Source: Desulfosudis oleivorans (GTDB taxonomy: Bacteria > Desulfobacterota > Desulfobacteria > Desulfobacterales > SURF-7). Taken from it: a DNA stretch of 64,000 bases. The DNA lies in NCBI GenBank assembly GCA_020723305.1, contig DYJC01000008.1, positions 1-64,000 of the forward strand, written 5' to 3'. Made by a program: the position numbers and the translations under genes. Shown here piece after piece: positions 1 to 64,000 of this stretch. Each line of letters begins with the position of its first letter. Position 1 is the stretch's first letter. Under the pieces are notes generated by a model. The model saw only the letters and a list, made by a program, of their open reading frames with translations. It was not told the DNA's origin and made no database searches.

Positions 1-62
1 ATCTTCTGATCTCTTGCTTTTCTCCGTTGTGCCAGAAGCTCTTTGGGATGATCCGTGGAAAT

Positions 63-254
63 ATGGGACGTACATTAAAATATGAATTGACACTTTCAAC
101 TCAAGCCCCACATGATGGTATGTACTCCCATATTCCACAATATGATTACTGGATTCAATAAAAAAACGTCCATCGCGTCATACCCGATGCTATTGAGATT
201 TCCCTTCATATCAATATGAAAATCACTCTCTATAAAAAGTTGAGATCTTTCGTT
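63..254. repeat. Direct repeat, copy A (uninterrupted)
   Basis: This segment recurs with scattered substitutions at 655-1006. Shared landmarks are gggacgtac, attaaaatatgaatt, cactttcaactcaa, attccacaatat and gtcatacccgatgctattga. Copy A lacks both the 35-bp insertion and the MITE found in copy B, so it serves as the empty-site reference. No coding function is evident. Confidence 0.8.
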
Positions 255-654
255 GTTAATTGTATTTTGTTTTCCATTTGGGCGATGAACAGACAGTTAA
301 AACTTACCCTGGATATTTGGTTTCGTAATCTTCTAAGCTTCATTGGTAAAATATTTCTCAGATTGATTGATGAAATCAGGAGTGGGAATATTTCCAGGTT
401 GAAGCGGAATGAATGATTTTATAACGAAGTCGTTCACTGTCTGAGTGGGTTAGGGATCGTTTGGAAAAAACAGTTTATATCTACTTTTGTTTTTAGCCGG
501 AAGCAATCTGGAAAAAACCTGATCGATTATTTAATTCCTGTGGTTCTGTTTTTTCCTTACGAGCCCTTATCCACGAGTTTGAACGACGAAGTCTTAAAAT
601 TATTCATGGAGCGGCATTCGAAGAAAAAGTTTTTCTTCATAAACGCAGGGGGAG

Positions 655-1006
655 ATGTGGGACGTACAGAAAGCGCCGGACGGGGATGTGCGGGATGTGG
701 GGCATTAAAATATGAATTATCACTTTCAACTCAACCCTCAAATGATGATATATACTCCCGGATTCCACAATATAATTGTTGAATTCAATAAAAAATCATC
801 CATCACGTCATACCCGATGCTATTGAGGTTTCCTTTCATATTAATATGAAAAACACCCTCGAGCCAATTTCAAAAGTCTCTTGTTGTAGTTCCGGCGAAA
901 ATTAAAATCCAGTATTTTCGGCTCTTTTCTGAGCACTGACTTTCGCCGGTGTGACGCTTTATAATCGTTTTGAAATTGGCTCCCTCCATACAAATTTGAG
1001 ATCGTT
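655..1006. repeat. Direct repeat, copy B (interrupted)
   Basis: Diverged copy of 63-254. Two insertions distinguish it: about 35 bp of GC-richer sequence between gggacgtac and attaaaat (near 668-703), and the 122-bp MITE at 861-982. The homology to copy A resumes after the MITE (ccatacaaatttgagatc against ctataaaaagttgagatc), so the MITE inserted into a pre-existing copy of the repeat. Confidence 0.75.
861..982. mobile_element. MITE-like element, copy 1 (122 bp)
   Basis: The ends are perfect inverted repeats (GAGCCAATTTCAAAA and its complement), flanked by the 4-bp direct repeat CCTC (857-860 and 983-986). Inside is a second inverted pair around ttccggcgaaa / tttcgccgg. There is no coding capacity. 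Full copies occur at 4163-4305 and 32793-32914, and a right-end remnant at 31333-31368. Copy A of the surrounding direct repeat shows the site without the element. Confidence 0.85.
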
Positions 1007-1199
1007 GCGATCCAAGAAAATTAGGTGTTCATACCGTTCTCCGGGAAAATATTTGATAGCTGGAAAGGATATCTGATTTATAGCTGCCCTAAACACATGT
1101 TATCGGCAAAATAAATCCATCAGGATACGGAAAACAGGTTGAGTTCTTCTAAGAAACTGTTAAATATATAAAAAAAATTAGAGTCTTTTAAGAGGTGAC

Positions 1200-1901
1200 A
1201 TGTTGAAACAATTAAAATTTTTAATATATACTCGACCCTTTATTTTTTTTGCCTATTATCTTATCCGAATATATAGTTTGACGTTTCGTTTAACGGTCGT
1301 TAATGAAGAAAAATGGCAAGCGTTGTTAAAGTCAGACAAAACGATCCTTCTTTGCACATGGCACCAGCAATTTTTCTCCGCTATCCGGCACTTTAAAACC
1401 TATTCAAAATTTAATCCCGGTCTCATGATCAGCCAAAGCCGTGATGGGGATCTGATTTCCGGCGTGGCCAATAAAACAGGCTGGCATACCCCCAGGGGCT
1501 CATCCTCACGGGGAGGAAAAAAAGCAATGGGTGAAATGATCAAGCACTTGAAAACGTATAAATTTGGATGCCACATTGTTGATGGCCCCAGAGGTCCAAT
1601 GGGCAAAGTTAAGGCCGGGATCATAAGAATGGCTCAGGAAGTGGATGCCTTGGTTGTTCCATTTTATATCTCTGCAGAAAATGCCTGGTTTTTTAATTCC
1701 TGGGACAAATTTATGCTTCCCAAACCTTTTTCCAAAGTAACCATAACTTTTGGTGATGAAATCTACTTTGGAAAAGATGACACGCCTGAAGCCTTTGAAG
1801 CCCATCGGCAGTATTTGGAAACCATTATGCTGCCCAAACTCATCGTAAAAACTCCATTCAATCAACAATCCGAACCGGATATCTCAAAATCATATCCATA
1901 A
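1200..1901 (+). CDS. DUF374 / lysophospholipid acyltransferase-like protein
   Basis: A 233-residue protein of the DUF374 type, a branch of the lysophospholipid/lipid A acyltransferase superfamily. A hydrophobic N-terminus (about residues 8-30) suggests inner-membrane association. The supporting features are LLCTWHQQF (His near residue 50, in place of the usual HX4D block), SQSRDGDLISG, TPRGSSSRGGKKA and the VDGPRGP motif typical of DUF374. The likely role is lipid A or envelope lipid acylation, but no substrate has been fixed for this subfamily as far as I know. The start ATG follows an AGAGGTG ribosome site. It stands alone, with no operon partner. Confidence 0.75.
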   Translation: MLKQLKFLIYTRPFIFFAYYLIRIYSLTFRLTVVNEEKWQALLKSDKTILLCTWHQQFFSAIRHFKTYSKFNPGLMISQSRDGDLISGVANKTGWHTPRGSSSRGGKKAMGEMIKHLKTYKFGCHIVDGPRGPMGKVKAGIIRMAQEVDALVVPFYISAENAWFFNSWDKFMLPKPFSKVTITFGDEIYFGKDDTPEAFEAHRQYLETIMLPKLIVKTPFNQQSEPDISKSYP

Positions 1902-1935
1902 AATAGTGAAGTCTGATAGTGCCCTGTTTATTTGA

Positions 1936-1985
1936 AAGAAATGCATTTCTTGTGATTTGACAGTCTGGTTACGATCAAATATAGT
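1936..1985 (+). promoter_or_regulatory. Sigma-70-type promoter plus palindrome for the TA operon
   Basis: TTGACA (1957-1962), a 17-bp spacer and TATAGT (1980-1985) form a near-consensus housekeeping promoter about 40 bp upstream of mntA. Immediately upstream lies a perfect 16-bp palindrome, AAGAAATGCATTTCTT (1936-1951), a possible operator for autoregulation by the toxin-antitoxin complex. The promoter is seen directly; the operator role is inferred. Confidence 0.7.
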
Positions 1986-2026
1986 ATTCCCAATGCGTTG
2001 AAAATTAAAAGGACTTTGCAATAAAA

Positions 2027-2329
2027 ATGAATAAGCCTATTTCCAAAAATGAAATTATTGCACTAATTAAAGAGGAAAAAACTTATTTAAAAGAAAATTT
2101 TGGCGTTCTAAATATAGGGCTGTTCGGCTCTTTTGCAAAAGACCTACAAAATTTTGATAGTGATATTGATTTTTTAGTTGAATTTTCAGAGCCTCGTTTT
2201 GACTGGATCGCCGGCTTACAAATATATCTGGAAAAAAAATTCGAAAGAAAAATAGAAATCGTCCGGAAACGCAGCCTAACAAAAAGTCGCTTTTTTGAAC
2301 GAGTTGAACAGGAAATTATTTATGCTTGA
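2027..2329 (+). CDS. mntA: MntA-type nucleotidyltransferase antitoxin
   Basis: A 100-residue minimal nucleotidyltransferase. The signature GLFGSFAKDLQNFDSDIDF carries the GSX10DXD catalytic motif of MntA antitoxins, which in known pairs neutralise the HepT toxin by AMPylating a tyrosine. Its stop overlaps the hepT start by 8 bp (atgcttgatga), so the two are translationally coupled, as usual for type VII systems. A ribosome site AAAGGA lies rather far (about 12 nt) from the ATG. It is likely cytoplasmic and driven by the promoter at 1957-1985. Confidence 0.85.
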   Translation: MNKPISKNEIIALIKEEKTYLKENFGVLNIGLFGSFAKDLQNFDSDIDFLVEFSEPRFDWIAGLQIYLEKKFERKIEIVRKRSLTKSRFFERVEQEIIYA

Positions 2330-2678
2330 TGATATTATTTGGGAAAACTTGCAATTAATTTCAGAGTCACTTGATTTGATCAATAACCGATTTGAAAAAA
2401 TATCCAAACCGGAGGACTTTGTTTTGCATGAGAGTGGCGTTTTAATCCTTGATGCAATTGCTATGAGACTGCAGGTCGTTGGTGAATTGTTAAGAAAAAT
2501 AGATAAAGAAGATCACTCCTTTTTAAAAAAATACAGCGAAATTAATTGGGACAATATCATAAGGTTGCGGGATATTGTCTCTCATCATTATGAAAAAGTA
2601 GATCATGAAATTATTTTCGATATTTGTAAAAACCATATTCCGAAATTAAGAAAAACAATTCAAAAAATGATCAGATAG
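2322..2678 (+). CDS. hepT: HepT-like toxin (HEPN RNase)
   Basis: A 118-residue all-alpha HEPN-domain protein. RDIVSHHYEKVDHEI contains the RX4HXY motif: Arg and His form the RNase site, and the Tyr is the residue AMPylated by MntA in characterised pairs. I chose the ATG at 2322, which overlaps the mntA stop, over an upstream TTG at 2295 because the overlap matches the usual MntA-HepT arrangement and HEPN domains begin close to this point. The motif is intact, so the toxin is probably functional. Confidence 0.85.
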   Translation: MLDDIIWENLQLISESLDLINNRFEKISKPEDFVLHESGVLILDAIAMRLQVVGELLRKIDKEDHSFLKKYSEINWDNIIRLRDIVSHHYEKVDHEIIFDICKNHIPKLRKTIQKMIR

Positions 2679-2717
2679 TTTCTCTCTTTAAAGTGGCTCT
2701 ACGAAAAAGGAGATACC

Positions 2718-3242
2718 ATGAAAATTCTTGTCACCTATTTCAGCCAGACCGGAAATACCAGGCAGATTGCAAATGCGATTCATAACGAAATTGTAAAAAA
2801 ACAGGATTGCGAACTGATCGCTCTGGAAAATATTCACCCGGAAGATCTGAAAAAATATCAAATGATTTTTGTCGGCTCACCCATACATGCCGGAGGTCTT
2901 GCAGCGCAGGTTACTGCTTTTCTTGATTCCATTCCAATTGATCCGGGATTCACGATGGCAGCATTCATTACTCATGCTGCCTCGGTTTATGAACCTGCAA
3001 GTTTTAATAAAGGCGTAAAGGCTTTTGAGGCTTCTGCTGCCCAAAAAAATATTGCTTTTCATGGTATATTTTCCTGCCAGGGAAAACTTACCACAGCGCT
3101 TCACGATTTTGTAAAAGCTTCCAAAAAACTTTCAGATGATGAATGGGAAAAAAGAAAAGCGGAATTCAATCAGCACCCCAATGCAGAAGATGAAAAAATG
3201 GCATCTGCTTTTGCGCGGAAAATCATAGAAGATGCAACATGA
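2718..3242 (+). CDS. Flavodoxin-family protein
   Basis: A 174-residue flavodoxin-like protein. The N-terminus MKILVTYFSQTGNTRQIA is a classic FMN phosphate-binding loop (S/T-x-T-G-N-T), followed by a FVGSPIHAGGLAAQ segment in the place of the second FMN loop. The size fits short-chain flavodoxins. It would act as a cytoplasmic one- or two-electron carrier or FMN-dependent oxidoreductase; the partner is unknown. An AAAGGAGA ribosome site precedes the ATG. It lies 40 bp after hepT and converges on the gene at 3311-3847. Confidence 0.75.
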   Translation: MKILVTYFSQTGNTRQIANAIHNEIVKKQDCELIALENIHPEDLKKYQMIFVGSPIHAGGLAAQVTAFLDSIPIDPGFTMAAFITHAASVYEPASFNKGVKAFEASAAQKNIAFHGIFSCQGKLTTALHDFVKASKKLSDDEWEKRKAEFNQHPNAEDEKMASAFARKIIEDAT

Positions 3243-3310
3243 AAATGGAAATAGCCCTCTGGTGTGGATTTCTGTCTTTGCGCTTGCGGATTTTCATGTG
3301 TAGGAAAAAA

Positions 3311-3847
3311 TCAGATTGTCCTGTCGATAATCGAGCCATTCAGAGAAACAATTTTTTCGTCTATCTGTTTCAATGCCTGTTCAATGGTGGAATAGCTGAT
3401 TTCCGGCAAACGGCTGCCCCAAACCTTTTCAGCCTCCTTGAGACCGCGAAGCACACCCTCGCGTCCGGCTTTAAGCTTTTCAATATCATCGCCGGCACCA
3501 TTTAATACAAAATCTGCGATTCTTCCGGACGTCTGTTTGACCCCGAAATATCCGTTCTCGCTGACCAGGTCCTGGGCATTGGACACAATTGAATTTTTAC
3601 TTCCGGATATGGTGAATGAAAACTCTCTGGTGGTCAGTAGATTGGCGGTATCTGCCTGAGTATAAATATTTTTCCCTGACCGGTGTTGGGTCTCCATTCG
3701 AAAATCAGCATACGTGGCTTGCTGGATGTTCAACAGCAAGGATTCACTCCCATTGGTATTGTCATATTTCCGAACCGTCTGAAAAGAAAACGTACTGAAT
3801 TCCTGAAGACGCGCATAGCCGATTGTTTGATTGGATTGTTCAATCAT
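3311..3847 (-). CDS. DUF5610-like hypothetical protein
   Basis: A 178-residue soluble protein. Its C-terminal half (GYFGVKQTSGRIADFVLNG, then WGSRLPEISYSTIEQALKQI) matches my memory of the DUF5610 domain found in many proteobacterial hypothetical proteins; the function is unknown. There are no cysteines and no membrane segment. I placed the start at the ATG whose upstream AAAGGTG gives a normal spacing; a GTG nine bases further upstream overlaps that ribosome site. It is monocistronic and divergent from the PEBP gene. Confidence 0.6.
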   Translation of the reverse strand: MIEQSNQTIGYARLQEFSTFSFQTVRKYDNTNGSESLLLNIQQATYADFRMETQHRSGKNIYTQADTANLLTTREFSFTISGSKNSIVSNAQDLVSENGYFGVKQTSGRIADFVLNGAGDDIEKLKAGREGVLRGLKEAEKVWGSRLPEISYSTIEQALKQIDEKIVSLNGSIIDRTI

Positions 3848-4342
3848 GTGTTTCACCTTTTGTCATATTGTTTACCCTGTTGATAGTATCGACATGTTCA
3901 GGCAAAAATTTAAAAATCATTTTTGTCTTATGATAAACAATTCTACACCAAATCATCTACCTGTTCATTTATCCTCCTGTAAAATATAAACAACTGGGTC
4001 ATCATGCCCCAGTTGGTGGATGAAAATCATCTCATCCCCTGGACTCTCCTGCTTGCTCCTTTTTCTGAATTGCCAATTAGTAATATAATAACAGGTTGTT
4101 AAATCAAGATGGTATTGACCTGGCATTCAATTTGCTGTATTTCCGGTTTCAAACAAGACTATGAGCCAATTTCAAAAGTCTGTTGTTGTCGTTCCGGCGA
4201 AAGCTGGACAAACAGTAAAACGTAACGCTATCCAGTATATTCAGTTCTTTTCTGGACATCGGCTTTCGCCGGTGTGACGCTATTAACCTGTTTTGAAATT
4301 GGCTCCCATGTCATTTTAATAACCGTATCAGGAGGCGATACC
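3848..4342. other. Intergenic region with inverted repeat and MITE copy 2
   Basis: About 500 bp without a gene, between the divergent genes at 3847 (minus) and 4343 (plus). It holds a perfect 8-bp-armed inverted repeat, CAACTGGG (3991-3998) / CCCAGTTG (4008-4015), with no T-run, and the MITE copy at 4163-4305. The inverted repeat could be an operator; nothing else is recognisable. Confidence 0.55.
4163..4305. mobile_element. MITE-like element, copy 2 (143 bp)
   Basis: Same terminal inverted repeats as copy 1 (GAGCCAATTTCAAAA), and the same inner pair (ttccggcgaaagc / ggctttcgccgg). It is longer by about 21 bp in the middle. The flanking 4-bp words are CTAT (4159-4162) and CCAT (4306-4309), a target duplication with one mismatch. 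It lies directly upstream of the PEBP gene, whose ribosome site is 20-odd bp past its right end. Confidence 0.8.
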
Positions 4343-4846
4343 ATGCAGAATTCAGCCGTGAAGAAATTGAATGTGAAAAGCACAGCTTTCCGGACAGGCG
4401 AAACAATCCCTTCGGAATATACTGCTGACGGAGATAACATCTCACCGGATCTTTCCTGGGAAGGAACGCCTTCCGGCGTAAAAAGCCATGTCATCCTGGT
4501 GGAAGACCCGGATATTCCAATCCCGAAATTTCTGGTATCTTCATGGGTTCACTGGGTGGTTTACAACATTGCACCGGAAATAACATCCATTCCAAAAGCG
4601 TTTCTGAACCATGGATTATCTGAAAATGGCGCAACACTGGGCATGACATCTTATCGGAAGCTACAGTACGGCGGTCCCTGCCCTCCCTTTGGGACCCATC
4701 GATACTATTTCAAGGTGTATGCATTGGATAACACGCTGGATTTGAAGCCCCAAAAAGCAACCAAAAAGAATATTCTCAAAGCCATGGATGGTCATATACT
4801 GGCCTTTGGTTATTTAATGGGAACCTATAAACGTCAAAAAAAATAA
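4343..4846 (+). CDS. YbhB/YbcL-type PEBP family protein
   Basis: A 167-residue phosphatidylethanolamine-binding-protein homologue. Family features are the DGDNISPDLSW motif, the VEDPDIP block (usually D-P-D-A-P), the SWVHWVVYNI segment and GPCPPFGTHRYYF, which together line the anion/ligand pocket. There is no signal peptide, so it is predicted to be cytoplasmic. The ligand is unknown for bacterial members. The start is the ATG after GGAGGCGATACC; longer in-frame starts would run into MITE copy 2. It precedes the sigma-54-controlled cluster but is probably transcribed separately. Confidence 0.85.
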   Translation: MQNSAVKKLNVKSTAFRTGETIPSEYTADGDNISPDLSWEGTPSGVKSHVILVEDPDIPIPKFLVSSWVHWVVYNIAPEITSIPKAFLNHGLSENGATLGMTSYRKLQYGGPCPPFGTHRYYFKVYALDNTLDLKPQKATKKNILKAMDGHILAFGYLMGTYKRQKK

Positions 4847-4856
4847 AGAACCGGAC

Positions 4857-4879
4857 AAGTGGGTCATAGCGACCCACTT
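4857..4879. promoter_or_regulatory. Inverted repeat, candidate enhancer site for the sigma-54 activator
   Basis: AAGTGGGTC (4857-4865) and GACCCACTT (4871-4879) are perfect 9-bp arms around a 5-bp loop, followed by a further ATGACCCA half-site. There is no T-run, so it is a poor terminator. It ends about 107 bp upstream of the -24 element at 4986, a usual distance for an upstream activator sequence. Its use by the regulator at 21145-22959 is inference. Confidence 0.5.
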
Positions 4880-4985
4880 AATGACCCAATCCAGTCCCTT
4901 TTCTAATACCTCTACCCATTGTCCGCAGGATTAATTTTCAAAAAATTATTATTATTTCAAATAATTAAATCATTATCCCCCTGCA

Positions 4986-5001
4986 TGGCACCCTAATTGC
5001 T
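4986..5001 (+). promoter_or_regulatory. Consensus sigma-54 (-24/-12) promoter
   Basis: TGGCAC (4986-4991), five bases, then TTGCT (4997-5001) is a full match to the -24/-12 consensus TGGCAC-N5-TTGC. Transcription would start near 5012, giving a leader of about 67 nt to the mutase small-subunit gene. The whole fumarate-addition cluster to 20921 reads in this direction, and an enhancer-binding activator gene lies at its end. Confidence 0.85.
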
Positions 5002-5078
5002 CATTTGGTATGCACGCAGATAGTAACCGTGTTTACAGCAGTGATAAACTTTTTGAGTGCGTGTTGGAGGTGTTCTGC

Positions 5079-5483
5079 ATGAATCAGAAAAGAAAAATCC
5101 GCGTGCTGGTGGCCAAACCCGGATTGGATGGACATGAAAGGGGCGCTCATGTGGTTGCGTATGGCCTGAGGGATGCCGGATTCGAAGTGATATACACAGG
5201 GCTTCGGCAGACAACGGAACAGATCGTAAATGCAGCGATCCAGGAAGATGTGGATGTGATCGGTCTTTCCATTCTGTCCGGAGCCCATGTTTCATTAACC
5301 CGGAAGGTACTGGATGAACTGAAAAACCAGAAAGCCGAAGATATTATGGTGATTGTCGGAGGAATTGTTCCGAGTGAAGACATCCGGGATCTAAAAGAGA
5401 TGGGAGTACGTGAAGTGTTTACAGCCGGGACACCGATTTCAGCAATATCTGATTTTATCGAATCCGCAATACCGGCAGACTGA
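5079..5483 (+). CDS. B12-binding small subunit of acyl-CoA mutase
   Basis: A 134-residue cobalamin-binding subunit of a methylmalonyl-CoA-mutase-type enzyme. It has the base-off/His-on signature DGHERG (Asp17, His19 as lower axial Co ligand, Gly22), then GLSILSGAH and VIVGGIVP, which surround the nucleotide tail. The start ATG follows GGAGGTG at a good distance; longer in-frame starts lie around the predicted transcription start. It is the first gene of the sigma-54 cluster, 42 bp before the large subunit. The predicted role is rearrangement of an alkylsuccinyl-CoA to an alkylmalonyl-CoA, from context. Confidence 0.9.
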
Positions 5484-5525
5484 TTTTTATAACAACATAT
5501 CCAAAAACACCGGAAAGGGCTTTTC

Positions 5526-7283
5526 ATGGCTGAAGACAACAAATATCTTGAAAAAATAAAAACCCAGCAAAAAGAGTGGGAGGAGAATGTTCTTCAAAAA
5601 CGGGTCAAACGATTCAACCTCAAAGAAAGCCCGACAAAATTTTATTCTCCTCTGTCCACCATAAAAAACGATTTCTGCGAGAAAGTCGGTTTTCCCGGGC
5701 AATATCCCTATACATCCGGCAACAATCCGTTTGATTTCTGGAGAGCCTATGCAGGCGATGCGGCTAAAATGGGTTACCGACCGGACTGGGGTGGTGCAGG
5801 CGGTGTGGGCAAATACGGCGGATTTGGAACAGCAGAAGACTACAGGGACTACCTGATCCGAATGCATTCCATGGGACGAACCGGTGGACCCAACATGGCT
5901 TTTGATCTGGTCACCCAGTGCGGTTATGATTCCGACAGCCCATTCGCGGACGGAGAGGTCGGACGGGTCGGGGTTGCGATTGATACCTTCCGTGACTTTG
6001 CCACCATTTATGAGCCCTATACCGGCGCTCTGGAAATCGATAAAGTCCCTTCCAACTTCACCATCAATGCCCCCGCAGCCATTATCATCGCCATGTATGC
6101 CGTTCTTGCCGATAAACGGGGCGTTCCGCTGAACAAGCTCAAGGGAACACCCCAGAATGATATCCTGAAGGAGTTTATTGCACGCGGTACTTATATTTTT
6201 CCACCCAAACCTTCTTTGCGGCTTTTCCGTGACACCTGTGTGTTCTGCACCCAATTAATGCCGGAGCTGAATATCAACAGCATGGGTGGGTATCATATCC
6301 GGGAAGCCGGCGCATCCAGAGTCCAGGATCTTGCTTTTTCCATGGCCAATGCTGCTGCCTATCTTCAGACAGGCATCGATGGCGGCCTTGCGGTGGATCT
6401 CTTTGCTCCGAAATTTACCTTCAATGCATTTGGTGGAAGCATGGAAATCTATCCGGAAATCGCCTTTCAGAGAGCGGCAAGAAGAATTTATGCAAGGATG
6501 CTGAAAGAACGTTTCCATGCAAAAAATCCAAGAAGCATGCTGATCCGTCAGCCGATTACTGCACATATCGGTTGTTCTTCCACTACCCTTCAGCGTCCCC
6601 TGAACAATCTGACGAGAGCAGTGGTAGGAGGCATGGCAGCCGGAATGTCCGGAGGAATGCCGGGCGCGTTTCCTCCTTTTGATGAACCCATGGGACTAGG
6701 ACACAGCCAGGAAGCGGTACAGCTTCAACTGGATGCAACCCGAATCCTGATATACGAAGCCAAGGTTTCCGATGTAAACGACCCATGGGCCGGTTCCTAC
6801 TTTATGGAATCATTAACCGATGAGATCGAAGAGCAGACAATCGCTGAAATGGAAAAAATTGAAAACATGGGCGGAGCGGTTGCTGCAATTGAAAACGGAT
6901 ACATGCAGAAGGCCATTGCCAAAAGCTCATATCAGAAACAGCGCAAAATCGATAAGCAGGAGGAATTCGTAATCGGCGTCAACTGCTATACCGGCCAAAA
7001 TGAAATCAATGTCAATGTAAACCGGGAAGTGGAAGCCTCCTACGATCCGGAGCTCATGAAAAGCGCTGAAAAAAGACAGAAGGAAAAACTGTCGAGATTA
7101 AAAAGAGAGCGGGACAACACAACCGTCCACTCTCTTCTCTCAACCCTCCGGCAGCATGCAAAAGATGAGGCGGTGAATCTGATGCCCGATATCTGCAAAT
7201 GCGTGGAAAACGATGTCTCTCTCCAGGAAATCTGTGATGTGTTCCGGGAGGTGTTCGGCGAATTTCAACAAGCCAAGCTTTGA
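5526..7283 (+). CDS. Acyl-CoA mutase large subunit (alkylsuccinyl-CoA mutase candidate)
   Basis: The 585-residue substrate-binding subunit of a coenzyme-B12 mutase, in the split form. By eye it aligns with methylmalonyl-CoA mutase (MCM): GKYGGFGT puts Tyr97 at MCM Tyr89; IARGTYIFPPKPS puts Arg220 at Arg207; GGYHIREAG puts His257 at His244, with the same 37-residue spacing between Arg and His. Isobutyryl-CoA mutases carry Phe and Gln at the first two places, so this pocket looks made for a substrate with a free carboxylate, as expected for alkylsuccinyl-CoA. The region before Tyr97 (around FWRAYAGDAAKMGYRPDWGG) is longer than in MCM, perhaps widening the pocket. It is cytoplasmic and co-transcribed with the B12 subunit and MeaB. 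Confidence 0.88.
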   Translation: MAEDNKYLEKIKTQQKEWEENVLQKRVKRFNLKESPTKFYSPLSTIKNDFCEKVGFPGQYPYTSGNNPFDFWRAYAGDAAKMGYRPDWGGAGGVGKYGGFGTAEDYRDYLIRMHSMGRTGGPNMAFDLVTQCGYDSDSPFADGEVGRVGVAIDTFRDFATIYEPYTGALEIDKVPSNFTINAPAAIIIAMYAVLADKRGVPLNKLKGTPQNDILKEFIARGTYIFPPKPSLRLFRDTCVFCTQLMPELNINSMGGYHIREAGASRVQDLAFSMANAAAYLQTGIDGGLAVDLFAPKFTFNAFGGSMEIYPEIAFQRAARRIYARMLKERFHAKNPRSMLIRQPITAHIGCSSTTLQRPLNNLTRAVVGGMAAGMSGGMPGAFPPFDEPMGLGHSQEAVQLQLDATRILIYEAKVSDVNDPWAGSYFMESLTDEIEEQTIAEMEKIENMGGAVAAIENGYMQKAIAKSSYQKQRKIDKQEEFVIGVNCYTGQNEINVNVNREVEASYDPELMKSAEKRQKEKLSRLKRERDNTTVHSLLSTLRQHAKDEAVNLMPDICKCVENDVSLQEICDVFREVFGEFQQAKL

Positions 7284-7302
7284 TATCGAAAAAGGATAAA
7301 AC

Positions 7303-8250
7303 GTGAAGAATTCATGGGATAAATTGATCCAGGGTATCCGGGAAAAAGATATCCGTGCCATGGCACGACTGATCACCCGTGTCGAGAACCGGGAGGACGG
7401 CTGGAAAACAGCGATGACGGAAATCTATCCCCTTACCGGGAAAGCCCGGGTATTCGGCATCACAGGTTCACCGGGTGCCGGCAAAAGTACGCTGACCTGT
7501 GAAATCGCTAGAGAGCTTGCAGATAGAGGGCACACCGTCGGTATTATCGCAGTGGATCCTTCCAGCCCCTTCAGCGGCGGCGCCTTGCTGGGTGATCGGT
7601 TGAGAATGCAGCAGATATTTACGATAAAAGAGATCTATATCAGGTCCATGGCAACCCGGGGAATGCTGGGAGGATTGTGTCAGGCTGCCCGTGATGTGAT
7701 CCGGATCATGGATGCATTCGGAAAGGACGTTATTCTGATTGAAACGGTCGGGGTCGGACAGGATGAAATCGAAATCGTAAAAACCGCAGACCGGGTAATG
7801 GTTGTCTGCATACCAGGCATGGGAGACGGAATTCAGGCCATCAAAGCCGGTGTCATGGAGATCGCGGATCTGTATGTCATCAACAAGGCTGACAAACCCG
7901 GTGCTGATGAGGTTGAGGCGGATATTCAGGCGATGCTTTCACTATCCTCTGATTTAGAGTGTGTTGCCCCGCCCGTATTACAGACATCTGCCCTGAAAAA
8001 GCAGGGAATCCTGGAACTGGTTTCCGCCCTTCTGGAAAACCCTGCGGATACAAAAAAACAGAAAGTCAAAGAGGAGATCCGCATCAAGGAAGAGATCCTT
8101 TCCCTCATGGAAAGGGAAGTGTTTCGACAGGTTCGCAGTGTGTGGGAAAACGAGGGATCGCTGCTGGATTCAGTTTCCCAGGTGATGCAGAAAACCAGTG
8201 ACCCCTATACAATTGTAAAACAGATGCTGCTGAATCACAAACACCGGTGA
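7303..8250 (+). CDS. meaB: MeaB/ArgK-type GTPase, mutase chaperone
   Basis: A 315-residue G3E-family GTPase. The Walker A loop GSPGAGKST is at residues 55-63, followed by VDPSSPFSGGALLGDRLRM, a characteristic MeaB segment, then ETVGVGQDE (Walker B/switch) and NKAD (base recognition). MeaB proteins protect B12 mutases from inactivation and gate cofactor loading. Its place 19 bp after the mutase large-subunit gene fits that job. The start is a GTG after AAAAAGGAT. All GTPase motifs are intact. Confidence 0.92.
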   Translation: MKNSWDKLIQGIREKDIRAMARLITRVENREDGWKTAMTEIYPLTGKARVFGITGSPGAGKSTLTCEIARELADRGHTVGIIAVDPSSPFSGGALLGDRLRMQQIFTIKEIYIRSMATRGMLGGLCQAARDVIRIMDAFGKDVILIETVGVGQDEIEIVKTADRVMVVCIPGMGDGIQAIKAGVMEIADLYVINKADKPGADEVEADIQAMLSLSSDLECVAPPVLQTSALKKQGILELVSALLENPADTKKQKVKEEIRIKEEILSLMEREVFRQVRSVWENEGSLLDSVSQVMQKTSDPYTIVKQMLLNHKHR

Positions 8251-8272
8251 TTCAAGAAAAGGAGCGAAAGCA

Positions 8273-9646
8273 ATGACAGAGATGGCAATGGGAATGACCC
8301 GACGACTGGCTGAATTTATTGTAAACACAAATGATTCCAAAATCACCCCGGAGATTTATGAACACGCGAAAACGGCATTTCTGGACTGGCTGGGGGTCAC
8401 CATCGCCGGCAAGGATGATCCTATGATAGAAAGGCTGATGGCCTACGCGAACGCGATGGGTGGAAATCCTCAGGCAACCATCATCGGTTATGACATGAAA
8501 ATGAGCGTTGACCAGGCAGCCCTGATCAACGGCACTTCTTCTCATGTTCTGGATTATGATGATACCCTGGTATCCTTTCTGGGTCACCCCTCTGTCACCC
8601 TTTTTCCTTCCCTTCTGGCTCTCTCGGAATGGCATGGCAAAAACGGCCGGGACTTTTTGACTGCTTATCTCGTCGGACTTCAGATTGGCGGCACCATTGG
8701 GGTTTGTGCAGGCCTGGATCACTACATGGCCGGATGGCATGCAACATCGACACTGGGACACCTTGCATCGGCAGCAGGATGTGCAAAACTCTTGGCGCTG
8801 AATGTAAAAGAGACACAGAATGCTCTTGGGATCGCCGCCACACAGTCATCGGGATTAAAACGGGTTTTCGGTACCATGTGCAAGCCCTTTCATGCAGGAA
8901 GATCCTCCCAGGCCGGATTGATGTCCGCTATTCTGGCCGGAAATGGCTTCACCAGTGCTGAAGATATTCTGGAAGGACCGCAGGGATTTTTTCAGGTTCT
9001 AAAGGGAAAGGTCAATGAAGATGTTCTGGGCCTGCTGGGTCTTGGATGGGATGTCGTAAACATTTCCCAAAAATATCATGCATCCTGCCACGCCACCCAT
9101 TCTCCCCTGGAAGCTGCCCTTGAAATCATCCATTCGGAAAAAATCCCCCTCGAAACCATCAATAAAATCACCATTCGATCATCCAAAATGGCCCTTGATG
9201 CGGCTGGAAAAGAAACGCCTTCCACTGGCCTTGAAGGCAAATTCAGCATTCCTTATTGTGTGGCCAATGCACTTCTGCGAGGAGAAACCGGCACCCAGGC
9301 ATTCACGGATGAAAAGGTCAATCAATCTGAAATCAAGGCATTGATGCAGAAAATAAAGGTTGTTTTGGACCCGGGTAAAACCGCTCTGGAAGCGCATGTT
9401 GACGTTGAAACAAAAGAGGGAAGAAAGTACAGCGGTTTTTCCGATATTCTCCAGCAGATCCCGCCGCTATCAATTAAAAAAGACCGGGTGGGGAAAAAAT
9501 TCATAGACCTTTGCGAAAGCTATCTGTCCAGGAAAAAAGCAGAACAGATATTTCAAAAGGTTCAAACCCTGGAAAAAATCAACAACATGAAACAGATTGC
9601 GGAAGAGTTGTCGTCACCGGAAAGCAGAAGGAAAAGTCATGAGTAA
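8273..9646 (+). CDS. MmgE/PrpD family protein
   Basis: A 457-residue member of the MmgE/PrpD superfamily, which includes 2-methylcitrate dehydratase and cis-aconitate decarboxylase. Family hallmarks are FLDWLGVTIAGKDDP near residue 40, the HVLDYDDTL block, GWHATSTLGHLASAAG and the KPFHAGRSSQAGL segment. The substrate is not predictable by eye. Inside a fumarate-addition cluster it might handle a branched di- or tricarboxylate, or act in recycling propionyl units. A good AAAGGAGC site precedes the ATG, and its end overlaps the activase start by 8 bp. A second homologue lies at 47243-48610, also beside a GRE. Confidence 0.85.
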   Translation: MTEMAMGMTRRLAEFIVNTNDSKITPEIYEHAKTAFLDWLGVTIAGKDDPMIERLMAYANAMGGNPQATIIGYDMKMSVDQAALINGTSSHVLDYDDTLVSFLGHPSVTLFPSLLALSEWHGKNGRDFLTAYLVGLQIGGTIGVCAGLDHYMAGWHATSTLGHLASAAGCAKLLALNVKETQNALGIAATQSSGLKRVFGTMCKPFHAGRSSQAGLMSAILAGNGFTSAEDILEGPQGFFQVLKGKVNEDVLGLLGLGWDVVNISQKYHASCHATHSPLEAALEIIHSEKIPLETINKITIRSSKMALDAAGKETPSTGLEGKFSIPYCVANALLRGETGTQAFTDEKVNQSEIKALMQKIKVVLDPGKTALEAHVDVETKEGRKYSGFSDILQQIPPLSIKKDRVGKKFIDLCESYLSRKKAEQIFQKVQTLEKINNMKQIAEELSSPESRRKSHE

Positions 9647-10619
9647 ACAGATTCTCATCACTGAAATTCAACGGTTTGCGGTGAACGATGGGCCGGGGTT
9701 TCGAACCAATGTTTTCCTGAAGGGTTGCCCCTTGCAATGCCGGTGGTGTCACAACCCGGAAACTATGGGCGAACTTCCGGATATTTATTGGAAAAGAAGG
9801 CTCTGTGTTCAATGCGGCGAGTGTATGGATGTCTGCCCGAATTCGGCGATCAATCCGCCGACGCCACCGGATGTAACGCGAATGCCGGAATCCGGTTATC
9901 AAAAAATCATACGCGCCCGGTGCGATCTCTGCATGAACTGTATAAAAGCCTGCCAATACGGGGCGCTCAGTATTGTGGGCAAACCCATGTCCACTGAAGA
10001 GATTCTGGAAGAGGTGGAAAAAGACCGACCATTTTATAATAATTCCGGCGGAGGGATGACTCTGAGCGGCGGCGAGCCGACTGCCCATGCGGATTTTTCA
10101 ATTGAGCTTCTCAGCCTGGCCAAACAGAAGGGAATCCATACCTGCCTGGATACAAACGGTTTCTGCAGTTGGACAGCCATTCAACAGATGATTGAACATG
10201 TCGATATTGTCCTGTTTGACCTGAAACATATTGACGCTGCAAACCATCAGAAAAAAACCGGTGTGAGCAACATCATGATTCTGAAAAATCTATCCCGGCT
10301 TTCTGAAACCGGAAAAGAGATATGGGTGCGCATCCCGGTCATCCCGGGTTTTAACGACACCATCGACTTCCATATCCGTACTGCTGAATTTTTGTCCAAT
10401 CTTCCCGGAACAGTCAGCCGGGTTGATCTCCTGGCCTATCACAACTGGTGTCAGGACAAGTATGACTGGCTGGGCATGGACTGGAATATGAAGGAAGTAG
10501 AGGCAACAGAGCCATCCTTTCTGGAAATCCCGGCAGACATTTATCGGGAAAAAGGATTTACGGCAACCGTCGGAGGTTCAGGGTTTGAGTCCCCTGAGAA
10601 AATGGTCAAATCACAATAG
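9639..10619 (+). CDS. assD: Glycyl radical enzyme activase (AssD/BssD type)
   Basis: A 326-residue radical SAM enzyme that would install the glycyl radical on the GRE at 10934. GCPLQCRWC gives the CX3CX2C site (Cys30, Cys34, Cys37) for the SAM-binding [4Fe-4S] cluster. An inserted ferredoxin-like domain has two further four-Cys sets (Cys56/59/62/66 and Cys95/98/101/105), as in activases of benzylsuccinate, glycerol dehydratase and similar GREs. The start ATG overlaps the PrpD stop; a longer in-frame start would overlap by 50 bp and lacks a better ribosome site. The order activase - small subunit - GRE mirrors bssDCA. Confidence 0.92.
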   Translation: MSKQILITEIQRFAVNDGPGFRTNVFLKGCPLQCRWCHNPETMGELPDIYWKRRLCVQCGECMDVCPNSAINPPTPPDVTRMPESGYQKIIRARCDLCMNCIKACQYGALSIVGKPMSTEEILEEVEKDRPFYNNSGGGMTLSGGEPTAHADFSIELLSLAKQKGIHTCLDTNGFCSWTAIQQMIEHVDIVLFDLKHIDAANHQKKTGVSNIMILKNLSRLSETGKEIWVRIPVIPGFNDTIDFHIRTAEFLSNLPGTVSRVDLLAYHNWCQDKYDWLGMDWNMKEVEATEPSFLEIPADIYREKGFTATVGGSGFESPEKMVKSQ

Positions 10620-10706
10620 CCCTGATGAAAACAGGTGTGTTGAAGTACGGATTCCATGAACACCGGGGGAAAATCCCCTAAGATCATCCCACAGGAGGTG
10701 AATAAA

Positions 10707-10871
10707 ATGACAACATGTGAAAATTGTAAACGCTTTTTCCCTTTGGAAGACAACCCGGAAAAAGGAGATTGTGTACAACGCGTCGTGGACCCCAGACAGG
10801 CTTATTACAAGTCGAAACCCGTTAATGCAGGTGATGATGCAGTTTCCTGTTCTTCATTTCAGAAAAAATAA
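10707..10871 (+). CDS. assC: Small Cys-rich GRE subunit (BssC/AssC-like)
   Basis: A 54-residue protein with four cysteines at positions 4, 7, 22 and 48 (CX2C...C...C). The BssB/BssC small subunits of benzylsuccinate synthase have this pattern and a HiPIP-like fold holding one [4Fe-4S] cluster. It follows a strong AGGAGGTG ribosome site, and an upstream in-frame start would add an unneeded 17 residues. It lies between activase and catalytic subunit, where bssC lies. The predicted role is structural: binding the large subunit and tuning activation. The small size is normal for this family. Confidence 0.82.
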   Translation: MTTCENCKRFFPLEDNPEKGDCVQRVVDPRQAYYKSKPVNAGDDAVSCSSFQKK

Positions 10872-10933
10872 AGAACAGGATCAACCTTTAGGGTACACGT
10901 TAAAAAAAACCGTCTTAATGGAAGGAGATAACC

Positions 10934-13444
10934 ATGGCAAAGGCAGCAATAGCAGATAGAAGCGTGAAGGAGTTCGAAGAAAAACAGGAGTGGTGGTGGG
11001 CAGCGGAAAAAAAGCGTTCAAGCCGGCTGGATTATCTGAGAAAAGCCATATGGAAAAAAGGCGCCATCGGCGGCTTGTATGCCCCGGGAGTGAAAACCGA
11101 CCTGGAAAGGGCGGTATTGCAGACGCAAAAGGCCAGAGAGCTGGAGTTTTCGCCGGATCCTTATGTGATCAAATTTGCAAAGATGCTTGCCCATGTGCTG
11201 GATAACAAGTCCATCTTCATCACAGACCATGCCCAGCTTGTGGGGTATACCGGAAGTCTTCCCCATACCATTGCCTGGGATCCCAGTTGCGCTTCTATTC
11301 TAAATGAAGAAGTATATAACGATCCTACGGCGATTCCTGACCCTGCTGAAAAAAGTCAGCAGATCATCCGGGATGTGAACAACTACTGGATCGGAAAATC
11401 GGATCTGGACAAGATGATGCCCATCTTTGATATGGAAGATCTGATGAAGATGCTTTCCGGTTCTATCGGGTGGGGCGTGCCGCTCGCCCGCGGCGGATAT
11501 TCCAGCAAGGATTATGAATATATCATGACCGGAAAACGGGCCTTTCAGGCAATTATTGATGAGCTGAGCCAAAAAATCGATGAGGCGGATGAACAGACCC
11601 ATGCACCTGGCGCAACACCGGATACCACCCGGATGTATGACAAGATCAACAACTGGGAAGCCATGAAGATCACGCTGGAGGCCGGCATCCGGATTGCAAA
11701 ACGCTATGCCAGGCTAGCCGGGATCATGGCTGAACATTTCGAAGAAGACACTATAAGAAGAGAAGAACTTCTCAAGATCGCCGAAACCTGTGAGCGGGTG
11801 CCGGCTTATCCTCCCCGGACACTTCAGGAATCTCTTCAATATGATATCTTTATACAGATGATGAGCCGGACCGAAGCGATAGAAGGTGCCTGGCCTTCGA
11901 GACCGGACTACTATCACGGCCCCTACTATAATAAGGATGTGAATATTGATAAATCTCTTACAAAAGAAGAAGCCATTGATCTTCTCGGCGAATTTTTGAT
12001 CCGTGCAGCAGAAGTCTGCCAATTCAAGCCAAAATGGTCCCGGGAAGGACTTCAGGGGATTGACGGCACCTGGGTCTGGACCATCGGGGGTGTGGACAAG
12101 GATGGACGCGATGCATGCAATGATATGACCATTGCTCTGATGCAGGCAGCCAGGCTGGTCAGAGTCGCCAACCCGACATTCGGTTTCCGTTGGCATCCAA
12201 AAGTAAAGGATGAGGTCATGCGGGAGATTTTTGAATGCCTGCGCCAGGGACTGGGATACCCCAATCTACGGCATGATCCGATTCTGATCGCCAATACCAT
12301 GCACTGGTATGGTCATCCCATTGAAGAAGCCAGACTCTGGTGCAATCAGGCTTGCCTTTCTCCATGCCCGCCGACCAAACACGGTTTTCAACCCATGCGC
12401 ATGGCCAATGCCACGGCCAACTGTGCAAAGATTATCGAGTATGTAATGACCAATGGATATGACCCTGTCGTGAACATGCAGGTTGGAGCGGAAACCGGCG
12501 ATGTAACATCCTTTAAAAACTTTGAAGAGTTTTTCGAAGCCTGGGAAAAACAGATGAAAACGATTTTCAGTATCCTGGTTCGTGCGGTAAACCGGGCCAG
12601 AACCCTGGCACCGAATCTCACACCCAGGCCTTACCTGTCCGCTTTATCCGAACGCTCCATTGAAAGCGGCATGGACACATTGACACCCTCCCTGGAACGG
12701 GGGAATGCATGGATTACGGCATTTACATGGGTGGAAAATATCGACAGCCTTGCCGCCGTCAAAAAACTGGTCTTTGAGGATAAAAAATACACCATGGCGG
12801 AACTCAAAAACGCTATTGATAAAAACTGGGAAGGCTATGAGCAGATGCGTCTTGATTTTGTCAGGAATGCGCCCAAGTGGGGGAATGATGATAATTATGT
12901 GGATGACATCATGGTTCGATGCCTCAAAGCAGCGGCAAAATTTTCAAAAGAGCTGAAATGCCCTTCGGGTAACAACTGGCCGATACTTCCGGAAAATGTC
13001 AGCGGTAACATCCATTATGCCAACATTGTCGGCGCTCTTCCGAATGGCAGAAGACTTGGAGATGCATTATATGACGGCGGCATCTCTCCGGGACCCGGTC
13101 TGGACAAGAAAGGCCCGACAGCCGTCCTCAAGTCCTGCGGTAAGATCAATCATATCACGGACGGCAGGGCTTTCCTGTTGAACCAGCGGTTATCGCCTTC
13201 TCAGCTTGCCGGAGAAAAAGGATATCAACTCTGGAAAGCCTATATGCGAACCTGGGCGGATCTGGAACTGGATCATATTCAGTTTAATGTGGTGGATGAC
13301 TCCACACTGAGAGCCGCGCAGAAAGATCCGGAAAAATACCAGGAGGTCATTGTCCGGGTTGCCGGATACAGTGCTCATTTTGTGGATATCAGCCGAAAAA
13401 CTCAGGACAACATCATTCAGCGGACAGTTCAGGGGCTGGGATAA
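10934..13444 (+). CDS. assA: Fumarate-adding glycyl radical enzyme, catalytic subunit (alkylsuccinate synthase type)
   Basis: An 836-residue GRE of the X-succinate synthase family (BssA, AssA/MasD, NmsA). The active-site block NQACLSPCPPTKHG sets Cys474 as the thiyl radical residue; Arg489, 15 residues on, matches BssA Arg508, which binds fumarate. The glycyl radical loop VRVAGYSAHF places Gly811, 25 residues from the C-terminus. The second Cys of the CX3C (Cys478) is also family-typical. The alkane rather than aromatic assignment rests on neighbours (mutase, MeaB, decarboxylase), which match the known alkylsuccinate route and not the toluene route. The ATG follows GGAAGGAGAT. A different hydrocarbon substrate remains possible. 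Confidence 0.9.
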   Translation: MAKAAIADRSVKEFEEKQEWWWAAEKKRSSRLDYLRKAIWKKGAIGGLYAPGVKTDLERAVLQTQKARELEFSPDPYVIKFAKMLAHVLDNKSIFITDHAQLVGYTGSLPHTIAWDPSCASILNEEVYNDPTAIPDPAEKSQQIIRDVNNYWIGKSDLDKMMPIFDMEDLMKMLSGSIGWGVPLARGGYSSKDYEYIMTGKRAFQAIIDELSQKIDEADEQTHAPGATPDTTRMYDKINNWEAMKITLEAGIRIAKRYARLAGIMAEHFEEDTIRREELLKIAETCERVPAYPPRTLQESLQYDIFIQMMSRTEAIEGAWPSRPDYYHGPYYNKDVNIDKSLTKEEAIDLLGEFLIRAAEVCQFKPKWSREGLQGIDGTWVWTIGGVDKDGRDACNDMTIALMQAARLVRVANPTFGFRWHPKVKDEVMREIFECLRQGLGYPNLRHDPILIANTMHWYGHPIEEARLWCNQACLSPCPPTKHGFQPMRMANATANCAKIIEYVMTNGYDPVVNMQVGAETGDVTSFKNFEEFFEAWEKQMKTIFSILVRAVNRARTLAPNLTPRPYLSALSERSIESGMDTLTPSLERGNAWITAFTWVENIDSLAAVKKLVFEDKKYTMAELKNAIDKNWEGYEQMRLDFVRNAPKWGNDDNYVDDIMVRCLKAAAKFSKELKCPSGNNWPILPENVSGNIHYANIVGALPNGRRLGDALYDGGISPGPGLDKKGPTAVLKSCGKINHITDGRAFLLNQRLSPSQLAGEKGYQLWKAYMRTWADLELDHIQFNVVDDSTLRAAQKDPEKYQEVIVRVAGYSAHFVDISRKTQDNIIQRTVQGLG

Positions 13445-13547
13445 CGGAACGGATTTTTGCATGCTTTTTTCATGGACAACCTTCAGCCCTGATCTGGAAG
13501 AAGGATCAGGGCTGCAAACCAAAAAATCCAGAGGGGAGATGATACCC

Positions 13548-13904
13548 ATGTCACGAAGAGAAGAAAAACGAAAGGCATATGCCGGCATCCTGATGCCGCA
13601 AAAACATGAAAGCAATGCTGCGCCTCCCAAAAAAACGGATAAGCTGTGTGGAACATGCACCAACTACTCTGAAAGTTCCTGGTCCAGCGATGGAAGGGGT
13701 TCCTGCAAATATTTGAAACTCGGTTCAGATATCACCCAACGCCCGCCGGTTTATGTTTTTGAAGGGAAGGAAGGATACCTGACCAGGACACTCGCTGATG
13801 CTTCCACTTGTGAGCATTATCAAAAAATGAAAATGATCGACAAGGACGGATACGAATGCAGTGATCCGACATTTCGCCGGTCTATCCGGCAATTTCAGGA
13901 ATAA
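13548..13904 (+). CDS. Second Cys-rich GRE subunit (BssB/MasE-like)
   Basis: A 118-residue protein with CGTC, then single cysteines: Cys34, Cys37, Cys53, Cys88, the CX2C-C-C layout of HiPIP-like GRE small subunits. It is longer than BssB as I remember it because of a basic N-terminal tail (MSRREEKRKAY) and a C-terminal extension after the last Cys. I chose the ATG at 13548, eight bases after GAGGGGAG; an earlier in-frame start overlaps the GRE gene. It follows the catalytic subunit directly, as bssB follows bssA. The role is likely stabilising or gating the active site during activation. Confidence 0.75.
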   Translation: MSRREEKRKAYAGILMPQKHESNAAPPKKTDKLCGTCTNYSESSWSSDGRGSCKYLKLGSDITQRPPVYVFEGKEGYLTRTLADASTCEHYQKMKMIDKDGYECSDPTFRRSIRQFQE

Positions 13905-13962
13905 GCAGTGATGTTGACGTAAAAGACACCCTGGACAAGGCAACCCGAAAAAGGAGAAAATT

Positions 13963-14178
13963 ATGAAATGTATTGAATGTGGCCATGATGCACCATTGGC
14001 AAACTTCCGCTACCTGTATAATGCCCGGATTGATGCTTCCATCAGCATCCGGCAGTGCACAAACTGTGAAGAGTGGCTGGCAGTAGATGAGTTAAAGGGC
14101 ATTGTAACACAGAAAATAACTCAAGGGGATGCACCATGGGGAAAATCCGCCGGCATTGAAGGTCTTGCCGCTGATTAA
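13963..14178 (+). CDS. Small zinc-ribbon-like protein of the GRE cluster
   Basis: A 71-residue protein with two CX2C pairs (Cys3/Cys6 and Cys32/Cys35) about 25 residues apart, a zinc-ribbon or rubredoxin-like layout. It differs from the two HiPIP-like subunits. Clusters for (1-methylalkyl)succinate synthase carry an extra small gene (masB), and this may be its counterpart, but I cannot confirm homology by eye. An AAAAAGGAG site precedes the ATG. A metal-binding accessory or electron-transfer role is inferred. Confidence 0.65.
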   Translation: MKCIECGHDAPLANFRYLYNARIDASISIRQCTNCEEWLAVDELKGIVTQKITQGDAPWGKSAGIEGLAAD

Positions 14179-14252
14179 AATCGGAAGCGCCAAAAAGAAC
14201 TTTTCTTTTAAACCGCCGAAAGCCTTGAACAACTTGATAAAATGGAAACAGA

Positions 14253-15104
14253 ATGAATCGTGAAACCACAAAATTGGCTGTTCCGGAACCGGACCCACAT
14301 TTTTTTCTTTCGGAAGATGTGATTGAAAGCATGAACCGGATACGCCTTCTTTCAGACCGCCATCCTGTGAATGTTCTGATTGCCGGCAAACAGGGATGCG
14401 GAAAGTCAACTATGGTCAGGCAGTTTGCTGCCAGAAACAACCGTCCCCTTGCCACCTTCCAGATCGGTATGCTTTCCGAACCCGGACAGTTGTTTGGAGA
14501 GCATGCCCTGAAAGACGGAGAAACCTATTACCGGAAATTTCTGTTTCCGGATGCGATCCGGACAAAAGGCTGCATCATCCACCTGGAAGAGATCAACCGG
14601 CCGGAACATCCCAAGGCCCTAAACATGCTGTTTTCCGTTCTGTCGGAGGACAGGAGCATCTATACGGATGAACTGGGACATATCCGGGTTGCCGATAATG
14701 TTGTCTTTTTTGCTACCCTGAATGAAGGAGATGAGTTTGTGGGAACCGAGATGCTGGATGCGGCTCTTCGGGACCGGTTTTATGTAACCCTCCTTGATTA
14801 TCTGCCCCGTGAGGTGGAAACCAGGGTTCTTTGTCTCAAAACCGGAATCGATGAAGCAGACGCTCTGACCATTGTCAATGTCGCCAATCAGCTTCGGGAG
14901 AATACACGGGAACCCATTGTCGTATCCACCCGTCATACATTAATGATCGCGGAAATGATCTCTGTCGGAGCCGGTATCGAAAAAGCATTTTCCATCAGCC
15001 TCCAGATCAGCCTGGATATGCTTGAATCGATCTTGCTGTCTCTTCATGTTGAAACCAAAAAAACAAAAAGCAGTTATCATGGCCAAACCTATCAGCGCTA
15101 TTAA
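14253..15104 (+). CDS. MoxR-family AAA+ ATPase (BssE-like)
   Basis: A 283-residue AAA+ ATPase of the MoxR/NorQ type. The Walker A loop is GKQGCGKST (residues 45-53), Walker B is IIHLEEINRP, and the sensor region includes FFATLNEGDEF and ALRDRFYV. BssE, a protein of this kind, is a regular member of fumarate-addition operons. MoxR ATPases work with a VWA-domain partner, here the next gene, in remodelling or metal insertion. The ribosome site is weak. Its 3' end is followed by, or slightly overlaps, the VWA gene depending on that gene's start. Confidence 0.85.
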   Translation: MNRETTKLAVPEPDPHFFLSEDVIESMNRIRLLSDRHPVNVLIAGKQGCGKSTMVRQFAARNNRPLATFQIGMLSEPGQLFGEHALKDGETYYRKFLFPDAIRTKGCIIHLEEINRPEHPKALNMLFSVLSEDRSIYTDELGHIRVADNVVFFATLNEGDEFVGTEMLDAALRDRFYVTLLDYLPREVETRVLCLKTGIDEADALTIVNVANQLRENTREPIVVSTRHTLMIAEMISVGAGIEKAFSISLQISLDMLESILLSLHVETKKTKSSYHGQTYQRY

Positions 15105-16863
15105 CATGGATCCGGTTATTTCAAGGAGCTGCTCCGATTCCCTTTTCCCTGTCATGACTTCCGGAAAAGCAAATCACTCTTCGGACTCATTCCATCCAAC
15201 CGGGATTTCAACTTACTGGAGAAAAAATATCTCTTTCCGGGAATCTCTTGAACTCGCCAATCTGCTTAGGGCCCTGCAAAAAATCGCAGGCCACATAGGG
15301 GATAACATCGGCCGAATCGAATATACCGGGATGTCTTCTACTTCTGATTCATCCATCCGGATCAATCCTGAACTGGTCATGGGGAGCTATCCAATTCCAT
15401 CCGATCGGGTTGATTTTGTGATCGGTCTTGTTGTTCATGAGGCTTTTCATAAAATAAAGTGGTCGGATCATGTATGGAAACTTCTCGAACCTGCCATGAA
15501 AAAAATGTCTCCGATCCAGCAGGTTATTTTTCAGCGGGTCGTTTTTACCGGAGAAGATATCTATATTGACCAAATCTCGAATCAGACTGTTTTCGGATTG
15601 TACACAGAGATTGCCAGAAAAAAAGAGATGGCTGCCCTGAACCGAGAAATCCCCTCCAAACGATCTTCCCTGGATGAGTTGTTGCTTTTCTGGTGGGCCA
15701 GGCAGTTCCGGTGTATTCTCAATCGGGAACAAAGACCCGAATATGAAAATCTTCTTTTCCAACTAAAGCAACTGTCGGATGAGGTATTTCAGACAAACAA
15801 TCTGTTTGCCGGCATTGCAGAAAAATGCCGGAAACGAACTCTCTTGTTTCTGGATACCTGGGAACAGATCAAAAAGCCCATTCAGGAACTCTTTGTTTAT
15901 AAAAAGCAGTTATACTGGTTTCATACCCTCGAAATACCTTTGGGCAAAAAAAGCCAACCGGACAGTAAAATAAAAATAACCGGACTTTTACCGCCTCAAC
16001 TGGTCCGGGAGATCCAAACCAATCTGGCGATGGATACCGTCGATATCACTCCGCTCATCCAGTCGGTTGTCGGATTTGATAATGATACTGTTGCTCCCAT
16101 GTCCAGATGGGATTTTAGCATTCCATCCCACCCTGTGATAGACAAAAGAATGGTCAGTAGGTTGAAAGCGATTTTCCAGCATTATGCGGCGCGAAAAAAA
16201 GTTACAAACCGTGGATTGGTAAGCGGCAGAATTGATCAGAGGCGCCTGTATCGCGTGCCGGTAACTGGAAGATGTTTCAAAGAGGTTGAACAGATTCCAA
16301 GCCTTGACTGGAGTGTTTTACTCCTGATGGATGCCAGCGGTTCCATGCAGGGAAGCAAATGGAAAATGGTGGAAAGTACGGTAGCCAATATCCATAAGGC
16401 TCTTTCCGGCTACAGCAACCGTCTGAGTGCTTTTGCTTATTTTGAGGTAAACGGAATCTGCATGATTTCCAGGCTGCTCAAAGATAACAGGCTATTGTCC
16501 GTGCCGCCTTCCGGGCAGACTGCTTCCGGTCAGGCGATCATCGCAGCAGGAATGATGATGCCGGAAAAAACCAAAAACAAGATCATGATCCATGTGACGG
16601 ACGGAGAATCCAATTTCGGGTGTGATGTTTCCTTTGGGATTGATTTCTGCAAACAAAAAAAAATTAACTTGATCACATTGGGCTGCGGCTATAAAAACAA
16701 AAAGATTATGGAAGAGCAATACAGACATGCGATCCAGTTTGTCGATCATTTCCAGCAGCTTCCCCGTGCTGTCGAAAGACTGTTCAAATGGACGTTTCTG
16801 TATGGCAACCTGCAATCATTCAAAAGTCCTTCCCTGAAAACCACGGATGGAAAAGGAGTGTAA
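15079..16863 (+). CDS. VWA-domain protein partner of the MoxR ATPase
   Basis: About 594 residues. The C-terminal third is a von Willebrand A domain with a MIDAS motif, DASGSMQGS (Asp near 418). The N-terminal half has HEAFH at 120-124, an HExxH metal site typical of VWA-linked metallopeptidase-like proteins. MoxR/VWA pairs such as CbbQ-CbbO, NorQ-NorD and RavA-ViaA remodel or activate metalloenzymes, so this pair may service the GRE or its activase. The start is uncertain: the ATG at 15079 has no clear ribosome site, and TTG (15022) and ATG (15046) are upstream options that overlap the ATPase gene more. Confidence 0.72.
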   Translation: MAKPISAINMDPVISRSCSDSLFPVMTSGKANHSSDSFHPTGISTYWRKNISFRESLELANLLRALQKIAGHIGDNIGRIEYTGMSSTSDSSIRINPELVMGSYPIPSDRVDFVIGLVVHEAFHKIKWSDHVWKLLEPAMKKMSPIQQVIFQRVVFTGEDIYIDQISNQTVFGLYTEIARKKEMAALNREIPSKRSSLDELLLFWWARQFRCILNREQRPEYENLLFQLKQLSDEVFQTNNLFAGIAEKCRKRTLLFLDTWEQIKKPIQELFVYKKQLYWFHTLEIPLGKKSQPDSKIKITGLLPPQLVREIQTNLAMDTVDITPLIQSVVGFDNDTVAPMSRWDFSIPSHPVIDKRMVSRLKAIFQHYAARKKVTNRGLVSGRIDQRRLYRVPVTGRCFKEVEQIPSLDWSVLLLMDASGSMQGSKWKMVESTVANIHKALSGYSNRLSAFAYFEVNGICMISRLLKDNRLLSVPPSGQTASGQAIIAAGMMMPEKTKNKIMIHVTDGESNFGCDVSFGIDFCKQKKINLITLGCGYKNKKIMEEQYRHAIQFVDHFQQLPRAVERLFKWTFLYGNLQSFKSPSLKTTDGKGV

Positions 16864-16864
16864 C

Positions 16865-17662
16865 ATGCCCGATACCGAACTGATCAAGGAAATCAATCAT
16901 ACTGTCGGAACCCTGAAATTCAATCGGCCCGAGAGAAGAAATGCACTTTCACAAAATCTTCTCGTCGATCTTCATCTGACCCTGAAAAAATGGGAAACGG
17001 AAAACACTGTCCGGGTAGTCGTCATTACCGGAAATTCCGACAAAGCCTTTTCCGCAGGATATGATATCATGGCCATTCCTACGGAAATGACCCCCGAAGC
17101 AGCGGAAATATTGAAAACAAGCAATCCTCTTGAACTGGCCCTTGACAGTGTGAAAAACTTTCCATACCCGGTGATCGCCATGATCAATGGATACTGTTTC
17201 GGAGCTGGTCTGAACCTGGCCATGTGCTGTGACATCCGGATCGGGGCCGACCACATCAAGGCTGGAATGCCTCCGGCAAAACTGGGACTTGTGTATCATC
17301 CCGAAGGTCTGAAACAGTTTATCGAGGTGATCGGAATCGCCAGAACCCGTGAAATCTTTTTTACCGCACACACCTATGAGGGAAATCAGCTCAGGGAAAT
17401 GGGTCTGGTGGATCATATAGTTCCCATGCAGACACTTTCGGAAACAACATACCGGATTGCGGATGAAATAGCGAACAATGCCCCCCTTTCCCTCAGGGGC
17501 ATGAAAAAGATTATCAACATGCTCGGGAAATATCCTCCCATGAGTTCCGAAGACACAGCGATGGCACAAAATATGATAACCGAATCATTTAACAGTAACG
17601 ATCTCAAAGAGGGTCAGACAGCATTTATTGAAAAACGAAAACCGATTTTTACCGGTAAGTAG
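16865..17662 (+). CDS. Crotonase-fold decarboxylase, methylmalonyl-CoA decarboxylase (ScpB/YgfG)-like
   Basis: A 265-residue crotonase. It lacks both catalytic glutamates of enoyl-CoA hydratase (GAGLNLA and MPPAKLG in place of GGGCELA and QPEILLG), so a hydratase role is unlikely. It resembles, from memory, E. coli methylmalonyl-CoA decarboxylase: FSAGYDI at the oxyanion hole (residue 66 is His in E. coli, Tyr here), KLGLVYHPEGL with Tyr144 in the place of E. coli Tyr140, and the ending FIEKRKPIFTGK against FLEKRKPNFVGH. Together with the mutase and MeaB it would decarboxylate the rearranged alkylmalonyl-CoA. The start follows AAAAGGAG; an ATG 18 bp earlier is less well placed. Confidence 0.78.
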   Translation: MPDTELIKEINHTVGTLKFNRPERRNALSQNLLVDLHLTLKKWETENTVRVVVITGNSDKAFSAGYDIMAIPTEMTPEAAEILKTSNPLELALDSVKNFPYPVIAMINGYCFGAGLNLAMCCDIRIGADHIKAGMPPAKLGLVYHPEGLKQFIEVIGIARTREIFFTAHTYEGNQLREMGLVDHIVPMQTLSETTYRIADEIANNAPLSLRGMKKIINMLGKYPPMSSEDTAMAQNMITESFNSNDLKEGQTAFIEKRKPIFTGK

Positions 17663-17717
17663 ACTGTTACCGGTAAGTCTTTTAATGAACAACAACTGAA
17701 GAAGAAAGGAGAATCAC

Positions 17718-19298
17718 ATGTCATCAACTCCATGGGATGTAGGATATATACCCTACAAACATAGTATTATGCATCCGGAAAAAACAGCAATCATTTTCGA
17801 GGATCAGCCTGTTTCCTACCGTCAGTTAAATGAAGGAATCAATCGATGCGCTCACATGCTCCAGGCCAAAGGAATCAAAAAAGGGGATCGTGTATCGGTC
17901 CTGATGCTGAACTGCATGGAATTTCTGGAAATCTATTTTGCAACCGCAAAATTAGGCGGCATTCTGGTTCCGCTGAACTGGCGGCTTCTGGGGCCTGAGC
18001 TGGAGTATCAGCTGAATGACTGTGAAGCACGGTTTCTGTTTTTCCATGACTCCTTTCTGGGAAGCATCGATCTCATTCGGTCCAGGCTGAAAGTAGAGGA
18101 AGATAAATTCATTTTTCTGAAGAACGGCGGCCCCCAATTTCCCGGTTTTGAGCTGCCGGGTTGTCCGAATTGGGCAGAAGAGTATAAGGATATCGTAGCC
18201 GAACACCGTACAACAGAACCGGTAATTACCGAGCCGGTATTTATGAATGATCCAATTTCCATTGTTTATACTTCCGGAGTCACCGGTAACCCAAAGGGTG
18301 CTGTCCTCTCCCATGAACAGACATTTTTTAAGAACTTCCAGATCGGAACTTATACCGGCTCCAATCAGAATGATGTGATTATCGCCCAGATGCCCCTTTT
18401 CCATTCCGGAGGACTGTTTATCGTCGCCACTCCCTCCCTGAATTCAGGGTCCACACTGGTAATGCGGAGAGGATTTGATCCCAATGAATTTGCCGAAGAT
18501 ATCCAGAGATACCGCGGCACCATCGTCTTTGCGCTGACCACCATGTGGAAAATGATTGTCGATACCGGAAAACTTGATGAAATCGATGTCAGTAGCGTCC
18601 GGTGTGTGGTAGGTGGAGGAGAAAGAACGCCGGCAAGCCTGATCGAAGGACTTGCGAAACGGGGACTTCAACTGCAGCAGGGATTCGGGCAAACCGAGAA
18701 TTCCGCCATGATGTTGCTTCCCAAAGAAGACATCCTCCGCAAGATGGGATCGATTGGCAAACCGGGATATTTTACGGAAATCTGGATTGAGGACAAAACC
18801 GGGAAAAGGCTTCCGGCGGGAGAGGTCGGGGAAATTGTGGCCAAAGGCCCGACCGTCATGTCCGGATACTGGAATCTTCCGGAGATATCGGCAAAAACCA
18901 TCGTCAACGGGGTTCTCCACACCGGCGACCTGGGGTATATAGATGAGGAAGGATATTTTTACATTGTCGACCGCGCCAAGGATATGTACCGAAGCGGCGG
19001 TGAAAATGTCTATCCTGCGGAAATTGAAAAACTTCTTTTAAATCATCCGGATATCAGTCAGGTTGCCATCATTGGCGTCCCCGACAAAAAGTGGGGAGAG
19101 GTGGGAACGGCTTTTATCGTTCCCAAAGAGAAAGGAAAAGTCATTCCTGTCGAAGATATCCAGGTCTATCTCAAAGACAAGGTAGCGAAATACAAGCATC
19201 CGGCCCATATTAAAATGATGACCGAACTACCACTTACCGCAACCATGAAGATCAAGAAATCGGAACTCAAGGAGAAGTATGCCGGCTTTAAAAATTGA
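17718..19298 (+). CDS. AMP-forming acyl-CoA ligase (alkylsuccinyl-CoA synthetase candidate)
   Basis: A 526-residue ANL-superfamily ligase. Motifs in order: VYTSGVTGNPKGAVLSH (P-loop), GFGQTEN (A5), HTGDLGYIDEEGYFY (A7) and RSGGENVYPAEIE (A8), with the catalytic Lys near the C-terminus in TATMKIKKSEL. It would activate a free acid to its CoA ester via an acyl-AMP. In AK-01-like clusters an AMP ligase activates the alkylsuccinate made by the GRE, and position supports that here. AGAAAGGAG precedes the ATG. The exact substrate is inference. Confidence 0.85.
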   Translation: MSSTPWDVGYIPYKHSIMHPEKTAIIFEDQPVSYRQLNEGINRCAHMLQAKGIKKGDRVSVLMLNCMEFLEIYFATAKLGGILVPLNWRLLGPELEYQLNDCEARFLFFHDSFLGSIDLIRSRLKVEEDKFIFLKNGGPQFPGFELPGCPNWAEEYKDIVAEHRTTEPVITEPVFMNDPISIVYTSGVTGNPKGAVLSHEQTFFKNFQIGTYTGSNQNDVIIAQMPLFHSGGLFIVATPSLNSGSTLVMRRGFDPNEFAEDIQRYRGTIVFALTTMWKMIVDTGKLDEIDVSSVRCVVGGGERTPASLIEGLAKRGLQLQQGFGQTENSAMMLLPKEDILRKMGSIGKPGYFTEIWIEDKTGKRLPAGEVGEIVAKGPTVMSGYWNLPEISAKTIVNGVLHTGDLGYIDEEGYFYIVDRAKDMYRSGGENVYPAEIEKLLLNHPDISQVAIIGVPDKKWGEVGTAFIVPKEKGKVIPVEDIQVYLKDKVAKYKHPAHIKMMTELPLTATMKIKKSELKEKYAGFKN

Positions 19299-19343
19299 TA
19301 TCAATGGCCGGTAATCTTACTTTATAGATCAGGAGAAGACAAT

Positions 19344-20921
19344 ATGGATGAATTATTACAGAAACGACTGGCCGAACTGGATGCTGTCCGGAAGAAGGTC
19401 ATTCTGGGCGGCGGGCAGGATAAAATCGACAAGCATCACCGGCAGGGCAAACTCACAGCCCGGGAACGTATCGATCTGCTGCTGGATCCGGATAGTTTTC
19501 TGGAATTGAATATGCTGGCTGCCCATGCAGTCGACATGCCCAGCGACGGTCTGGTATGCGGCAGTGGAAACGTCAACGGCAGACAGATATTTGTCTACTC
19601 ACAGGATCGAACGGTTCGTGGGGGGTCCGTTGGGGTGGAGCATGGATACAAAATGTACAAGACCGTCGAACGGGCTCTTGAGATGCGGGTGCCGCTGATC
19701 GGTCTTCATGATTCCCCGGGCGCCCGTCTTCCCAACTCCGATGAACTGGAATGGCTCGGCCGGCGGAAACGATCCATTTTTTCCAATATTTCCGAAAAAC
19801 ACGGAGGCGCTGTATTTTTTCCAAATACCCTGAGCTCCGGCATCATACCCCAGATTTCCGCCATAGTCGGAACCTGCGGCGGAATATCCGTGTATTCTCC
19901 GGCCCTGAACGATTTCGTGTATATGGTGGATAACATCAGCCATATGTTTATTACCGGGCCCATGGTTGTCAAAATGGTAACCGGTGAGGATATTTCCATG
20001 GATGAATTGGGAGGGGCGGAAGTCCATGCCCGGAAGACCGGCAATTGCGATTTCCGGATGCCGGATGAAAAAACCCTTTATACGGAGATCCGTCGGCTGC
20101 TCAGTTTTTTGCCTGAAAATTGTGATGAAAAACCGCCTGCATATCCAAGCAAGGATGATCCTAACCGGATGTGCACAGAACTGAATGAGATTGTTCCGAC
20201 AATCCCGAACAAACCATTTGACATACATCGTGTGATTGAAAGCATTGCAGACAACGGTGATTTTCTGGAGGTCAAAAAGGAGTTTGCAGGTGAAATCATT
20301 GTAGGTTTCGGCAGAATGGATGGTAAAACAGTTGGTTTTGTCGCAAACCAGCCCATGGTTAAAGCCGGTTCCCTGACCGTTGACAGTTCCGACAAGCAGG
20401 CACGGTTTATCCGTTTCTGCGATTGTTTCAACATCCCCCTGATCATGCTGGTCGATACACCTGCCTATATGCCGGGTTCTGATCAGGAACATTCCGGCAT
20501 TATCCGACACGGTGCCAAGGTGCTGTATGCTCTTTGTGAAGCCACCGTACCCAGAATCGTCATGGTGCTTCGAAAAGCATACGGCGGCGGAAACCTGGGC
20601 ATGGGAGTTCTCCCCGGACTTGGAAGTGATCTGGTACTGTACTGGCCGATTATGGAAACCGGTATCCTGGGAGCGGATCAGTCGGTCATGCTCCTGTATG
20701 GGCGAGATCCGAATTTTCATACACCCGGATGGCTGAACCGGAAACTGGAAGAATACAGAGAAACCTATGCCAATCCGATTTATGATGTGTCCTCCAATAT
20801 CAATGTGGAAGAGATTGTTGCTCCTGCGGAGAGCCGGAGGTATCTGATTCGCGCATTGCGGATGCTGGCCGGCAAGAAAAAAGACCGGCCGAAAAAACGG
20901 CATGGGAATATTCCGTTGTAA
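19344..20921 (+). CDS. Acyl-CoA carboxyltransferase (propionyl-CoA carboxylase beta / methylmalonyl-CoA decarboxylase alpha type)
   Basis: A 525-residue biotin-dependent carboxyltransferase. Family features are LTARERIDLLLDP at residues 34-46, HDSPGARLP, ITGPMVVKMVTGE in the N-half acyl-CoA site, and VDTPAYMPGSDQEHSGIIRHGAK plus RKAYGGGNLGMG in the C-half carboxybiotin site. No biotin carboxylase, carrier protein or membrane decarboxylase subunit lies in the window, so the partner must be elsewhere. It may transfer CO2 from the alkylmalonyl-CoA to biotin, or regenerate methylmalonyl-CoA from propionyl-CoA. It is the last gene before a terminator; AGGAGAAG precedes the ATG. Confidence 0.88.
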   Translation: MDELLQKRLAELDAVRKKVILGGGQDKIDKHHRQGKLTARERIDLLLDPDSFLELNMLAAHAVDMPSDGLVCGSGNVNGRQIFVYSQDRTVRGGSVGVEHGYKMYKTVERALEMRVPLIGLHDSPGARLPNSDELEWLGRRKRSIFSNISEKHGGAVFFPNTLSSGIIPQISAIVGTCGGISVYSPALNDFVYMVDNISHMFITGPMVVKMVTGEDISMDELGGAEVHARKTGNCDFRMPDEKTLYTEIRRLLSFLPENCDEKPPAYPSKDDPNRMCTELNEIVPTIPNKPFDIHRVIESIADNGDFLEVKKEFAGEIIVGFGRMDGKTVGFVANQPMVKAGSLTVDSSDKQARFIRFCDCFNIPLIMLVDTPAYMPGSDQEHSGIIRHGAKVLYALCEATVPRIVMVLRKAYGGGNLGMGVLPGLGSDLVLYWPIMETGILGADQSVMLLYGRDPNFHTPGWLNRKLEEYRETYANPIYDVSSNINVEEIVAPAESRRYLIRALRMLAGKKKDRPKKRHGNIPL

Positions 20922-20977
20922 AGGACTGCCCTGGAAAGCGGCTTTACCAGCGGTTTCTTGAAAAACCGGTTATGAAT

Positions 20978-21027
20978 AAACGGATGAAACAGTTTAGATC
21001 AAACTTCTGTTTTATCCGTTTTTATTA
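20978..21027 (+). terminator. Rho-independent terminator of the fumarate-addition cluster
   Basis: AAACGGATGAAACAG (20978-20992) pairs with CTGTTTTATCCGTTT (21007-21021), 15 bp with one G-U pair, and is followed by a T-rich run. It sits 57 bp after the carboxyltransferase stop and separates the cluster from the activator gene. Confidence 0.85.
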
Positions 21028-21144
21028 TATACCGGTATCAAAACCCATGATAAAAAGATTGATTTTAGACGCCATCACCGCTACATAACAGGATATTGAC
21101 TTTTTTCTGCATAGAACCTTTCTCTGTATCGCGAGGCGAGGATA

Positions 21145-22959
21145 ATGACGGAAAAACCTTCTTCAGAAAAACTTGAAAACAGGATTGCCGAACTTGAGGA
21201 AAAGATACAGAAATACAGCCGGCAAAATCAATTTTTTGACCTGTTGATCAGCAGCCTGCCCGGACTTTTCTATCTTTTTGACAGTGATTTTTTTATCCAT
21301 AAATGGAATAAGAATGTTGAAACCGTAACTGGTTTTACAGCAGAAGAGATCCAGTCTAGGCACCTTTTTGATCTGTTTACCGGAGAGGATCTGATCCTTA
21401 TTCAAAAGGGTATTGAAGAAACCTTTTTAAAGGGTGAGGCCACTGTAGAGGCGGTACTGAATACAACAGATGGTCAAAAAATCCCTTATTACTTTACCGG
21501 CGCAAGCACCACCATCGAAAACAAACATTTCCTGCTGGGCGTGGGGATTGATATCAGCAAAAGGAAAAAAGCTGAAAATGCTTTAAAGGAAAGTGAAGCG
21601 CTGTATCGGATATTTGCCGAACGCATGACCGAAGGAGTGATTCTTTTTCATAATTTTAAAATCCTGTTTGCAAACAAGGCGTTTACTTCCATGATCGGAT
21701 ATAAAAATCCTTCCGACCTGATCCGGAAAAACATCATGGATATGATCGCAGAAGGTTTTGAGGTCTATTTTCGTGAAATGTTTGAAGCCATTCAGAATGA
21801 TATCTGCAAAGAACGATTTTTTCAGGCCCGTTGGCGGACCACAGAAGAAAAAGAGATCTGGGTGGAAGGAAGAGCCAACCTGATCAAATGGAAAGGAGAG
21901 CGGACTGTTTTGCTGACGGCCAGAGATATCACCGAGACCAAACTCATAGAGATCTCTCTGCAGGAGGAAACCGAAAACCTGAGAAGGGAAAATGTCACCC
22001 TGCGTTCCTCCATCAAGGACCGGTATCGCCTTGGTGAAATCATTGGAAAAAGCAAATCCATGCAGGTTGTCTATGAACGGATATTAAACGCCGCTGCATC
22101 CAATGCCAATGTGGTTATTTACGGTGAATCCGGAACCGGCAAGGAGCTGGTTGCCAGAGCTGTTCATAAAATGAGCAGGCGTTCCGAAAAACCCTTTATC
22201 GCTGTGAATTCCTCTGCCATACCGGACAACCTTCTGGAAAGCGAATTTTTCGGATACAAAAAAGGAGGGTTCACCGGTGCCCATGCAGATCACCAGGGGT
22301 ACCTTGACCGGGCCGACGGCGGTACGCTGTTCTTAGATGAGGTAGGCGACATCAATCCGGGACTCCAGGCTAAACTCCTCCGCGCACTGGAAGGAGGCGG
22401 CTATTCTCCCATTGGAAGCAGTGTTGTCAAACAATCTGATGTTCGAATCCTTTCCGCAACCCATAAAAACCTGATGAACCAGATCAAGGAAGGAAATATG
22501 CGGGAGGATTTTTTCTACCGGATTCATATCATCCCCATCCATCTCCCTCCTCTGCGGGAACGAAAGGACGACATCCCGCTTCTGGTTGAACATTTTTTAA
22601 AAATCTATTCCTATGAAAAAGGGCTGAAGCAGCTCAGCGGGCAGGTCATGGAAGAACTGATGCAATATGACTACCCGGGAAACGTTCGGGAACTGCAAAA
22701 TATTATCCAGCGGTATCTTGCCGTAAAAACAATCGATTTTATCTGCCGGAATGACACCGGCTCCCCCGGCAAAGAAAAAGAGAGTGATGAAGTTCAGAAA
22801 AGCATGGAAAACAGCCTTCATTCCAATATCGGCAGCATGGAAAAAGAGATGATCCGGAAAGCATTGACGGAACATAGAAATAATAAAAGCCGTGCTGCTG
22901 AAGCGCTCGGCATATCGCGTAAAACCCTTTCCCGGAAAATGAAGCGATTGAACTTATAG
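21145..22959 (+). CDS. PAS-domain sigma-54-dependent transcriptional activator
   Basis: A 604-residue enhancer-binding protein. Two PAS domains (about 25-140 and 150-270) would sense the signal. The AAA+ domain has Walker A GESGTGKE and Walker B GGTLFLDEVGD. The C-terminal Fis-type helix-turn-helix is NNKSRAAEALGISRKTLSR. The sigma-54 contact loop reads GGFTGA (374-379) instead of the usual GAFTGA. It has no receiver domain, so control is by ligand or redox state. It is the obvious candidate regulator of the promoter at 4986. Its end overlaps the convergent kinase gene by 6 bp. Confidence 0.9.
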   Translation: MTEKPSSEKLENRIAELEEKIQKYSRQNQFFDLLISSLPGLFYLFDSDFFIHKWNKNVETVTGFTAEEIQSRHLFDLFTGEDLILIQKGIEETFLKGEATVEAVLNTTDGQKIPYYFTGASTTIENKHFLLGVGIDISKRKKAENALKESEALYRIFAERMTEGVILFHNFKILFANKAFTSMIGYKNPSDLIRKNIMDMIAEGFEVYFREMFEAIQNDICKERFFQARWRTTEEKEIWVEGRANLIKWKGERTVLLTARDITETKLIEISLQEETENLRRENVTLRSSIKDRYRLGEIIGKSKSMQVVYERILNAAASNANVVIYGESGTGKELVARAVHKMSRRSEKPFIAVNSSAIPDNLLESEFFGYKKGGFTGAHADHQGYLDRADGGTLFLDEVGDINPGLQAKLLRALEGGGYSPIGSSVVKQSDVRILSATHKNLMNQIKEGNMREDFFYRIHIIPIHLPPLRERKDDIPLLVEHFLKIYSYEKGLKQLSGQVMEELMQYDYPGNVRELQNIIQRYLAVKTIDFICRNDTGSPGKEKESDEVQKSMENSLHSNIGSMEKEMIRKALTEHRNNKSRAAEALGISRKTLSRKMKRLNL

Positions 22960-25089
22960 CTTTCCTTGTTTACCGTCCAGCACATCGCTTATTTTTGCGC
23001 CAAGATCCTTCATTGAAAACGGCTTCTGGATGAAATGCACTCCCTCATCCAGCACTCCTCGATGGACGATTGCGTTAGCCGTATAGCCGGACATAAACAG
23101 GTGCTTAATGTTGGGGTTAAGACAGACCAGGTTCTTGGCCAAATCGTGGCCATTCATCTCCGGCATGACCACGTCGGTGATGAGTAGTTGTATTTCACTC
23201 CAGTGTTTTTGCGCTATTCGGAGTGCCTCGCTTGGAGCGTTGGCGGTCAGTACCTTATAGCCCAGCTTTTCAAGCATGGCTTTGCTCATCTTCAGAATAT
23301 CTTCCTGGTCCTCTACCAACAGCACAATCTCGCCCTGGCCTCTCTGAATAAATGTCGTGCTTTCATCTTTTGGTGCCAGGATTTCCCCTATGAACCGGGG
23401 CAGATAGATTTTAAAGGTCGAGCCCTTGCCCGGTTCGCTGTAAACACTGATGAATCCATTGTTTTGTTTGACGATCCCGTAAACAGTGGACAGACCGAGT
23501 CCAGTCCCCTTTCCCACCTTCTTGGTGCTAAAAAACGGCTCGAAAATGCGATCCAGGATTTCTTTATCAATACCCTGGCCATCGTCGCTCACAGAGAGCA
23601 TCGTGTATTGTCCGCTGACAAGGCCTGGGTGAACAGCACTATAGGGCTCATCGAAGACTATGTTATTTGTCTCGATGGTGAGGTTGCCAACCCCGACGAT
23701 AGCGTCCCGGGCGTTGAGGCAAAGGTTGGCCAGAATCTGATCAATTTGTGAAGGGTCAACCCTGACTGGCCATAGTCCTGCTTTCGGCTTCCAGAGGAGA
23801 TGAATATCCTCGCCAATCAACCGTTGCAACATCTTGAGCATACTTGCCAAAGTGTCGTTCAAATTTAATATTTTGGGCACCATAATCTGCTTGCGTGCAA
23901 AAGCCAAAAGCTGTCGTGTCAGGTCTGCAGACCGTTGAGCCGCATTCTGGATATCTTTCAGCGTCCTGTAGACTGGCTCCGTGTGACTGACCTCCATCAA
24001 GCCCAACTCCGCAGACCCGAGAATCACCCCCAGCATGTTGTTAAAGTCATGGGCCACTCCGCCGGCCAGAAGGCCCACGGATTCCATTTTTTGTGACTGG
24101 TTCAATTGAGCCTGCAACTTTTTCTGTTCCATTTCCGACTGTTTACGTTCGGTGACATCCTGAAAAACAAGGATGCCGGCTACAATGGCCCCATCAGGGT
24201 TATAAATGGGCGCGGCATTGAATGAAATCCATTTATCCCGGCCTTGGGCATTACGGATAATGACCTCTTCGTCTTGGATGATCTCACCCTTCACCGTAGA
24301 CCTCAAAAAAGGCAGTTCTCCCTTGGGATACGACGTTCCATCAGTCCGTAAAACCTGCCAACCGGCGTTGTGGCTACTGATTTTATTCTCAGATGAAAAC
24401 AGGAGGGTTGGATCACAAACGTTCAATACCGCAGGATTGGCCCAGCGGATTTTGGCATCATTTGCGTCGGAGATGATGATGCCTGTGGGCGAATGCTCAA
24501 GAGCAGCCTCCAGCAGGGCACTTATTTGTTCTTTTTCTTCTGTTCTCTGCCGGACCAACTTGTCTAAATTCCCAAGTCGGCCCTGAACCTCCCGGTTCAG
24601 CTGCCATTTACAGGTTAGGGCATGCGCCAGCTGAAGCACCTCCAAATTGTCGAAGGGTTTTTTAAGGATCAGTAAACTATCGGTCTCTCCAAGTACTTTA
24701 TGAATTTCCTGCCAGGAATAGTCTGCGTAAGCCGTGCAAAGAACCACCTGCAAGTCCGGGCATTCCTGCCAGAGATGGCTGATCGTTTCGATGCCGTCCC
24801 ACCCCGGAGGCATGCGGCCATCCACAAATGCCAGTGCATAGGGTCGTCCAGAAAATCGCGCCTGCCGGACCTTCTCTAACCCCTCTTCCCCTTGGGAGGC
24901 ACAATCAATTTCAAATTTGATGGATGCCATGGGCTGGATCTCCGTACCAAATAGCACAGACTCCATGTTCTGTAAGGCATCTCCTGACGTAGCTGATTTA
25001 ATTAATACTTTTCTAAAATCATCATGGATTGCTGTGTTATCGTCGATCACCAATATACGATGGGATTGATTGTTCACGTGGGTGTCCAT
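22954..25089 (-). CDS. Hybrid histidine kinase (REC-PAS-HisKA-HATPase-REC)
   Basis: A 711-residue soluble hybrid kinase. An N-terminal receiver ([13 protein letters not shown]; phosphoacceptor in [12 protein letters not shown]) is followed by a PAS domain (about 195-310), a HisKA site [13 protein letters not shown], an ATPase core with [15 protein letters not shown], and a C-terminal receiver ([21 protein letters not shown]). No membrane segment is seen, so it probably takes phosphate from the upstream membrane kinase through its first receiver. The start overlaps the end of that kinase gene by 16 bp, indicating coupling. Confidence 0.88.
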
Positions 25090-27338
25090 GTTCGCTCTCC
25101 TGGTTGGCAGGGCAGTTCAAGGGTAAAGGTCGCACCAAGGCCGGGTCCGTCGCTGAACACGGTCAGGCTGCCGCCTATGTTTCGGGCGACCAAGGCACCA
25201 CTGTGCAAGCCAAAACCATGCCCGGACTTGCGTGTGGTAAAACCGTGCTGGAAAATTCGGGTTATATTCTCCGGTAAAATGCCAACACCATTATCCGCAA
25301 CTTGCATCCGAATACGATCCGTGCCATGCTTCAGCAGCCTTAAAGTGATGATTTTTTCATAGGTGCCGCTGTCGCTGTTGCAGGCATATTTAGCGTTGTT
25401 GATCAGATTGATAAGTATTTGCAAAACAGAATGCTTGTCCACGATGATCGGCTGCATCGTCTCATACTGGCGCTGCACCGTGATACCGTGCCGGGCGAGT
25501 GCTCCGGTATTGAGGTTGAGGGCATCTTCCATGAGTTGTTTTGCATGGATGGTTTCGTTGATACCGAAGACACTGCCGTAGCTCTGTTGCATGGTCACAA
25601 TTTCTTTGATGTGCTCAATGCGGCTGTGCAGAGACTCGGTCTCCTTGAGCATCAGTTGTTGTTCTTCTATCAATGCATTCGCCAGCGAGGACAGGTAAAC
25701 CGGAATTTGCCGGCCGCGGGGGTCATCAGTTAGAAAACGGGCCAGACCGCCCTCGGGTTCGCCCATCAGATCTGCCACCTTGGAAACTTTGTCTATGTGG
25801 GATTGCCGAAGTTTATCCATAAGCAGCGTGCAGGATACATTAACGCTGTTAAGAACGTTGCCCACATTGTGTATAACGCCGGTGGCCACCTCTGCCATGC
25901 CTGCGGCGCGTGAGGCTTCCAAAAGAGAACTTTGGGCTTCGGCCAGGTCAGATAAAGCCTTCTCCTTGGCACTCACTTGTGTTTGAAGTTCATGTGTACG
26001 TTCTTGTACTCGCTGCTCCAGTGTGGTCTTGGCTTCCAAAAGGGCTGCCTGGACTCTCTGGCGGGCGATGGTCGCCCCGAGCATATCCGCGGCGGCGCGC
26101 AGGCTATCTTTTTCGGCATCCGACCAGATACGATTCTGAACAAAGTCATCCAACCCCAGGAATCCCCACCACTCGCCCACTACAAAAATCGGAATGACAA
26201 TTAGAGAACGAATGCCCTGAAGTTCAAGAATATTTTTCTCAGCGGGATCCATCTCGGAAATCGATCCAAAGAGGAGCTCATTGCTGCTTAACATTGCGCT
26301 CCATCGGCCAAAACCAGAATCGATGTATGGAATATTCTGAAAGTCTGGATTGGATAACTGCGGGTTTTTTCCCTGCACAACCCATTCGTCACGCAGGGAG
26401 CAGCATAATCGCCCGGCATCATCCGTGTGGTTCTCAAAAACATAAGCGCGATGGACCTCGGCCGCCTGACCAATCTTACTCAGCACTTCGTCGATAGCGT
26501 CCTCCCATTGTGAGCTGCGCATGAAATACTGAGCGGCAAAACGGACACTCTCCAAGATTCGGTCCCGGCGATGCAGAGCTTCAGTCATGATATTAACAGA
26601 TTCGGCAAGACTGCCCAGCTCATCGTTTCTGTATTTTTCCACACGGATGGAAAAATCACCGTCGGCGATTTGCCGAACGATCTGGCGCAAGTGCAAAATA
26701 GGCCTTACCATTTGCCTGGCATACATCAAGGAGACAATAAGACTGAAGATGATACACGCCAGCGCCAACAAGATGGTGTTGCGGTAGAGGGTTGCCACAC
26801 TTTGGTCATATAAGTTCAAAGACAACCCGACGTGTATCCAACCCCATTGGATGTTCGAGTAATCAAACGGCTGCGCATAGTGAAAGACACGCCTGCCATG
26901 CAAAGGGACTACTTCTATAACGCTAATGGATTCTCGATTTTTTGGCAGCCAGTATGCATCGGCTTTGGGTACGGCCCTCCAGCCGCTTTGCTCAATGACC
27001 AGAGAAAATCCGTCGTTTTTCGTGACGACTAGAAATTCGACTTCCGGATCTCCTTCGAGCATGCTTTGAGCGGCGCTGACCACGCTGGCAAAGTCCTCGT
27101 TGACTGCGGCGCCCGCAGCTGCGTCATGCAGGGATACGGCCACGCTGTTGGCTTTGGATTCCGTGCTTTGGAGAAATATTTTTTTTTGCTGAGGTATGGT
27201 CACCAAAACAAAGATGAACAAGGTAACCATAGCTATCAGCCAGGACAACAGGGTAATGCGCAGTGAGATACTCATGCTGCGGTGCCGGCTGTGAAACGTA
27301 AACATCCTGTTTTTGCCGCTCGGTATAAGTGAGCTCAT
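25074..27338 (-). CDS. Membrane sensor histidine kinase (TM-HAMP-GAF)
   Basis: A 754-residue kinase. Two transmembrane helices (about 25-47 and 190-210) flank a periplasmic sensor region, then come HAMP, a GAF-like domain (about 300-430), a coiled coil and the kinase core. The phosphoacceptor box is IHNVGNVLNSVN, a variant H-box lacking the acidic residue usual after His. The ATPase domain ends GHGFGLHSGAL. It overlaps its upstream neighbour by 4 bp and its downstream one by 16 bp. The PhnD-like genes upstream could supply periplasmic ligand-binding partners, which is inference. Confidence 0.85.
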   Translation of the reverse strand: MSSLIPSGKNRMFTFHSRHRSMSISLRITLLSWLIAMVTLFIFVLVTIPQQKKIFLQSTESKANSVAVSLHDAAAGAAVNEDFASVVSAAQSMLEGDPEVEFLVVTKNDGFSLVIEQSGWRAVPKADAYWLPKNRESISVIEVVPLHGRRVFHYAQPFDYSNIQWGWIHVGLSLNLYDQSVATLYRNTILLALACIIFSLIVSLMYARQMVRPILHLRQIVRQIADGDFSIRVEKYRNDELGSLAESVNIMTEALHRRDRILESVRFAAQYFMRSSQWEDAIDEVLSKIGQAAEVHRAYVFENHTDDAGRLCCSLRDEWVVQGKNPQLSNPDFQNIPYIDSGFGRWSAMLSSNELLFGSISEMDPAEKNILELQGIRSLIVIPIFVVGEWWGFLGLDDFVQNRIWSDAEKDSLRAAADMLGATIARQRVQAALLEAKTTLEQRVQERTHELQTQVSAKEKALSDLAEAQSSLLEASRAAGMAEVATGVIHNVGNVLNSVNVSCTLLMDKLRQSHIDKVSKVADLMGEPEGGLARFLTDDPRGRQIPVYLSSLANALIEEQQLMLKETESLHSRIEHIKEIVTMQQSYGSVFGINETIHAKQLMEDALNLNTGALARHGITVQRQYETMQPIIVDKHSVLQILINLINNAKYACNSDSGTYEKIITLRLLKHGTDRIRMQVADNGVGILPENITRIFQHGFTTRKSGHGFGLHSGALVARNIGGSLTVFSDGPGLGATFTLELPCQPGERTWTPT

Positions 27339-28267
27339 GGTCGTGCCCCCTGTGATGAAGAATCTTTCATCAAACGCTGATGCTCTGTCAGGAATTGCAT
27401 AGTGGAATCCAGAATGGATCCAGGTTGCTTCTCCATCCGGGAATTCTGGAAAACAGTGAGCACTTGTCGGCCACCCGGAGTGGTATGCAGCTCTATAATA
27501 GCCTTTTCCAGCCTCTCAGCGGATTGTTTTTTGTTGATGGAATGAAACAGGAAAAACGACGTGATGAAAGGTGGCGATACGAACAACACATTAATGTCTT
27601 TCCGTAATTGTGGATTCAGTTCACAAGCCATTTCAAAAGCATCCTGGGTGATCAAAGCTGCATCCGATTGACGGAAATAGACTTGCAGTATTCCCTTGGA
27701 GGGATTCTCCACTGTGGTCAAGTTACTGATCCAATGGCTGTTCCTTTTCCCTGTAATGCTGACCAGTAATGTCTCCAGCCAAGGCAAAGCCAGAACCATT
27801 CGCTGTCCCTCGTGAATGATCAGCTTGCGACCAATCAGTCCGTCAAAATTTATTATTCCACTTTCGCGACGAACAATGATGGCATAACGAACGTGAAAAC
27901 CTTTTTCCGATGCTCCTAAGTAAATAGCCTCCGGTTGTATCTTCAGTGACATCAATTCCTCGACGGTAATAGAAACGGCGTCCAGCTGATTCTGGAGGAA
28001 AGCGTTGCGCAACCCATCAACTGGTCCGTCAAACATTTTAAATTCAATCTTTTCAAGAAGATTCTGCTCTTTGATAACTGTGGCCGACCAGACCTTGAGG
28101 GCTGCAAGTGCATCGTTTCGGTTAATTTTTTCAAAAGTGTGGGAAGATATGCCGATGCGAAAAATTGGGTCTCTCTCTCTTTCAGAACCGTGTACCCCTG
28201 ACGAAATCAGAACGCAACACAGCGCCAAAAAAATAAGGAGTCTTTTCATAGGAGTTGTTTCTTCCAT
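27335..28267 (-). CDS. PhnD-like periplasmic substrate-binding protein A
   Basis: A 310-residue protein with a signal peptide (LLIFLALCCVLISSGVHG) and a phosphate/phosphonate-type binding-protein fold: FRIGISSHTFEKINRNDALAAL, VDGLRNAFLQNQLDAVSITVEE and a C-terminal segment HTTPGGRQVLTVFQ. No ABC permease or ATPase lies nearby. With two kinases downstream it is more likely a ligand sensor than a transporter component. The first ATG has AAGGAGC upstream and is preferred over the Met at residue 7. It is a paralogue of the next gene upstream. Confidence 0.75.
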   Translation of the reverse strand: MEETTPMKRLLIFLALCCVLISSGVHGSERERDPIFRIGISSHTFEKINRNDALAALKVWSATVIKEQNLLEKIEFKMFDGPVDGLRNAFLQNQLDAVSITVEELMSLKIQPEAIYLGASEKGFHVRYAIIVRRESGIINFDGLIGRKLIIHEGQRMVLALPWLETLLVSITGKRNSHWISNLTTVENPSKGILQVYFRQSDAALITQDAFEMACELNPQLRKDINVLFVSPPFITSFFLFHSINKKQSAERLEKAIIELHTTPGGRQVLTVFQNSRMEKQPGSILDSTMQFLTEHQRLMKDSSSQGARP

Positions 28268-28371
28268 GTTGCTCCTTAGTTGGTTAAAATCAGCACCAGT
28301 GCCTCGTTAAGGTCAGGCTCAGGATATTGCCTTTATGCCATTATTTTGGAAAATTGTCCTGGCATTTAAAA

Positions 28372-29367
28372 TTATTCTCCTATGGTTTCACTGGAAGCCT
28401 TACTTACAGAGCTTGCTTTTTGATAGGCCAGAAGTTCGAGAGCACTGTCCAGACAACTGACCGGATGTTCTTCGAGTCTGTCTGTCTGGAAGATCGTCAG
28501 AATCTGCTGACCAGCCGGTGAAATATGGCAGCGCTTGAGCTCTCTCATAAGCCTGCTTTTTAAAGGAGCGCTGTAGTCATCCCGAAAACAGAAGATAGTC
28601 GGTACAACCGGCGGCGAGGTAGCCAATACCTTGAGTTGTTTCCCGATCTGGGGATTGAGTGTGACCATGGTTTCAAAACTGTTACGGGTGGTTACACAAG
28701 CGTCCAACTGATGAAAGAATACAGGTAAAACCACTTTGCCGATCTTCGTTGCCAAAGCAATCTGTCCGAAGAAATCAGAAGAAGAAGGCAGGCCCTCCCG
28801 CCCCAGGAGGGTTTCGAGCCAAACCGGAGCAAAAGATGCACGTGCAGTCCGAAGCAGGCCGAGTTTGCGCCCCTGCAAATCGCTCATACTTTTCATGCCG
28901 CTTGTACGATGCACGATAAGCAAGTACTCATCCATGATCGAACCGGATACTACACCGGTCACAATACTGTCTTTAGACACAAAACCGCGTATTGCTGCAT
29001 ATTCAATCGTTGTCAGGTTAATACAATCAATGGTTTTCTTTGTCAAAGCCTCGGTAATTTCGGAAATGTCGTGAAAAATAATAGGTTTTGGATCAACTGG
29101 AATAGCGCTTTCATGCGCGACAGCCTGAGACCAAACACGCATTGCAGCAATAGCGTCGTTTTCATTCACCTCAACCAGTATCGTCGAAGAAAAACCAATG
29201 CGAAACTGGGACGTTGAGTCATCACTCGCACTGAGCGGAGTGAAACAGAGCAAGGCCACCAGGATCACGCTGAGATAGCAAGACAACCGGCAACACGCAC
29301 AACTGGCCCTCGCCAATTCGATACCGGTCTCCTTTGCAAACTGTAATGTACTATTGTTGTGCATCAT
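28372..29367 (-). CDS. PhnD-like periplasmic substrate-binding protein B
   Basis: A 331-residue paralogue of the preceding protein, with the same FRIGFSSTILVEVNENDAIAAM start of the mature domain, the INLTTIEYAAIRG block and the SPAGQQILTIFQTDRLEEHP ending. A hydrophobic stretch (LSVILVALLCFTPLSA) acts as signal peptide after a long N-region. Binding-pocket segments differ from paralogue A, so the ligands may differ. It overlaps the TolC-like gene by 4 bp, and 104 bp separate it from paralogue A. Confidence 0.72.
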   Translation of the reverse strand: MMHNNSTLQFAKETGIELARASCACCRLSCYLSVILVALLCFTPLSASDDSTSQFRIGFSSTILVEVNENDAIAAMRVWSQAVAHESAIPVDPKPIIFHDISEITEALTKKTIDCINLTTIEYAAIRGFVSKDSIVTGVVSGSIMDEYLLIVHRTSGMKSMSDLQGRKLGLLRTARASFAPVWLETLLGREGLPSSSDFFGQIALATKIGKVVLPVFFHQLDACVTTRNSFETMVTLNPQIGKQLKVLATSPPVVPTIFCFRDDYSAPLKSRLMRELKRCHISPAGQQILTIFQTDRLEEHPVSCLDSALELLAYQKASSVSKASSETIGE

Positions 29368-30836
29368 TCCTCGAGCTTCTTACGCACTTCGGTCCCCACC
29401 ACCAGGTTCAGCTGCGACTGGAGTGCAATATGATCGTAACGCGCCTTGAAATGCTGCGCAGACATTAATGCTTCCATCAACTGAGCACGGATAACCTTTT
29501 CGGTGTCCACCAGCTCTGACTGATAGGCCCGTGTATTCAAATCCCGATTTTCCGTTGCAGCGTTCATAGCGTCCAGCGTGGCCTGGTGCGATTTCTCGGC
29601 GGCGCTCAACGCAAGAAAGGTGTCCCGGATTTGCAGGCCGATGCCCTCTCTGAGAAGAATTTGCTCCTCTTTGATTTTGGCCACTCGGGCGCGGGCTTCA
29701 GCTACTTTATGCTGAGTCAGAAATCCGCTGAAGAGTGGAATCTCGCCCCCCAGGCCAATGTTCCAGCCCTCCTTGTTGCGGTCGGTGGCCATACCGGAGT
29801 CGTAGTCATTCCACCATTTATGCAGTTCACCGGTTACCGCCAGTTTTGGATAGTGACCGCTTTCTGCTGTTTTTACTGCACCTTCCGCAGCCTGGATACC
29901 TGCCTCAATCTTAGCCCAGTCCGGGTTGAACCGGTAGGCAGTGCTAACAAGGCCGTCCAATCGGACACCAACTGGTGTAAACGGCATTTCCCGGTCGACC
30001 GGTTTCACACTGGCATCCCAAGGCATGCCCATGGTATTGGCCAGTGCGGCTTGCGCCATCAACTCATTTTTCTCCAGCAAGGCGACCATGGAACGTAACG
30101 TCTCGACCATTACTTTATTGTCGAGCCAATCGGTCTTCATTACCCTGCCACTGCCCTCTTTATACATCGTTTCGGTGAGGTCAAGTGTAGCCTCCATACG
30201 AGCCAACGTGTCCTTACCAACCTGGTGCAGTTGGGCTGCCAGCACCGCCCCATAATAAAATCGCTGGACGCTGTCAATTATTTCAAGGTCTGTGCGTCTG
30301 CATTCCTGCTTCATTATTTCAACATATCCTTTTGCTTGTTCGCGATAGCCTTTGCGCATATCACCGTCATAAAGGAGCCAGGTAGCCTCAAGGGAGGCCC
30401 TGTAAGATTCCTCGTCCATCAACTTGATATCTTGGGCGGGAACATCAATGCCACTCACCGGAATGGTCCCCACACCGGTAATCGTAATCGGAATGCTGCC
30501 GCCCATGGGCAGGGACATGGTGGAAGAAGGAAAAATGAAATTCGATGGTTCGTCCATGAGTTGATAACCACCCTTGAGGCTGATTTGTGGCCAATATCCA
30601 GCCAAGGCTTGACTATGTTGTGCCTCGGCCATCTCCACTGCATAGCGTGAAGCCGGACGACGATGGTTGTTTTGCAGCGCCGCCTGAAGGCATCCCTCCA
30701 GCCCGGCTTCGTCCAGTATCACCGTCTCTCCGTTGTCAGGAGTGACCTCGGCAGAGGCCGGAAACAGTGCGGCCGAAGAGGTGATAAGGATTAACAGAAT
30801 TGAAGCCGTGAAAGTCAGTATGGGTCGATGAGGCAT
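29364..30836 (-). CDS. TolC-family outer-membrane efflux protein
   Basis: About 490 residues. The signal peptide (TFTASILLILITSSAALFPASA) is followed by the two alpha-helical/barrel repeats of TolC-type outer-membrane factors, seen in AEAQHSQALAGYWPQISLKGG in the first half and AAEGAVKTAESGHYPKLAVT in the second. No membrane-fusion protein or inner-membrane pump is adjacent, which is unusual; its place at the head of a sensor operon is odd. The start at 30836 gives a normal signal peptide; an ATG at 30914 with a stronger GGGGGAGG site would add 26 residues. Confidence 0.8.
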   Translation of the reverse strand: MPHRPILTFTASILLILITSSAALFPASAEVTPDNGETVILDEAGLEGCLQAALQNNHRRPASRYAVEMAEAQHSQALAGYWPQISLKGGYQLMDEPSNFIFPSSTMSLPMGGSIPITITGVGTIPVSGIDVPAQDIKLMDEESYRASLEATWLLYDGDMRKGYREQAKGYVEIMKQECRRTDLEIIDSVQRFYYGAVLAAQLHQVGKDTLARMEATLDLTETMYKEGSGRVMKTDWLDNKVMVETLRSMVALLEKNELMAQAALANTMGMPWDASVKPVDREMPFTPVGVRLDGLVSTAYRFNPDWAKIEAGIQAAEGAVKTAESGHYPKLAVTGELHKWWNDYDSGMATDRNKEGWNIGLGGEIPLFSGFLTQHKVAEARARVAKIKEEQILLREGIGLQIRDTFLALSAAEKSHQATLDAMNAATENRDLNTRAYQSELVDTEKVIRAQLMEALMSAQHFKARYDHIALQSQLNLVVGTEVRKKLEE

Positions 30837-31443
30837 AAATACCCTTTTGATTGTTTTACATGAGCAGACCGCGAGCCGGATTTTGAAACAGATGAATAAC
30901 GATTTTGTCAACATCGAACCTCCCCCTCTTGAATTGGAAAAAATAAAACCCTTCCACAATCTGATGGAAAGATGATGAAAAAAAATACGACACCTGCGTA
31001 TTCAATATGTAAAGTATGATTATAATCTTATTTTTATTATGGAATGCGCATTAAAAGGTGAGATGATCTTAGCATTCTGCCGATGACTTTGCAAATAAAC
31101 AATAGAGCCGATATCCGCAACCAAGCGAACAAAAAATATTCCTTTTTTGTTATAGAAAAGAGAAAATTTTGCTGTTGGGTATCTTGCAAGATGAGTACCA
31201 CAAATGAAATAAAAAATCTACTGAAATTTCAGACAGAATTTCTCCGGACATATACGTATTTATTAAGCTGATCTCTCATGTCCCAATTTGCAGGATTTTT
31301 TGTATCAGAAGATAGGACATTATCAAGCTCAAGGTGTGACGCTTTTCAATGGTTTTGAAATCGGCTCTCATGAACAAGAAATTTTGAATCTCCCAAGGAG
31401 GAAATCGCTATGCTCTTTCAATTTCTAAAGTGTTAGCCTTTAT
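30837..31443. other. Intergenic region with MITE remnant
   Basis: About 600 bp between the TolC-like gene and the gene at 31444-32556. It is AT-rich in its first part. A short open frame at 31083-31271 has no ribosome site or recognisable product. The right end of the MITE family survives at 31333-31368. Nothing else is identifiable. Confidence 0.5.
31333..31368. mobile_element. MITE-like element, right-end remnant
   Basis: GGTGTGACGCTTTTCAATGG followed by TTTTGAAATCGGCTC matches the right third of the MITE family, with one change in the terminal repeat (TCGGCTC for TTGGCTC). The left end is absent. It indicates decay of an older copy 1.4 kb from copy 3. Confidence 0.7.
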
Positions 31444-32556
31444 TCATACGTTTCTTTTTCGCTGCCTTTTTTTGGGTCCTGCCGGTGCCGGGAGACTGCC
31501 TTCCGTTGGCACGGGTCCAGTTTTGGTCTGTGAACCCATCAGCGAAGCCACAAGGATCGAAGTTTGGGGAGATCGATAAAAGTTTTCCAGCCGGGCCCGG
31601 ATGCGTTCTTCCAGGAACCCGATGGACAAGGTTTTTTCAATGCCATGCGACAGGGTTTGCACCAATTCATTGACTACCATTTTCTCGGTCACCCCCACCT
31701 CATCGGCAATCTGATCGAGCGACCAATCTCCGTATTTTTTAAAAAAGAAATGAACCAGATCCGTGTAAATCTCCTTGAAATAAGACGTCTTCCGGAAGTG
31801 AAGCCAGAAATCAAGGCCAATGGCATTAAAATCTTCCACATCCTTTTCATTCAGAATTTTACAATATTTCGACAATTTTGTTTTGGCTATGGCGGCCCAG
31901 ATTTCATCTCCCATTTCAATAATATGGGGTTTATCGAAATAATCGTTTAAGGATTTCTCGCTTCGCCGGATCGTATTTTTAAGATTGTTTTCAATGTAGG
32001 TTTTGACGGTTTTTTCAACCGCGACCTCCAGGGGATGCAAGGTTTTATTGACTGCGAATTTACCGAGTTTGATCAAAGATGAAAGGCCCGGAACCTTCTG
32101 GGCAAAAATATTTTCAGTTAGCAGATATTCCTTGATCCCGGTAAACAGAACCTCTGAAATCTGCTGGGAGTAAATGGAACTGGTGACCAGCCAGTGGATG
32201 TAGTCTTTTCTGGCGCTCTCCAGATCACCGATTTTATCTACAATATCTTTGTAGGATTTACGGGAAAAGATATCTGATAATGCGGTGGTCTTGTTTTTCG
32301 GAAAAGCCAGTACCCGCCGGCTCATTTCATTGACCAGTTCCGTAATCCCTTTGGCGACAGGGAGTTCAACCACATTTCGTTCCATCAGGCTGATAATCTG
32401 TTCGGGCGTGACAATTTCCCGCAGTTTTATTTTTTTTATCCATTGAAAGACCGCTGAAACTTCTTCCCGGATTACCTGCCGGTACTTTTTGGATTTGAAA
32501 CAGCCCATCTCATGCTGAACATGGGCTTCCAGTAATGTTTTAATCGCCTCTTCCAT
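31444..32556 (-). CDS. Hypothetical protein, helical
   Basis: A 370-residue protein I do not recognise. It is predicted to be largely alpha-helical and soluble, with a polar, basic, proline-rich tail (PAPAGPKKRQRKRNV). There is no signal peptide, cysteine motif or catalytic signature. A segment GDWSLDQIADEVGVTEKMVV near residue 280 resembles a helix-turn-helix, but this is weak. It is monocistronic, reading away from the MITE copy at 32793. Function unknown. Confidence 0.55.
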   Translation of the reverse strand: MEEAIKTLLEAHVQHEMGCFKSKKYRQVIREEVSAVFQWIKKIKLREIVTPEQIISLMERNVVELPVAKGITELVNEMSRRVLAFPKNKTTALSDIFSRKSYKDIVDKIGDLESARKDYIHWLVTSSIYSQQISEVLFTGIKEYLLTENIFAQKVPGLSSLIKLGKFAVNKTLHPLEVAVEKTVKTYIENNLKNTIRRSEKSLNDYFDKPHIIEMGDEIWAAIAKTKLSKYCKILNEKDVEDFNAIGLDFWLHFRKTSYFKEIYTDLVHFFFKKYGDWSLDQIADEVGVTEKMVVNELVQTLSHGIEKTLSIGFLEERIRARLENFYRSPQTSILVASLMGSQTKTGPVPTEGSLPAPAGPKKRQRKRNV

Positions 32557-33113
32557 ATCCGCTCCTGGGTTGTGTCTGTTCCGGAATCAAAACTACCGAG
32601 AATGATCTTTCGGTTTCTGATCATCGGATTGCATCAATGGTCTGCTGTACAGCTTCTTCAATCACTTCGCGATGAAGTTCAAATGGATATTGCATATTGG
32701 TTTTCCTGGCATTTACCTGTAGGGAAAACAGAATCCTGTCGTCCCACATACAATACATATTTTTTTCCAAATCCGAAAACGGATTTACAAAGGAGCTAAT
32801 TTCAAAAGTCTGTTGTTGTAGTTCCGGCGAAAAACTAGAATTCAGTATTTCGGCTCTTTTCTGGGCACCGACCTTCGCCGGTGTGACGCTTTTTAATGGT
32901 TTTGAAATTAGCTCAAAGTATTAATTCGGATATCATGCCAGGATAATCCAGGCAAGTTTATATTGTGCGATTTTTTTCAGAAATGATGGTATCCCGTCCA
33001 ATAAAAACAATTCCAGGTTCACCAGCAATATGATGTTCAAATCGTTCTTTACCATGCTATGTCCTTGTGATAGAAAAACACTCATGTTTCAATACCGTCA
33101 AAAAAAAATCCAT
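32557..33113. other. Intergenic region containing MITE copy 3
   Basis: About 550 bp between divergent genes. MITE copy 3 occupies 32793-32914. Small open frames here lack ribosome sites and overlap the MITE. Nothing else is identifiable. Confidence 0.55.
32793..32914. mobile_element. MITE-like element, copy 3 with matched terminal changes
   Basis: A 122-bp element with perfect terminal inverted repeats GAGCTAATTTCAAAA and its complement. Relative to copies 1 and 2 each end carries one substitution, and the two changes are complementary, so pairing is kept. It is flanked by an exact 4-bp target duplication AAAG (32789-32792 and 32915-32918). The inner ttccggcgaaa / ttcgccgg pair is retained. 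Confidence 0.88.
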
Positions 33114-34943
33114 ATGAAACAAAATGTCAAAAAAATTTTCTCCATGCTCCTACTGATTATTATCCTATCCAGCAGTTCAATCGGGAGAAATGTCCTTCGG
33201 GCTGATTCTTCAGAAAATTTCCGGATTGAAAAAAACCTGAATCGTCAACATGATCCTGTAGTTGTTCCCGGAGATCTGTTACCCGGTTTTCACGGTTTGG
33301 ATATCAAAAATCTCCGGTTGTATTCCTACCGGGAAAACCAGCTTTGGATCATTCCCTTCCAGGTTGATGAGCGCAATCCAGAAGGGGAGTTTGTCTTTAC
33401 AGGCGGAGAGGACGCTGGTGAAGATACGGATAAAGGACATTTTGATTATAATGATGAAATCATCTTCATGGCCAAAGACACCGGTGGAAAAGCGCCTCAG
33501 GCATTATGGTCAAAAACCGGCTATATCGGCGCAGAAATAGTGATCATCGACCCAAAGGACAGCACTCAAAAAGCCTGGGTCTATCTTATCTATTTCTCAA
33601 CCATGCCTCCGCCGCTCTCAGACGAAGATTATGTAACCTATATCCCGGAACAGGAAAGAGTGTATAGCAGATATTATGGAATGAAGTACAGGAAAGGTTC
33701 TCCATTTTATATGGACCTCAGTTATCCTGAGGAAGCCGGTGGAAATGGAAAAGATTTTTTTGACAGAATAAAGGTCCGGCTTTCCGTTAATGCTTTCTTC
33801 AAGCTGCTCGAGATCAAAAAAACAGAGGAAGATTTCCGATCCATTGTGGTCGGATGGAAAGACGGTCCCATACGGGCCATGCGAAAAGTGGAAAACTACT
33901 TTCGAATCCTGTTTAACCTCTCCTCTCCCTCAATTTTTTCTGTGAATGAATATTATGAACGAATGACCTACACGCCTGTTCAGCTCACCATACCTTTCAA
34001 ACTCAAGTGGGTCTTCAATTCTTTTGGCGTGAATGACTGGACATGGACGATTTATGGTGATTTCCCCGGATTAAAAGGAGGTGCTGCCTATACGGATCAG
34101 AATACAGGCGGGTTTCAATTTACCGGAAGCCATTCCACAAAATATCTGAATCAGCATATTGATATGTCGCGTTTTTCCTGGGGATATAATACCAAACCCG
34201 GTGTAGGAACATGGTTTCCCAACCTGTTGCTTCCTGAAATACTGTATGGGATTGTTACGCTGCATATTGTGGATGATGAAACACTCCTCGATCCTCCGGA
34301 AGACACACCTGGTTTGATCGGTGCTGGAATGAAAAGCCAATGGAATTTCGTTCATCCGGATCTGATTGAGCTGCTGGAACCCGGGACATACGAGCTTTCC
34401 ATGGACACGTACTTTCCCCATCCAACGATCCGGATTGAGGAGGTTGACGAGTGGCTGCAGATCAGACAATTTCCCCTTTGGGTTGAAGTTGCAGAAATGC
34501 AGATCAATTCATCTGTTTCACCGCCTTCCGGTCAAGCGGAAAAAGCAGAAGGAATCATGGTACCGAATCCGGACAATGAAGAGAAAGGATTCATAGGAGT
34601 GATAACCGATACCCGCGGCCGTGTGTTTTCACTTTCCCATATTTTCTTCTATTCAGGTTCATATCGTGTTACGCCCAGAACAAACATCCTGGGAAGGAGA
34701 TTTTCCAAAAATGATTACAGACTCCTGGAATTCAGTGATATCAAGAAGATTACCCATCGATATGAAAAGATAGACCCTATCTCTTTGATGAAAAACCCCA
34801 TGGTTCAGAAAATTGAATTACAGGAAGGCCGGACAATACAACTATTGGGATGCAAGCCCTGTGGTTTCAGCGGCAGACTACCGGATGGAAAAAAAATATT
34901 TTTGTGGGATACACAGATCCAGTCCATCGTGTTTTCCGATTGA
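33114..34943 (+). CDS. Large exported protein of unknown function
   Basis: About 609 residues with an N-terminal signal peptide (IFSMLLLIIILSSSSIG). The mature part is rich in aromatic residues and beta-type segments, with no haem, cysteine or hydrolase motif that I recognise. Acidic patches such as GGEDAGEDTDKGHFDYNDE could bind calcium. I chose the Met at 33114, just before the signal peptide; an earlier in-frame start adds a cysteine-bearing leader unlikely to be real. It has no operon partner. Function unknown; periplasmic or surface location inferred. Confidence 0.6.
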   Translation: MKQNVKKIFSMLLLIIILSSSSIGRNVLRADSSENFRIEKNLNRQHDPVVVPGDLLPGFHGLDIKNLRLYSYRENQLWIIPFQVDERNPEGEFVFTGGEDAGEDTDKGHFDYNDEIIFMAKDTGGKAPQALWSKTGYIGAEIVIIDPKDSTQKAWVYLIYFSTMPPPLSDEDYVTYIPEQERVYSRYYGMKYRKGSPFYMDLSYPEEAGGNGKDFFDRIKVRLSVNAFFKLLEIKKTEEDFRSIVVGWKDGPIRAMRKVENYFRILFNLSSPSIFSVNEYYERMTYTPVQLTIPFKLKWVFNSFGVNDWTWTIYGDFPGLKGGAAYTDQNTGGFQFTGSHSTKYLNQHIDMSRFSWGYNTKPGVGTWFPNLLLPEILYGIVTLHIVDDETLLDPPEDTPGLIGAGMKSQWNFVHPDLIELLEPGTYELSMDTYFPHPTIRIEEVDEWLQIRQFPLWVEVAEMQINSSVSPPSGQAEKAEGIMVPNPDNEEKGFIGVITDTRGRVFSLSHIFFYSGSYRVTPRTNILGRRFSKNDYRLLEFSDIKKITHRYEKIDPISLMKNPMVQKIELQEGRTIQLLGCKPCGFSGRLPDGKKIFLWDTQIQSIVFSD

Positions 34944-35080
34944 GCCTCCTCGATCCTCCCAGTTTTCAAACCAGCCTTGACAGTAAGCCGGATATCCAAT
35001 ATGATTCTTTTTAAAAAATAATTTTATTTTAATTATAAATAGTTATCATGAACTTCAAGCAGACGCAGAGGGCATAGGAC

Positions 35081-35305
35081 ATGGAGCAAGCGTTAGAAAG
35101 AACTCACCAGAATCTATCCAGAAAAATCCAACGAACCGCTTTTGACAGAAGGGCAGGAAACGACCGGAGGTCCCATTTATTCCAGAATTATGATGGTATT
35201 GAAAAACGTCATTCAATAGAACGTCGGGTGGTTATTAAAGAAAAAAGATCGGGCTGGATACGGGACACCAAGTGGAGCAGCGTAAACCTGGAGCTTCTGC
35301 GATAG
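35081..35305 (+). CDS. Small basic protein with RRxGxDRR motifs
   Basis: A 74-residue, arginine-rich protein with two related units, DRRAGNDRRS and EKRHSIERRV. Such short motifs occur in many small proteins of Desulfobacterota and at PilZ-associated tails, but no function is established to my knowledge. A GAGGGCATAGG stretch precedes the ATG. It ends 6 bp from the convergent gene at 35311. Confidence 0.5.
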   Translation: MEQALERTHQNLSRKIQRTAFDRRAGNDRRSHLFQNYDGIEKRHSIERRVVIKEKRSGWIRDTKWSSVNLELLR

Positions 35306-35310
35306 GATGG

Positions 35311-35772
35311 TTACTCCGATCCCTCTTCCAGAACTATTTTTTGAAGAATATCCGTTAATTGTGGATTCGACTGTTCAATCTCAAAAAGCCGCTCCCGGTC
35401 CAATATGGTATCCAGTGTGGGCAATGGAATAACAATCTCCGATTCACGACGAATGCTTTCATAGACAATAGACATGGCATAGCACAAAATATATTCATAA
35501 ATTTCCGCTTCCGGAACCGTTATTTTACTGGATTTTATGATAACCCCTTTTTGATGGTACATGATTTCCATGACCGAGGTCAGCATCAGGTTTGAATAAA
35601 GGTCCGAAAAATCATACTCTTTTTTCTCTTTTTCTTCCGCAGGCAATGCCGCTGTCCGGATAAAATGCTTTGATCCTGTATAAATCATCTCCAGCCATTG
35701 ATCATCAAGATTTTGAGGTAAAAGCGCCTCTGGACCATTTGCGACAACCTCATCCATAAATTGATTCAGCAT
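35311..35772 (-). CDS. Hypothetical protein
   Basis: A 153-residue acidic, soluble, mostly helical protein. No motif or signal peptide is recognised. A central stretch (KITVPEAEIYEYILCYAMSI) is amphipathic, and the C-terminus is strongly acidic. It is divergent from the lipoprotein gene at 35927 and convergent with the small gene at 35081. Function unknown; the codon pattern and length suggest a real gene. Confidence 0.55.
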   Translation of the reverse strand: MLNQFMDEVVANGPEALLPQNLDDQWLEMIYTGSKHFIRTAALPAEEKEKKEYDFSDLYSNLMLTSVMEIMYHQKGVIIKSSKITVPEAEIYEYILCYAMSIVYESIRRESEIVIPLPTLDTILDRERLFEIEQSNPQLTDILQKIVLEEGSE

Positions 35773-35926
35773 GATCTTTGTCCCTGATTCCTGATTTATT
35801 TCTGATAATGAATTATGTCTGATTTATGAATTGTTTTTTGTAAAGTTTTACCGTATTGATGTCCGAACTGAAACAAAAACCAAGAAAAAGTATTTTTTGA
35901 ATAGCGTTAAAACAAAAATTATACAA

Positions 35927-36799
35927 ATGAAATTTTTTACTCCCTATTTTATCCTTTTCCTGATCTGTTCATGCACCCCGGGCATACCCCAACCGGATAA
36001 AGTCAAAACAGAAAGTAAAATGGATCCGCCTCAAATATCCATTCTCGGTGCATGGATGTTAACCATGGATGATGAATATACGGGGCAGACTTTTCCGGAA
36101 GAAAGGTTGTATTTTCACAAGGACGGACAGCTTCTGGTTGACGGAGAGGATTTCCTGTGCGGACGATATGAGGTGATCGGAGATCAGATTCAGATCATCG
36201 CACCGGTGAAAGGCCAAGAAATTTCATATTTTCGAAAATTCATTCTGGACCAGACCGGGCTTCATCTGAAAAACATTCACAAAGGATTTGCCCATTATGA
36301 ACCCATGAAAGGAATGGTGGAGTTATGCATTCCGGATGAACAATGGAAACTCCATGCAGTTGGTTATTTTTCGTTTAAGGTACCCCAGGACTGGACGTTT
36401 CTCGGAGAAGCTCCGAAAAAAGATGGCATTCAGGAAGTTCAGGTAATGAATCCGGATGCATCCAAACTGCTCTTGGCGGTCAGGCTTCCGGTGAACATGG
36501 GTTATCCGCAGCAGGAAGTGATTAAAATAACCGGAGAGATTGCATCCAAACTGATTCAGAATACACCCATGGCTGGATTTCAGCTCAAACCGGCTGGTGT
36601 AAACAACTATTTCGGGATCACGGGAACCACATTCCTGGCGGAAACAAAAACCCCACCCCTGACGCTGAAGGTTGTCATCAAACGACTTCAAACATCTGCC
36701 GTTATAATTTATGTGCTGTATTCAAGCGATCTGTTAATGGAACTGGAAAATGTGGCACAACTGATTTATGTTGACGGTGTACCGGTTTTGTCTGACTGA
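35927..36799 (+). CDS. Predicted lipoprotein, unknown function
   Basis: About 290 residues. The N-terminus MKFFTPYFILFLICSCTPG is a lipoprotein signal with a lipobox ending in Cys (residue 16, or 14 as an alternative). The mature protein has an N-terminal domain resembling lipocalin-like sheets (GAWMLTMDDEYTGQTF, YFHKDGQLLVDGED) and a C-terminal region of unknown type. The start was chosen at the signal peptide; an open frame extends upstream without a ribosome site. It converges on the SDR gene with an 11-bp gap. Confidence 0.6.
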   Translation: MKFFTPYFILFLICSCTPGIPQPDKVKTESKMDPPQISILGAWMLTMDDEYTGQTFPEERLYFHKDGQLLVDGEDFLCGRYEVIGDQIQIIAPVKGQEISYFRKFILDQTGLHLKNIHKGFAHYEPMKGMVELCIPDEQWKLHAVGYFSFKVPQDWTFLGEAPKKDGIQEVQVMNPDASKLLLAVRLPVNMGYPQQEVIKITGEIASKLIQNTPMAGFQLKPAGVNNYFGITGTTFLAETKTPPLTLKVVIKRLQTSAVIIYVLYSSDLLMELENVAQLIYVDGVPVLSD

Positions 36800-36810
36800 G
36801 GCAGATGTTT

Positions 36811-37545
36811 TCACAGTCCCATACGTTTGAAAACAGCCTCTGGAATCGACTTGATCACAAGCATGATCCATCGCCAGAACCATTTGGTATAAATTATATT
36901 CTTCTTTTTCCGAAATGCCCTGTAAATATCTTCTGCAACTTCCTGTGGCTGAGCTGTCAGCAATTCCGGGAGTTCAAGGGATTCGGTCATCTTTGTATGA
37001 ATAAAGCCCGGAAGAACCGTCATCACGTGAACCCCCCGTTTACACAAACGGTTTCGCATTCCACTCAGATAGGAATTAAAGGCAGCCTTGGATGACCCGT
37101 AAATATAATTGCTTTGCCGGCCTCTCTCTCCGGCCACAGAGCTGATACCGATGATTGAACCGTGTCCCTGTTTTTCAAAATCCCCAGCCACGACTTCCAG
37201 CATCGCGGCTGCACCGGAAAAATTGATCGCAAATATTTTTTGCGCTTCCTTGTAGTTTTTTTGTGCATCCGCCTGTTGTTCCGGCATATATCCTGCGGAA
37301 TACACAACCACATCCGGCTTTTTCTGAAGGGATTCATAAAAAGCAGCATGGGATTCAAAATCAGTCACATCAAAGTAGCAGCACGAAACCTCCACACCAT
37401 ACCGTATGGTCAGGTCCTGTACCTTTTTTTCCAGCAGTTCCATATTTCGGGATGCCAGCAGAATCGATGCCTTTTCATGCCTGGCAAAAGCAGCAGCCAC
37501 CGCATATGCCACATCCGAATTTGCACCGAGTACAAGAAGATTCAT
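36811..37545 (-). CDS. dprE2: SDR oxidoreductase, DprE2-like
   Basis: A 244-residue short-chain dehydrogenase. The nucleotide loop is GANSDVAYAVAAAFA, a G-x-N-S variant as in DprE2, and the catalytic YIYGSSK holds the YxxxK pair. DprE2 reduces the 2-keto intermediate of polyprenyl-phosphoribose epimerisation to arabinose. It lies 2 bp downstream of the DprE1-like oxidase, the usual pairing. Cytoplasmic or membrane-peripheral. The assignment depends mainly on the partner gene. Confidence 0.8.
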   Translation of the reverse strand: MNLLVLGANSDVAYAVAAAFARHEKASILLASRNMELLEKKVQDLTIRYGVEVSCCYFDVTDFESHAAFYESLQKKPDVVVYSAGYMPEQQADAQKNYKEAQKIFAINFSGAAAMLEVVAGDFEKQGHGSIIGISSVAGERGRQSNYIYGSSKAAFNSYLSGMRNRLCKRGVHVMTVLPGFIHTKMTESLELPELLTAQPQEVAEDIYRAFRKKKNIIYTKWFWRWIMLVIKSIPEAVFKRMGL

Positions 37546-37547
37546 GA

Positions 37548-38846
37548 TTAAACCTCCAATCTGCGGGACTGAAGAGAATTAAACTTTTCTTTCATTCCCA
37601 TTGTTTCTCTCAGCTCTGCAAATGTTTCCCACAAAGGGTATCCCTTTCTGAAAACATCCTTGCTCATACGAACGTCCTTTGTTAAATACAACCGTCCGCC
37701 AAAATCGATCACGATCCGATCCAGTTCATTCAGAAAGGGAAATAATTTTTTCTCTATTTTCAAATCCAAGGCTAGTGAGTATCCTTCTATTGGAAAAGAA
37801 AGGTCATTGCCGTTACCAGGGCCGCATAACTTCAATACCGCAAGGAAAGATCCCAGCCCTTGTTTTGCGATTCGATCCAGAATCAATTTCAATCCTTCAT
37901 AGCTGGCTGTTTTGGGAAGTACTAGCTGGTATTGGGTAAAACCACCCTTTCCATAAATACGATTCCAGTGCCCGATACTGTCAAGGGGATAAAAAAACGG
38001 GTCCAGCGGAACCAGCCTGTTTTCAACAAAAGTTGACCTTGTATGGTAATAGAGCCGGTTAAACAGTTTCACCGAATACCGGTTCAGGCAAAATCCCGGA
38101 AAATCAAACGGAACCGAAACAGGCCGGTTTAATTTTATATCAAGAGAGCCGGTATCCGCATGTTCACCGGCCATCAAAACCGATCTTCCCACCTTTTCAC
38201 CAGATTCAAGGCAATCAATCCATGCAACCGAATAGGGTAGTTTCTGATATTGTTCAAAACAGTGAAAAATCTCTTCCAGATTCCGGCATTGCTTCACGGT
38301 CTCCCGGATAAAAGCGCTCTTCACCTTCTGAAGCCGGATAACGGCTGTCAGGATGATCCCGGTCAGCCCCATTCCGCCGCATGTGGCCCGGAACAGCCGT
38401 TCATTTTCTTCCCGGCTGCACAAAACAACTTCACCACCGGGCAGCATCAATTCAAAAGAGTCAACAGAAGTGCTGAAACATCCGGCCACATGATGATTTT
38501 TGCCATGTACATCGCTGGCAATGGCACCCCCGACAGAAATCAGTCTGGTTCCCGGGGTCACGGAGAGAAACCAGCCCTGAGGCAGGAATACGGATATCAG
38601 CTCTTGCAGGGAAACTCCGCTTTCACAGGCAACCAGACCTGTCTCCGGATTGAAATTCATTATTTTGTTAAACCTGCTTGAAAATACTACTCTCTGGTTT
38701 AATGCGCTGTCTCCGTAGCTTCTGCCCATCCCATAAGCAATCAGATCTCCATCCTGATCCATCTGCCGTTTCAGCTGTTCCCTGGTTTCAAAATGCTTGC
38801 CTGATGCCTTGATTCGGGGATATCTTCCCCAGCTTGTTAGTTCCAT
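37548..38846 (-). CDS. dprE1: FAD-dependent oxidase, DprE1-like
   Basis: A 432-residue VAO-type flavoprotein. YGMGRSYGDSALNQ and GGAIASDVHGKNHHVAG match the FAD-binding signatures of decaprenylphosphoryl-ribose oxidase, and the C-terminal FGGRLYLTKDVR block also fits. The place of the mycobacterial Cys387 (in WNICVDFP) is Ala359 here (YSLALDLK). It would oxidise the 2'-OH of polyprenyl-phosphoribose; the following SDR completes epimerisation. It forms an apparent operon with UbiA and HAD genes upstream. Confidence 0.87.
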   Translation of the reverse strand: MELTSWGRYPRIKASGKHFETREQLKRQMDQDGDLIAYGMGRSYGDSALNQRVVFSSRFNKIMNFNPETGLVACESGVSLQELISVFLPQGWFLSVTPGTRLISVGGAIASDVHGKNHHVAGCFSTSVDSFELMLPGGEVVLCSREENERLFRATCGGMGLTGIILTAVIRLQKVKSAFIRETVKQCRNLEEIFHCFEQYQKLPYSVAWIDCLESGEKVGRSVLMAGEHADTGSLDIKLNRPVSVPFDFPGFCLNRYSVKLFNRLYYHTRSTFVENRLVPLDPFFYPLDSIGHWNRIYGKGGFTQYQLVLPKTASYEGLKLILDRIAKQGLGSFLAVLKLCGPGNGNDLSFPIEGYSLALDLKIEKKLFPFLNELDRIVIDFGGRLYLTKDVRMSKDVFRKGYPLWETFAELRETMGMKEKFNSLQSRRLEV

Positions 38847-38886
38847 TTATCCCCACTGCCTGAATATGCAAACGGTTTTTTCAGTA

Positions 38887-39771
38887 TCAGTATATCAACA
38901 GATAAACACTGACCAGCCACAACAAAACAACGATTTTGAGAAACAGATCCTGAATCATGACAACTGTTGGTGACCCGCTCTTCTCCTCGACAAAAGTGAT
39001 CTGCATATACCGGAGCAGGCCGGCAATAACCCAGAACGCACTCAAATAAAAATTTCGAGAGCCATGTTTCTGGATCACCTCAGGCGATAACGTATACAGA
39101 AGATAGGACACAATAATTACGGAGGCCATGACGACCATTGCGGAAGACACAAATTCCCGATTATACCCGTCAAGGGATTTTCTCATCTGAGAACCCTCAT
39201 CAGACAACAGCAGGTCATCCCGTCTTTTGGCCAGTGCCAGAAACAATGCAATCAAAAAGGTCATGATGATAATCCAGGGGCTGTTCTCAATATTGGCTAC
39301 TGTTCCACCGGCAAATATCCGAAGAACAAACCCCAGAGAAATACAGATCACATCAATGATGGCAATATGTTTTAAAAAGGCGGAGTATAGAAGGTTCAGT
39401 ACAATATACCCGCCAACAATCCACCAGAATTGATACGGTAAAAGAAAAAAGGAAATCGCAGACAATGCCGATAAAAAAAGGATTGAAATAGATATGGCTT
39501 CCCCCCGGCTCAGGTCGTTTGCCGCCAGAGGCCGGAACTGTTTCGTTGGATGAAGACGGTCTGACTCGACATCTTTAAGGTCATTGATGATATATACAAA
39601 ACTGGCTGCACAGCAGAACCCCAAAAATGCATAAAGCGTATGGATCACTGCATCGATATTGCCCAGCCCATACCCAAAAAAAAGGGGAAGCCAGATAAAA
39701 CCGTTTTTCAGATATTGATGAGGTCTGGCAAGCCTGACAGCTGCCTTAATCGTGTTTATCCATTTATCCAA
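38887..39771 (-). CDS. UbiA-family prenyltransferase, polyprenyl-phosphate phosphoribosyltransferase-like
   Basis: A 294-residue integral membrane protein with about eight or nine helices. The first Asp-rich motif NDLKDVESDRLHPTKQFRPLA closely resembles that of mycobacterial Rv3806c, which joins phosphoribosyl diphosphate to decaprenyl phosphate. The second conserved block lies around SLDGYNREFVSS. With DprE1/DprE2 and a phosphatase it completes a route to polyprenyl-phosphoarabinose. It overlaps the HAD gene by 16 bp. Confidence 0.82.
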   Translation of the reverse strand: MDKWINTIKAAVRLARPHQYLKNGFIWLPLFFGYGLGNIDAVIHTLYAFLGFCCAASFVYIINDLKDVESDRLHPTKQFRPLAANDLSRGEAISISILFLSALSAISFFLLPYQFWWIVGGYIVLNLLYSAFLKHIAIIDVICISLGFVLRIFAGGTVANIENSPWIIIMTFLIALFLALAKRRDDLLLSDEGSQMRKSLDGYNREFVSSAMVVMASVIIVSYLLYTLSPEVIQKHGSRNFYLSAFWVIAGLLRYMQITFVEEKSGSPTVVMIQDLFLKIVVLLWLVSVYLLIY

Positions 39772-40412
39772 GAATCAATCTCTTTATATAGATCTGATGA
39801 AGTATAAAAATCCGGATTCCGCTTCAATAACAGAAAAGGCATTCCCGCCTTTCTGGCACACGCCCCATCCTTTTCATCCCGGTCACCGATGAACAGGCAG
39901 TTGTCAACGGGAACACCCAGTTTTTCAGCCGTAATCAACAGCCCTTTTGGATCCGGTTTCAGCCGGTCCACATCCTTGTCAAGTGAGCAGACAATCACAT
40001 CTGCCCGTAATCCTAAGGCACGGATCTTTTGGCTTGCCGGATAATCTGAAAATATCCCGATCCTGATATTCTTTTCCGATAAATACCGAAACAACTGCTG
40101 CGCCCCCTCATATCTGCACAAAGGCAGATACGGAAGCGGTTTTTCAAACATCCATTTTTCAACAACTTCCCGAACCTGTTTCACTGAAACCCCGGAACGC
40201 TCAGCACCCCAGGTATACTGCTTTTCTTCAATCCCGGATTCTCCTGAAAACGAATTCTGTTCTCTTGCCTTTCTGAAATCCCAAATAATTTTAAAATCAT
40301 AAAGGCATGACGGGTGCCGTATAGACGTTGCGACCATATCAAATAATATCCGCAAACGCAATTTACTTTGATCATACAGCGTACCATCCACATCAAAAAT
40401 CACTGCCTTCAT
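39756..40412 (-). CDS. HAD-superfamily phosphatase
   Basis: A 218-residue HAD hydrolase. Motif I is FDVDGTLYD, motif II lies in IGIFSDYPAS, and motifs III/IV are LKPDPKGLL and FIGDRDEKDGACARKAG. In this cassette it is the natural candidate to remove the 5-phosphate from polyprenyl-phosphoribose 5-phosphate before DprE1 acts; mycobacteria use a PAP2-type enzyme for that step. First gene of the minus-strand cassette, overlapping UbiA. Confidence 0.78.
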   Translation of the reverse strand: MKAVIFDVDGTLYDQSKLRLRILFDMVATSIRHPSCLYDFKIIWDFRKAREQNSFSGESGIEEKQYTWGAERSGVSVKQVREVVEKWMFEKPLPYLPLCRYEGAQQLFRYLSEKNIRIGIFSDYPASQKIRALGLRADVIVCSLDKDVDRLKPDPKGLLITAEKLGVPVDNCLFIGDRDEKDGACARKAGMPFLLLKRNPDFYTSSDLYKEIDSWING

Positions 40413-40555
40413 GCTTTATTCCCTGTTGGTATTTTGAAATTGGTTCAGATTATATCCCATTCAATTATCTCAATAACAGAATACCATCCTTCACCCAAGC
40501 TTTTTCATAAACAGCATGAAAACAATTTCACCAAAAATATAGATCTAAAAAAAAC

Positions 40556-40607
40556 TTGACAGGCAGTATATACTTTTAATATATAAAACCTATATATAAA
40601 AAGTATA
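40556..40607 (+). promoter_or_regulatory. Promoter and dyad operator of the PadR-led operon
   Basis: TTGACA (40556-40561) and TATATA (40580-40585) with an 18-bp spacer form a sigma-70-type promoter. A 9-bp inverted repeat TATACTTTT (40569-40577) / AAAAGTATA (40599-40607) spans the -10 region, a layout expected for an autorepressing PadR-family regulator. The promoter and repeat are visible; binding is inferred. Confidence 0.65.
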
Positions 40608-40633
40608 CATTATCCACGAAGAAAAGAGGCATT

Positions 40634-41182
40634 ATGGCAATCAAATATTCGATTCTTGGACTATTACATTATAAGGATATGCACGGGTATCGCATCAAAG
40701 AACATCTGGAGCGAAATTTCGGGCATATGTGGTCTATCAATTACGGACAGATCTATCCCAACCTCAAAATATTATGCGATGACGGATGGATCCGGATGAT
40801 GGATTTCTCACAGAACGGCGAGAAAGGGCCTCCGCGAAAGCTTTATTCCATAACGGAAAAAGGACGGGAAGAGTTTTTGCGCTGGTTGTCCGCCTCACCG
40901 GAGCGCGCCATGATTTTGCGTGATCCGTTTCTCATGCGGTTTGTTTTCTTCGGATTCGGAGACCGGGATAATGCACTGGCTCTCATCGATGCTCAGATCG
41001 ACATTTATGAGAAACAGATTGTTCGCAGAAAAGACAATCAGCGCAGATGGGATGAATTGGGAATGTATGTCCAACTGGTTGCGGATCTGGGTATTACTTT
41101 CAATGAATTGTTCCTCGACTGGCTGAAAAAGGCACGAGCGAGAATCGCAGAAGAGACTCATAAAAAACGGAAGGCATCATGA
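40634..41182 (+). CDS. PadR-family transcriptional regulator
   Basis: A 182-residue PadR regulator. The N-terminal winged helix (IKYSILGLLHYKDMHGYRI, then GQIYPNLKILCDDGWI and the wing PPRKLYSITEKGREEFL) is followed by a helical dimerisation domain. PadR proteins repress by binding dyads and respond to small effectors such as phenolic acids. It leads the GRE operon, overlaps the next gene (ATGA) and probably represses its own promoter at 40556-40607. Confidence 0.9.
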   Translation: MAIKYSILGLLHYKDMHGYRIKEHLERNFGHMWSINYGQIYPNLKILCDDGWIRMMDFSQNGEKGPPRKLYSITEKGREEFLRWLSASPERAMILRDPFLMRFVFFGFGDRDNALALIDAQIDIYEKQIVRRKDNQRRWDELGMYVQLVADLGITFNELFLDWLKKARARIAEETHKKRKAS

Positions 41183-42162
41183 GCAATGCAGGAATTTCCC
41201 TGGTAACAGGTGCGGCGGGATTCATGGGAAGCCATGTCGTGGAATATCTTGCCAAGAAAGGAGTCCGTGTCCGTGCGACCAGCCGGCCCCGCAACGACAC
41301 ATCTTTTTTTGATCGTCTGGGCGTTGAATTTGTACCTGCGGATCTGATGCAGCCTTCCTCTCTGGAGTGTTTGTTCGAAGGTGGCGTAGACCGAATTTTC
41401 CACCTGGGGGCCATCTGCAACTTTTCAACTCCTTATGAAAAATTATATCCGACCAATGTTCTCGGGGTCGACCGGTTGACCGATCTGGCCATACGGAAAA
41501 ATGTGAAATGCTTTATCCATGTAACCTCAACAAGCGTTTATGGTTATGATCAGGGTCAGCCCTTCTCGGAAAACTCGCCTCGTCAGCCCATGGACGATTA
41601 TGCCCGGAGTAAAAGGGATGGTGAAGATATTGTATTTGAAAAAATATCCAGAGGGTTTCGTGGCATCATTGTAAGGCCATGCACCGTTTATGGCCCGCGA
41701 TGCAATGACGGCGCTGGAAAAGTTTTTTCACGGCCCAGTAAAATCAAGGCCATTCCCGGCAGCGGACAGCAAAGACTCTCCAATATACGGGCTGAAGATG
41801 TCGCAGCGGCAGTTGATTTTTTATCCGAGAGGGATGATACCCTGGGCCAGGTATACAACCTCGCAGATGATTCTCATCCAACTGTTTCAGAAGCACTGAA
41901 GCTTGCTGCCGCAACCTTTGGAACATCAATTCCTTCTCTTCGTCTTCCCTTGGGACTGGTGCGGATTGTTGCCCGGATCGAGGGGGCTTTATGCCGGTTC
42001 AACGGCAGAATACCGGAACTGGAGTTCGATGCAGCCAAATACCTGTCTGCCGACTACATCGTTGATAACACAAAAGTAAAGCAAACCGGCTTTCAGTTCC
42101 AATATCCGGATTTTGAGACATCCATGCATCAATTGGGGGATTTGTATCGCCAACAAAAATAA
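41179..42162 (+). CDS. NAD-dependent epimerase/dehydratase (extended SDR)
   Basis: A 327-residue extended short-chain dehydrogenase. The NAD loop is TGAAGFMGSHVVEYL (TGxxGxxG), the catalytic pair is DDYARSKRDGE (YxxxK), and RPCTVYGPRC follows. Members act on nucleotide sugars, hydroxysteroids or flavonoid-type substrates. In this operon a role on the growth substrate or an early intermediate is more likely than a sugar role, which is inference. It overlaps PadR by 4 bp and precedes a classical SDR by 45 bp. Confidence 0.82.
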   Translation: MSNAGISLVTGAAGFMGSHVVEYLAKKGVRVRATSRPRNDTSFFDRLGVEFVPADLMQPSSLECLFEGGVDRIFHLGAICNFSTPYEKLYPTNVLGVDRLTDLAIRKNVKCFIHVTSTSVYGYDQGQPFSENSPRQPMDDYARSKRDGEDIVFEKISRGFRGIIVRPCTVYGPRCNDGAGKVFSRPSKIKAIPGSGQQRLSNIRAEDVAAAVDFLSERDDTLGQVYNLADDSHPTVSEALKLAAATFGTSIPSLRLPLGLVRIVARIEGALCRFNGRIPELEFDAAKYLSADYIVDNTKVKQTGFQFQYPDFETSMHQLGDLYRQQK

Positions 42163-42207
42163 AACAACTACAGAGAAAAAATTGTAAGCAAAAAAAGGGG
42201 GAGCATC

Positions 42208-43038
42208 ATGGGACAGGTCATTGTCATTACAGGACTGGCAGAGGGAATGGGACGTGAAGTCGCGACCCTGTTGGCAAAATCCGGCGATACGATTGCCGGT
42301 TTTGACATCAGCAAGGAAGGGATCGACAGTCTGACAAAAGAACTGTCTTCCATTGGCTGCCCCTTTCATCTTGAGCCCCTGAATATCAGCGACCGTAAAG
42401 GAATCCTGCAATTCCGTGACACGGTATTGAAAAAATTCGGGTCTGTGGATACCGTGGTTTCCAATGTCGGTATCGGCTTTTTTGGTCCTTTTGAAGAGAT
42501 TGACCTGGAAAAAGCATTACAATGCTTTGAGATCAACGTGATTGGTGCCTCCGCGGTATTCCAGGCATTTATTCCTTTTTTGCGCAAACAGGGGCATGGC
42601 AAACTGGTGGCCATGTCTTCCCTGGTGGGGCGTATTCCCTTTCCCTTTGAATCCATCTACACGGCTTCCAAATTTGCACTTCAGGGATTGGTAGAGGCGA
42701 TTCAATATGAGGTTCGTCCCTTCGGCATCGACGTGGCCCTGGTTGAGCCCGCCCAGGTATCCACCAATTTCGCTTCAAAAATCCATCAACTTCCGCCGGA
42801 AGGATCACCCTATCGTGAACGGGTACGCCGGTTTATCAACCGGGACAACGAACTGATCAAAACAGCAACCACGCCGCAGGTTGCAGCCCGGAAAATCGTC
42901 AGCGTCATTCGCCGGAAAAATCCGAAACTCCACAACCAAGTGGATTTTATGAGCACGTTTTTCCTAGCCCTGAATCGCATCCTGCCCAAGTTCGCCAGGG
43001 ATATGATTCTGATCAACCATATGGATATCCGCGTATAA
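42208..43038 (+). CDS. Short-chain dehydrogenase/reductase
   Basis: A 276-residue classical SDR. ITGLAEGMGREVA is the cofactor loop, NVGIG replaces the usual NNAG, and the catalytic residues lie in SSLVGRIPFPFESIYTASK (Ser, YxxxK). An AGGGGGAG site precedes the ATG and the next gene starts 11 bp later. It is a likely NAD(P)-dependent alcohol/ketone oxidoreductase in the pathway of this operon; the substrate is unknown. Confidence 0.85.
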   Translation: MGQVIVITGLAEGMGREVATLLAKSGDTIAGFDISKEGIDSLTKELSSIGCPFHLEPLNISDRKGILQFRDTVLKKFGSVDTVVSNVGIGFFGPFEEIDLEKALQCFEINVIGASAVFQAFIPFLRKQGHGKLVAMSSLVGRIPFPFESIYTASKFALQGLVEAIQYEVRPFGIDVALVEPAQVSTNFASKIHQLPPEGSPYRERVRRFINRDNELIKTATTPQVAARKIVSVIRRKNPKLHNQVDFMSTFFLALNRILPKFARDMILINHMDIRV

Positions 43039-43048
43039 AGGAGGCAAT

Positions 43049-45430
43049 ATGGAAACTGCGACAGCTTCTCCCGCTATGATCGCCGAAACCCGATTGGGAA
43101 GAATCCGGAATCGTATCATCAACGCACCCCAGGAAATCTGCATTGAACGGGCCCGGTATCTTACCCAAAGCATGTCATTGCATTGGGACAAAGATCCACT
43201 CACACGGATGAGTCTCGCCCTGGAATATATTCTATCGAATATCCGTATCATCATCCGTGAAGACGAACGGATCGTGGGATGCCGGACCAGCAAACTCAAA
43301 GGCGCTCCGCTCTTTCCGGAAAATAAAGCACGGTGGATTGAAGGCGATGTCGAAAACTTCGACCTCCGAGTTGTTCAACGTGCGCTTATCACGGAAGCAG
43401 AGAAAAAGGAGGTGTTGCAGGATATCCTGCCCTTCTGGAAGGGTCGTACTGTAGAGGAGCGGTTCGAGGCAATACTGCCCCCGGATATCTCGGCAGACAT
43501 GGACAAGTATATCTTTACGATCATGCTTGAGATTACCTATGGCATCGGCCACTTCACCATGAATCATCCAAAGGTGCTGCGATCCGGCCTTGCAGGAATC
43601 ATCTCTGATACAGAGCAGAGGTTTGACTCGCTTCCTCCGGAAAAAGAGTCATCCAAAACCGGATTGTATTATCAGGCTGTCATCCGCTCCATGCGTGCCG
43701 CGATTCATTTTGCCCATCGCTATGCAGACGAGGCTGAAAGACTGAGTCAAAAAGAAACCGATCCTCAGCGCCGGAATGAACTTACAACCATAGCAAAAAT
43801 TTGCCGGCATGTGCCGGAACACCCTGCCCGGACTTTTCAGGAAGCTGTTCAAAGCCTGTATTTCATCCATCTGATCGCCCAGATCGAATCCGGCGGAAAT
43901 TCCATCTCCTTAGGAAGAATTGATCAGATATTATGGCCGTATTATCAGCGCGATATCGAAACCGGCAACATTGCGCCCGGTGAGGCGGGTGAGCTGGTGT
44001 CTCTGCTGTTTCTGAAGACCAATGAAATCTGGAATGTATTGGAAGAGGCCTATATTCCGGGAGGAGAAGGAACCGAAGGCAAGACCACACAAAACGTAAC
44101 GGTCGGAGGTATCGATATCCACGGGGAAGATGCAACCAATCCTCTGAGCTACATCTGCCTGGATGCTTATGCTGCCATCCGTACGGTGCAACCCAATTTC
44201 GGCGTTCGCATCAGTTCAAAGACGCCGGAATTGTTTTTCATGAAAGCAGCGTCGTACGCAAAGGATGGTGTGCTGCTGCATTTTTTCAATGACGATGCGA
44301 TTGTGCCTTCTCTTATGGAAGCCGGTCATACGGAAGCAGACGCCCGTGATTACGGTGTTGTAGGATGTCTGGAACCCAATGCTCAAGGCAAGAGTTTCGG
44401 TTCCACCTTTGCGGTTCAATTTAGCGGTATCAAATGTCTGGAGCTGGCCCTCAGCAACGGCATCGATAACATATTCGGATATCGTACAGGTCTCGAAACC
44501 GGGGAGCCGGGTTCGTTCCGAAAATTTGAAGATGTCTGGAATGCCTATGATTCCCAGATGACCCATTTTCTCGGACAAATGGTCAAAGGCATACATTGCC
44601 TGGATCAATCCATTGCAGAAATGCTGCCCTCACCGTTTGCATCCGCCATGATTGAAGGGCCGCTGGAAAAAGGGTATGATTTGACTAAAGGGGGAGCTGT
44701 ATATAACGCCACCGGTGTACAGCTCATGGGATTTTCCAATGTTGCTGACAGCCTGTATGCAGTCCGGAAAACGGTCTTTGAAGAAAAAAAAGCCACCATG
44801 GAAGATCTTTCCAGATGGCTCTCGGATGACTGGATGGATGCGGAAGACAAACAGGCTTATTTCCAGCATAAGATTTCAAAATACGGCAATGATTGCGATG
44901 AAGTCGACCAGATGGCCCGACAGGTCATCCACCATTTCTGCGATCGGCTTTCCGTGTTCCGGAATTACCGGGGGGGTGCTTTCTGGCCGGGCATCTTCTC
45001 CGTGGGATTTCACGTATCCATGGGAGCGTTTACCGGTGCAACTCCGGACGGGCGCTTTGCCGGAAATATTCTGGGTAACGGAATCACACCCAGCAACAGT
45101 GCGGCTGTAAGCGGCCCGACCGCCATCATGAACTCGGTTTTAAAGCTGCCTCTGCACCGTGTGTTCAACGGTATGAATCTCAATATGCGGTTTCAGGGAA
45201 AGACAGTCAAGGCAAAAAATTTAATGCAACTTGTGTCTGCTTATTTTGCCAAAGGCGGCTTCCAGGTTCAGTTTAATATGGTGGACAGCCGGATTCTGCG
45301 GGATGCCCAGAAACATCCGGATCAATACCGCGATCTGATCGTGCGGATCAGCGGTTATTCCGGTATTTTTGTAAACTTAAGTGATATTGCCCAGGAAGAG
45401 ATCATCAGCCGGGCGGAATACACATTATAA
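43049..45430 (+). CDS. Glycyl radical enzyme of unassigned specificity (PFL2/glycerol-dehydratase-like)
   Basis: A 793-residue GRE. YGVVGCLEPNAQG gives the thiyl Cys440 and Glu442 (the C-x-E motif of dehydratase-type GREs), and VRISGYSGIF gives the radical Gly769, 24 residues from the end. By eye against glycerol dehydratase, Glu435 and His164 are kept (Glu442; His168 in GIGHFT), but His281 is Asn284 (SGGNSISLGR) and Asp447 falls on a hydrophobic residue near 454. A simple diol dehydratase is therefore doubtful; lyase, decarboxylase or eliminating activity on another substrate is open. No activase gene lies in this operon. AAAGGAGG precedes the ATG. Confidence 0.88.
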   Translation: METATASPAMIAETRLGRIRNRIINAPQEICIERARYLTQSMSLHWDKDPLTRMSLALEYILSNIRIIIREDERIVGCRTSKLKGAPLFPENKARWIEGDVENFDLRVVQRALITEAEKKEVLQDILPFWKGRTVEERFEAILPPDISADMDKYIFTIMLEITYGIGHFTMNHPKVLRSGLAGIISDTEQRFDSLPPEKESSKTGLYYQAVIRSMRAAIHFAHRYADEAERLSQKETDPQRRNELTTIAKICRHVPEHPARTFQEAVQSLYFIHLIAQIESGGNSISLGRIDQILWPYYQRDIETGNIAPGEAGELVSLLFLKTNEIWNVLEEAYIPGGEGTEGKTTQNVTVGGIDIHGEDATNPLSYICLDAYAAIRTVQPNFGVRISSKTPELFFMKAASYAKDGVLLHFFNDDAIVPSLMEAGHTEADARDYGVVGCLEPNAQGKSFGSTFAVQFSGIKCLELALSNGIDNIFGYRTGLETGEPGSFRKFEDVWNAYDSQMTHFLGQMVKGIHCLDQSIAEMLPSPFASAMIEGPLEKGYDLTKGGAVYNATGVQLMGFSNVADSLYAVRKTVFEEKKATMEDLSRWLSDDWMDAEDKQAYFQHKISKYGNDCDEVDQMARQVIHHFCDRLSVFRNYRGGAFWPGIFSVGFHVSMGAFTGATPDGRFAGNILGNGITPSNSAAVSGPTAIMNSVLKLPLHRVFNGMNLNMRFQGKTVKAKNLMQLVSAYFAKGGFQVQFNMVDSRILRDAQKHPDQYRDLIVRISGYSGIFVNLSDIAQEEIISRAEYTL

Positions 45431-45451
45431 AACGATCTACGGAGGAACTGC

Positions 45452-46387
45452 ATGAGCAAGGTCATGACAAGCAAAGAAGCCGTCTCCCGGTTTATACAAG
45501 ACGGCACTTTCCTTTATATCGGCGGATATGTATGCCGTCCGCCTTTTGCCATCATTCATGAAATCATTCGTCAGCGGAAAAAAGATCTCACCATCACACG
45601 AAGCAATGCAGCAGACGATTTTGATATGCTCATTGGCGCGGGTTTGGTCAAGCGGTTCATCGGTACATTTCTATCCCTTGGGGTATATGGTCTGGGACGA
45701 TGCTATCGCCGCTCTCTGGAAAAAGGGATACCTCATATCGTCGAAGTGGAGGAGTACACCAATCTGTCCCTCCCCATGATGCTCATGGCCGGTGCCATGG
45801 GAATGCCGTTTGTGCCGGTTCGGGACATGCTTGGTTCCGACCTGATGAATGTGAAATCGTTTATGGGGGAAAATAAATACAAGAAAATCGAATCCCCCTT
45901 TGACGGAAGTCCTGTGCTGCTTGTTCCGGCCCTTAAACCGGATGTGGCGATTATCCATGTCCAGCAGGCAGATGAAAATGGGAATGCGCAGATGTGGGGA
46001 ATCGGTGGAGATTGCCAATATGGGGCCAATGCAGCCGCCAAGGTAATTGTCAGTTGCGAGCGCATCGTATCCCGGGAAACCATCGGAAAAGATCCTTCGC
46101 GAACCATCGTTCCGGCCATGAAAGTCGCAGCCGTAGTAGAAGAGCCTTTCGGCTCCCATCCAGGATACACGCCTGGATTCTATGATGTTGATTTTTCGTT
46201 CGGATATATTTACCAGCAGGCCTCGAACACGGTAGAAGGGTTTGAAGCCTTTTTAAAGGAATGGGTTTACGATATTCCGGATCGAAATGTTTATACACAG
46301 CACTATATCCAGCGGTTCGGCTACGGCGCTTTTAAAAAGCTTGCAGCCAAATTCGATTATTCCTATCCGGTCAGTTATGCATATTAA
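45452..46387 (+). CDS. CoA-transferase alpha subunit (GctA/IpdA-like)
   Basis: A 311-residue family I CoA-transferase subunit. Visible features are a glycine-rich N-terminal segment FLYIGGYVCRPPFAI, then PVLLVPALKPDVAIIHVQQAD, typical of glutaconate-type alpha chains. With the beta chain 35 bp downstream it would exchange CoA between a donor such as acetyl- or succinyl-CoA and a pathway acid. IpdAB-type relatives instead cleave rings of steroid intermediates, an alternative that cannot be excluded. It follows the GRE gene by 21 bp. Confidence 0.85.
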   Translation: MSKVMTSKEAVSRFIQDGTFLYIGGYVCRPPFAIIHEIIRQRKKDLTITRSNAADDFDMLIGAGLVKRFIGTFLSLGVYGLGRCYRRSLEKGIPHIVEVEEYTNLSLPMMLMAGAMGMPFVPVRDMLGSDLMNVKSFMGENKYKKIESPFDGSPVLLVPALKPDVAIIHVQQADENGNAQMWGIGGDCQYGANAAAKVIVSCERIVSRETIGKDPSRTIVPAMKVAAVVEEPFGSHPGYTPGFYDVDFSFGYIYQQASNTVEGFEAFLKEWVYDIPDRNVYTQHYIQRFGYGAFKKLAAKFDYSYPVSYAY

Positions 46388-46422
46388 AACCCGCGATTGA
46401 AATATAAGGAAGGAGAGTAAAG

Positions 46423-47223
46423 ATGACGGAGCATGCAAATGATTATATCAAACCGGAGCTGATGGCTTGCTGCGGTGCAAGGGAAATTCAGGATGGGGAT
46501 GTGGTTATCGTGGGAACGGGTTTTCCCACCATGAGCGCCAATATTGCCAAACATCTTCATGCTTCGGGCGCGGTCATGATGCAGGAATCCGGTGTTATCG
46601 ACGCGCGTCCCAATCGACCCGCCTTATCCGTAGGAGACCCCTGTCTGAATCCTGGGGCCGCCATGATCGGGGGGCTTACCGACATTATGGGCATGTGCCT
46701 TCAGGCCGGCCTGGTGGATGTCGGTTTTTTATCCGGCAGCCAAGTGGACAAGTTCGGCAATATCAATACAACCGTGATCGGTGATTACTCTTGTCCAAAG
46801 AACCGCCTTCCGGGAAGTGGCGGGGCCAATCCCATCGGGTCGCTGGCCAAGCGAACCCTGATCATTGCCCTGCATGACAAACGGCGGCTGGCGGAACGAG
46901 TGGATTTTATAACAACACCTGGATACATCAACGGGCCAAAGGCAAGAGAACAATGGGGGCTGCCATCCAATACAGGTCCTCACTGCATTATCACCAACAA
47001 GGCTGTAATGCATTTTGACAAAGAAACCGGTGAAGCCTACCTGGTGTCTTTTCACCCCGGCAGTTCCATAGAAGAGATAAAGGCACATACACCGTGGGAA
47101 TTAAGGATAAGCAAGGATGTGCATGAAACAGAACCGCCTCGTGATGATGAACTGAAGGTGATTCGCGAAGTACTGGACCCTCACCGGATGATTAAAATTT
47201 ACGAACAGCGGGGATATGTCTGA
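46423..47223 (+). CDS. CoA-transferase beta subunit (GctB-like)
   Basis: A 266-residue beta subunit. MMQESGVID places Glu55 where glutaconate CoA-transferase has its catalytic Glu54, which forms the glutamyl-CoA intermediate. This supports true transferase activity rather than the IpdAB hydrolase mode, where that Glu is absent. GSQVDKFGNINTTVIG and GSGGANPIGS are further family blocks. A strong GGAAGGAGAG ribosome site precedes the ATG. Confidence 0.86.
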   Translation: MTEHANDYIKPELMACCGAREIQDGDVVIVGTGFPTMSANIAKHLHASGAVMMQESGVIDARPNRPALSVGDPCLNPGAAMIGGLTDIMGMCLQAGLVDVGFLSGSQVDKFGNINTTVIGDYSCPKNRLPGSGGANPIGSLAKRTLIIALHDKRRLAERVDFITTPGYINGPKAREQWGLPSNTGPHCIITNKAVMHFDKETGEAYLVSFHPGSSIEEIKAHTPWELRISKDVHETEPPRDDELKVIREVLDPHRMIKIYEQRGYV

Positions 47224-47242
47224 TAACATAACAGGAGGAGTG

Positions 47243-48610
47243 ATGCGACACACGGAAAAACTGGCTGAATTTTGTTCGGAACTGTCCTTTACCGACATCC
47301 CCGAACACGTAGTTCAGAAGGCCAAAATGTGTATTCTGGATTTTGTTGCCAATGTTTACGGATCACTGGAACTGGCAGCAGTAAGACAGGTGATCGACTA
47401 TATCCGGGGAACAGGAAGCGGTGATGCGGCTACTGCATTGGGATGTGGATTTAAAACCAGCCTGCCGCAGGCCGCATTCATCAACGGCACACTGGCGGAG
47501 GCCATCGAGGCCCAGGACGGCGTTCGATTCGGCGGAAATCATCCCGGTGCAGCAGTGATTCCGGCAGCGATATCTGTTGCCGAATCGCTTCATCTGACCG
47601 GAAAGGCACTGATCTCCGCAGTCGTGATCGGATATGAGGCAGCCAATCGCCCGGCGGCTGCCATGCACCCATGGCATACGCTTTCCGGATTTTTACCGAC
47701 CGGTACCTGCGGAACATTTGGAGCCGCTGCCGCAGCCGCTTACTTAAACGGTGCGAATACGGAACAGATGCTGAATGCTCTTGGGAATGCCGGTTACCTT
47801 CTTCCACTCTCCATGGCCGAACACCTCATGAATGGATGCACCATTAAAATTGTTCAAGGAGGCCAGGCTGCCGGTGCCGGCATTATGGCTGCCGGATTGG
47901 CATTAAAAGGATTAAGCGGTTGCCGTGAAGTGCTTGAGGGATCAGCTTTAAAAGGTGGCTTCACTCAGATAACAACACGGGCTGAACCGAAATTCGATAA
48001 AATCACAGACAACATCGGCACCCATTTCACCCTGATGGATGTCTATTTCAAACCATATACAGCATGCCGTCATACCCATGGCGCAGCCCAGGCGGTTTTG
48101 GAACTGATGAACGAGACAAAAATTTCACCTCAGGCCGTGGAACAGGTCGATGTTTTTACTTATGGGATTGCTGAACTGGCTGTCGGCAAGGGGGTTGAAT
48201 CTACAAGCACTTTTGTTTCCGCCCAGTTTTCAATTCCATATGTGGTGGCGGTTTGCATGAGTGATGGAACATTAGGCCCCCGTCAATTGACGGAAAAACG
48301 CATGGCTGACCCGGAACTGATTGCATTGACCCGAAAAGTCAGCGTTCACACGGAGGATGCTTTAAATAAGCGATATCCGGACGTCACGGCCAGCCGGGTT
48401 GAAATTCTTCTAAAAAACGGAAACAGACTTCAACGGCAGATCGACATTCCCAAAGGCGACCCAAGGGACCCTCTTTCGGAAGCGGATCTGACGGATAAAG
48501 TGATCGCCTTTGCCGGTGATCGAGACAAAGATACCCTGGCCAGGCTCTCCCGGTTGATTCTCAATCTGGAAACGGTTTCGGATATAAGAGAAATAACCGC
48601 AATGATTTGA
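47243..48610 (+). CDS. MmgE/PrpD family protein (second copy)
   Basis: A 455-residue MmgE/PrpD protein. It shares the LDFVANVYGS start, HPGAAVIPAAISVAESLHL and AAAAAAYLNGANTEQM with the family, and FKPYTACRHTHGAAQAVLEL in the C-terminal lid. I prefer the ATG at 47243 after AGGAGGAGTG; an in-frame ATG at 47216 overlapping the CoA-transferase stop is an alternative. It may dehydrate, isomerise or decarboxylate a carboxylic intermediate, though the substrate is unknown. It is only distantly related to the copy at 8273. Confidence 0.83.
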   Translation: MRHTEKLAEFCSELSFTDIPEHVVQKAKMCILDFVANVYGSLELAAVRQVIDYIRGTGSGDAATALGCGFKTSLPQAAFINGTLAEAIEAQDGVRFGGNHPGAAVIPAAISVAESLHLTGKALISAVVIGYEAANRPAAAMHPWHTLSGFLPTGTCGTFGAAAAAAYLNGANTEQMLNALGNAGYLLPLSMAEHLMNGCTIKIVQGGQAAGAGIMAAGLALKGLSGCREVLEGSALKGGFTQITTRAEPKFDKITDNIGTHFTLMDVYFKPYTACRHTHGAAQAVLELMNETKISPQAVEQVDVFTYGIAELAVGKGVESTSTFVSAQFSIPYVVAVCMSDGTLGPRQLTEKRMADPELIALTRKVSVHTEDALNKRYPDVTASRVEILLKNGNRLQRQIDIPKGDPRDPLSEADLTDKVIAFAGDRDKDTLARLSRLILNLETVSDIREITAMI

Positions 48611-48632
48611 TGGTGAAACAAGAGGAGGACGT

Positions 48633-49793
48633 GTGGATTTTTCTTTGAGCAAAGAACAGATCATGCTGATGCAGTCTCTGCGGGATATGGGTAAGCGTGA
48701 AAAATTTCAGGAGCTGGCTGCGCAGATCGATGCCAGTGGTGAATTCCCTCATTATCTGTTGCATAAATACAGTGAGATGGGACTGCTCGGCATGGTGTTG
48801 TCGAAAGAATTCGGCGGTGAAAAAGAGTCTTCTCTTACAGCGATTCTGGCCATAGAAGAGCTGGCCAAATTCAGCCCTATGATCGCAGCCCCGGTTTTTG
48901 AATCCAATGTCGGTCCGGTGCGTGTCATCGACATGTTCGGTACGGAAGACCAGAAGCGTACGATCATACCGGGTGTCTGCCGGGGTGAAAACAGCGTGTC
49001 TGTCTGCATGACCGAGCCGGAGGCTGGATCGGATTTAACATCGCTGTCCACAACTTTGGTGGAAGACAATGACGGATATATACTGAATGGCCGGAAAGTT
49101 TTTATTACCGGAGGAGGAGAAGCCAGCCATTATCTGGTATATGCAAGATTCGGCGAGACCAAGGGCTACAAAGGGATTGGCGCTGTTATTGTTGAAAAGG
49201 GGATGCCTGGATTTACTTTCGGCAAGCAGGAACAATTCATGGGCCTTCGCGGTATGCCTTCCTGTGATCTGTATTTTGATGATGTCCGGATTCCCAGATC
49301 CAATGTGGTAATCCGGAGTGGGGACTTCGGTAACCTCATGCTCACCTTTGATATCGAGCGGTGCGGCAACGCTGCCATGTGTCTGGGGATTGCCGGAGGT
49401 GCGCTCGAAGCGGCAAAGCAATATGCGATGGAGCGGAAAGCGTTCAATCGTCCGATTTGTGAGTTTCAGGGTATTCAGTTTACCCTTGCGGACATGGCCA
49501 TGAAACTGGATGCCGCCCGTCTGCTGGTGTACCGGGCAGCCAGCAATGCCGGCCAGGGCCTGCCATCGATTTATGAAGCATCTATGGCCAAATGTTTTGC
49601 CAATGAAATGGTCAAGGAAGTGACGGACAAAGCCATGCAGGTGTTTGGCGGATATGGATACAGCAAGGAGTTCCCCATCGAACGGATGTTGCGGGACAGC
49701 AGGGCGTGGAGCATTGCCGGTGGTACGCTGCAAATGCTTCGGATCACAATGGCCAGTGTACTATTCGGCAGACGTTTTGATCAGCGCCGGTAA
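48633..49793 (+). CDS. Acyl-CoA dehydrogenase
   Basis: A 386-residue FAD-dependent acyl-CoA dehydrogenase. VCMTEPEAGSDLTSLST is the FAD/substrate signature and QVFGGYGYSKEFPIERMLRD the second. The usual catalytic YEGT near the C-terminus reads IAGGT, as in enzymes of the isovaleryl/long-chain branch, where the base comes from another helix; the base here is not identified. A GTG start follows AGGAGGAC. It would oxidise the CoA ester made by the adjacent transferase, passing electrons to ETF. Confidence 0.87.
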   Translation: MDFSLSKEQIMLMQSLRDMGKREKFQELAAQIDASGEFPHYLLHKYSEMGLLGMVLSKEFGGEKESSLTAILAIEELAKFSPMIAAPVFESNVGPVRVIDMFGTEDQKRTIIPGVCRGENSVSVCMTEPEAGSDLTSLSTTLVEDNDGYILNGRKVFITGGGEASHYLVYARFGETKGYKGIGAVIVEKGMPGFTFGKQEQFMGLRGMPSCDLYFDDVRIPRSNVVIRSGDFGNLMLTFDIERCGNAAMCLGIAGGALEAAKQYAMERKAFNRPICEFQGIQFTLADMAMKLDAARLLVYRAASNAGQGLPSIYEASMAKCFANEMVKEVTDKAMQVFGGYGYSKEFPIERMLRDSRAWSIAGGTLQMLRITMASVLFGRRFDQRR

Positions 49794-49824
49794 TAATAAC
49801 ATAATTCATGAAAAGGAGAATGGA

Positions 49825-50265
49825 ATGAGTATTTATTATCGGGATGCTGCGCATCTCTACGAGATTTATGGATATTTCATGGACAAGGTGTTGTCGGACG
49901 AAAAGATTGGACCCAAAATGGCCAAATCGGGCATCATCATCCGTTTTATTTATACGGATCCGGATGCTGAAATCACCATTGACTTCCGAAACAAACCGGA
50001 GAAAGAAGGATACTATGGCAACTTCTACCTTGGCCCCACACCGATAAAAGAGGATGTCTGGTCCAAGCAGAGTGCCGATCATTCGCACCGGTTCTGGCAT
50101 GGATTTGAAAATCCCATTGCCGCTGTTGCCAAAGGAAAGGTAAAGCAGGGCGGCAAGGTGACCGCCATGCTGAAACTGCTGCCGGTGGTCAAACCCACAT
50201 TTCAAAAATTTCCGGAAGTTCTCAGAGAGATGGGCTACAATGATTTGATCGTTACCAAAAGCTAA
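49825..50265 (+). CDS. SCP2-like sterol/lipid-carrier domain protein
   Basis: A 146-residue protein with an SCP2-like layout: an N-terminal helix, then strands ITIDFRNKPEKEGYYGNFYLG, a region SHRFWHGFENPIAAVAKGKVK resembling the ligand-tunnel lid, and a basic C-terminus. SCP2-like proteins bind hydrophobic acyl or sterol ligands. Placed among CoA-linked enzymes, it may carry a hydrophobic intermediate. AAAAGGAGAA precedes the ATG; an open frame upstream overlaps the dehydrogenase and is not used. Family assignment by eye only. Confidence 0.6.
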   Translation: MSIYYRDAAHLYEIYGYFMDKVLSDEKIGPKMAKSGIIIRFIYTDPDAEITIDFRNKPEKEGYYGNFYLGPTPIKEDVWSKQSADHSHRFWHGFENPIAAVAKGKVKQGGKVTAMLKLLPVVKPTFQKFPEVLREMGYNDLIVTKS

Positions 50266-50281
50266 ACAGCTAGGAGTGAAC

Positions 50282-51712
50282 ATGAAAACATACAATTCTG
50301 TTTATATCGATGGGAAATGGGTTAAATCGGACAGCAATGAAACCTTTGCTGTCATCAATCCATGCAACGAATCTGTTGTGGCAACCGTGGCCATGGGGAA
50401 TGCAGTAGACGTTGACAATGCCGTCAAAGCAGCCCGCAAGGCATTTGCTTCCTGGTCGCAGACAACTGTAGTTGAACGAGCGGACATCCTTTCGAAAATA
50501 TCGGATGCGCTGGCAGACCGGCAGGATGAAATCGGGGATACCATCGCACTTGAAATGGGTATGCCGTCAACCTGGGCACGAATGATTCAGGCGGGCCTTC
50601 CGATTTCCACATTTGCCAGTTTTTCGGAAATTGTAAAAGACTATTCTTTTGAATATGCCCAGGGGACAACACAGATCATAAAAGAATCAATCGGGGTATG
50701 CGGATTTATCACCCCCTGGAATTATCCGCTCCATCAGATCGCCGGCAAAGTGGCCCCTGCTTTGGCTGCCGGTTGCACCATGGTTCTCAAGCCAAGCCGA
50801 TTAGCGCCATTGAATGCGTTTATCCTTGCAGAAATTATGGAGCAGGTCGGTGTTCCGCCCGGTGTTTTCAATCTGGTCTGCGGCAGCGGTTCGGTTGTAG
50901 GGAATGCCATTACCACGCATGCCGATGTGGATATGCTGTCACTGACCGGATCGACAGCCTCCGGCATTCGCGTTGCACAGGCCGGAGCTTTGACCATCAA
51001 ACGGGTGACATTGGAGTTAGGCGGAAAATCCGCCAATATCCTTCTGGATGATGCTGATTTTGAATTTGCCGTTCCCGAAGGGGTGAACAACTGTTTTCTC
51101 AATTCCGGGCAGACCTGTTCGTCCTTGACGCGTATGCTGGTTCCTGCGGAACGGCAGTCTGAAGTAATTGAACTGGCCAGAACGGAAGCGGAATCCCTGG
51201 TCATCGGCGATGCATTTGATGATGAGGTGTTTATCGGCCCGCTTGTTGACGCCGGACAACAGCGCTCGGTCAGGGAGTATATCCAAAAAGGTATCCATGA
51301 AGGCGCAACACTGGTTACAGGAGGCCCTGAGCCCGTGGATGGTATGGAAAAAGGCTTTTATGTCAAACCAACCATTTTTGCCGATGTCAGATCTGATATG
51401 ACCATTGCCCGGGAAGAAATTTTCGGACCGGTGCTGTGCATTATGCCCTATCAAACCGAAGCTGAAGCGATTCAAATCGCCAATGACAGTCCATATGGTT
51501 TATCAGGATCGGTCTGGTCTGCTGATCCGGAACGGGCAATTCAGGTTGCCAAACAGATCCGGACCGGTCAGGTGTTCATCAACGGGGCTGGTTTTGATGT
51601 TCACGCGCCTTTTGGCGGATATAAACAATCTGGAAATGGCCGAGAACGCAGCAAATATGGCCTGGAAGAATTTCTGGAAATTAAAGCAATCATGGGGTAT
51701 TATCCGATCTGA
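50282..51712 (+). CDS. NAD(P)-dependent aldehyde dehydrogenase
   Basis: A 476-residue ALDH. TPWNYPLHQIAGKVAPALAA, the general base Glu in LELGGKSANI and the nucleophile Cys279 in NSGQTCSS are intact, as is EEIFGPVL. The family oxidises aldehydes to acids without CoA. In this operon it could oxidise an aldehyde released by the GRE or the SDRs, giving an acid for the CoA-transferase. TAGGAGTGAAC precedes the ATG. It is the last intact gene of the ten-gene operon. Confidence 0.9.
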   Translation: MKTYNSVYIDGKWVKSDSNETFAVINPCNESVVATVAMGNAVDVDNAVKAARKAFASWSQTTVVERADILSKISDALADRQDEIGDTIALEMGMPSTWARMIQAGLPISTFASFSEIVKDYSFEYAQGTTQIIKESIGVCGFITPWNYPLHQIAGKVAPALAAGCTMVLKPSRLAPLNAFILAEIMEQVGVPPGVFNLVCGSGSVVGNAITTHADVDMLSLTGSTASGIRVAQAGALTIKRVTLELGGKSANILLDDADFEFAVPEGVNNCFLNSGQTCSSLTRMLVPAERQSEVIELARTEAESLVIGDAFDDEVFIGPLVDAGQQRSVREYIQKGIHEGATLVTGGPEPVDGMEKGFYVKPTIFADVRSDMTIAREEIFGPVLCIMPYQTEAEAIQIANDSPYGLSGSVWSADPERAIQVAKQIRTGQVFINGAGFDVHAPFGGYKQSGNGRERSKYGLEEFLEIKAIMGYYPI

Positions 51713-51803
51713 GGCCGTCCAGACCTTTCTGTCCAAGAAGGACTCCCACGCCATCAAGATCGTTCTGGAACACGGACCAGCCGGCAGTGGACTATCAAAA
51801 TAA
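51711..51803 (+). pseudogene. C-terminal remnant of a medium-chain (zinc) alcohol dehydrogenase
   Basis: Directly after the ALDH stop, one frame reads EAVQTFLSKKDSHAIKIVLE and ends in a stop at 51803. This resembles the last 25 or so residues of zinc-type alcohol/threonine dehydrogenases (typically EAFxxLLSKKDxAIKVVLE). There is no start or catalytic domain, so it looks like the tail of a gene deleted when the operon took its present form. The match is by memory and short. Confidence 0.45.
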
Positions 51804-51847
51804 TGCTGGATGGAAAAACATGAAAACAATACCCGAATGTGAGAAAA

Positions 51848-52918
51848 TCATTTTCTTTGCCCGACAATCCTGTTTTCAAGGCTTCCCAGCAATTCGCTTT
51901 CAAAGCGAATGGTATCGCCCGGCTGAAGAAGATCCGCTTCCGATGCTCCCCGTATTTCCAGCCCGCAACAACCGGAAAGCGTGCCGGTGCTGATCACTTC
52001 ACCTTGACATACTCCGCCGTCCCTGCGGGCAATGGAGCTTAGAACTTCTTCCGGCGAAAAAAGGGCATCCTGGGTTCCCCCGGTGCATAGCCTTTCAACT
52101 GTTTTATCCGGATGAATGACATCAGCGGTTATTGAAATTTTCGAAAAATCAACATACTCCGGAAACACCAATTTCCAACCCGCTGCATTGAGATGCTTGC
52201 TGACCGAAAACCCGTGTTTCACCTTATCAATTTCAACCCCTTGTGTTTTCCGATGCGTCAGGTCATTAAACAGAAAATACCCTCCTACCTTGTATGTGTT
52301 CCAGGCCTTTACAACCAGCATTCCGATCTCGACTTCAAAATCAATACTCTCCCAACCTTCGGGCAGTTGAACATCGGTTCTGTGAGAAAACCAGTTTATG
52401 TGATTGCCCTGATAATAGGTAACCTCCTTGTAATGTTCCGCAGGCGGGGAAAACGGCCCCCCACCGATCATTTTTGCGATTGCCCACTGAACCGGCATCA
52501 ATTCTCTGGCCCAGGATTCTCGGGATCGGGTGGCGTGTCCTTCAAAAATGGAACCGGCAATCAGCTTTTTCGGTTCAAGCGGGGTCAGCAACTGAACATT
52601 TTCCGCTTTTAATAGAGGATAATGATTCTTTTCCGCATGAGTAGCCAGCAGATTGGCAAGGATTTTCCCTTCTGATCCACCATCCATAAAAAAAGCTTCA
52701 AGAGACTCCAACAGCTTACTGTTTTCTCCATTGTTCAGGCTGGAATAAACAGCTTGCAAGGGAAGGATTTCATCATTCTCCATCACTGCACCTAAGACAG
52801 GATGTCCACTGTCCGGATCAACAAACCGGCAGAGCGTTGTCACTTCATTTGCAGAAAGGATAGTTGTTCCCATAAATAACAGTCCTAACAACATAAAGAG
52901 AATCATCTTTTTCATCAT
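51848..52918 (-). CDS. Exported fumarylacetoacetate hydrolase-family protein
   Basis: A 356-residue FAH-superfamily protein with an N-terminal signal peptide (MILFMLLGLLFMGTTILSA). The mature part begins RFVDPDSGHPVLGAV, as FAH-family N-domains do. The metal-binding region is kept in part: FEVEIGMLV (Glu pair) and FNDLTHRKTQ (Asp), with LQPGDTIRFE near the end. The catalytic GTxxGVG segment reads GTLSGCCG. Members normally act in the cytoplasm on acylpyruvates, so export is unusual. It is convergent with the GRE operon. Confidence 0.8.
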   Translation of the reverse strand: MMKKMILFMLLGLLFMGTTILSANEVTTLCRFVDPDSGHPVLGAVMENDEILPLQAVYSSLNNGENSKLLESLEAFFMDGGSEGKILANLLATHAEKNHYPLLKAENVQLLTPLEPKKLIAGSIFEGHATRSRESWARELMPVQWAIAKMIGGGPFSPPAEHYKEVTYYQGNHINWFSHRTDVQLPEGWESIDFEVEIGMLVVKAWNTYKVGGYFLFNDLTHRKTQGVEIDKVKHGFSVSKHLNAAGWKLVFPEYVDFSKISITADVIHPDKTVERLCTGGTQDALFSPEEVLSSIARRDGGVCQGEVISTGTLSGCCGLEIRGASEADLLQPGDTIRFESELLGSLENRIVGQRK

Positions 52919-53320
52919 CTGTTTTCTCCCCGGATAAATTCAACACGAACAGGAATTGATCTGATTTTGATTGGAAACAATTTGAATTACCAATAAAAAT
53001 CTTTTTCATGAATCATGTATAATCAAACCCCGACTGCATGTCAATAATCGGGTATGACTCAAAATATTGACAAACTCAGAATCACACGCCTTGTTCTATT
53101 TCATTCATATTATGCCTGTATCGATCCCAATAATACAATGTGTTCAGCTTGACATACGGACACGATCTATATATGGATAACCAAATATTGAATCGATTTT
53201 ATATAACGCACTCAACTCAGACATGACTACAACCTTTGGTTGCGCCACCCTGTTTATGAAAAGAGACCGCCTTTCGTCATCATGAACCCATCAACGGCGG
53301 TAAAAATAAAGGAGCTTTGC
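52919..53320. other. Intergenic region between divergent genes
   Basis: About 400 AT-rich bp with no gene. Apart from the candidate promoter at 53149-53177 I see only an isolated TATAAT-like word near 53018. Confidence 0.5.
53149..53177 (+). promoter_or_regulatory. Candidate sigma-70 promoter for the chemoreceptor
   Basis: TTGACA (53149-53154), a 17-bp spacer and TATGGA (53172-53177). It lies about 145 bp upstream of the chemoreceptor start. The -10 is imperfect, so this is tentative. Confidence 0.45.
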
Positions 53321-55600
53321 ATGATCGGGAAAAGCATCAAAACAAAAATTATCGCCATCTGCACCACCGGCATTGTCGCCATTACAATACTGATCGTTTC
53401 CGTCCTTATTTTTCAGGACAAAATTATTGAAAAGGAGAGCGCCCGGTCTGAGAAGGAAATTGAATCACAGTTATCCGATTTCACCAAAAATGAGGCTGCC
53501 AAGGTTGCCCGTGGAATTTATATCATGTGCCGCGCCTTACAGGAAGCTACCCAAAAAAAGGTGCTGCACGACTTGAATGTTGCCCGGGAAACCCTCAACC
53601 AGGCCGGCACAGTTTCCCTCCTGGAAGAAACCGTTGAGTGGGATGCAGTGAATCAGTTTTCCAAAAAAACAGAAAAAATCACCTTGAACAAAATGGCTGT
53701 CGGAAACCAGTGGCTTGAAAAAAATCATGACTTTTCCAAACCATCTCCTGTTGTGGATAAAGTCAAATCTCTGGTGGGAGGAACCTGTACAATTTTTCAA
53801 CGGATGAATGAAGCTGGAGACATGCTCCGCGTCTGCACAAATGTTGAACAAAAGGATGGTACAAGGGCCATCGGCACTTTTATCCCCAGGATCGGCACCA
53901 AAGAAGACCCGAATCAACCCAACCCGGTCATTGAAACCGTTCTGAAAGGAAATACTTTCAATGGACGGGCTTTTGTGGTGAATGCCTGGTACATTACCGC
54001 TTATGAACCGATCATTGACAGTGCCGGAAAAGTTGCAGGTGTTTTATATGTTGGTGTCAAACAGGAAAATGTGGACAGCCTGCGAAAAGGAATTCTGGAT
54101 ACCGTTATCGGGAAAACAGGATATGTTTATGTGCTCGGCGCCACAGGAGATCAAAGAGGTCACTATATCATTTCCAAGGATGGCAAACGGGATGGTGAAA
54201 ACATTATGTTATCCAGAGATGAAAACGGAACCTTTTTTATCCAGGAGATCGTCCATAAAGCCCTGGCCATGAGAGCAGTTGATGATCAGATCCCGATCAA
54301 CTTTCAGCGCTACCCATGGATCAACCCCACTGCCGGAGAAACCGTGCCCCGGATGAAAATCGCCGCCATCGCATATTTTGAGCCCTGGGATTGGATCATC
54401 GGAGCCGGAGCGTATGAAGATGATTACCAGGATGCGCATTTACGTGCGGAAGAATCTCTAAAAAACATAAATACCTCCGTGGAACGAATGATTCTCTATA
54501 CAATCATCTGTGCCGTCATCCTGACGATACTTTTTATCGTTTTTTCTTTTTTTGTAGCCGACTCCATCACATCTCCTCTGATTCTGACAACGCGATTGCT
54601 CAAGGATATCGCCGGCGGCGAAGGCGACCTAACGGCACGCCTCAAAGTCAAAAGCAATGATGAGGTAGGCATCCTGGCCAGGCATTTCAATATATTTGTT
54701 GAAAAAATTGCCCACATTATCACCGATGTGTCTAAAAACTCGGAAAAATTGAATCTGTCATCAACCCGGTTTTCCGATATTTCCCGAATCATTTCAAAAG
54801 CCGCTGATGAAACCTATAAAAAATCAAATTCCGTTGCCACATCATCCGGAGAAATGAGCACCAGTATCAATACCATTGCCTCTTCCATGGAACAGATTTC
54901 CACGAACGCCGGTATTGTGGCTGCCGCAGTTGAAGAGATGACCACAACCATCAACGAGATCTCAATAAACTCCGAAAAAGCTCGCAGCATCAGCGAAAGC
55001 GCTGTATCCCAAGCCAGCATGGCATCCGGTCGAGTCAGGGATCTGGGGCAGGCGGCAAAGGAAATTGGAAAAGTTACGGAGACCATTACCGAAATATCCG
55101 AACAGACAAATCTGCTGGCCCTGAATGCTACCATCGAGGCAGCCCGTGCCGGCGATGCAGGTAAGGGGTTTGCCGTTGTGGCCAATGAAATCAAAGAACT
55201 AGCCAAACAGACGGCAAAGGCCACCCATGAAATTAAGGAAAAAATTTCCAGTATCCAGAATTCCACTTCCGGCACTGTGGATTATATTGATAAAATCTCA
55301 TCGGTTATTAACCAGATCAATGAAATCGTTTCCATGATTGCCGCATCCATAGAAGAACAGTCAGCAACCACCAAAGAAATCGCCGGCAATATCGCTCAAA
55401 GCTCAAACGGCATCCAGGATGTAAACCAGAATATCGCCCAGATATCAACGGTATCCAAAACAATTGCCGATGAAATTTCAGACGCTAGTCTAAAAGCAGC
55501 AGAAATGACCGACAGCAGCGCACAGTTGAAAAAAGATTCCGAAGACCTTCGGAACTTGTCACAGCAATTGAAAGAACTGGTGGCTCGGTTTAAAGTGTAA
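53321..55600 (+). CDS. Methyl-accepting chemotaxis protein with Cache sensor
   Basis: A 759-residue chemoreceptor. TM1 (about 9-31), a long periplasmic Cache-type sensor (ending near [20 protein letters not shown]), TM2 (about 395-420), HAMP and a long signalling coiled coil with the conserved tip [20 protein letters not shown]. No C-terminal CheR-tether pentapeptide is seen. The start follows AAAGGAGC; earlier in-frame starts would lengthen the cytoplasmic tail. Ligand unknown; Cache domains often bind carboxylates or amino acids. No other che genes are in the window. Confidence 0.9.
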
Positions 55601-55627
55601 TCCCTTCATTTTTCGAAATCAAAATGG

Positions 55628-55676
55628 TTGACAAATCAAAAATAAATTATTATATGTTCATATAAGCATATGATAA
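55628..55676 (+). promoter_or_regulatory. Promoter and dyad operator of the metal-efflux operon
   Basis: TTGACA (55628-55633), 17 bp, TATATG (55651-55656). An imperfect dyad ATATG-N10-CATAT overlaps the -10, matching how ArsR/SmtB-type repressors block RNA polymerase. Binding is inferred. Confidence 0.6.
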
Positions 55677-55698
55677 TTTAATAAAGGATCAAACAACC

Positions 55699-56082
55699 AT
55701 GCCTCAAATTACTTCAAGACATAACAAATCAGTATCTGAAACCTGTGAAACAATCGGAATTCATCCGGAAGCGATCTCCATGGTTTCAGCAAAAATGCCG
55801 GATTCATCCTTTCTTATCGAGCTGGCAGATCTGTTTAAACTCTTTGGCGACAATACCCGGATTCGGATTTTATGGGCATTGAGCGAATCTGAAATGTGCG
55901 TTTGCGACCTCTGTGCCTTGTTGGAAATGAAGCAGCCTGCTGTTTCTCATCAATTGAAAAATCTGAAACAGGCCCGAATTGTTAAAACCAGAAGAGAAGG
56001 AAAGGTGATTTATTATTCACTGGATGACACTCACATTCGTTCATTGCTCAACCTGGGCATGGAGCATATTCAGGAAATGTAG
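55699..56082 (+). CDS. ArsR/SmtB-family metal-sensing repressor
   Basis: A 127-residue winged-helix repressor. SEMCVCDLCALL carries the CXC motif of alpha3-type (CadC/ArsR-like) metal sites; the recognition helix is MKQPAVSHQLKNLK. DDTHIRSLLNLGMEH near the C-terminus could form an alpha5 (zinc) site. Metal binding would release it from the operator at 55628-55676 and induce the ATPase 21 bp downstream. Confidence 0.88.
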   Translation: MPQITSRHNKSVSETCETIGIHPEAISMVSAKMPDSSFLIELADLFKLFGDNTRIRILWALSESEMCVCDLCALLEMKQPAVSHQLKNLKQARIVKTRREGKVIYYSLDDTHIRSLLNLGMEHIQEM

Positions 56083-56103
56083 CATACTTAAGGAACAAGA
56101 ATC

Positions 56104-58206
56104 ATGATTGACCAGACTTTTCGTGTAAAAAATATTGATTGCGCAGCCTGTGCAGCTAAAATTGAGTTGGGGTTAAAAAACTCGGAAGGCGTGGAAGAGG
56201 CTGTGCTGGATTTTGTCAATTTGACACTGCGCGTCAAAGCGATTGATCTCAAGCAGGTGATCGATAAGGTTCGTTCCATCAATCCGGAAGTTGAACTGAC
56301 CCCTAAAACCAGGTTTATGGAAGAAGTAGCAGATGGGGTTATTTCCAGAAATTCAATTGCTGTTCTTTTTCTATCCAGCATTCTTTTTCTGGCTCAGCTT
56401 TTTTCTGAAACGTGGATTTATAAGCAACCATTTGAAAATCTGGAAATCATTATCGTTCTTGCGGCCTATGTTCTGGCCGGCTGGAATGTTCTTCTGAATG
56501 CCGTAAAAACCATACTACGAGGGGACTTCTTTGATGAAAATGTGCTCATGGCTATTGCCACAATCGGGGCGATCCTGATTCATGCCTATTCCGAAGCCAT
56601 CGGAGTTATGATTTTTTTTAAAATCGGAGAACTTCTCCAGCAGGTGGCTGTGTCCCGCTCCCGCCGGTCGATCCGGGGTTTGTTAAATGCCCGGCCGGAT
56701 AAAGCACAGGTACAGACACCCAATGGTTATCTGGAAGTTCATCCCGAGGATGTTTTGGTTGGAGAGATCATACTGGTAAAACCCGGCGATAAGATACCTC
56801 TTGACGGCAAAATCCTTTCCGGAAACTCTCAGATCGATACCTCTGCATTAACCGGTGAGTTCATTCCTGTAAGCAAAAATCCAGGTGATTCGGTCATGGC
56901 CGGTCAGATCAATCAAACCGGGGCATTGACCATCAAGGTCACACGCCCTTTTCACGAGTCTTCCATTGCCAGAATACTGGATCTTGTCGAAAATGCAGCT
57001 GCCAAAAAAGCAAAAACAGAAAAGTTTATCACCACCTTTGCCCGATACTATACGCCAATGGTGGTCATCATCGCTGCCTGCATTGCCTTTATGCCGCCAT
57101 TGTTCATTGAAGGCGCCTCATCTGAAACCTGGATATACCGGGCATTGGTGATACTGGTCATTTCATGCCCCTGTGCACTGGTTGTAAGTATCCCTCTGGG
57201 CTATTTCAGCGGCATCGGGAAAGCCTCCAAAAATGGCATTCTGGTGAAAGGGTCCAATTTTATCGATGCTCTATCTTCCGTCAAAACCGTTGTATTCGAC
57301 AAGACCGGAACCCTGACCAAAGGCGTGTTTGTTGTTCACGATGTGATCACCCTGAATGGATATTCCAGAAAGGAAGTACTCGAGTTTGCAGCAGCGGCGG
57401 AATATCAGTCCACCCATCCCATTGCAACATCCATTTTAGCAGCATATTCCCTTACCGGCGGTGAACTGGAAAGTAATCAGATATCCGGCCATAAAAGCGT
57501 GAATGGAAAAGGGGTAAGTGCCATTTATAAAGGGCATTCGGTTCTTGTAGGAAACGACAGTCTTCTTCATCAGGAAGAAGTCAATCATGACCAGTGCAGC
57601 TTTGACACAACCGTAGCTCAGATTGTCGTGGATGGAAACCTTGCCGGAATTATTTCCATCGGGGATGAAATCCGGCCCGATGCCCAACATACGATCTATA
57701 AACTTCGGGACCAGGGAGTCAAACAGATTGTGATGCTGACCGGCGACAACAAATGCGCTGCCCAGACGGTTTCGATTGAACTCGGACTTGATCAATTGTA
57801 TTCCGATCTTCTACCGGAAGAAAAGGTTGCTGTTTTTGAAAAAATCACTCAGCAGGTTCCGAAAGGCAGCACTACCGCCTTTGTGGGAGATGGGTTGAAC
57901 GATGCCCCAGTTCTTGCCCGCGCAGATGTGGGCATTGCCATGGGTGCGATGGGTTCCGACGCTGCCATCGAAACCGCCGATGTGGTTCTCATGTCCGATT
58001 CACCGTCAAAAGTAGCAGAAGCCATAACTATTGCCAAACAGACCCGGAAAATCGTATGGCAGAACATCTTCCTTGCCCTTACGATAAAAATCGTTTTTAT
58101 CTCTTTCGGCGCCTTTGGCCTGGCATCCATGTGGGAAGCGGTTTTTGCCGACATGGGCACAGCGCTGCTGGCTATACTGAATTCAGCCCGTATTCTACGT
58201 ATGTAG
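56104..58206 (+). CDS. Heavy-metal P1B-type ATPase (Zn/Cd/Pb type)
   Basis: A 700-residue metal pump. An N-terminal HMA domain has NIDCAAC, followed by eight transmembrane helices. The metal-translocating motif is SCPCALV (Cys355-Pro356-Cys357). The phosphorylation site is DKTGTLT (Asp399), the nucleotide domain has STHPIATS (His-Pro motif) and GDGLNDAPVLARADVG follows. The pattern fits ZntA/CadA-like efflux ATPases, though metal choice is not certain by eye. It is co-transcribed with the ArsR-type repressor. Confidence 0.9.
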   Translation: MIDQTFRVKNIDCAACAAKIELGLKNSEGVEEAVLDFVNLTLRVKAIDLKQVIDKVRSINPEVELTPKTRFMEEVADGVISRNSIAVLFLSSILFLAQLFSETWIYKQPFENLEIIIVLAAYVLAGWNVLLNAVKTILRGDFFDENVLMAIATIGAILIHAYSEAIGVMIFFKIGELLQQVAVSRSRRSIRGLLNARPDKAQVQTPNGYLEVHPEDVLVGEIILVKPGDKIPLDGKILSGNSQIDTSALTGEFIPVSKNPGDSVMAGQINQTGALTIKVTRPFHESSIARILDLVENAAAKKAKTEKFITTFARYYTPMVVIIAACIAFMPPLFIEGASSETWIYRALVILVISCPCALVVSIPLGYFSGIGKASKNGILVKGSNFIDALSSVKTVVFDKTGTLTKGVFVVHDVITLNGYSRKEVLEFAAAAEYQSTHPIATSILAAYSLTGGELESNQISGHKSVNGKGVSAIYKGHSVLVGNDSLLHQEEVNHDQCSFDTTVAQIVVDGNLAGIISIGDEIRPDAQHTIYKLRDQGVKQIVMLTGDNKCAAQTVSIELGLDQLYSDLLPEEKVAVFEKITQQVPKGSTTAFVGDGLNDAPVLARADVGIAMGAMGSDAAIETADVVLMSDSPSKVAEAITIAKQTRKIVWQNIFLALTIKIVFISFGAFGLASMWEAVFADMGTALLAILNSARILRM

Positions 58207-58761
58207 GGATTAAATTTTTCCATATTTTTACATGGAGATAGGACTTTATTAGGAGCTATCCAAACTTAATTCCCTCCTTGAGGGGCATAAGCGCTAACTT
58301 AACAATTAACCATTAATTGTTGATTATTGATTATTTTAAAATTTTCGGGTTTCTTGTGAGAGTGTCCTTCCAGCCGCGAAATAAATTTTTATGCCTGTAA
58401 ACTATTCTCAGCTATATTTCCGGTCATACCGGACTTTTGACTCATTTTTCACCGCAAAACAGGACGTAGCCCTTTTCTTTGTCCTTTTTCCAACCGGCTT
58501 TTCCAAGCTTCTCAGACAACACACTACATATCACGTGTAAAAACTGTTGACGCATAATCAATTTTCACATATGGTCTTCCTTAAAAAAAGCAAGGTCTTA
58601 TCCTACTACTATAATATTAAGAGTGAAGTCGTTTAGGGTCTTAAAATCACCTTTTTGGCAGCAAAAAAAATGGTTTTAAGAAAGTTCAATCATTAAAACC
58701 GGTATTCCTCAATTAAAGCAATTATTATCTTAAATGGCTCGTGCGAATAGACACCATTCTG
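58207..58761. other. Intergenic region upstream of the porin-cytochrome genes
   Basis: About 550 bp without a gene. It holds a perfect inverted repeat AACAATTAA (58301-58309) / TTAATTGTT (58313-58321), possibly an operator or the end of the ATPase transcript, and a candidate promoter at 58547-58575. Confidence 0.5.
58547..58575 (+). promoter_or_regulatory. Candidate sigma-70 promoter for the porin-cytochrome operon
   Basis: TTGACG (58547-58552), a 17-bp spacer and TATGGT (58570-58575), about 190 bp upstream of the barrel gene. Imperfect in both boxes, so tentative. Confidence 0.4.
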
Positions 58762-60159
58762 ATGTTGAACAAAAAACGAACAACATACGTCATGATTCAT
58801 TGGCACGGGTTCATCGTAATCGGATGGATCTTGTTATTGCTATTCCAGGGGCTCCTATCGGCAGAAAAACTTCATGCAGCTGATCCCTCATCAGGATGGG
58901 ATGATATCCGGTCTGCCCAGGATACCCTTTCCGGTCATGCACAGTTCCGGTATCGGGTTAAACAAGATCCGGATGAATCAAACACCAACCACTATACGTT
59001 TCAGAGCCTGGATGTTTCCTTTATTCCTTTGGCAAACGATTCGGGTTTTGTATTTTCCGGAGACCTGTACGAAAATGTCGGAGGGCAGGATGAACGGCCG
59101 GAATCTGTCTGGACTACTTATGGTGATGTCCATGGTTTTGTCAACGAAACTTATGTGCAGGTCAACGATCTTTTTTCAACCCTGAGCATCAAGGCGGGCA
59201 GACAGTACATTCCCAATGAGTTGGCCGTTCATCTGGATGGCCTGCATACGCAATACCGATTCCCGGACGGAAAAGGGACGGTCTATCTTTTCGGCGGATA
59301 TGCGGCAGACCCATACGGGGACACGCCCTGGGATTCTTCCAAACAGGTTGGAATCGGAACCCGATACCGCATCATTGATCGAACACAAGCGGGAATCGAA
59401 TACCTTGCCTCACGGGAGGCGCCACCGGATAGTACCGACGAAACATTCCATCAGGCCGCATTATCCCTTGCTCATCACTTTAAAAGCAGCCGGGCCTGGC
59501 TCAGTCTGTCTTCCTTTGATTCCGATGCGGCATCGCTCAAGCTCAATACATCTTTTCTGGAAAGCATCGGCAGCGATTCGGAAATTGGCTTTTCGTATTT
59601 CCACCAGTTTATCGAAATTAAGCGGATGCCCTCTTCCCAGTCCCCTTTTATCAGCCTGCTCGGGCCGGTGAAACCGTATCAACAGGCCGCGATATATGCG
59701 AACAAACAATTTTCCGATCACTCTTTTGGTGTATCCACGGGTCTGGATGTGCGAAATCTTTTAAAAAATGAAAGTGAATCGGAATACAACCATTCCTACC
59801 TACACGGTTATCTTGCTTTTGATCAAACCGATCTGTGGAGCCGGGATCTTCGTCTGACAGTACAAGCCGATTACTGGCGGAATCTGGATGCAGGATCGGA
59901 TAGCAAAACCATGGTAACCGGAGGCGGAGAGATGGAATATGGCTTCAGTTCAAAAACAGCATTCTCCATTGGATCATTCTATTCACTATACACATATGAC
60001 TATTACACGGACCTCCATGAAAAAACCGACGTCTATTCGATATTTTCCAGAATCAAACATCGAATCGGCAAGTTGTTGCAACTCAAAGGTGAATATGAGC
60101 TGGATATATACGATCACAAGGAACATCGTCTGAACCTGACTGCTGATGTACAATTTTAG
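58762..60159 (+). CDS. Outer-membrane beta-barrel protein of a porin-cytochrome module
   Basis: About 465 residues with a signal peptide (GFIVIGWILLLLFQGLLSAEKLHA). The rest is alternating hydrophobic/polar strands with many aromatic girdle residues, such as VYLFGGYAADPYG and GSFYSLYTYDYY, and ends in an aromatic (LTADVQF), as outer-membrane barrels do. Two multihaem cytochrome genes follow directly, as in Geobacter OmbB-OmaB-OmcB and MtrB-type conduits, so it probably sheathes an electron conduit. The start is uncertain: GTG 58741, ATG 58762 and ATG 58792 all lack a strong ribosome site. Confidence 0.72.
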   Translation: MLNKKRTTYVMIHWHGFIVIGWILLLLFQGLLSAEKLHAADPSSGWDDIRSAQDTLSGHAQFRYRVKQDPDESNTNHYTFQSLDVSFIPLANDSGFVFSGDLYENVGGQDERPESVWTTYGDVHGFVNETYVQVNDLFSTLSIKAGRQYIPNELAVHLDGLHTQYRFPDGKGTVYLFGGYAADPYGDTPWDSSKQVGIGTRYRIIDRTQAGIEYLASREAPPDSTDETFHQAALSLAHHFKSSRAWLSLSSFDSDAASLKLNTSFLESIGSDSEIGFSYFHQFIEIKRMPSSQSPFISLLGPVKPYQQAAIYANKQFSDHSFGVSTGLDVRNLLKNESESEYNHSYLHGYLAFDQTDLWSRDLRLTVQADYWRNLDAGSDSKTMVTGGGEMEYGFSSKTAFSIGSFYSLYTYDYYTDLHEKTDVYSIFSRIKHRIGKLLQLKGEYELDIYDHKEHRLNLTADVQF

Positions 60160-60203
60160 CAGTTTTACAGGAATTACTCTATGCAGACAAACCAGGAATA
60201 TCG

Positions 60204-61013
60204 ATGAAATCAAAACTTACGACATTTATCATTCTGATACTGATCTGTTTTTCCTTCTGTTTGGCGGCAGAAGATAGCGACCGGGTTGTTTTTCCTCACA
60301 GCCGTCATGTGGAGGAGCGGGCCTGCACCGATTGCCATAAACCGCATACCAACTCGACGGAACCGGCCCTTCCCGATACTGCCATCTGTTCAGAATGCCA
60401 TGATGATTCACCGGAAAAAAGAGTGAATCCCCGGGGGCGCATAGGAACAGCAAGCTGTTTTATCTTTTCCCATGGAGTCCATCAGAAATCAGAATGTCAG
60501 GTCTGCCATTTGCTCACGGAAAACGATCCGCCCAAAATCCCGGAATATATCGTTTGCATGGAGTGTCATTCTTTAATTGGAAGAAAAACAGGATGCAGTG
60601 ATTGCCACTCAATGCCATTTACCCCGGAGTACCATAAAGGGTTATGGCGGAAATCTCATGGTGACCCGGCAGGAATCGTCTCGGACAACAGGATACATGG
60701 CCGGAATTGTGGTTCGTGTCATCCCGATCCAACCTGCATACGCTGCCATCAATCCATGAAACCACAAAGCCATACCGGATTTTTTCGACTGCGAGGTCAC
60801 GGGTTAGCTGCTGCCGTTGAAACAACATCATGCCGAACCTGTCACCGGGAATCTTTCTGCATCCAGTGTCATCGAGAAACACAGCCCCTGAATCATAGAG
60901 GTGCCTGGTCAAGTACTCATGGATATGCCATTCCCGGAGGGATAACCGGTTCCATTGGGAAATGCGGAGTTTGTCATAAGACAACTTGGTGTCAAGCCTG
61001 TCATAACCGGTAA
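60204..61013 (+). CDS. Periplasmic 11-haem c-type cytochrome
   Basis: A 269-residue exported protein (signal LTTFIILILICFSFCLA) with eleven CXXCH motifs: CTDCH, CSECH, CQVCH, CMECH, CSDCH, CGSCH, CIRCH, CRTCH, CIQCH, CGVCH, CQACH. Many extra His residues (SRHVEE, SHGVHQK, YHKGLW) can serve as distal haem ligands. The density, one haem per 24 residues, suits a wire. It lies between barrel and lipoprotein cytochrome genes, so it is the likely periplasmic partner of a transmembrane conduit. Confidence 0.9.
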   Translation: MKSKLTTFIILILICFSFCLAAEDSDRVVFPHSRHVEERACTDCHKPHTNSTEPALPDTAICSECHDDSPEKRVNPRGRIGTASCFIFSHGVHQKSECQVCHLLTENDPPKIPEYIVCMECHSLIGRKTGCSDCHSMPFTPEYHKGLWRKSHGDPAGIVSDNRIHGRNCGSCHPDPTCIRCHQSMKPQSHTGFFRLRGHGLAAAVETTSCRTCHRESFCIQCHRETQPLNHRGAWSSTHGYAIPGGITGSIGKCGVCHKTTWCQACHNR

Positions 61014-61051
61014 AGAAAACCAATGGCTGGACTGGAGGAACAAGGGAAACG

Positions 61052-62482
61052 ATGACGATAGAAAAATCAATGAGGCCGGATTCGTACTCCTCGTCACCAT
61101 CCGGCAGTGCAGCCGGATTTTGGTCCGGACTCGCAATAACCGTCTTTCTTTGTTTTTTGATCGGTTGCACGGAGCCATTGCCTGACGGCCTGCCTGATAC
61201 CATCGCCGATAACAATGCATGTTCAGTCTGTCATGGCAGCCAGGATAATGCCGCCCCGCCGCTGTCCGTATCCGGATTGTCTTCATCCTCGGATATCGAA
61301 GTAGGGGCTCATCAGATCCACTTGACCGGCGGAAACATCCGCGCCGCCCTGCCATGTGAGAGTTGTCATATTGTTCCGCTTACCCTGGATCAACAAGGAC
61401 ATAGGGATGCTGCTCCTGCTGAAATCACCTGGAGCGCTCTTGCCGCAACTGGTGGACTGTCTCCGGTCTGGAACCGATCGGATGCAACCTGCTCGGCTGT
61501 TTATTGTCACGGATCAACGATCAGCGGAGGGAGTTTGAAAAAGCCGGTCTGGACAAAGGTTAACGGTACCCAGACCGCCTGCGGAACCTGTCACGGAAAT
61601 CCGCCCCCTCCTCCCCATACAACCGAATCTCAATGCTACACCTGTCATCCCGGAACGGTTACCGCAGCCGGAAATATTGATATCACCGGCAACAGACATA
61701 TCGACGGTGTGATTCAATCTTTTCAAACCCCCCACCCTGCCGGATGGAATGAACCTGCAATCCACGGCGACGCGTTTTATGACACCCCGGAAAATTGCAA
61801 AACCTGTCATGGCAACAACCTGGACGGAGGAACCTCAGGCCTGTCCTGCGATCAGTGTCATACAGGGGGTAATGCATGGCGGACAAATTGTTTATTCTGT
61901 CACGGCGGTCTTGACAACGCAAGCGGAGCGCCGCCATACGGACTTCGAGGGGAAACATCAGTTTCAAGTCCGGTTGTCGGCGCGCACACAGCCCATCTGA
62001 CCGTAAACCCGTCTCATACAGCCTGGGCTTGTTCGACCTGTCATACAGTGCCTGCATCATGGAGTGATCCGGGGCACATCGATAGTGGAACAGGCGCTGG
62101 GATAAATTTTTCCTCAACGGCCGGAAGCAACGCTATCTATAACAGGACAACGGCCACGTGCAAAAGTCTATATTGCCATGGTAACGGAAAAACCGTCAGT
62201 AGCAATGTATCCTGGACTTCTTCCACGGCTCTTACTTGCCGATCCTGCCATGGGGATTCTAACAATTCCGGTTCATTGTCCGGCGAACACAGCCAACACA
62301 TCTCCGAAGGGGTTACCTGTTCTGCCTGTCATAAAACGGTCGTCAACAGCGCAAACAACATCATCAACAAAACCACCCATATCAACGGAGCAGTTAATGT
62401 ATCCCTGACAAGCGGAACTTACAATCCCACGTCCCGATCATGCAGCGGCACGAATTGTCATGGATCGGAAAGCTGGTACTGA
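61052..62482 (+). CDS. Multihaem c-type lipoprotein cytochrome with CX4CH motifs
   Basis: A 476-residue predicted lipoprotein (lipobox FLIGC, Cys39). It has ten CXXCH motifs and three CX4CH motifs (CSAVYCH, CKSLYCH, CSGTNCH), in the repeated C4xC/C2xCH pattern known from Geobacter surface cytochromes. Both motif types can bind haem, so up to 13 haems are expected. It would sit on the outer membrane and pass electrons to or from extracellular acceptors, metals or partner cells. It follows the periplasmic cytochrome by 38 bp; no other cytochrome genes lie in the window. Confidence 0.88.
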   Translation: MTIEKSMRPDSYSSSPSGSAAGFWSGLAITVFLCFLIGCTEPLPDGLPDTIADNNACSVCHGSQDNAAPPLSVSGLSSSSDIEVGAHQIHLTGGNIRAALPCESCHIVPLTLDQQGHRDAAPAEITWSALAATGGLSPVWNRSDATCSAVYCHGSTISGGSLKKPVWTKVNGTQTACGTCHGNPPPPPHTTESQCYTCHPGTVTAAGNIDITGNRHIDGVIQSFQTPHPAGWNEPAIHGDAFYDTPENCKTCHGNNLDGGTSGLSCDQCHTGGNAWRTNCLFCHGGLDNASGAPPYGLRGETSVSSPVVGAHTAHLTVNPSHTAWACSTCHTVPASWSDPGHIDSGTGAGINFSSTAGSNAIYNRTTATCKSLYCHGNGKTVSSNVSWTSSTALTCRSCHGDSNNSGSLSGEHSQHISEGVTCSACHKTVVNSANNIINKTTHINGAVNVSLTSGTYNPTSRSCSGTNCHGSESWY

Positions 62483-62579
62483 CAATGGATCAGGAATTCT
62501 TCGAGTTTTAATCTCTGCGATTGGTAAGGTGTTTAATATTCATGACACCCCATGGCTTCTTGCATACAAAAAGCTTAAA

Positions 62580-62746
62580 CTCGATGTTCAAGTTTTTTAT
62601 GACTGAAAAGAAATAAACCCCGTCATTCCGGGCGGAGCGAAGCAGAGACCCGGACACGCAGTGAAGCTATGCGCTATCCAGGCAAACTATCAAAACCACT
62701 GGATTCCGGCTTTCGCCGGAATGACAAAAATAACTTGAACATCGAG
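62580..62746. mobile_element. Second MITE-like element (167 bp)
   Basis: Perfect 15-bp outer inverted repeats, CTCGATGTTCAAGTT (62580-62594) and AACTTGAACATCGAG (62732-62746), enclose an inner inverted pair GTCATTCCGG (62622-62631) / CCGGAATGAC (62716-62725). The inner part is of the widespread GTCATTCCGGCGAAAGCCGG repeat class and is related to the inner part of the GAGCCAATTTC elements. No coding capacity. Confidence 0.75.
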
Positions 62747-62822
62747 CAAAAGAGGCGATTATCTGTTTTCGTCATATCAATAAAAAAATCAGCATTCTTG
62801 CTGATGTGTAAAAACTAAACAA

Positions 62823-62996
62823 GTGTTGACCAATCAGGCCGCAGTAACCGCCATTGATGCACCCGCGATTCCCGGCGAGGCGGTATCGGACAGCCTGACG
62901 ACCGGCGCCGGATGCGGCCTGGAGACTGACCTTGAGATTCTAAATGTTGCGGAAGTGGAATTAGGCGATGTTGGCGGCGGGATATACAAGACGTAG
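62823..62996 (+). pseudogene. Fragment of a repetitive surface-type protein
   Basis: One frame reads VLTNQAAVTAIDAPAIPGEA and then CGLETDLEILNVAEVELGDVG before a stop at 62996. The composition (Ala, Gly, Asp, Val) resembles extracellular adhesin-like repeats. There is no start signal, and the following 380 bp has stops in all frames but ends in a hydrophobic tail (PIGFLLLGLAWLTYYRLVGK near 63323-63382). I treat this as a broken gene for an anchored surface protein; the original family is unknown. Confidence 0.35.
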
Positions 62997-63401
62997 TTCA
63001 CGACCACGATCCGCAATAATGGTCCGACATGTTCGGAGGGATTGGTGATCACTCAAAATTATCCGATCCCGAGCGGAAATCCGGAGGCCATCGTTTCGGG
63101 CGATCCCATAGGCGACCTCCTGATCTGTGAAGACATTCCGGCGCAACACCAGTTTTCGCTGTGAACTGCCTTGGCCCCATAGTTTTGCCGCGGGTACCAG
63201 CGCCACTCTTGTCATGCAAGTCACCCGTTCCGGGGAACTTCAGCGGTATGCCTATGATCACCCTGTCTGCGACTAATGCTGATACGTATCTTCCCAATAA
63301 TGAGTTGATTGCCCCGTCACCAATAGGTTTCCTGCTGCTCGGATTGGCTTGGCTGACCTACTATCGCCTTGTGGGGAAATAGTTGTCACCCATCAGTCTA
63401 C

Positions 63402-63593
63402 GCATTGGGCATCGACTTGACAAGTCGATGCCATAAACGGGAATTCTTGTTGAAATTCTCAAAGGACCGCCTCCGATGGCTTCAATGGCTCTATGAAGCG
63501 AGAAAACGATACGAACTGAAAATACTAGATTATACGGTGACATCCAATCATAATTGGCAAAGAGAATGCACATTGCTGGAACATAAATCCTGA
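63402..63593 (+). pseudogene. Truncated REP-associated (IS200/Y1-type) transposase
   Basis: The frame reads IDLTSRCHKREFLLKFSKDR, then LRWLQWLYEARKRYELKILD and YTVTSNHN. This matches the N-terminal third of RAYT/Y1 transposases, whose next residues would form the HUH (NHxH) site; here the reading runs off just there (SNHNWQREC). A perfect hairpin, GCATCGACTT (63409-63418) / AAGTCGATGC (63422-63431), overlaps its start. It cannot be active. Confidence 0.6.
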
Positions 63594-63610
63594 AATATCT
63601 GCCTGCTAAC

Positions 63611-64000
63611 TTGATGCGACCCGGTGCGCCCAAAGTGGCCAACTGCAGCATAACCCTTTATGGCGGAAATTATGATTTCTATATCCGGGAACGTGAGATC
63701 CGGCGGGGGGAGAAGATTGCCGTGGTGGGGGTGAAAGGGGCCGGAAAATCCACGCTTCTGAAAGTCCTGGCTGGAGAAACCCCGGTATCGAGTGGTACGG
63801 TGACCATTGGTGCCACAATGTCGGCATCGGTTATTTCAGCCAGCATGCCATGGACATTCTCGATCCCGGAAAGACCGTTTTTAAAACCGTTCAAGACGCC
63901 ATTCCCGTTTCCAACATCGGGATCGTGAAAAATCTCTGCGCCGCCCTTCTGTTTCCGGGAGACAGCGTTGACAAACGCACCGATATACTTTCCGGAGGCG
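63611..64000 (+). pseudogene. ABC-F ATPase gene fragment with frameshift
   Basis: The second-domain part of an ABC-F protein (Uup/EttA type). SITLYGGNYDFYIREREI, EKIAVVGVKGAGKSTLLKVL (Walker A) and SSGTVTIG are followed in another frame by HNVGIGYFSQHAMDILDPGK, VSNIGIVKNLCAALLFPGD and the start of the signature LSGG at the window end. Two extra bases (gc at 63812-63813) explain the shift. The first ATPase domain is absent upstream. Either a real pseudogene or a sequence error; the gene continues beyond 64000. Confidence 0.7.

Follow-up and report, generated by a model that had tools for sequence, protein, structure and literature searches.

The window, by which we mean the whole stretch of 64,000 nucleotides that was analysed, carries the gene for an oxygen-sensitive glycyl radical enzyme (GRE) within an operon, and its features are the following:

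40634..41182, + strand: PadR-family transcriptional regulator (NCBIfam PadR-type models, below cut-off)
41179..42162, + strand: extended SDR ("EPI") resembling NAD-dependent epimerases/dehydrogenases (YxxxK Tyr and Lys in 41/41)
42208..43038, + strand: classical SDR (46/46 have the YxxxK Tyr and Lys plus all three glycines of GxxxGxG)
43049..45430, + strand: GRE, 793 aa, a single ORF with its ATG at 43049
GRE codons, + strand: H168 43550-43552; N284 43898-43900; T347 44087-44089; C440 44366-44368
GRE codons, + strand: E442 44372-44374; F454 44408-44410; F650 44996-44998; radical Gly769 45353-45355
45452..46387, + strand: CoA-transferase subunit A, glutaconate type (PF01144; best PDB match 1poi_A, E 1.4e-55)
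46423..47223, + strand: CoA-transferase subunit B (1poi_B, E 8.2e-54; Glu55 in 32/32)
47216..48610, + strand: MmgE/PrpD-family protein (PF03972, PF19305)
48633..49793, + strand: acyl-CoA dehydrogenase (ACAD; Gly363 in 29/29, Glu242 in 29/29)
49825..50265, + strand: SCP2-fold (sterol carrier protein 2-like) protein, about 146 aa (AF2 pLDDT 86, Foldseek)
50276..51712, + strand: NAD(P)-dependent aldehyde dehydrogenase family, ALDH (betaine-aldehyde dehydrogenase, 476 bits, below cut-off)

An AGGAGG resembling a ribosome-binding site lies directly 5' of the GRE start, and the antisense ORFs (clusters 9, 11, 12, 13, 16 and 32) were set aside as shadows of the operon genes. The GRE matches PF02901 with 641.6 bits and PF01228 with 92.7 bits, and both the thiyl C440 and the radical G769 are invariant in an alignment of 32 family sequences. 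The Gly_radical domain match, together with the invariant motif RISGYSG, marks Gly769 as the predicted radical Gly. Among PDB sequences, the top phmmer match is glycerol dehydratase (GD; 1r8w, E 1.6e-164, residues 15-792), which is also the best VIA-align match (Z 45.4, rmsd 2.0, 763 aligned) of an AF2 model with a mean pLDDT of 85.2 and a pTM of 0.89; a PDB search with the fragment L083:2281-2900 gave nothing beyond the PDB alignments already obtained. NCBIfam names the protein at subfamily level only (TIGR01774, 682.8 against a cut-off of 678.2 bits). It scores far below the cut-offs of the equivalog models for HypD (NF043068, 507.1 vs 1100 bits), CutC (TIGR04394, 433.7 vs 1050), the sulfopropanediol enzymes HpsG/HpfG (NF048011 and NF048009, 457.6 and 531.1 vs 1000), PRK09983 (NF007437, named formate C-acetyltransferase and taken here as the PflD model, 507.7 vs 1109), the arylacetate decarboxylases HPAD (NF033715, 292.4 vs 1150) and IAD (NF033718, 390.7 vs 1100), and PFL. 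The window genome encodes seven PFL-like GREs, the operon GRE being one of them.

The initial annotation had located the active-site residues by eye, from remembered numbering, and residue-by-residue HMMER alignments showed this placement to be right. With GD residue numbers read from the alignment ruler, the reported Cys440, Glu442 and His168 are indeed present and correspond to GD C433, E435 and H164. Asn284 stands, as claimed, at the place of GD H281 (ESGGNSIS in the family GRE, ESNGHSIS in GD), and the hydrophobic residue announced near position 454 for the place of D447 is Phe454 itself (GSTFAV against GWHDSA); the segment from C440 to F454 aligns without gaps. Alignment with the sequences of solved structures, in which a His or Asp might have reappeared, restores neither. 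Three more pocket positions are changed with respect to GD: F333 is G339, Y339 is T347, within a longer loop and just before a conserved Gln-Asn of the GRE, and Y640 is F650; S285, in turn, is the counterpart of GD S282. From the GD structure, we take H281, D447 and Y640 to be the residues contacting the departing OH. F333 is described as an active-site residue of GD in an excerpt of PMC7077986. In the GRE model, pLDDT falls below 50 at 161-167, 333-344 and 660-677, which takes in the changed loop as well as the residues immediately preceding H168, so that the changed loop (333-344) is not placeable with confidence; the ten-residue blocks with N284 and F454 have a mean pLDDT of 77, and the H168 block only 49.

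A scan of genome contigs found 52 related loci, sought with exact peptide patterns that miss more distant members. In a first count of 52 sequences, some of them incomplete, H168 and N284 were each found in 51/51, C440 and E442 in 50/50 and F454 in 49/50, the sole exception at the last site being the second GRE of locus L012, which is 34% identical and lies outside the family. In a stricter set, restricted to proteins of at least 600 aa with identical cores dropped (47 rows but 46 distinct proteins, as the window protein entered twice), each of the five residues is present in all 46. A single-protein substitution or a misalignment is therefore out, as the C440-F454 segment is ungapped and the residues are fixed across the family. 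The 24 other GREs used for comparison are no random sample, consisting mostly of the phylum's best matches to the family together with the window genome's own GREs and the second GRE of L012; among them, the N284 equivalent occurs in 3/24 and the F454 equivalent in 0/24, and S285 is kept in 46/46 distinct family proteins vs 8/24. The stretch 333-347 is 15 residues long throughout the family, against 12-14 in all 24 others, of which only three have an aromatic residue at the T347 site; T347 is thus not unusual alone, but is unusual when set against the characterised eliminases.

In a FastTree tree of the 47 family rows and the 24 other GREs, all family tips fall together with a support of 0.974 on a stem of 0.61. 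Pairwise identity within the family is at least 59%, and the top identity of any member to the 24 others is 41%. In 148 genomes sampled from the phylum, the scores of ten members lie at 1153-1546 bits (three being incomplete) and that of the next GRE at 657, while an eleventh genome (G116) holds its GRE in two pieces of 788 and 606 bits. Record titles of the members, which are MAGs in which binning errors are possible, name Desulfobacterales/Deltaproteobacteria, Syntrophales, Spirochaetes, Dehalococcoidia, SAR324, Fibrobacteres, Lentisphaerae and Ca. Zymogenaceae, among others; no cultured strain is named in any relative's record title over the 52 loci. The C440-x-E442 motif of the CxE class is present in 50/50 sequences, a motif which is not sufficient for class assignment because arylacetate decarboxylases also have it. 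Taken as a whole, the alignments and the tree place the protein as a CxE GRE of a new clade outside the GD/PD-type diol dehydratases. A search of the open-licence PMC literature found no paper naming the clade or its operon, an absence that is weak evidence.

GD and 1,2-propanediol dehydratase (PD; 1r8w, 5i2a, 9rco) share 35-36% identity and a whole-length fold with the GRE (Z 44-45), as well as the Cys-x-Glu loop and the equivalents of His164 and Ser282. Their two holders of the substrate OH, His164 and the CxE Glu, are therefore retained as H168 and E442. In the family GRE, Asn replaces their H281, Phe their D447, Gly their F333, Thr their Y339 and Phe their Y640, and the loop is two residues longer than in 1r8w. 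The H281 plus D447 pair of GD/PD is N284 plus F454 in all 46 distinct proteins, and a GD/PD-type diol dehydratase is excluded on these two residues; no diol pathway was recognised around the family GRE.

Both of these sites vary across known GREs. The H281 site is His in the diol dehydratases 1r8w, 5i2a and 9rco, Ser in PflD and Ala in 2f3o of A. fulgidus (named glycyl radical enzyme only), and it is given as Asp in HypD (D278) and as Thr in CutC (T334) and IslA (T312) in portions of PMC7077986 and PMC8473560. The D447 site is Asp in 1r8w, 5i2a, 9rco, PflD and 2f3o. In HypD it is Thr by ungapped comparison with primer sequences published in PMC7077986 (partial text), and a gapped alignment gives Leu in two HypD-like proteins (L089 and L093); by either alignment the HypD residue would not be Asp. 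The full His/Asp pair is found in only 2/24 other GREs (L082, L097), and Asp at the 454 site in 8/24. The pair thus fits diol dehydratases, with both sites variable across GREs as a whole.

HypD resembles the family GRE in having Cys-x-Glu and an active-site His (H160) while lacking the GD His and the GD Asp. Since it dehydrates without His or Asp at these places, their loss excludes OH binding of the GD/PD type, but not dehydration as such. The contention that the changes argue against diol dehydration consequently holds for the GD/PD type, whose three solved members keep His and Asp, and fails for dehydration in general. In this regard, a dehydratase of a larger or oddly bound alcohol, holding the departing OH elsewhere in the manner of HypD, where the OH faces the CxE Glu, is a possible though unlikely reading: HypD still removes water with Asp and a non-Asp residue at the two sites (PMC7077986, in part), GD and PD are the nearest enzymes by sequence and fold, and S285 is kept like GD S282. 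Set against these points are the conservation of His/Asp in all three solved diol dehydratases and the further loss of polar or aromatic groups in the exchanges of Y640 for F650 and Y339 for T347. Moreover, N284 occupies the place of the essential D278 of HypD, and the D278N variant, which has the same residue type, is reported as inactive in the available text of PMC7077986.

The CxE Glu of known eliminases has been proposed to aid ketyl radical formation (excerpt of PMC7077986). Judged by its residues, the ketyl-radical half of the family active site would be intact and the leaving-group half rebuilt. With H281, D447 and Y640 changed to Asn, Phe and Phe, and F333 and Y339 to Gly and Thr in a longer loop, hydroxide is an improbable leaving group, and the pocket probably has more room and less polarity on the leaving-group side. 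HypD F340 and CutC F395, six residues past the F333 equivalents, pack on the substrate according to sections of PMC7077986 and PMC8473560. Our best guess is a bulky and weakly polar leaving side, such as that of an ether C-O bond. The YbiW/PflD anhydrohexitol-6-phosphate enzymes (8id7, 8yjo; 30-32% identity) share the GRE fold with the family and act on a sugar phosphate; at the two sites PflD carries Ser and Asp, where the family GRE has Asn and Phe. These enzymes provide the precedent for C-O-C cleavage among GREs (PMC12441222, in part). Because PflD cleaves C-O-C and yet keeps Asp at the D447 site, F454 is no mark of ether cleavage.

CutC, an eliminase that releases a group other than water, shares CxE with the family GRE at 26-30% identity, but differs in having Asp216 instead of the His and Thr334 at the place of H281 (both from passages of PMC8473560), and in its gene context. 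IslA is marked by Gln193, Arg189, Arg678 and Trp374 (same passages), and the one marker site compared, that of Gln193, is H168 in the family GRE. We consider quite unlikely a C-N or C-S lyase akin to these two, which would release an amine, trimethylamine or sulfite past Phe454, Phe650 and Trp646 lining the leaving group. CutC and IslA do lack His at the H281 site, having Thr instead (PMC8473560, in part), and an aromatic lining could suit a quaternary amine. A URO-D-family gene follows the operon in one locus, L046, and the URO-D family includes methylamine-type methyltransferases; among the annotated neighbours of the other loci, no gene of methylamine or sulfite type was seen. The CutC, HpsG and HpfG cut-offs are missed by far, and member titles include some groups that, to our knowledge, are not known as sulfite reducers. 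Sphingoid-base or carnitine lyases releasing ammonia or trimethylamine were considered on chemistry alone and dropped, with little for them in the operon, and the limonene/fumarate-adding GRE described in part of PMC12583861 belongs to another class.

PadR regulators, such as the one in the operon, are often linked to phenolic acids, and a Glu beside the thiyl Cys is also present in HPAD and IAD (excerpt of PMC6181972). These two points speak for a relative of the arylacetate decarboxylases, either a decarboxylase itself or another C-C lyase, a reading that we nonetheless hold to be highly improbable: 7e7l scores 297 bits vs 552 for GD, with a VIA Z of 38.9 vs 45.4, the HPAD and IAD cut-offs are not reached, and CoA activation followed by dehydrogenation is ill-suited to a methylarene product. 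With respect to the other elimination or bond cleavage envisaged by the initial annotation, the closest relatives by sequence and fold are eliminases, and nothing was found that favours C-C cleavage over elimination.

The operon partners bear on what would become of the product. Both CoA-transferase subunits (45452-47223) align nearly whole-length with glutaconate CoA-transferase (1poi), and Glu55 of subunit B, kept in 32/32, matches the ESG-motif Glu, which we take to be the catalytic one; the pair is therefore a predicted glutaconate-type CoA-transferase, although, in contrast to the 1poi system, no 2-hydroxyglutarate pathway genes were recognised in the operon. The nearest solved structure to the MmgE/PrpD protein is iminodisuccinate epimerase (2hp0, E 1.3e-34). 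In the ACAD, Gly363 replaces the Glu of the YEGT motif and Glu242 appears where the two solved enzymes compared have Gly. Isovaleryl- and long-chain acyl-CoA dehydrogenases carry their catalytic Glu on the helix of the Glu242 site, a placement that would go well with acyl chains that are branched or bulky.

The AF2 model of the small protein at 49825-50265 has a predicted SCP2 fold, its top Foldseek match in the PDB being the SCP2 domain of human MFE-2 (1ikt, E 1.2e-6, TM 0.59 by query and 0.73 by target). Among the 36 Foldseek rows with E≤0.001, 28 are of the SCP2/sterol-carrier type and eight are alkylsulfatases or a relative; in a scan of four proteins the Pfam SCP2 threshold was not reached, with E 0.13 for the L037 copy and nothing for the window copy. 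More distant relatives of this protein occur in the window genome, at L144 beside AOR and an apparent iron-type alcohol dehydrogenase (the latter from its sequence start), and at L145 in an apparent acyl-CoA ligase/dehydrogenase/thiolase cluster, named from sequence starts. Resemblances to SdmB, a bile-salt MFS and CasG, all below cut-offs, make a steroid route only a lead.

By tblastn over the 52 loci, the gene order is PadR, EPI, SDR, GRE, CoA-transferase A and B, MmgE/PrpD, ACAD and SCP2-fold. Best-segment identities to the window proteins are 50-65% for PadR, 51-68% for EPI, 59-73% for SDR, 60-75% for the GRE, 75-83% and 73-80% for transferase A and B, 54-66% for PrpD, 57-81% for ACAD and 66-81% for the SCP2-fold protein, and reach 89-94% across the operon proteins in L040, a close relative of the window genome. 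Genes were counted anywhere in a locus on the operon's strand, leaving out the window itself. Where at least 2.6 kb precede the GRE, SDR and EPI are each present in 40/40 and PadR in 36/40; where at least 9 kb follow it, the SCP2-fold gene is found in 24/24, ACAD in 22/24 and the CoA-transferase pair in 19/24. An acyl-CoA synthetase occurs in 3/24 (L018, L042, L050), only where the CoA-transferase is missing, a swap that we read as a sign of carboxylic acid activation in the predicted pathway; two loci (L025, L056) have neither. AOR is present in 11/24 and ALDH in 6/24, with either one in 14/24. As AOR/ALDH is missing in 10/24 well-covered loci and transferase plus synthetase in 2/24, the downstream scheme is not universal. 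On one short contig (L020), a dehydrogenase gene comes directly after the GRE, with no transferase or PrpD between.

We judge the chances about even that the GRE is a CxE glycyl radical eliminase with an aldehyde or ketone product that is then oxidised, CoA-activated and dehydrogenated, an ether-type C-O bond being the best guess for the bond cleaved. The reaction, the order of steps and the class of substrate we infer as follows. The activase would generate the Gly769 radical, which would pass to Cys440, and the Cys440 thiyl radical would take H from the alcohol carbon of a substrate whose OH is held by E442 and H168. The group on the neighbouring carbon would then leave by beta-elimination to yield an aldehyde or ketone, which AOR or ALDH could oxidise; the acid may be activated by the CoA-transferase or acyl-CoA synthetase and dehydrogenated by the ACAD to an enoyl-CoA. 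The SDRs might set the alcohol/ketone state before or after the GRE step, and the SCP2-fold protein may carry a hydrophobic intermediate. The neighbour genes appear to fit this sequence from aldehyde to acid, acyl-CoA and enoyl-CoA, while the MmgE/PrpD protein has no clear place in the scheme and counts against it.

An ether C-O bond is favoured within this eliminase reading by the YbiW/PflD precedent (PMC12441222, in part) and by the use it gives to an SCP2-fold carrier; if the pocket is apolar, little acid help would be needed. Its most specific form is a radical ether lyase acting on a substituted alcohol: H would be abstracted at the CH2OH group and the alkoxy group next to it expelled, and the resulting alkoxy-aldehyde would be oxidised, CoA-activated and dehydrogenated. 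This we hold to be very unlikely as a complete account. The substrate could, for example, be a glycerol ether (the core of an archaeal or bacterial ether lipid) or a 2-alkoxy or 2-aryloxy alcohol of similar kind; the second ether bond would finally collapse as a hemiacetal, while the SCP2-fold protein would carry the hydrophobic portion. Some loci hold MFS or GltS-like transporters, which suggest that the substrate is soluble and not a lipid and count against the ether-type guess. A lignin beta-aryl ether lyase was set aside on a weak argument, namely the marine or hydrothermal habitats that the names in some record titles hint at. Should the ether-lyase form be true, it would give an O2-independent route for ether lipid breakdown in sediments. 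New GRE reactions have repeatedly explained the fate of compounds in anoxic habitats, and a clade with at least 59% identity, whose gene set hardly varies among MAGs assigned by title to several phyla, points toward a widespread anaerobic catabolic route. The invariant pocket-changing residues provide a direct set of mutants, and the operon partners are enzymes with testable substrates.

An activase gene is linked to the operon in 4/52 loci by tblastn (L014, L021, L022 and L041, the L022 copy alone having been run against NCBIfam), and no such gene turned up next to the window GRE. Five strong activase matches occur in the window genome, four of which adjoin other GREs; the fifth, at C4:68536, lies on a contig with no PFL-like GRE match and is a candidate to act in trans on the operon GRE.

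In the operon of the main glycyl radical enzyme (GRE; window 43049-45430), the acyl-CoA dehydrogenase carries Gly363 where the YEGT motif normally has Glu, and has Glu242 on another helix, a pattern found in 29 of 29 members of the operon family. The coordinates of this gene are listed first, followed by further genes at loci of other genomes carrying this operon:

window 48633-49793, acyl-CoA dehydrogenase of the main GRE operon
L031:18582-19688, paraoxonase-like (Arylesterase/SGL) gene; also at L026, L032, L042 and L043
L046:6418-7617, URO-D-family gene, after the operon at one locus
L012:3134-7000, second GRE region, directly upstream of the operon

The paraoxonase-like gene lies within the operon region of five loci (Pfam was run on the L031 copy), hinting at a lactone or ester as pathway intermediate. 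The URO-D family also includes corrinoid methyltransferases. The 34%-identical second GRE of L012, near which lie an enoyl-CoA hydratase and an SDR gene, has Asn both at the 284 site and at the 454 site, where the main GRE has Asn284 and Phe454.

Three of the seven GREs of the window genome, including the main GRE, lack an adjacent activase match. Elsewhere in this genome, an activase gene is found on a contig devoid of PFL-like GRE matches. A second GRE is encoded in the window itself:

C4:68536-69366 (L109), GRE activase
window 5526-17662, gene cluster around the second GRE
window 9597-10619, activase near the second GRE
window 10934-13444, second GRE, Cys-Leu-Ser in place of Cys-x-Glu

Together with the activase, its neighbours comprise a methylmalonyl-CoA mutase-like gene, MeaB, another MmgE/PrpD gene, AAA+, vWA and enoyl-CoA hydratase genes. 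The set resembles a fumarate-adding cluster of the alkylsuccinate type; no equivalog cut-off was reached.

SCP2-like proteins also occur outside the operon:

L144:4099-7664 (window genome, C6), small SCP2-like protein and flanking genes
L146:6905-9436, long protein with N-terminal SCP2-like domain; also at L147, L148 and L151

The small protein is flanked by an aldehyde:ferredoxin oxidoreductase (AOR) and an apparent iron-type alcohol dehydrogenase, an arrangement that mirrors the SCP2-AOR pairing of the operon. The long proteins (844-867 aa) occur in several genomes of the phylum. Past its SCP2-like domain, the L146 protein, the one compared, matches single-chain TPP-dependent 2-oxoacid dehydrogenase E1 alpha and beta, an odd fusion.

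Elsewhere in the window, the stretch 56104-62482 contains a P-type metal ATPase gene and, after it, a pair of multihaem cytochrome c-like genes.
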